IMG/VR virus record: IMGVR_UViG_3300006738_000132
Location: 1-20,283 of that record
From: a virus
Direction: 5' to 3' (one strand)
Length of the DNA stretch: 20,283 bases
The translations under genes were made by a program, and so were the position numbers. Below, piece after piece: positions 1 to 20,283 of this stretch; position 1 is the stretch's first letter; every line of letters starts with the position of its first letter. The notes beneath the pieces are model-generated. The model did not search any database and was not told the origin of the DNA. It saw nothing but the letters and a program-made list of their open reading frames with translations.

Positions 1-3000
1 AACATAATCATAAGGCCAGTTAAATTCAATTGGATATGTACTAGATTTTTTAGTCGGAGTATCGAAAACTTCACCCTTATTGGCTGATTCTCCAGCTTGT
101 GAAGTGATCTGATCTTCATAACTTACTTGTGAGCGCTGTTTTACTTTAAATACCATCCATCTTGTGCTTTTACTAAGTACATCTTCGGCTTCTAATAATT
201 CATTAGCTGCGAGAGGATGTGCTACAGAAGCGAAAGTCTTAGTAATCTTCTGATAATTGCGAGGCGCTAAGTTCTGCCAAATATAACTTAAATCATCTTT
301 ATCGAACGTATATTCAAATTCAAAAATATACATTGCCATCGGATCAACTGCGAGATTATTAATAAAATCAAATTGTGGTGGCAAATTATATCTTTGCATT
401 TTTTGAACTAATTTTCTAATGGATTCTCCTGCGAAATCTGTGGAGTCTCCCGTTTCACTGCCAATAGCCGAATCAAGACAAGCATCTATTTTTTTTCTAT
501 CTATGGAAAAGAATGTCTTACTTTGCTGTCTATAATTAGATAGCGTAGAATCTCCCGTTGATACTTCTGTTGAATATGGTACCGCTACGATTGCTTCTTT
601 GATAGTGATGTTTTCGGCCAACTCCCCTAAACGTTTTGAAGTATTATTAATGTCAAACTTAACAATGTCCGTTAAAGATTTCATAGTCTTGTATGTGTTG
701 GCGCCCAAGCCACTTGCATTATTCTTATTGTAAGCGCTGTTGTTGGTGATCACATCGTAATGATATTTTAGCCATTCTGTTGGAATGTCTCCAATTTCCA
801 AAAAGATACCTTTTGATGGATCTGGGTCAATTATACCAAATTGATGCCACATGCCACGAGGAACTGATGCTGAAGAATATGATGGGAGACTGAGAGTTGA
901 GTCAGCGTTTGAGATTGGATGAGTTCCTTGGTTGTTAAAGTTCAGCATTGGTGTCTCCATCTTAGGCTGAATTACCCATTTCTTGCCAACGGTCTCATTC
1001 TCGGATAGTATTGGGTTACCGAATTTATCTACCCTTTGTCTTGCTACTCTTTCGATTCCAAAGCAATTAATGCTTGCGCTAATTTGCATTGCATTGGCAT
1101 TTATATTCTTGCCGTCATAGACAAGATCATCTTCATCTCCGTAAAGAGATCTAATATTGCCACTAAATGTGGGCAACAATTGTGTACCAGACAGGTTTGT
1201 GGTGGCGTGGATTCCGCTTGATGAGGAAACCCCAGGATCGGCGCGCCAATAAATTGTTTTTGTCTCTGATAATATCTTTTCTAAATCATATTTAGTGTCG
1301 GCCGTAGGTTCAAAAATGATATCAAGCCAGGATTCGCCATTGTAATATGGTGGAGTATACGCCCAATTGAAGCCGGCAACACTATCGGCAGGATTCGACA
1401 ATACAACATATGATGATGACCCCAAAGCTCCCGAAGGTCTTCCGGCAATTGCAGGCCCAAAGGCTGTGGGTCTAGAGTACATCGTAAAGTTTTCTTGTAA
1501 TTCGTTCTTGGGGGCTTGCCTAGGATCTTGAGGCAGCGGAAAAACACCAGTCATAAAAGTATTGGCTGTAGTGTTATATGCTTTGCCTCCATATTGACCA
1601 TATGCAACATTGTTGCCGCTTGAGCCGGATTCATACACGTATGTTCTGCTGCCGCTTAAAGAGCGACGAATACTTAAACGCGCTCCGTAAACACTTCCGG
1701 ATTTAAATTCTAAATCTGATGTAACAGTATCTGATTCGAGGCGCGTATATCCACCATCCTTTAGGAAGAAATTGCCCACCTCTCCAAAAAAGTTTGATGC
1801 CATCAAAGAATATATCGGGTCGCCCTTTCCTTTAAACGCGCCGGTTACGTTAAGAGAAGCCGAGGGGTGCGGCTCAGTATCGAAAAATCTCACATCAGTA
1901 AGATATTTTTCAGGCTTAATTAAAGTTTCGAAGGGGATTCTATAGTCCCAATATGGGCCGCCATCATATCCTTCACCCGCAGGCAACCCTGTCGCAGTTT
2001 CTGCTGTAAGCATCCATGCGCTAGCGGACGTTTTATGTGCGGCGCCATAAAATGTTCTGTTAAGCTTCGTTGGTTCTGTGACTATTGGATAATCGACAGC
2101 TATTCCAGATTTAATTGTATTATATAATAAACCAGGGGAGTATAATGCTTGCATTAGTGGGCGCACTGTGCCGCCTTTCGATCCGGGATTTTGTTTTGCG
2201 GCATCTTCTCCGATTATTGAATTGATAAATGAATTCTTGAATCTTGTTACTAAATCAACTGTACGCTGTACTGGATAAAAGCCCTTATAAGGATTGAGCC
2301 TGATAGATGCGCTACATACTAACATAATCTCGCTAGCGCCCAAAAGGGTCTCTTCACTAACTTTTAAGAATTCAGACATAAAATCAGAATTGGAATAATC
2401 TTTGTAGAAATTGCTCTGTGAGCTATCTTTGCCTGTTCCCACAACTTCAAACGTATCAAATTTATTATCCGCAGTAATACCAAATTTCTTATAATCTTCG
2501 ACATGTTCGCTTATTCTAAATTCTGGGACTATGGCGAAATCTTTACTAATTTTACCTAAATCGTATTTAAAAGCATCATAATCATTAAACCATGGTTTCG
2601 ATGAATGTGATTGAAAGGTGGCTACGCCACTATCTTTCTTAATAATTCCCGCTTGACTGTCGGCTTCCCAAACGGCTTCGCCAGTATATAATCCAACAAC
2701 AACATCAAATTTAGTTGTATATGAGCCAGTTTCGGCAATGGGGATTCCAGAAGGACTAACAACACTGGGGGCGCCGGGAAGAACATGTTTTCTAGCATAT
2801 AATGCGGAAGCTGCGAGATTTAATTTTCTCCGAGCGGCAGCAGAGAACGTGCCGGATACAATATGGAAATATTCATTTTGTAATTCGCCGGCGCTATTTG
2901 AAATTTTTAATATAACATTACTGGCCAATTTAATGTAAGGAATTTCGTTCTCGGCTCTAGTAAGGAAATCTGTAGGTTCATCTAGTGGCCATGCGCTTTG

Positions 3001-6000
3001 GGTTAAATATACTCCAAATGAATTTGTAAAAATATTATCATTATGTAAAGTATTTCTCGCAGAGCGTGTATCTCTCCAATACAGATTATTATATCCTACT
3101 CTCGTGGAAGAACCGGTCGTAAATTCGTTGATCTTCGAGGGAAACAATGTTTCGGAATATGCAACCCAGTTCAGTTTATAACCAGTTGTGGCATTTCCAA
3201 TATCAACAATTTGCTTAAATGCTGTAGATTTAACCGGCGGATTATGAAACAATCTTTCATTCAATTCAGAATCACTAAAATAAAGATTTTCATTGCCATA
3301 AGTTGATCTCAAGGTAACATTCTCGCCTTCAACATCCATATTGATTGAGGCCGGCTGTCCTCGAATTGTAACGGGCTTCACGGTATATCTCTGCGATGTT
3401 CCCAAATCGCACGTAAATGTGTTGTTCTTGCGGTGTTTTCGTAATATCGGGTGCGCAGAGGGACCGGTCTGGGGGGCGCCGCGATAACCAAAAGTATTCT
3501 TACGTTTGGTCATCAGTAAATTGAAAAAGTCTGCCTTCTGATTAAGATTTCCTACAATTCCATATTTGCTGGCGCCAATTAATGTGGTATTATAATAATC
3601 AGCATTGCCAGAAGTAGCGGGATATCCTAGAATATTATCATCATTATCATCGGCCGGATCGTTTATATAGTAATTTAATTCTAAGGCTGGCTGATAAATT
3701 GCTGCTGTTCCAGCAATGCCCAAAATGGCGCTAGCAGATACAAAATCAAAGTAAGCGGTCCAGCCTGTAGCCGAGCTAGAATAATAACCTGCTTGCGGAC
3801 CATAAATTGGAGCATAGCCCCACCACCTTAAGCCTGTCCCGACTAAACTACTCGTTGTGGTTAAGGCATCTTCCGCCAAAGATCCAGTTATCCAGGCATA
3901 CTGACGGTCGGCGCGCGGAATTTGATGCTGCACAAAGAAGTTATCATATTGAGAAGAAGTAGAATATGTTCCATCGGCATTTTGAACAATTCTCCTGCGA
4001 GTATTTCTTTGAATTTTATTGAATGATGCCGATTCATTAGTTGTTGCGCCCGGGGCTGCGATCCATGTGGGATCTCTTCCGAATCGACCGGTGTGGCGAG
4101 CTAAATGAGTTCGAAGACCAAAATCTCTTCCATGAATATCAGTTACTCTAATCCCGGGCGTTCCGGATCCGGTATTCTCAGAAATCGCACCAGACATGTT
4201 CTGATTTGGTCTTATGGTGGATAAATTCCTATAATTAATGGCATTATATACAGAATATTCTCCGGAACGAATATCACCATATCCCGGGTTCATTGTCTCC
4301 ATACCGCCAACAGATGAAAACCTGCCGCGAATAATTGTCTTGTTGGTACTCGCTGTCAAATAATTGATTGAATATGCTGGTACAAATTCGAAATGACTAT
4401 CCGCATCTCTTCTTATATCTAAAATCGAACGACCTTGTGTGCCTGAAGGGGTATTTGTAAGCTGAGACGGTAACGAGGGTTGATTATCTATAAAACCTCG
4501 GGGATTTGTGAAAGCTCCGACACTATGAATGACTTCATATCTATTACTATAGTTTCCTAGTACTGTAGAACCAGTAGTATGCTGAATATTACGAATATTT
4601 ACCGGTCTTTTCGCAATATGATCGCGATAAAATACTGCCTTTTGAGATGCGGTCATTGGATATGGCTTGACACCGATAGCGTTTGCTTCTGGCCATGGGT
4701 AGTCGGCGCCTACCATACCGATGGCGCCGGTGGCAGTTTCAAAGGCGCCCAACAGGAGCTTCCATGCTTCCGGACGATTTGTATAATCATCAGATCCTGT
4801 ATTTAACTTCACATGCCGAGATTGATGGCCTCCCACTGCATATTCTGTAAATGGTCCCTGCATTGGTCTTTCCATATTATCGCCATATACATCATTGTGG
4901 AGATTGGTGATCATTATATTAGCGCTAACATTTTGAATAACATGCTTATTATAGCCCGAATCAACTGACGAACTTATTATATTGAATGGAAATGCTATCG
5001 TTGACTTCACATTCGCATATCCATATCCATCTTCCCAATCGCGACCATGCTGTACTTTTACAATTCTCTTTGTCTTTTTGTTTGGGTATGGCGTAAAGGA
5101 GGCGCTCTTTAGCGGTACCAAATCCTCTTTGAAGGCTAATAAAATATTTTGTGGTACGAATACTCCACCACTAGTAATAACGGGACCAGCAGGATATAGC
5201 GCATTATAAGTAAAGCCTATTCTCTTATCCTTAGAAAAGTTTACGCCGCCGGCTACAATGCCGGGGGATGTATTTTCTACCCTATCAATTTCTATCATAT
5301 ATGGCTTAGAAAAGGCTCTAATTGCTTCGGGATTTGTTTCGTAAACTGTTCCGCCAGCATCAGTAAGAAATCTTTGTTTTTGATCGTTGGATGACGCAGC
5401 GTTTGAGCCAATGCTTCTCAAATCCCTATCAACTGTGTCATCTCCAGAAGTCTTAAATCGGCGTGTTCTTCCTCGTGACTCTCCGCTTGGGGATTTTTGT
5501 TGATTCGCTTGTCGGTTCGTCTTCTGGGTGGCAGCGTCCTCGCCCTTCTGTGTAGATTCAACCTCGTCCTGCACGGCGCCGTATGTCTTCTCTTCGATCC
5601 CCATCATGGGTGCAGAGTCGCGGGGTTCGCGAGCCTTAAATTCTAAAGTCGGGAATTTAGTCTTATATTTGTTTCTTTCTAAAACATGACCTTCGACTAT
5701 ATTATAGGCATCTTTAACAAAGCCCGAAGAGGCCGGCATCATTTGACTAATAATTTCAGCAATTGCATCATCTAGCCATCTATAATAATCAATGTATTTT
5801 TCCACATCAGAAACATATGTTACTTTTCTAAAGAATATCTCTCTTAATTTTTCTAATGATTTGTAACGTTCGCGATATCTGTTAACTGGTTCACCAATTA
5901 TATTATTGAAATCAACAACTCCGGCAAAGAACTTAAGTATTTCCTCAGATATCGCGCTATACATGCTTTTTTCAACAATATGGAAAAACCTGGGGCGCGA

Positions 6001-9000
6001 CTGCATGTCTGGAAAAAAGACTTCATCATTGGTTAAAACTTTAATCATCTCTGAAGATACCGGCGCTTCTGGATCTGTAAACTTCAGAGAATTAAGGCGG
6101 TCTTTATTTACTACATCAGTAGAGCTTGCTGCGAATCCATATCCATATCCAGTGTGTTGATATCCGGCAATTTCGCCAATCCAGCCATAATTATTCCTCA
6201 AGCCAGCAGAACCAGAACTAATATCAGTTACATAATATAAATTACCGCTACTATCTGAGCCAGTTATATTATCAAAATTCCAACTCAAAGCTAATGTATT
6301 TAGATTCAGAGCATCTGTCTGTATCAGATTAGAATCTAATGCTGAAATATTTCTATACGAACCAGAAATACCTTGATTATTTATATCGTACAGATGTTGG
6401 TTAAGTTCACCATCATCCATGTATTTGGTCCAATATTTCAATCCAGCCACAAGAACATCGCTATTATGAAGAAGGGCGCCCGTTACATTCGTCCTGTGGG
6501 CGCCCACATACATTCTCTTGGCAACTTTTGCGAAATTTCTACCTAGGGTCGTTGTAATAGAGGCTGTGGCGTAAAAGCTGTTTTGGACAGTATCGCCGAC
6601 AGCGTTAACGCCTCTAAATTCTACGATATAATTAGAGGTAGTAGAACCAGTTACTATACCGCCAAGTGGATAATCATCTGGCTTAAGCCTGACGGATATG
6701 TTCCATTGTTCATTGTCATAAACATCCAAAAAGGTACTACTAGTTAAAAACGAAAATGGCTCTGGAGAATTCGATGATGTTAATACAAAATAAGCGTTTT
6801 TAGAATTTTTAGAATCTCTAACCGCGAAAACTTGAAAATTTGCTCTATCTGTAGATCGCCATGTTGTGTCGGTGGTTCCGGCACTATCGTCAGGATCGAC
6901 AACCTCATACATTCCAAATAGAGATGCTGAGTTAAAATCTCTATCGAATGTGTCCATACAATTATCCAATTTATTATAGCTAGGAAAAATTATATTCGCT
7001 TCGGCCGTGAATCCATATCTGGGTTCTTTGGTGTTTACGTATGATCCGGTAATAAATCCAACCGAATTTGGATTCGAAGAATCTTTGCTCTGATATACAA
7101 CGCCCTCTATGTTCTCTTTCTTGTTTAAATTGATAGAAGTATTCTTTGCTAATGTTAATTCTAGGTTATTCTTTAATTCAAAAACCTGATTGTCAGCATA
7201 TGTTTTGAATTTGACTACTCTATCATCCAAATAAAAACATCTAAGAATATTCTTAACTGCCTTCTCTGTACCTTTGGCTTTATAAATGCCAGATAAACTA
7301 TTGTAAAGATTTAGATAAATTAAATTCTTGGTTTCGCTCAGATCATTCTCAAATAAAGTATCTTGATTTCTATTTGAGAATTTTTCAAGCACCGTCGAAT
7401 CGATAAATAATTCTGGTGTGTAAAGTCCAAGAGACTGTGGTAGATGTTCTGCGAAAGGTATTGGCGAATACGAAGCGCTCGTATAGCTTGGTCTCTTGAA
7501 CGAGGGAAGCGCAGATATTTGCAAATAGAGCTTGTCAAGATATGTTGCAACAATATGTGAAAGCAATCTTAAATCACTTGTTAGGGCCTCTTCTTCTTCT
7601 AATACCCACGAGGGAACTAAATTAACAAAAGCGGCATTATTATTTGAATCGTGAAACTCACCTTTATCTAATAAATCTGACTTTAAAGAAGCTACGTCTG
7701 GATGATTTGAGTGTATGATTGGATCCAGATATTCCGTCGAAGCAGCGCTAGCGCTAACTATCGCAGAACCAGTATTTCTAGAATTAGTTCCATAGCCCGT
7801 CCATACACCATTGCTTATGCGACCAGAATAATCCAATACAGTATTGTCGGTACTAGTGGTTGTCGTAATGCCCTCATTGAACTTATAGTATAAGCCAAGT
7901 GTTGTATTGCTTATATCAGTATTGCTTCCGCCCTTTACAACATCATTATAATAGCGAGCAATCTGATTCGAATCTCTCGCAACTTTCCAGAATCTAAATT
8001 CATCTATAGAACCACTTAATTTACCACAAGTCGCTAGATCCCCCAAATTTCCAATATTACCAGATGGTCTGGATAAAAGGGCGCCGATACGACCCATCAT
8101 GCCCTTGGAATTTATCTCATCTAATGTTGCAGCGCTAGCAGTTCTGTGATTTAAGGCGCCATCAACATATAATTTCGATACAAGAGAGCTACCACTATTC
8201 TGTATAACAAATGCATAATGAGCCCAATCAGATAAAGATGATGCCGAGAGACCTATACCAATTGAAGAAGTATAAATACCAGTGGTACCAGACTGTACTG
8301 TAAGTACAAATGGTGACGTGGTGCCAGCAGGTGCTCCCAAGTGTTTGACCGACCTACTTAGCTCAATTGTAATTCTACCATAATCGGCGCTAGAAGTGGC
8401 AACGTTGTTCCACATATCAAAAACAACTTGCTTCTCGGTTAATGCGGTCCCAAGAGAACCTGTTTTTAGCCAAAATTCAACTGTAACACCTTCATCAAAA
8501 TTGCCTCTTAGGTTTGATTCGCGTGAACCAGAGGCGTAATCGGATGGCAATCCCTCGGAAGTATAAATATCTGTATTGTATATGTTTGAAAATTGTGTTT
8601 TACTATTCGTTGGATTGTCAAAGGCTTCTGCTAATTTCGTGTAAGAGGACGTATTTGGTCCACCAAAAAAAGTAATATATTCTAAACTACTGGGTAGTCC
8701 ATAACCCTCACTGGCGGCCGGCATCGTAGTGGTACCCCACCCATCGGCACTTAATATAACGTAACCATTTGTCCTGGGGTATAAATCATTAAAAACGTGC
8801 TTTTCGACACCCAAAAGTTTATTATAAAATTCATTAATCTCGGCGTCAGATCCGTCATAAGGATAATAATCGTGGATATACTCAACGGCAGATTTATAGT
8901 ATAGATAGGCAGAGCCATATTTCGCGAATTTAGTTGGATCAGAGTAATCTACATGCGGTACAAATGTGTCCTGCTTTGTTTTAAGCGCACGAACATTTCT

Positions 9001-9096
9001 TGCAGATTCGACATCTCCAAATGTGTCTTTTTCATCAGCATCTGACAAATAATTTCTAGTTTTATTTGTTGAATCGAAAAGTTTTTTAATACTCAT
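1..9096 (-). CDS. Giant baseplate/tail-arm protein with LamG-like domains (partial, runs off left edge)
   Basis: One frame stays open from the ATG at 9096 to base 1: 3,032 codons with the stop outside the window. The start is firm, because an in-frame TAG lies at 9103-9105, just upstream. Domains by residue: LamG-like jelly-roll about 130-435, with the family-typical SGSIDEFRFWKVARDSNQIA, then LYYKFNEG and LDYSG. A helical segment about 480-640 holds GIYKAKGTEKAVKN (KGT at 608-610), resembling tail protein I of P2 and the matching part of T4 gp7. A second LamG-like region lies about 675-960 (RMYVGAHRTN, LSWNFDN). A helical segment about 1043-1152 includes DFNNIIGEPVNRYRERYKS and VLERNKYKTKFPTLEF. 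A polar Q/K/S/R-rich linker covers about 1160-1240, followed by beta-rich sequence to the edge with QYAWITGSL near 1735 and FTPPYYNGESW near 2580. The start overlaps the preceding gene by 11 bases and its ribosome site is weak (AGAAGA), so translation is probably coupled. Likely role, inferred: wedge-attached arm or fibre binding surface glycans. Placement in the tail is fairly sure; the function of the distal 1,800 residues is unknown. Confidence 0.85.
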   Translation of the reverse strand, partial: MSIKKLFDSTNKTRNYLSDADEKDTFGDVESARNVRALKTKQDTFVPHVDYSDPTKFAKYGSAYLYYKSAVEYIHDYYPYDGSDAEINEFYNKLLGVEKHVFNDLYPRTNGYVILSADGWGTTTMPAASEGYGLPSSLEYITFFGGPNTSSYTKLAEAFDNPTNSKTQFSNIYNTDIYTSEGLPSDYASGSRESNLRGNFDEGVTVEFWLKTGSLGTALTEKQVVFDMWNNVATSSADYGRITIELSRSVKHLGAPAGTTSPFVLTVQSGTTGIYTSSIGIGLSASSLSDWAHYAFVIQNSGSSLVSKLYVDGALNHRTASAATLDEINSKGMMGRIGALLSRPSGNIGNLGDLATCGKLSGSIDEFRFWKVARDSNQIARYYNDVVKGGSNTDISNTTLGLYYKFNEGITTTTSTDNTVLDYSGRISNGVWTGYGTNSRNTGSAIVSASAASTEYLDPIIHSNHPDVASLKSDLLDKGEFHDSNNNAAFVNLVPSWVLEEEEALTSDLRLLSHIVATYLDKLYLQISALPSFKRPSYTSASYSPIPFAEHLPQSLGLYTPELFIDSTVLEKFSNRNQDTLFENDLSETKNLIYLNLYNSLSGIYKAKGTEKAVKNILRCFYLDDRVVKFKTYADNQVFELKNNLELTLAKNTSINLNKKENIEGVVYQSKDSSNPNSVGFITGSYVNTKEPRYGFTAEANIIFPSYNKLDNCMDTFDRDFNSASLFGMYEVVDPDDSAGTTDTTWRSTDRANFQVFAVRDSKNSKNAYFVLTSSNSPEPFSFLTSSTFLDVYDNEQWNISVRLKPDDYPLGGIVTGSTTSNYIVEFRGVNAVGDTVQNSFYATASITTTLGRNFAKVAKRMYVGAHRTNVTGALLHNSDVLVAGLKYWTKYMDDGELNQHLYDINNQGISGSYRNISALDSNLIQTDALNLNTLALSWNFDNITGSDSSGNLYYVTDISSGSAGLRNNYGWIGEIAGYQHTGYGYGFAASSTDVVNKDRLNSLKFTDPEAPVSSEMIKVLTNDEVFFPDMQSRPRFFHIVEKSMYSAISEEILKFFAGVVDFNNIIGEPVNRYRERYKSLEKLREIFFRKVTYVSDVEKYIDYYRWLDDAIAEIISQMMPASSGFVKDAYNIVEGHVLERNKYKTKFPTLEFKAREPRDSAPMMGIEEKTYGAVQDEVESTQKGEDAATQKTNRQANQQKSPSGESRGRTRRFKTSGDDTVDRDLRSIGSNAASSNDQKQRFLTDAGGTVYETNPEAIRAFSKPYMIEIDRVENTSPGIVAGGVNFSKDKRIGFTYNALYPAGPVITSGGVFVPQNILLAFKEDLVPLKSASFTPYPNKKTKRIVKVQHGRDWEDGYGYANVKSTIAFPFNIISSSVDSGYNKHVIQNVSANIMITNLHNDVYGDNMERPMQGPFTEYAVGGHQSRHVKLNTGSDDYTNRPEAWKLLLGAFETATGAIGMVGADYPWPEANAIGVKPYPMTASQKAVFYRDHIAKRPVNIRNIQHTTGSTVLGNYSNRYEVIHSVGAFTNPRGFIDNQPSLPSQLTNTPSGTQGRSILDIRRDADSHFEFVPAYSINYLTASTNKTIIRGRFSSVGGMETMNPGYGDIRSGEYSVYNAINYRNLSTIRPNQNMSGAISENTGSGTPGIRVTDIHGRDFGLRTHLARHTGRFGRDPTWIAAPGATTNESASFNKIQRNTRRRIVQNADGTYSTSSQYDNFFVQHQIPRADRQYAWITGSLAEDALTTTSSLVGTGLRWWGYAPIYGPQAGYYSSSATGWTAYFDFVSASAILGIAGTAAIYQPALELNYYINDPADDNDDNILGYPATSGNADYYNTTLIGASKYGIVGNLNQKADFFNLLMTKRKNTFGYRGAPQTGPSAHPILRKHRKNNTFTCDLGTSQRYTVKPVTIRGQPASINMDVEGENVTLRSTYGNENLYFSDSELNERLFHNPPVKSTAFKQIVDIGNATTGYKLNWVAYSETLFPSKINEFTTGSSTRVGYNNLYWRDTRSARNTLHNDNIFTNSFGVYLTQSAWPLDEPTDFLTRAENEIPYIKLASNVILKISNSAGELQNEYFHIVSGTFSAAARRKLNLAASALYARKHVLPGAPSVVSPSGIPIAETGSYTTKFDVVVGLYTGEAVWEADSQAGIIKKDSGVATFQSHSSKPWFNDYDAFKYDLGKISKDFAIVPEFRISEHVEDYKKFGITADNKFDTFEVVGTGKDSSQSNFYKDYSNSDFMSEFLKVSEETLLGASEIMLVCSASIRLNPYKGFYPVQRTVDLVTRFKNSFINSIIGEDAAKQNPGSKGGTVRPLMQALYSPGLLYNTIKSGIAVDYPIVTEPTKLNRTFYGAAHKTSASAWMLTAETATGLPAGEGYDGGPYWDYRIPFETLIKPEKYLTDVRFFDTEPHPSASLNVTGAFKGKGDPIYSLMASNFFGEVGNFFLKDGGYTRLESDTVTSDLEFKSGSVYGARLSIRRSLSGSRTYVYESGSSGNNVAYGQYGGKAYNTTANTFMTGVFPLPQDPRQAPKNELQENFTMYSRPTAFGPAIAGRPSGALGSSSYVVLSNPADSVAGFNWAYTPPYYNGESWLDIIFEPTADTKYDLEKILSETKTIYWRADPGVSSSSGIHATTNLSGTQLLPTFSGNIRSLYGDEDDLVYDGKNINANAMQISASINCFGIERVARQRVDKFGNPILSENETVGKKWVIQPKMETPMLNFNNQGTHPISNADSTLSLPSYSSASVPRGMWHQFGIIDPDPSKGIFLEIGDIPTEWLKYHYDVITNNSAYNKNNASGLGANTYKTMKSLTDIVKFDINNTSKRLGELAENITIKEAIVAVPYSTEVSTGDSTLSNYRQQSKTFFSIDRKKIDACLDSAIGSETGDSTDFAGESIRKLVQKMQRYNLPPQFDFINNLAVDPMAMYIFEFEYTFDKDDLSYIWQNLAPRNYQKITKTFASVAHPLAANELLEAEDVLSKSTRWMVFKVKQRSQVSYEDQITSQAGESANKGEVFDTPTKKSSTYPIEFNWPYDYV

Positions 9097-10627
9097 ATTC
9101 TTCTACTCTGAATTTGAACGCATAAGGCTGTTCGGACCAAGAAGACAATGCATCATCATAGAAAGCAAATTTAAAAGCATATTCGTATCCCGGCTCTAAA
9201 AGCTTCATGTCAAAATCAAAATAATTACCAGAAACATCATATGATAATTGAGTATGTAAATCAGATCCGGTACCGTAGGAAACTGCTCCATAACCATCCA
9301 TTACTCTAAACACCCTATAAGAAGCGCTTATGATTGTGGTGCCTTCCGGAGTTGCATTTGCTATCGTATAAATGGTCGGACTCCAATTTTTATTTCTGAT
9401 ATATAGATTGAATCTGGCTGTTTCATCATTACGATACTTGTTTCTTAAGTTGGTAATATTCATATAGTATACTGGCTTTGTAACCGTTTGAGCAGCTTTC
9501 AATATTATTGGCTCAATTGTACCAGTAGTATATTCAACGCTAGAACTGTGCCAAACATCGTAAAGTGTTGAGGCAGTTGTGGCAGCGGCGCCAGATATTG
9601 CAATGGAGGCAGTATAAATACCTGTGGTCTTAAGGCCGCCCGTAATATTTGTATTTCCATCATACAATACTAATTTGGAACCGCTGGGTGCTGAATCATG
9701 GGGCGCGGATCCGGAATACAAACTTACCAATATTAAACCTGCTTTTATGCCAGGAATATTTACGAGCTTTCCCCTAACGTAGTTATAAAGATAAATTACA
9801 TTCAAATTATCTGTTGCTGGTGCCAAAGAACTACTATAATAAAAATTTCCTCTGTCATCTTTTGTTGTTGAATTCCAGCGTGCCTCAATTACTGGGCGCT
9901 TAAAGAAATACTGTGAACCTCTTGCGAAAAAACGCTTTGTATAATATGATTTTGTGGCGCCACTTACATTGTGAATAACGCTACCGCTATTTTCACCAGT
10001 CGAACTAGAGAAATAAGCTTCGTAGCTTTGAGATAGATATATCCCAACGCCATAATTGTTATAATCTCCAGTAATCCATTGCTCTACAGACGGAGTAATA
10101 TCAATCTCAAGATCTTCTAAACCAGTAGTAAATGACTGACTATAGGCACGCTCGCCCTCAGTCGCGGCTGCACCGGTAAGAAAATCGCCACCAACATTAG
10201 TCCAGAGCACCCCTTTAGATGCAGACAGCCAATTGGCGCCAGTATTACCTTTTGTCTCGTCTTTGTATGTTTCTAAATCGAGGCCGGCGCCTTCTTCCCA
10301 AGACCGAGATACGAGTGCGACAACCAACTTATAATCTTCTGGAACTGTTTTTGAGTGTTGAGCATTGGATATCCGTAAATAAAAACTTACACTACCGCTA
10401 GCGGGAACGATTCCCGCTGTTCTATCAGAAGAAATATCAGTTATCGGAAATTTCATAAGAACTCTGGAAAGTTCTTGGGAACTGGTACTTTGGCGCGCGT
10501 AGACTGAAAACACCTCTACAACATCGGCGTGGCCCATATTGGAACCGGTACCTCGCGTCTTTAAATTTGACTTATAGGCATTAACAATAGTTGTATCAGC
10601 CGAAGCTGTATAATGTTTTAAAGCCAT
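9086..10627 (-). CDS. Tail protein with N-terminal DNRLRE/CBM96-like beta-sandwich, 513 aa
   Basis: Residues 1-253 follow the pattern of the DNRLRE (CBM96-like) domain: an opening ADTTIVNAY near 10-18, LMKFPITDIS near 57-66, VVALVSRSWEEG at 102-113, IDITPSVEQWITG at 175-187, then GVGIYLS at 193-199 and a closing segment KRFFARGSQYFFKRPVIEAR at 231-250. Residues about 275-513 form a second beta-rich part rich in Tyr, Thr and Ser, with SYDVSGNYFDFDMKLLEPGY near its end; I know no functional assignment for it. I see no signal peptide or membrane segment. The gene sits where a P2-like operon would pass from J directly to I. Its ATG shares one base with the stop of the J-like gene (TAATG), and its own end overlaps the giant gene by 11 bases, so the three genes look translationally coupled. 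Inferred role: adaptor, or sugar-binding partner of the giant arm. The beta-sandwich call is fairly good; binding activity is not shown. Confidence 0.85.
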   Translation of the reverse strand: MALKHYTASADTTIVNAYKSNLKTRGTGSNMGHADVVEVFSVYARQSTSSQELSRVLMKFPITDISSDRTAGIVPASGSVSFYLRISNAQHSKTVPEDYKLVVALVSRSWEEGAGLDLETYKDETKGNTGANWLSASKGVLWTNVGGDFLTGAAATEGERAYSQSFTTGLEDLEIDITPSVEQWITGDYNNYGVGIYLSQSYEAYFSSSTGENSGSVIHNVSGATKSYYTKRFFARGSQYFFKRPVIEARWNSTTKDDRGNFYYSSSLAPATDNLNVIYLYNYVRGKLVNIPGIKAGLILVSLYSGSAPHDSAPSGSKLVLYDGNTNITGGLKTTGIYTASIAISGAAATTASTLYDVWHSSSVEYTTGTIEPIILKAAQTVTKPVYYMNITNLRNKYRNDETARFNLYIRNKNWSPTIYTIANATPEGTTIISASYRVFRVMDGYGAVSYGTGSDLHTQLSYDVSGNYFDFDMKLLEPGYEYAFKFAFYDDALSSWSEQPYAFKFRVEEYEY

Positions 10628-12435
10628 TATCTAATTTTTCCTTTAATATCCACTCCCGGGTATTTAAGTTCTGCAACAGCATTTTTCGGAATGACAACAT
10701 AGGTTCCGTCCGGAGACATATTTTCGTTGATATCAAACTGTACACCAGAATAACTCGATGCAGTTCCCGTTCCACTTTTGTTTATTATCTTTACTTTAAC
10801 AACGTCAAGAACACCCTTAACTTTGTTCAATTCAGTAAAGATGTCTGTCGTATACACTGGCTCGCCGATATAGAAACTATTACTATAACGTGATTGTAAT
10901 TGTGCTACACAAGCTTGCAAAACATCATATTTATCAACACCAGTAGTTGGGGTAATTATAAACTCAATCCCAAAATTAATAACAAAGGCATCTAGAATAT
11001 CAATAGTATCAGTTATCATTCTATATTTGTTAAGCCATGTTTTTAAATTATCTTTTATAGTTGAATTTGCAGTTGTAAGTTTTTTAAATTTATCTTCAGA
11101 AATAATATACATATTCAGATTTCGTTTTCTTGAATCCGGATCTCTTTGAACAGAACATCTTTTAATAGAGCCAAATTTGCCCGGCATGCGATATGCCAAA
11201 TTTTCATAATCAGCCTGAGTTACTGCTCTATTCTGTGTCGGGAAGGTGTCGAAAATTCTTCTTTTAATCTCGCTTGTAGTTGCGTTTGTTACATCGCCAA
11301 CTATGGGCTCTTCATTCGTTATCTCAACAGATGATAAAATTGTATTAACAGTTCCGACATTAAGCGATTGTCTATCTTTAAACTCTAGTATGGCGTTTGG
11401 AACTTGTGTTAATGTATTTACTGCTAAATTGGAATTAACAGGATTGGTAACTCGATATGTTACATTCAACGTTGTGTTCGCGGGAACAATTCCCAGACTA
11501 TCATTTTTGCTTAATCTTGTTGGATCAAATGTGGTATCGGTCACATAAGTTTTTGCAAAAATATCCATAGCTACAGCGCCAGGATCAGCTATAACATCTG
11601 AGGCACCGGGCTTTCCGCTTCCAAATTGAAGTACTGTCCGATTTCTACCTCTTTCTACAACAAATTTTCTTGATACTAAATATGGCTTTAAAACTGATGG
11701 TACATTGTCGGACTTAAAGTTAATATTGGATACCTCTTTAAAGATCATGTCTTGTGATAGATTGTCTACTTCAAAATATTCTTTTCCATCTGAATCGATG
11801 ACAGAAACAATTTCTGAAATATTTTGAGTTCTTAGCCCGATTTTAAAAAATCTTTCATACGCACCTACCGTTAATTTTTCACGACCAAAAAAACCAGATA
11901 CTACATTTCCATATGCCTTGATCGCATAATATGTTGGGGCGCCCGTAGAAGTATTTGTTCTTGCAGCAACAATCGGATTTTGAGGCGCATTAAAATCAAC
12001 ATTCTCGGTGAGAACAAAATTTAATCCAGTATCCGATGTAAATCTAGAGCCACGCTTCATAATTGGAACATAATCCTTGTCTGGTCCCAAACCAGTTGAT
12101 GAAGCTGGTACCAACACATATATTGCAACTTTACCGAAAGTTGATGGTCGGCCAGTATATTTATATCCTAAAATTCTGCCTTGTCTTAAGACATTATCAT
12201 ATTGATACGCAGTATCTAGAAATGTCTCATTAACATTATAATCTAAATAGAAAGAAAGCTGGTCACCAACGTAAGCGACCGCATCAACCATCATGGCCCC
12301 AAAGGAGCCCTCACTAAAATCTTGGAAAGTATCAGGATAGAGACGCTCCGCTATTTGTACAAGATCCTTGCGGATTGAATTAAATTCTCTATGAGTATAA
12401 TCAATAGGAACTATCTTTTTCTGCTCATCGGCCAT
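10627..12435 (-). CDS. Baseplate wedge protein, gp6/gpJ-like, 602 aa
   Basis: This is the wedge subunit that forms the ring around the hub in contractile tails. The N-terminus (about 10-107) has the family pattern: DYTHREFNSIRKDLVQIAER, then FGAMMVDAVAYVGDQLSFYL and NETFLDTA. Around 403-423, NRAVTQADYENLAYRMPG is typical of the Baseplate_J core, and about 522-550 (IGEPVYTTDIFTELNKVKGV) is the usual C-terminal J element. At 602 residues it is close in size to T4-type gp6 (about 660) and about twice P2 gpJ (about 300), so it is better seen as gp6-like. The start is supported by a strong GAGGG at 12442-12446, six bases from the ATG. It follows the gp25-like gene by 16 bases, the classical order. 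Its stop overlaps the next start by one base. Confidence 0.93.
   Translation of the reverse strand: MADEQKKIVPIDYTHREFNSIRKDLVQIAERLYPDTFQDFSEGSFGAMMVDAVAYVGDQLSFYLDYNVNETFLDTAYQYDNVLRQGRILGYKYTGRPSTFGKVAIYVLVPASSTGLGPDKDYVPIMKRGSRFTSDTGLNFVLTENVDFNAPQNPIVAARTNTSTGAPTYYAIKAYGNVVSGFFGREKLTVGAYERFFKIGLRTQNISEIVSVIDSDGKEYFEVDNLSQDMIFKEVSNINFKSDNVPSVLKPYLVSRKFVVERGRNRTVLQFGSGKPGASDVIADPGAVAMDIFAKTYVTDTTFDPTRLSKNDSLGIVPANTTLNVTYRVTNPVNSNLAVNTLTQVPNAILEFKDRQSLNVGTVNTILSSVEITNEEPIVGDVTNATTSEIKRRIFDTFPTQNRAVTQADYENLAYRMPGKFGSIKRCSVQRDPDSRKRNLNMYIISEDKFKKLTTANSTIKDNLKTWLNKYRMITDTIDILDAFVINFGIEFIITPTTGVDKYDVLQACVAQLQSRYSNSFYIGEPVYTTDIFTELNKVKGVLDVVKVKIINKSGTGTASSYSGVQFDINENMSPDGTYVVIPKNAVAELKYPGVDIKGKIR
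10639..10644 (-). promoter_or_regulatory. Probable ribosome binding site of the 513-aa gene, inside the J-like gene
   Basis: AAAGGA on the minus strand lies 11 bases before the ATG at 10627, within the last codons of the J-like gene. The spacing is longer than ideal, but the start shares a base with the upstream stop (TAATG), so re-initiation by the same ribosomes is likely. Confidence 0.5.
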
Positions 12436-12441
12436 AAAAAA

Positions 12442-12446
12442 CCCTC
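12442..12446 (-). promoter_or_regulatory. Ribosome binding site of the gp6/J-like gene
   Basis: GAGGG on the minus strand, followed by six T before the ATG at 12435. It is among the strongest ribosome sites in the window and fits high expression of a protein needed in six or more copies per baseplate. Confidence 0.75.
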
Positions 12447-12451
12447 AATTC

Positions 12452-12820
12452 TTAAATAGTAAATTGTAATAAATCTGTCGTGCCAATTCTGGGGATAGAA
12501 TACTTAATGGATACTGATAGCCGATTCATGTCTTGGTCGGCTGCATCAAACGATACGCGTTGGATCTTGACAAATGGCATATACTTCTTAGTTTGCTCTC
12601 TTATTCTTAAATCTATGTCGCCATAAGTACTTTGGTCAAATTGTCCAAATAAATAGGTTTTCATGCCGACGCCGTATGCAGGATCCATAACTCTTTCTCC
12701 AGGAACAGTAAGAATTAACATCTTAAAATTCTGTTTAATCGCCGCCCTCATTGTTTTAAGCAAAGCGTAACCGTCACCCGAATCTTGTGTTATCGGCAAT
12801 TTTGGTGCCAAACCAGCCAT
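12452..12820 (-). CDS. 25: Baseplate wedge protein, gp25/gpW-like, 122 aa
   Basis: This is a small wedge protein of the GPW_gp25 family, which joins the J/gp6 ring to the sheath and hub in phages, type VI secretion systems and contractile injection systems. The diagnostic segment is TVPGERVMDPAYGVGMKTYL at residues 38-57: the Gly-Glu-Arg of the family is at 41-43, Asp-Pro at 46-47, and the glycine-containing turn leads to LFGQF at 57-61. A helix (about 18-33) precedes it and an alternating beta pattern (about 85-110, RVSFDAAD and SVSIKYSIP) follows, as expected. Length fits the family (about 110-140). Older names call it a lysozyme, but the family is structural. The start is supported by GAGGT at 12829-12833, eight bases upstream. 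The J-like gene directly downstream strengthens the call. Confidence 0.95.
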   Translation of the reverse strand: MAGLAPKLPITQDSGDGYALLKTMRAAIKQNFKMLILTVPGERVMDPAYGVGMKTYLFGQFDQSTYGDIDLRIREQTKKYMPFVKIQRVSFDAADQDMNRLSVSIKYSIPRIGTTDLLQFTI

Positions 12821-12828
12821 ATTATATT

Positions 12829-12833
12829 ACCTC
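12829..12833 (-). promoter_or_regulatory. Ribosome binding site of the gp25-like gene
   Basis: GAGGT on the minus strand lies eight bases before the ATG at 12820, in the 32-base gap between the 2,267-residue gene and the gp25-like gene. This gap is the longest non-coding stretch in the window. It holds no recognisable terminator hairpin, so the two genes are probably co-transcribed. Confidence 0.75.
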
Positions 12834-12852
12834 GTTACTATAAATACTATTA

Positions 12853-15800
12853 TCATTCAATTTCGCACACATTTCCGTCAGCATCAAACGGATTAGTTCT
12901 TAATCGACCTCGCATCCACCATGGTACTTGTCGAAGTCCCGGATCTGGTCTTAAGTGCTGTCTTAGTTTCTTTCCTATAATTTCACTAGGACTATCGAAA
13001 CCTTCAAAAATCATATTAGGCTTCAGTTGCTTCGAACCATAGAAGGACATAAACAATTTCTTAATCCTAGATCTAGCATTTCTGAGTATTTCTTGGCTCC
13101 AAAAATCATATTCCACTACGCCAAATCCTGCTAATGGATTAAAGGTAGTCTCTGGAAGGCGATCACGGAATGCTGCCCAAGCGCCATCTGGGGCATCGGG
13201 GCGTGTGCGCAACTCGGCGCCTGTGATAATTTCGATTGGTATCTCACTACTATACGTAACATCCTCTGGTTCTGACCACGGGAACGGATCGCGAACGCTT
13301 TTTGTAAATTCGACTTCAACAACAACTGGCTCGCCGGTGTTGAGATCGCGAAGCGGTTCTTTAATTATATTAACCTGCAATCCGGGTTTGGCGCTAGTAT
13401 CAAATCTCTGTATTAATCCTTGGACCTGCTTCACGGGATTTGGATTTACGATATTCCAAAACGTTTCATTACGCTCAACAGTTAATTCACCTATAGAGGG
13501 TAAAATTCCCATATCATTATAAATCGCTGTCAAGCCAGTTAATTTATTTAATGGAAATATATATTCGCTGACGAGTTTAAATTTCTCATCGTTTTTCAAA
13601 ATATTAATCAAACAAAGTAATAATTTACTATCACCCTCAAGCTTAGCAAATTGGCTAAGTGGTAAATCTAAGGCATCAACCTCAACAGATGTTATTTCAT
13701 ATTTGGTGCCATCGATTACTATAGAGAATAATAGACCATAGCGAACGCCCAATTTGCCAGTTAAGCCAACCGAATTTCCGCTTTCATCTTTAACAATCTT
13801 AAGTGAGCCCGGATACACATCTGAAATATTTTGTGCCTGATCTGAGGTACCTCTAATCTGATCATATGCCGATTCAGGCGCTTTCTTTTGTCCGTTAATA
13901 GAAATATATTTCTCTAATATAAATGGGCCCTCTGTTGCAGCAGCTATCCTTTTATCTTGATCATCGTGAACCCATTCCGGAACATCTCCAATTGGTAGTG
14001 ACATTTTATGAACCAACGGATATAATGTATCATGAAGATCCTCGGTATGTTGTTGCCCGGTCATCCACACAAAATCTCCGTTATCATCCAATATTACATG
14101 GTAATAGCCTATATATTCTTCGCCAGCCCTTAAGCCAGTTTCATCTTTATCTTCTCCAATTACAAATTCGCCTCCATAGGTGTAATAATATCTTGGGGCG
14201 CCAGTAATATCTGTCGTTTCTGTACCCACATCGATATAATTTATCGTGAATGAACCATCCGGATTCATTGCCTTATTCAAAGTGAGGGCACTATCAACAG
14301 TCATCTCTTCTAATAAATAATAAGCCATATCTTGTACTTCTGGATGCCATCCGAGCTTATCCATATTATCTGTGAACTTGGCCGCCATAAAGTTTACTTG
14401 CTCGACTACCAACTCTTTAAGGATTATTTTGGCATCTTCCTCGGTGGCCCTAACAGCCTCTAAATTCTTATCTAATCTATAGGCCCCTAGTGTTTGAAAA
14501 AGCCCTGCATCGCCAGTAAGTTTTGCAGTCAACAAATCATCCCGAAATGGATAGTCATATTCTGCTTGCATATCATTAAGTCTAAAAAGAGCATCTAAAA
14601 CTGCAGGCGGGGGATCCTGTATATCTCCGCTATCGATAAGCATTGCATACATTTGTACCGATTGTTCCAAAAATGCATACCAAAATTCTTCATCTTTAAA
14701 AACATTAAATAATTCCCAAAGAGGAGGTTGTGCATCTTTAAAATGACTTTCCATAACTTCTATAATGTAAGAAGCATAAACAGAACTAAGTACCTCCGGA
14801 CAACGCGGCGCAAACTTCATAAATGTTGGAAATCCTTTGATAAAATGTGCGCAAACATATATTCTGATGGCCGCCGTAATAAGCCCTACCATACCAGCTT
14901 TTGCAGGACGCTGTAAAATTCTATTATACGGTAATTCTAAGGCGCAAACTGAATCAGATTTCAATCTTTCATCTTCCGGAATATTCGGGTATAGATCATC
15001 AATCATCTTTTGAATTTGTTCGAAATCAATTAGATCGGTTTTCGTTGGCTCGCACGGATTTGGTTCAGGGAAGAATGCATCTATTAATCCAAGCCACCCT
15101 TCTGGCTGCTGCGGTCTAACATGAAATGCGGGACGAAGAAACATCCCTCCGAATGTAGTAGGATCTAAATAGATCACCCTTACATCATCCATTGTGCCGC
15201 CGGCTAAAAGAGTATTATGCTGATTTAAACTGATGCCCAATACCATATCTTTTTCGGTGTACCCGTATTCCTCGCCAAATAAAACTTGCTTTGCTTGATG
15301 ATACGGTACGAAATTAGTAGGATCATTGGGATCTGCAATTCCATACGTAAAATCTTTTGGAGACAAGGTGTCAAAGCTGGCGCCATAAGCCCATCCACTT
15401 TTTTCTTTTGCATTAATATCGGCAACGGTCTTGAAGAACGTATCTAAAGTATTTTCTATAAATTCAGATCTAAAAGTTTTGGCTGCAGCCAGGGAAGGAC
15501 CAGCGCCATTCTCTTTCTTTATTAATTCTGATAACAAAATAGTCGGAGGCTCATAAGCTGCCTTTGTCTGGAAGGAATTCATAAAAGCTGGGTAATCACT
15601 CAAAAACTCTTCACCCACAACATCAAGGGTATTGTCCGCAGCTATAAATTCATATTTAAGGGGATCTAAAACATCGTACTCGACACTTCCAGCTACCATG
15701 GTGTTGCCAACATCAATTTTACTTTCGAGCATCTGGCGCCCAACGCCGAGAGTACCTTCAAGCAAAGATTGTACGGTGGTGTCGTCTTCGTTAACAACGT

Positions 15801-18800
15801 CAAGAAGTTTCGCATGAGGTGATTCAGCAGCCTCTAAGTATACGTTTACATTGGCCGCCATGTTAAACCTCTCGATGATTTTTATTCTTACGTTATCATC
15901 TGGTCGGTTGGCGATTACTCCATCTTCATTTTCTACCAGATCACCAAAATAGGTATAAATATCAAACCCATATGAATATGCTGACTCTGGTTCGATGCCC
16001 GATGCCATACCTTTAGCGTTATCACTAAATGATAAAGTTATATCAGGATTTGCCTTTCTTCCCTTTATCGTAAACTCAACTTCCTCAATTCTTCCGAATT
16101 CGGGGATCCCAGCATCTTCATTAATTATCGGCTCCATTTCGACATTATAGCCAAAATCCGGAAGTGCCACCAAATCAACATTAGAACTAAAACTGCCAGA
16201 AAAAACACCCAATTCTTCTAATGTTTTTGTCCAGCTTTCATCATCTTGCCAATCATTATTTAAATCAACTTTTGCTAATGCAAATTTTTCAACATCATTA
16301 ATCCCATTTTGTAAATATGCGGCAACTTTCGTTGGGAAAGCTCCCCGCTGAAGTTGTAACATGTGAGGTGCTGCCATCACCGCAAATAAAGGGTTAAGTG
16401 CTGACATCGCCAGCATCAAATATTGATCTGGCTCCCAGGTTCCATAAAAATCGACGTAAGGGTGTACCGACATGCGCTTGAAAGCCACATTGATCATATG
16501 CGCTGTCAGTGGATTACCCATAGTGTCCGATAATATCATATTTAACATTCCCCAATCAGATGGCATTGGCCCGGATCCAAGCATGTCAGTTAAAAAATCA
16601 ATTTTAAGTTGTTCTAAGGTAGCACCAAGACCACCGACAACAGCCGTTGCCGCCACTTCTGATTCATATGGTATCAGTCCGTTGTCACAGCCAGGATCAG
16701 AAACAAGGGGGGGCATGTTATTTTCTAGAAAACCATCTAGATTCTGCATAATAGAACTAAGATCGCCCAAGTCATCCTTCATTTGATCTTGTAAATTGTC
16801 GCACATTTCTCTTGCTTGTCCTGCTGTTGCTCTTCCACACAAAAGATCGGCCCTTAATTCACAGAATTGTTCTAATAATTCTGGATCAGCACAAATTGTA
16901 GGATTAGCTGGTGTTGCATCGTTTTCTGGCAATTGATCTGTGTAATCCTGTAAATTTGATCTGAACGGGGCCGGCATTAAATTGCCTATATTTTTAAAAA
17001 AACTACCGATTGCCTCTTTGTTGGGAATGGCAGATCTATAATCTGGATACTCATACTCTATAAGACTATCTACGATATCAAGCATATCATTGGCAGGATT
17101 ACCCAAAAAAGCGTTAATTAATTCTAATTGCGTCAAAGAAGATGAAATATCTTCAGCAAAGGCAAGTGTTTGTTGTTCGTCAGCTAGTGCTGCAGCGCCA
17201 ACACCCAAAGAAGAAACCAATTCAACAACAGCACTATCAACAGTTTCATCATCAGCCTCTTCCCCACAAATTGACTCTCTAATCATATCTTTAAGCACAT
17301 TTGGGTTTCCAGACGCTAATGCTGTTGTAATATCACCAGATTCTACGGCATTAGAGATCGCATCGCCGACAGCTTCACATACTTTAACCAACAATTGCGT
17401 TAATATTTGCGTGATTGCCGCGTGAATCATTTTCTCAAGAGCTTCAAATAAAGCCCCGAACAGATCTGAAATTTTAGGAATCCACCCAAATGGATTAACT
17501 AATTTCGGCCACACAACATCATTAATATCTCTGCAGAACGGATTCGGCAATTCTAAGTTATGCATGAAATCTGCTACGTCAGGATTAAGAAATGGAGTAG
17601 TAGGGCAATCCACTGCAAGAATAGTATTAGCAACTAATTGCGCGCCAGGGAATTTGTTTAATTCATCCAATAATGTTAATAAGTCATCCTGATAAGCCTC
17701 CATGATGGCACTGACATAAGCTTCCATGGCAACTCTAACACTAAATTGAGAACCAGTGCCCCCACTAACAATATCATATCGTTGAGCTAGCGTTCTTCGA
17801 GTAGATTTATAAGCGATTTCCACGTCCTCGGAAGATGTACCATAAGCGCTTGGACTTTCTGTCTTTTCTTGTTCAGAAAGGCTATCGTCAGTCCAGGGTT
17901 TTACCAAAGAGACGCCGGCGCCTATCGCATCTGAAATTTGTTGATTGATGAGTTCATCGTCAAAAATCTCACCTTCTTCTAATTTTTTTAAGGCTAATTG
18001 TTCTATTTCTGTCTGCCGGCTTGCTTCAAGTTCAGAAAATAAAACACCAAAATTATTAATTGACATTCCCCGCACGCCACTCTCAGTAACAGCACCCAAA
18101 GCATCTTCAAGGGTAAGCCCACCCATCAAGCTTGTCATTGCTTGCATAAAAGTATCAAATAAGCCACACATTTTGATATCATCAAAACCTTCAGACCATA
18201 ATTTATCTAATTGTTCTTCTCCAGTTGACGTGAAGCTCTCGGCGCCGGCATTAGCCATCCTATCACAGAAGTCTTCAAAAGGCGCCGAAGAAGTTTCAAG
18301 CGATTGATGTTCTTGCTCCTGGGCCATGGCATATATATCAGCTTGCTCTTGCGCTGGATCAGTATCGTCTGAAGAATCGGGATTCGGCGTTACCCCCATA
18401 TCAATATCTTCTTCAGTTTTTTCTAAAAGAGAAGCTTTACATGCTGACTCGTGAAATTTATATGCAATTGCATCACCAATGCTAAAGACTTCATCAAGAA
18501 TATCTTGACCAAGCTGTTTCCCTTCTGCCGCTAAAGCCTCCGCGACACAACTAGACTCCTCTTCCGATGTTGTATCGCTTATATATACTTCTGGATAAGT
18601 ATACTTAATAACAAACTCTGTCCAGGGCATCGGAATTCGAGCGGTAAGATCAAGAACCATTTCGTTTAGTTGGGTAAAATAAGCCATGGCTGTTGAATCT
18701 TTCCAGGCTGACTGGGCCCTTAGCTCATCCAGCTTGTCCGTCATGACAACGGCCACATTATTACAACCCTCAGTAAAAAATAAAATTTTCTTTAAAACAT

Positions 18801-19656
18801 AGTCCGGAGAAAATGTAAACGTTATTTCCGTAATCGCCGTACTGCTATTAAATATTTCTATGGCGCCGGGTTCGGGAATGCTATAGCCACGTTTACTTAA
18901 GAATGCATTCAATTGAAGTAAAACATTTCCCATCACGGATTTACCAAAAACACCCATATCTCCATAATTTTTTAGGTTAAATAACCTATCATCTTCTGCA
19001 AATAGGATGTTTGAGCGATTGACTGCTCTTAAGACTTTTAGATATCGACTATAAAGAGCCAAACTTACGCGTACTTTTCTCATTAGCTCATCGATATTTT
19101 TAGCAACATAAGTTACCTCAATATCGGTGAGTTCTTTTTCCTCATCTTCAATCTCTTCTGGCAAAGCATCGCTAAGACTATCGATAACTTCGAATGGCAC
19201 AGAATACAGAAGTTTTAAATGAGATTTATTACGAGGCGATAACCAATAGTCTGTATGTTCTATCGATTGCCTAACAACGTCTATGGTTTCATCAGAATCA
19301 TCTTTTCCATAAACTTGTAAAAGTGCAACGATGGCCGTATCTTCGTATTTTACAAATAATTCTTCTAAAGCGGCTGCAGCTTCTTCTTCTGTAGATTCTG
19401 TCGAACCGTCCGCTTCGCAATCTAGATCACCAATTGATGTTTCATCTGTTGTAACAGTAATCTGATACATGCAGTTCTTGCCGTTTAGAAACGGCTCATA
19501 GAGTGTTCTTTTTCTCCAATTGGGAACGACAGCGGCTGGATTGGGAGTGCATGGGGGACAATATTCCCCTTCTTTTAATACTATTGCGTCATCACAAACA
19601 TCAATTAGGAGATTGCCGTCTATATCCTGTAAAGGAAGAAATTTTGATTTAGCCAT
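12853..19656 (-). CDS. Very large uncharacterised tail-operon protein, 2,267 aa
   Basis: I cannot assign this to a named family. GAAGG at 19664-19668, seven bases upstream, supports the start. The N-terminus carries a CPPC pair (residues 33-36) and further Cys at 21 and 62. Acidic segments lie near 78-102 and 165-180. A polar, possibly flexible stretch (about 421-456) precedes helix-rich sequence. That part includes an amphipathic segment about 733-771 (MIHAAITQILTQLLVKVCEA) and four cysteines between 922 and 952 in a charged helical region. The last 500 residues look beta-rich; GYYHVILDDNGDFVWMTGQQ, from about 1850, opens a segment with His at 1853, 1870 and 1875. No signal peptide is visible. 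It ends 32 bases before the gp25-like gene, in the same operon, so a virion role (hub, wedge periphery or tail interior) is likely but inferred. Tape-measure protein is possible by size, but the acidic, cysteine-bearing, mixed helix/strand sequence does not read like a typical one. Confidence 0.85.
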   Translation of the reverse strand: MAKSKFLPLQDIDGNLLIDVCDDAIVLKEGEYCPPCTPNPAAVVPNWRKRTLYEPFLNGKNCMYQITVTTDETSIGDLDCEADGSTESTEEEAAAALEELFVKYEDTAIVALLQVYGKDDSDETIDVVRQSIEHTDYWLSPRNKSHLKLLYSVPFEVIDSLSDALPEEIEDEEKELTDIEVTYVAKNIDELMRKVRVSLALYSRYLKVLRAVNRSNILFAEDDRLFNLKNYGDMGVFGKSVMGNVLLQLNAFLSKRGYSIPEPGAIEIFNSSTAITEITFTFSPDYVLKKILFFTEGCNNVAVVMTDKLDELRAQSAWKDSTAMAYFTQLNEMVLDLTARIPMPWTEFVIKYTYPEVYISDTTSEEESSCVAEALAAEGKQLGQDILDEVFSIGDAIAYKFHESACKASLLEKTEEDIDMGVTPNPDSSDDTDPAQEQADIYAMAQEQEHQSLETSSAPFEDFCDRMANAGAESFTSTGEEQLDKLWSEGFDDIKMCGLFDTFMQAMTSLMGGLTLEDALGAVTESGVRGMSINNFGVLFSELEASRQTEIEQLALKKLEEGEIFDDELINQQISDAIGAGVSLVKPWTDDSLSEQEKTESPSAYGTSSEDVEIAYKSTRRTLAQRYDIVSGGTGSQFSVRVAMEAYVSAIMEAYQDDLLTLLDELNKFPGAQLVANTILAVDCPTTPFLNPDVADFMHNLELPNPFCRDINDVVWPKLVNPFGWIPKISDLFGALFEALEKMIHAAITQILTQLLVKVCEAVGDAISNAVESGDITTALASGNPNVLKDMIRESICGEEADDETVDSAVVELVSSLGVGAAALADEQQTLAFAEDISSSLTQLELINAFLGNPANDMLDIVDSLIEYEYPDYRSAIPNKEAIGSFFKNIGNLMPAPFRSNLQDYTDQLPENDATPANPTICADPELLEQFCELRADLLCGRATAGQAREMCDNLQDQMKDDLGDLSSIMQNLDGFLENNMPPLVSDPGCDNGLIPYESEVAATAVVGGLGATLEQLKIDFLTDMLGSGPMPSDWGMLNMILSDTMGNPLTAHMINVAFKRMSVHPYVDFYGTWEPDQYLMLAMSALNPLFAVMAAPHMLQLQRGAFPTKVAAYLQNGINDVEKFALAKVDLNNDWQDDESWTKTLEELGVFSGSFSSNVDLVALPDFGYNVEMEPIINEDAGIPEFGRIEEVEFTIKGRKANPDITLSFSDNAKGMASGIEPESAYSYGFDIYTYFGDLVENEDGVIANRPDDNVRIKIIERFNMAANVNVYLEAAESPHAKLLDVVNEDDTTVQSLLEGTLGVGRQMLESKIDVGNTMVAGSVEYDVLDPLKYEFIAADNTLDVVGEEFLSDYPAFMNSFQTKAAYEPPTILLSELIKKENGAGPSLAAAKTFRSEFIENTLDTFFKTVADINAKEKSGWAYGASFDTLSPKDFTYGIADPNDPTNFVPYHQAKQVLFGEEYGYTEKDMVLGISLNQHNTLLAGGTMDDVRVIYLDPTTFGGMFLRPAFHVRPQQPEGWLGLIDAFFPEPNPCEPTKTDLIDFEQIQKMIDDLYPNIPEDERLKSDSVCALELPYNRILQRPAKAGMVGLITAAIRIYVCAHFIKGFPTFMKFAPRCPEVLSSVYASYIIEVMESHFKDAQPPLWELFNVFKDEEFWYAFLEQSVQMYAMLIDSGDIQDPPPAVLDALFRLNDMQAEYDYPFRDDLLTAKLTGDAGLFQTLGAYRLDKNLEAVRATEEDAKIILKELVVEQVNFMAAKFTDNMDKLGWHPEVQDMAYYLLEEMTVDSALTLNKAMNPDGSFTINYIDVGTETTDITGAPRYYYTYGGEFVIGEDKDETGLRAGEEYIGYYHVILDDNGDFVWMTGQQHTEDLHDTLYPLVHKMSLPIGDVPEWVHDDQDKRIAAATEGPFILEKYISINGQKKAPESAYDQIRGTSDQAQNISDVYPGSLKIVKDESGNSVGLTGKLGVRYGLLFSIVIDGTKYEITSVEVDALDLPLSQFAKLEGDSKLLLCLINILKNDEKFKLVSEYIFPLNKLTGLTAIYNDMGILPSIGELTVERNETFWNIVNPNPVKQVQGLIQRFDTSAKPGLQVNIIKEPLRDLNTGEPVVVEVEFTKSVRDPFPWSEPEDVTYSSEIPIEIITGAELRTRPDAPDGAWAAFRDRLPETTFNPLAGFGVVEYDFWSQEILRNARSRIKKLFMSFYGSKQLKPNMIFEGFDSPSEIIGKKLRQHLRPDPGLRQVPWWMRGRLRTNPFDADGNVCEIE

Positions 19657-19663
19657 TGTTGTG

Positions 19664-19668
19664 CCTTC
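19664..19668 (-). promoter_or_regulatory. Ribosome binding site of the 2,267-aa gene
   Basis: On the minus strand GAAGG stands seven bases before the ATG at 19656, inside the 21-base gap after the preceding gene. It fixes this start. Confidence 0.7.
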
Positions 19669-19677
19669 TGTTTATAA

Positions 19678-20283
19678 TTAATTCGTTCTCACATTTCTGC
19701 TAACAATATATCTTTCGCCCGAAGGGGATAAATAGTTAAATCTCCAAGCTTTTGCATTAGTTCTGGTCTGCCATAAAGAATTTATAACATAAGAATATTG
19801 GCCCAATACCGCTGTTGGTGCGGCTGCAGCAATCCATTGCTGGGGTGTAATCCCCAAAATAGAGTTATAATTTGCCTGTATAAGCGCGAAATTCTCCAGC
19901 GCGCTCCAGATCTCTTCAATAATATCATGTAATTCGCGAAGAGCGTGCATGGTTACTTCACCCTTGGCTACACCTTGGACTTGGCTGAGTCCGGCGCCGA
20001 AATAGGCTGCAGCGGTCTCGCTATAACTATTTCCTGCAACCAAATCGATCTTAGGCGCTATTGGTTCTGATTTGCCCCCCAAAGAATTTGGTTCACCATT
20101 TTGACCAAATTTTCCACCTCGCATCCTTCCAGTTGTAATTCTTACACCTTCGCGACCAATAATTCTAACACCATCGGCTTTAATGCCGATGCCAGAACGA
20201 GCCTCCATGCCTTTGCCCTCGTTAACCAAAGGATCAGAGGCTAGCCCAAAAATCTGATCAATATCGCAAAGTCGCGAAATATA
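19678..20283 (-). CDS. Uncharacterised tail-operon protein, C-terminal 201 residues (partial at right edge)
   Basis: The frame is open from the right edge to the TAA at 19678, giving 201 residues. A TTG at 20229 could be read as a start, but the coding sequence continues upstream without a stop and reads like protein (ISRLCDIDQIFGLASDP), so the true start is probably outside the window. In-window residues 29-52 (ARSGIGIKADGVRIIGREGV, then RITTG) look like short beta strands with a GVRI-x4-GVRI pseudo-repeat. The rest is mainly helical (LRELHDIIEEIWSALENFAL) with an Ala-rich patch (WIAAAAPTAVLGQY). The terminal segment SPSGERYIVSRNVRTN is polar. It ends 21 bases before the 2,267-residue gene, in the same operon. 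A spike or hub accessory role would fit the position, but no domain is recognised. Confidence 0.75.
   Translation of the reverse strand, partial: YISRLCDIDQIFGLASDPLVNEGKGMEARSGIGIKADGVRIIGREGVRITTGRMRGGKFGQNGEPNSLGGKSEPIAPKIDLVAGNSYSETAAAYFGAGLSQVQGVAKGEVTMHALRELHDIIEEIWSALENFALIQANYNSILGITPQQWIAAAAPTAVLGQYSYVINSLWQTRTNAKAWRFNYLSPSGERYIVSRNVRTN

Follow-up and report, generated by a model that had tools for sequence, protein, structure and literature searches.

The window analysed here is an entire IMG/VR record of 20,283 bases, in which the genes lie, in transcription order, as a partial P0006, P0005, a gp25 gene, a gp6/J-like gene, P0002 and P0001. P0001 is read from an ATG at 9096 on the minus strand and continues to window base 1, giving 3,032 codons without a stop; its frame overlaps the 3′ end of P0002 (9086-10627) by 11 nt, and its stop codon lies outside the record. 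The first-pass annotation had described a frame open from 9096 to the edge, at least 3,032 residues long, lying directly behind J-like and beta-sandwich genes and encoding a giant baseplate-operon protein. Each of these statements was upheld. P0002 follows gp25 and the gp6/J-like P0003, and the gp25, gp6/J-like and P0002 neighbours support the baseplate assignment. The features are listed below, with residues numbered along P0001.

1-9096, minus strand: P0001, the giant baseplate protein, of which 3,032 residues lie in the window (open ATG frame; 62 complete relatives; omega 0.04-0.31)
1-3543, minus strand: C-module, residues 1852-3032, without its last residues (AlphaFold model)
3706-3738, minus strand: join between gene A and gene B, residues ~1787-1797 (split relatives)
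3727-5346, minus strand: module M3, residues 1251-1790, which in split relatives form the second half of gene A (profile A2)
3970-3996, minus strand: insertion hotspot, residues 1701-1709 (insert positions in relatives)
5347-5646, minus strand: charged, fast-evolving linker, residues 1151-1250 (42% K/R/E/D/Q)
5662-5988, minus strand: core part II, helical, residues 1037-1145 (common to Mel-JY01, immuto and LR756508)
6079-7164, minus strand: beta-rich predicted domain between the core parts, residues 645-1006 (AlphaFold model)
7207-7731, minus strand: core part I, helical, with a KGT motif, residues 456-630 (common to Mel-JY01 WWT39511.1 and immuto gp109)
7735-8775, minus strand: LamG/pentraxin domain, residues 108-454 (PF13385 and fold match of the AlphaFold model)
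9086-10627, minus strand: P0002, beta-sandwich protein between gp6 and P0001 (homologues by profile in the equivalent position of Mel-JY01, 2e-28, and of immuto, 2.9e-20)
10627-12435, minus strand: P0003, gp6/J-like baseplate wedge protein (phrog_6, 6.2e-18)
12452-12820, minus strand: P0004, gp25-like baseplate wedge protein (PF04965, 3.9e-13)

The gene order around P0001 is kept in its relatives. P0002 also showed a weak Disaggr_repeat match. Directly upstream of gp25, at 12853-19656 on the minus strand, P0005 encodes a second giant of 2,267 aa; it has 24 complete relatives of 2,127-2,377 aa (identity 26% and up) and gave no tblastn match among 50,697 phage records.

Searching viral contigs with the P0001 protein gave 32 relatives (26-100% identity), many of which match along the whole length, and at least 337 stretches were confirmed with a C-terminal profile in one viral-contig scan. 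ORF analysis identified 62 distinct relatives that are complete and uninterrupted, with start and stop both inside the contig and a single frame holding all parts; these range from 2,643 to 4,317 aa (median 3,288). The nearest full-length relative, L002, has 3,094 aa and is 70% identical to P0001, suggesting that ~60-80 further residues of P0001 lie past the window edge. All modules of P0001 are under purifying selection (NG86 omega 0.04-0.31 per module, against L004/L002). P0001 is therefore a real, selected gene. The chance that its frame is an assembly artefact or a fortuitous open frame is negligible, being already refuted by the relatives and opposed by the selection, and the 62 complete single-ORF relatives exclude a sequencing error as the origin of the long frame; the error or stop that the first-pass annotation had named as its possible undoing was found nowhere in the window. 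One relative of 86% identity, L004:3859-9255, lacks residues ~370-645 of P0001 in frame, core part I included, which is either a true deletion or an assembly collapse.

Comparison of the whole of P0001 with PHROGs and Pfam gave no match, and the LamG domain was seen only on scanning slices of P0001 or its relatives. In such slices, PF13385 (Laminin_G_3) matched residues 201-380 with 31.5 bits, above its gathering cut-off of 27.6, and the AlphaFold model of residues 108-454 aligned at Z 18-20 with the LamG domain of PAPP-A and with pentraxins over ~200 residues, a ConA-like jelly-roll. By both profile and fold, residues 108-454 belong to the LamG/pentraxin-like domains, with glycan and calcium binding putative. 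Residues 645-1006 may be a further LamG-like domain, for which the fold evidence is weak; immuto mostly lacks this region, having 84 residues between its core matches. The helical core that flanks it was matched in part I to WWT39511.1 (iE 5e-14) and immuto gp109 (2.5e-13). AlphaFold confidence on the helical core was low, with pLDDT <50 at residues 527-609 and 1046-1101, so that a comparison of its fold is not meaningful. Beyond core part II, the linker at residues 1151-1250 shows 38-52% identity against 74-90% in the neighbouring modules. A baseplate-anchoring segment and lectin-like domains had been proposed to share one chain; an anchor-like segment and a lectin-like domain are both present, and the LamG domain precedes the anchor core.

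Module M3 is conserved among the relatives. At its insertion hotspot, relatives carry ~150-370 extra residues, often a LamG domain, and PF13385 matched the slice around the hotspot in 16 of 35 relatives. At residue ~1790, near the end of M3, the chain is divided in one clade, where the last ~1,240 residues form a separate gene B. Two adjacent genes, split at position ~562/~610 of profile A2 (window residue ~1790), were found in L028, L163, L170, L177/L178, L181, L183 and L187, and in an unrooted tree of the C-module the rows split there form a single clade of 7 (SH-aLRT 97). Six of the 7 junctions read have F-P-[TS]-A-S-x-I-x-G as the end of gene A and a GGAG-type ribosome site ahead of the ATG of gene B, whose start is marked by a motif like LDFVGLN; stop and start lie a few bases apart. 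Both ends can be read joined in the fused window, as FDFVSASAILG then IAGTAAIYQPALELN, and in the fused L160, as ...FVDFAGLNTYIYEP. The adjacent genes of this clade identify the giant as two joined genes, and the tree, being unrooted, leaves undecided whether fusion or fission came first. In the same tree L152 is split elsewhere, independently, and further splits near module borders occur in L093, where they may include assembly errors, and in the N-terminal part of L183 and L187. The earlier description of P0001 as one protein thus stands for the 62 single-ORF relatives and fails for the clade with two genes, which makes it lineage-dependent.

The C-module was modelled by AlphaFold from an alignment of 70 sequences, and the pLDDT of 86.6 and pTM of 0.88 over 1,181 residues indicate one compact predicted unit. 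Foldseek of this model against the PDB returned nothing at E 0.001 (best E 1.6), an absent match that does not prove a new fold, and VIA-align against Foldseek's candidates reached Z 3.6 at best. PDB sequence-profile searches with all three parts of P0001 gave nothing useful. Among predicted viral structures (BFVD) the C-module found only homologues (E 1e-80 to 2e-37, 18-30% identity), which come from uncultured viruses (A0A516M7I0, A0A1B1IWQ4, A0A0F7LAZ6 and others); these are unnamed or 'uncharacterized', and the sources found assign them neither a function nor a family. The C-module is as well conserved as the anchor, and Pro, Gly and aromatic residues make up most of its invariant positions. 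Across the distal 1,800 residues the first-pass annotation had seen short Tyr/Trp-rich motifs that recur, and had been able to name no domain. The motifs could not be confirmed: Tyr (5.2-6.2%) and Trp (1.3-1.4%) do not exceed their overall levels in the N-terminal parts, and internal repeats were rejected, with none by self-BLAST and 25 repeated 4-mers against 20.8 ± 4.6 after shuffling. The second observation was borne out, no domain having been found in what is a conserved compact predicted unit; nor did the distal part match a non-virion family, the result that would have told against the earlier description.

The window is too short to show gp23 or sheath genes, and markers of the Far-T4-like kind were therefore read in long relatives. 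In all eight of these (155-196 kb) there is a capsid protein of the T4 gp23 type (E ~1e-60) as well as a match to a contractile sheath. The carriers of P0001 are T4-related myophages, and probably of the Far-T4 kind, a group described from aquatic viromes (PMC4360716) and linked in silico to marine Bacteroidetes (PMC7198788). A profile search of RM378 found neither the N-terminal part nor the C-module, and the HTVC008M genes annotated 'baseplate wedge initiator' did not match P0001. The C-module profile likewise found nothing in T4, HTVC008M, RM378, Mel-JY01, immuto or LR756508, C-module queries found nothing in phage and plasmid records, and neither M3 nor the C-module had a tblastn match among the 50,697 phage records; the ~1,800 distal residues were found in no isolate among the records searched. 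In bacterial and archaeal genomes four MAG stretches matched, three of which come from contigs shorter than 8 kb, and these give no basis for host assignment. L205:5013-6848 (CP070664.1) lies on a 2.8-Mb WOR-3 MAG chromosome, where a 611-aa ORF matches only the last 40% of the C-module and adjoins opposite-strand genes; it is a remnant, a phage piece or a chimeric assembly.

Two further observations were made in the relatives. The frame with the sheath match has 968-1,122 aa in L031, L033, L141, L145, L131, L028, L060 and L125, far above the usual T4-type sheath; that of T4 has 659 aa. In L109, two downstream families (12604-14040 and 21355-22350) have similar starts, FLNKKEQVYDLKLTSYGHYLLSxGKFK and FLDNSGDIILDAVLTDxGRKRLAQGNFK, as if paralogous, and equivalents of both occur in L111, L012, L028, L181 and L187.

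The reading that we favour, and consider somewhat probable, is that P0001 serves uncultured aquatic myophages related to T4 as a giant wedge protein of the baseplate, bridging the gp6 ring and the rim, with its C-module in the place of T4 gp8-gp11. Operon position and cultured homologues make the N-terminal part of P0001 the best candidate for a gp7-like bridging place. The core would dock onto the gp6/gp25 ring in the manner of T4 gp7, each wedge having about one chain, and the LamG domains would be displayed as glycan-contact modules. The C-module would form a rigid outer baseplate rim, a single chain for the job that T4 spreads over gp8, gp9, gp10 and gp11; this rim would carry fibres and relay receptor contact to the gp6 ring, leading to sheath contraction. 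We infer where P0001 sits in the virion and in how many copies, as well as its part in the rim, its part in the trigger and its binding of glycans. The rim role is suggested by a C-module that is conserved like the anchor, with Pro, Gly and aromatic invariants and with variable LamG domains inserted beside it, as might be expected of a rigid rim or scaffold displaying variable glycan-contact modules. Core homologues at the same operon place in Mel-JY01, immuto and LR756508 argue for a wedge protein; against it, homology of the core to T4 gp7 is not detectable, and a weak likeness to P2 gpI is confined to the KGT segment. The profile of T4 gp8 (PF09215) matched in T4 and HTVC008M and in none of seven long relatives, and that of gp9/10 (PF07880) rose above cut-off in T4 only, with two sub-threshold matches in relatives, although a missing profile match does not mean that equivalents of gp8-gp11 are absent; gp25 was found in all genomes of this comparison. 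These results suggest that the recognisable T4 periphery is missing where the ~1,800-residue extension has been added. A bolder proposal is that the C-module, as one very large unit of ~1,180 residues, has a new fold and by itself makes up the baseplate rim, so that a widespread uncultured lineage, of which the records searched contain no isolate, would do without the multi-protein periphery of T4; this is possible, and we put it forward tentatively, at rather less than even chances.

Host-contact parts commonly sit at the C-terminus of a baseplate protein, and the C-module, as a large C-terminal unit, occupies that usual place; with LamG domains in the same chain and inserted beside it, it might be the main receptor-binding or glycan-processing unit, an enzyme or adhesin attached to the wedge anchor through the charged linker, with a rim built from other proteins. 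We regard this as unlikely, because receptor-binding parts usually diverge and the C-module is as conserved as the anchor, because its invariant residues are mostly of structural types, and because no enzyme or adhesin fold was matched, none of these points being decisive. Less likely again is that the chain undergoes cleavage at the linker or near residue 1790, either on assembly or in the virion, yielding a separate anchor and rim that the two-gene relatives make directly. The variable charged linker would suit such cleavage, as would the natural split near residue 1790 in one clade and the other module-border splits in L093, L152, L183 and L187; however, no cleavage site or protease was identified, and split genes show only that some lineages can do without a continuous chain. 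Very long tail proteins are often tape measures, tail fibres or ejected internal proteins, but such a role is highly improbable for P0001, whose core is common to proteins of 1,265-1,400 aa at the same baseplate-operon position. Tail fibre and tape measure were rejected on composition and on the model, as the distal part is not repetitive and its model is compact and rich in beta structure, unlike a fibre or a long helix.

Concanavalin domains have been reported in pelagimyophage structural operons (PMC7029224), so baseplate proteins with lectin-like domains were already known. What is new here is the size, the joined two-gene make-up and a C-module without a known fold match. The papers searched, few of them subscription ones, do not describe a protein of the P0001 type, although homologous sequences had already been deposited, and PHROGs, Pfam, the PDB and the 50,697 phage records hold no model for it. 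Since the giant combines an anchor resembling a wedge protein with a domain of a sugar-binding type and a very large compact unit unlike the solved structures found, a major part of the infection machinery in a common uncultured phage group appears to be still undescribed; such a protein seems to be the centrepiece of the machinery by which these T4-related phages, known from at least 337 contig stretches, make contact with their hosts. If the C-module is indeed the rim, it would represent a second, single-chain way to couple receptor contact with sheath contraction. In the two-gene relatives gene A and gene B are already separated by nature, which brings expression and structural work within reach, and the core-only isolates immuto and Mel-JY01 allow a direct test of the anchor role.

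Among known systems, the closest relationships are to phages that share the core. The profile of residues 1-1150 found Mel-JY01 WWT39511.1 (1,336 aa, E 2.4e-15), immuto gp109 (1,265 aa, 3.6e-15) and a 1,400-aa ORF in the 484-kb LR756508 (2.4e-20), all unnamed or annotated 'hypothetical protein'; the core regions carry the match, and the remainder is not recognisably shared. Microcystis phage Mel-JY01, Flavobacterium phage immuto and LR756508 have the same two-part core and the same order of gp25, gp6, P0002 homologue and core gene, but their homologues, unlike P0001, have neither M3 nor the C-module. The uncultured LR756508.1 (L204) thus holds a block of gp25, gp6, beta-sandwich and wedge core in common with the two cultured phages. 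The LamG/pentraxin (ConA-like) domains share the fold of residues 108-454, which in P0001 is one domain of a far larger chain.

T4 gp7 is a monomer, present in six copies per tail in the wedge, that bridges gp6, gp8, gp9 and gp10; with gp8 it forms a platform for gp6, one of its domains is bound by gp9, and it shifts together with gp10-gp11 as the baseplate switches state (PMC3004832). No homology of the P0001 core to gp7 was detected by hhalign (P 0.36), and the A1 profile had no match in the T4 genome. P2 gpI (Tail_P2_I, PF09684) aligned with the KGT segment over 38-72 columns (hhalign, P 0.005, probability 7%), and the best PF09684 score, 12.5 bits against a cut-off of 20.6, fell at the KGT segment of L031, in one of eight genomes. 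P0001 shares with gpI the place after J and weakly resembles it at a short KGT-containing segment; gpI has 176 aa. The 1,032-aa gp7, for which neither LamG nor a C-module is reported and which belongs to a phage with a rim made of gp8-gp11, is encoded close behind gp6, as is P0001 with one gene (P0002) between, and the proposed bridging of gp6 and periphery would be common to both. P0001 may work like gp7 or gpI, and is filed as neither.
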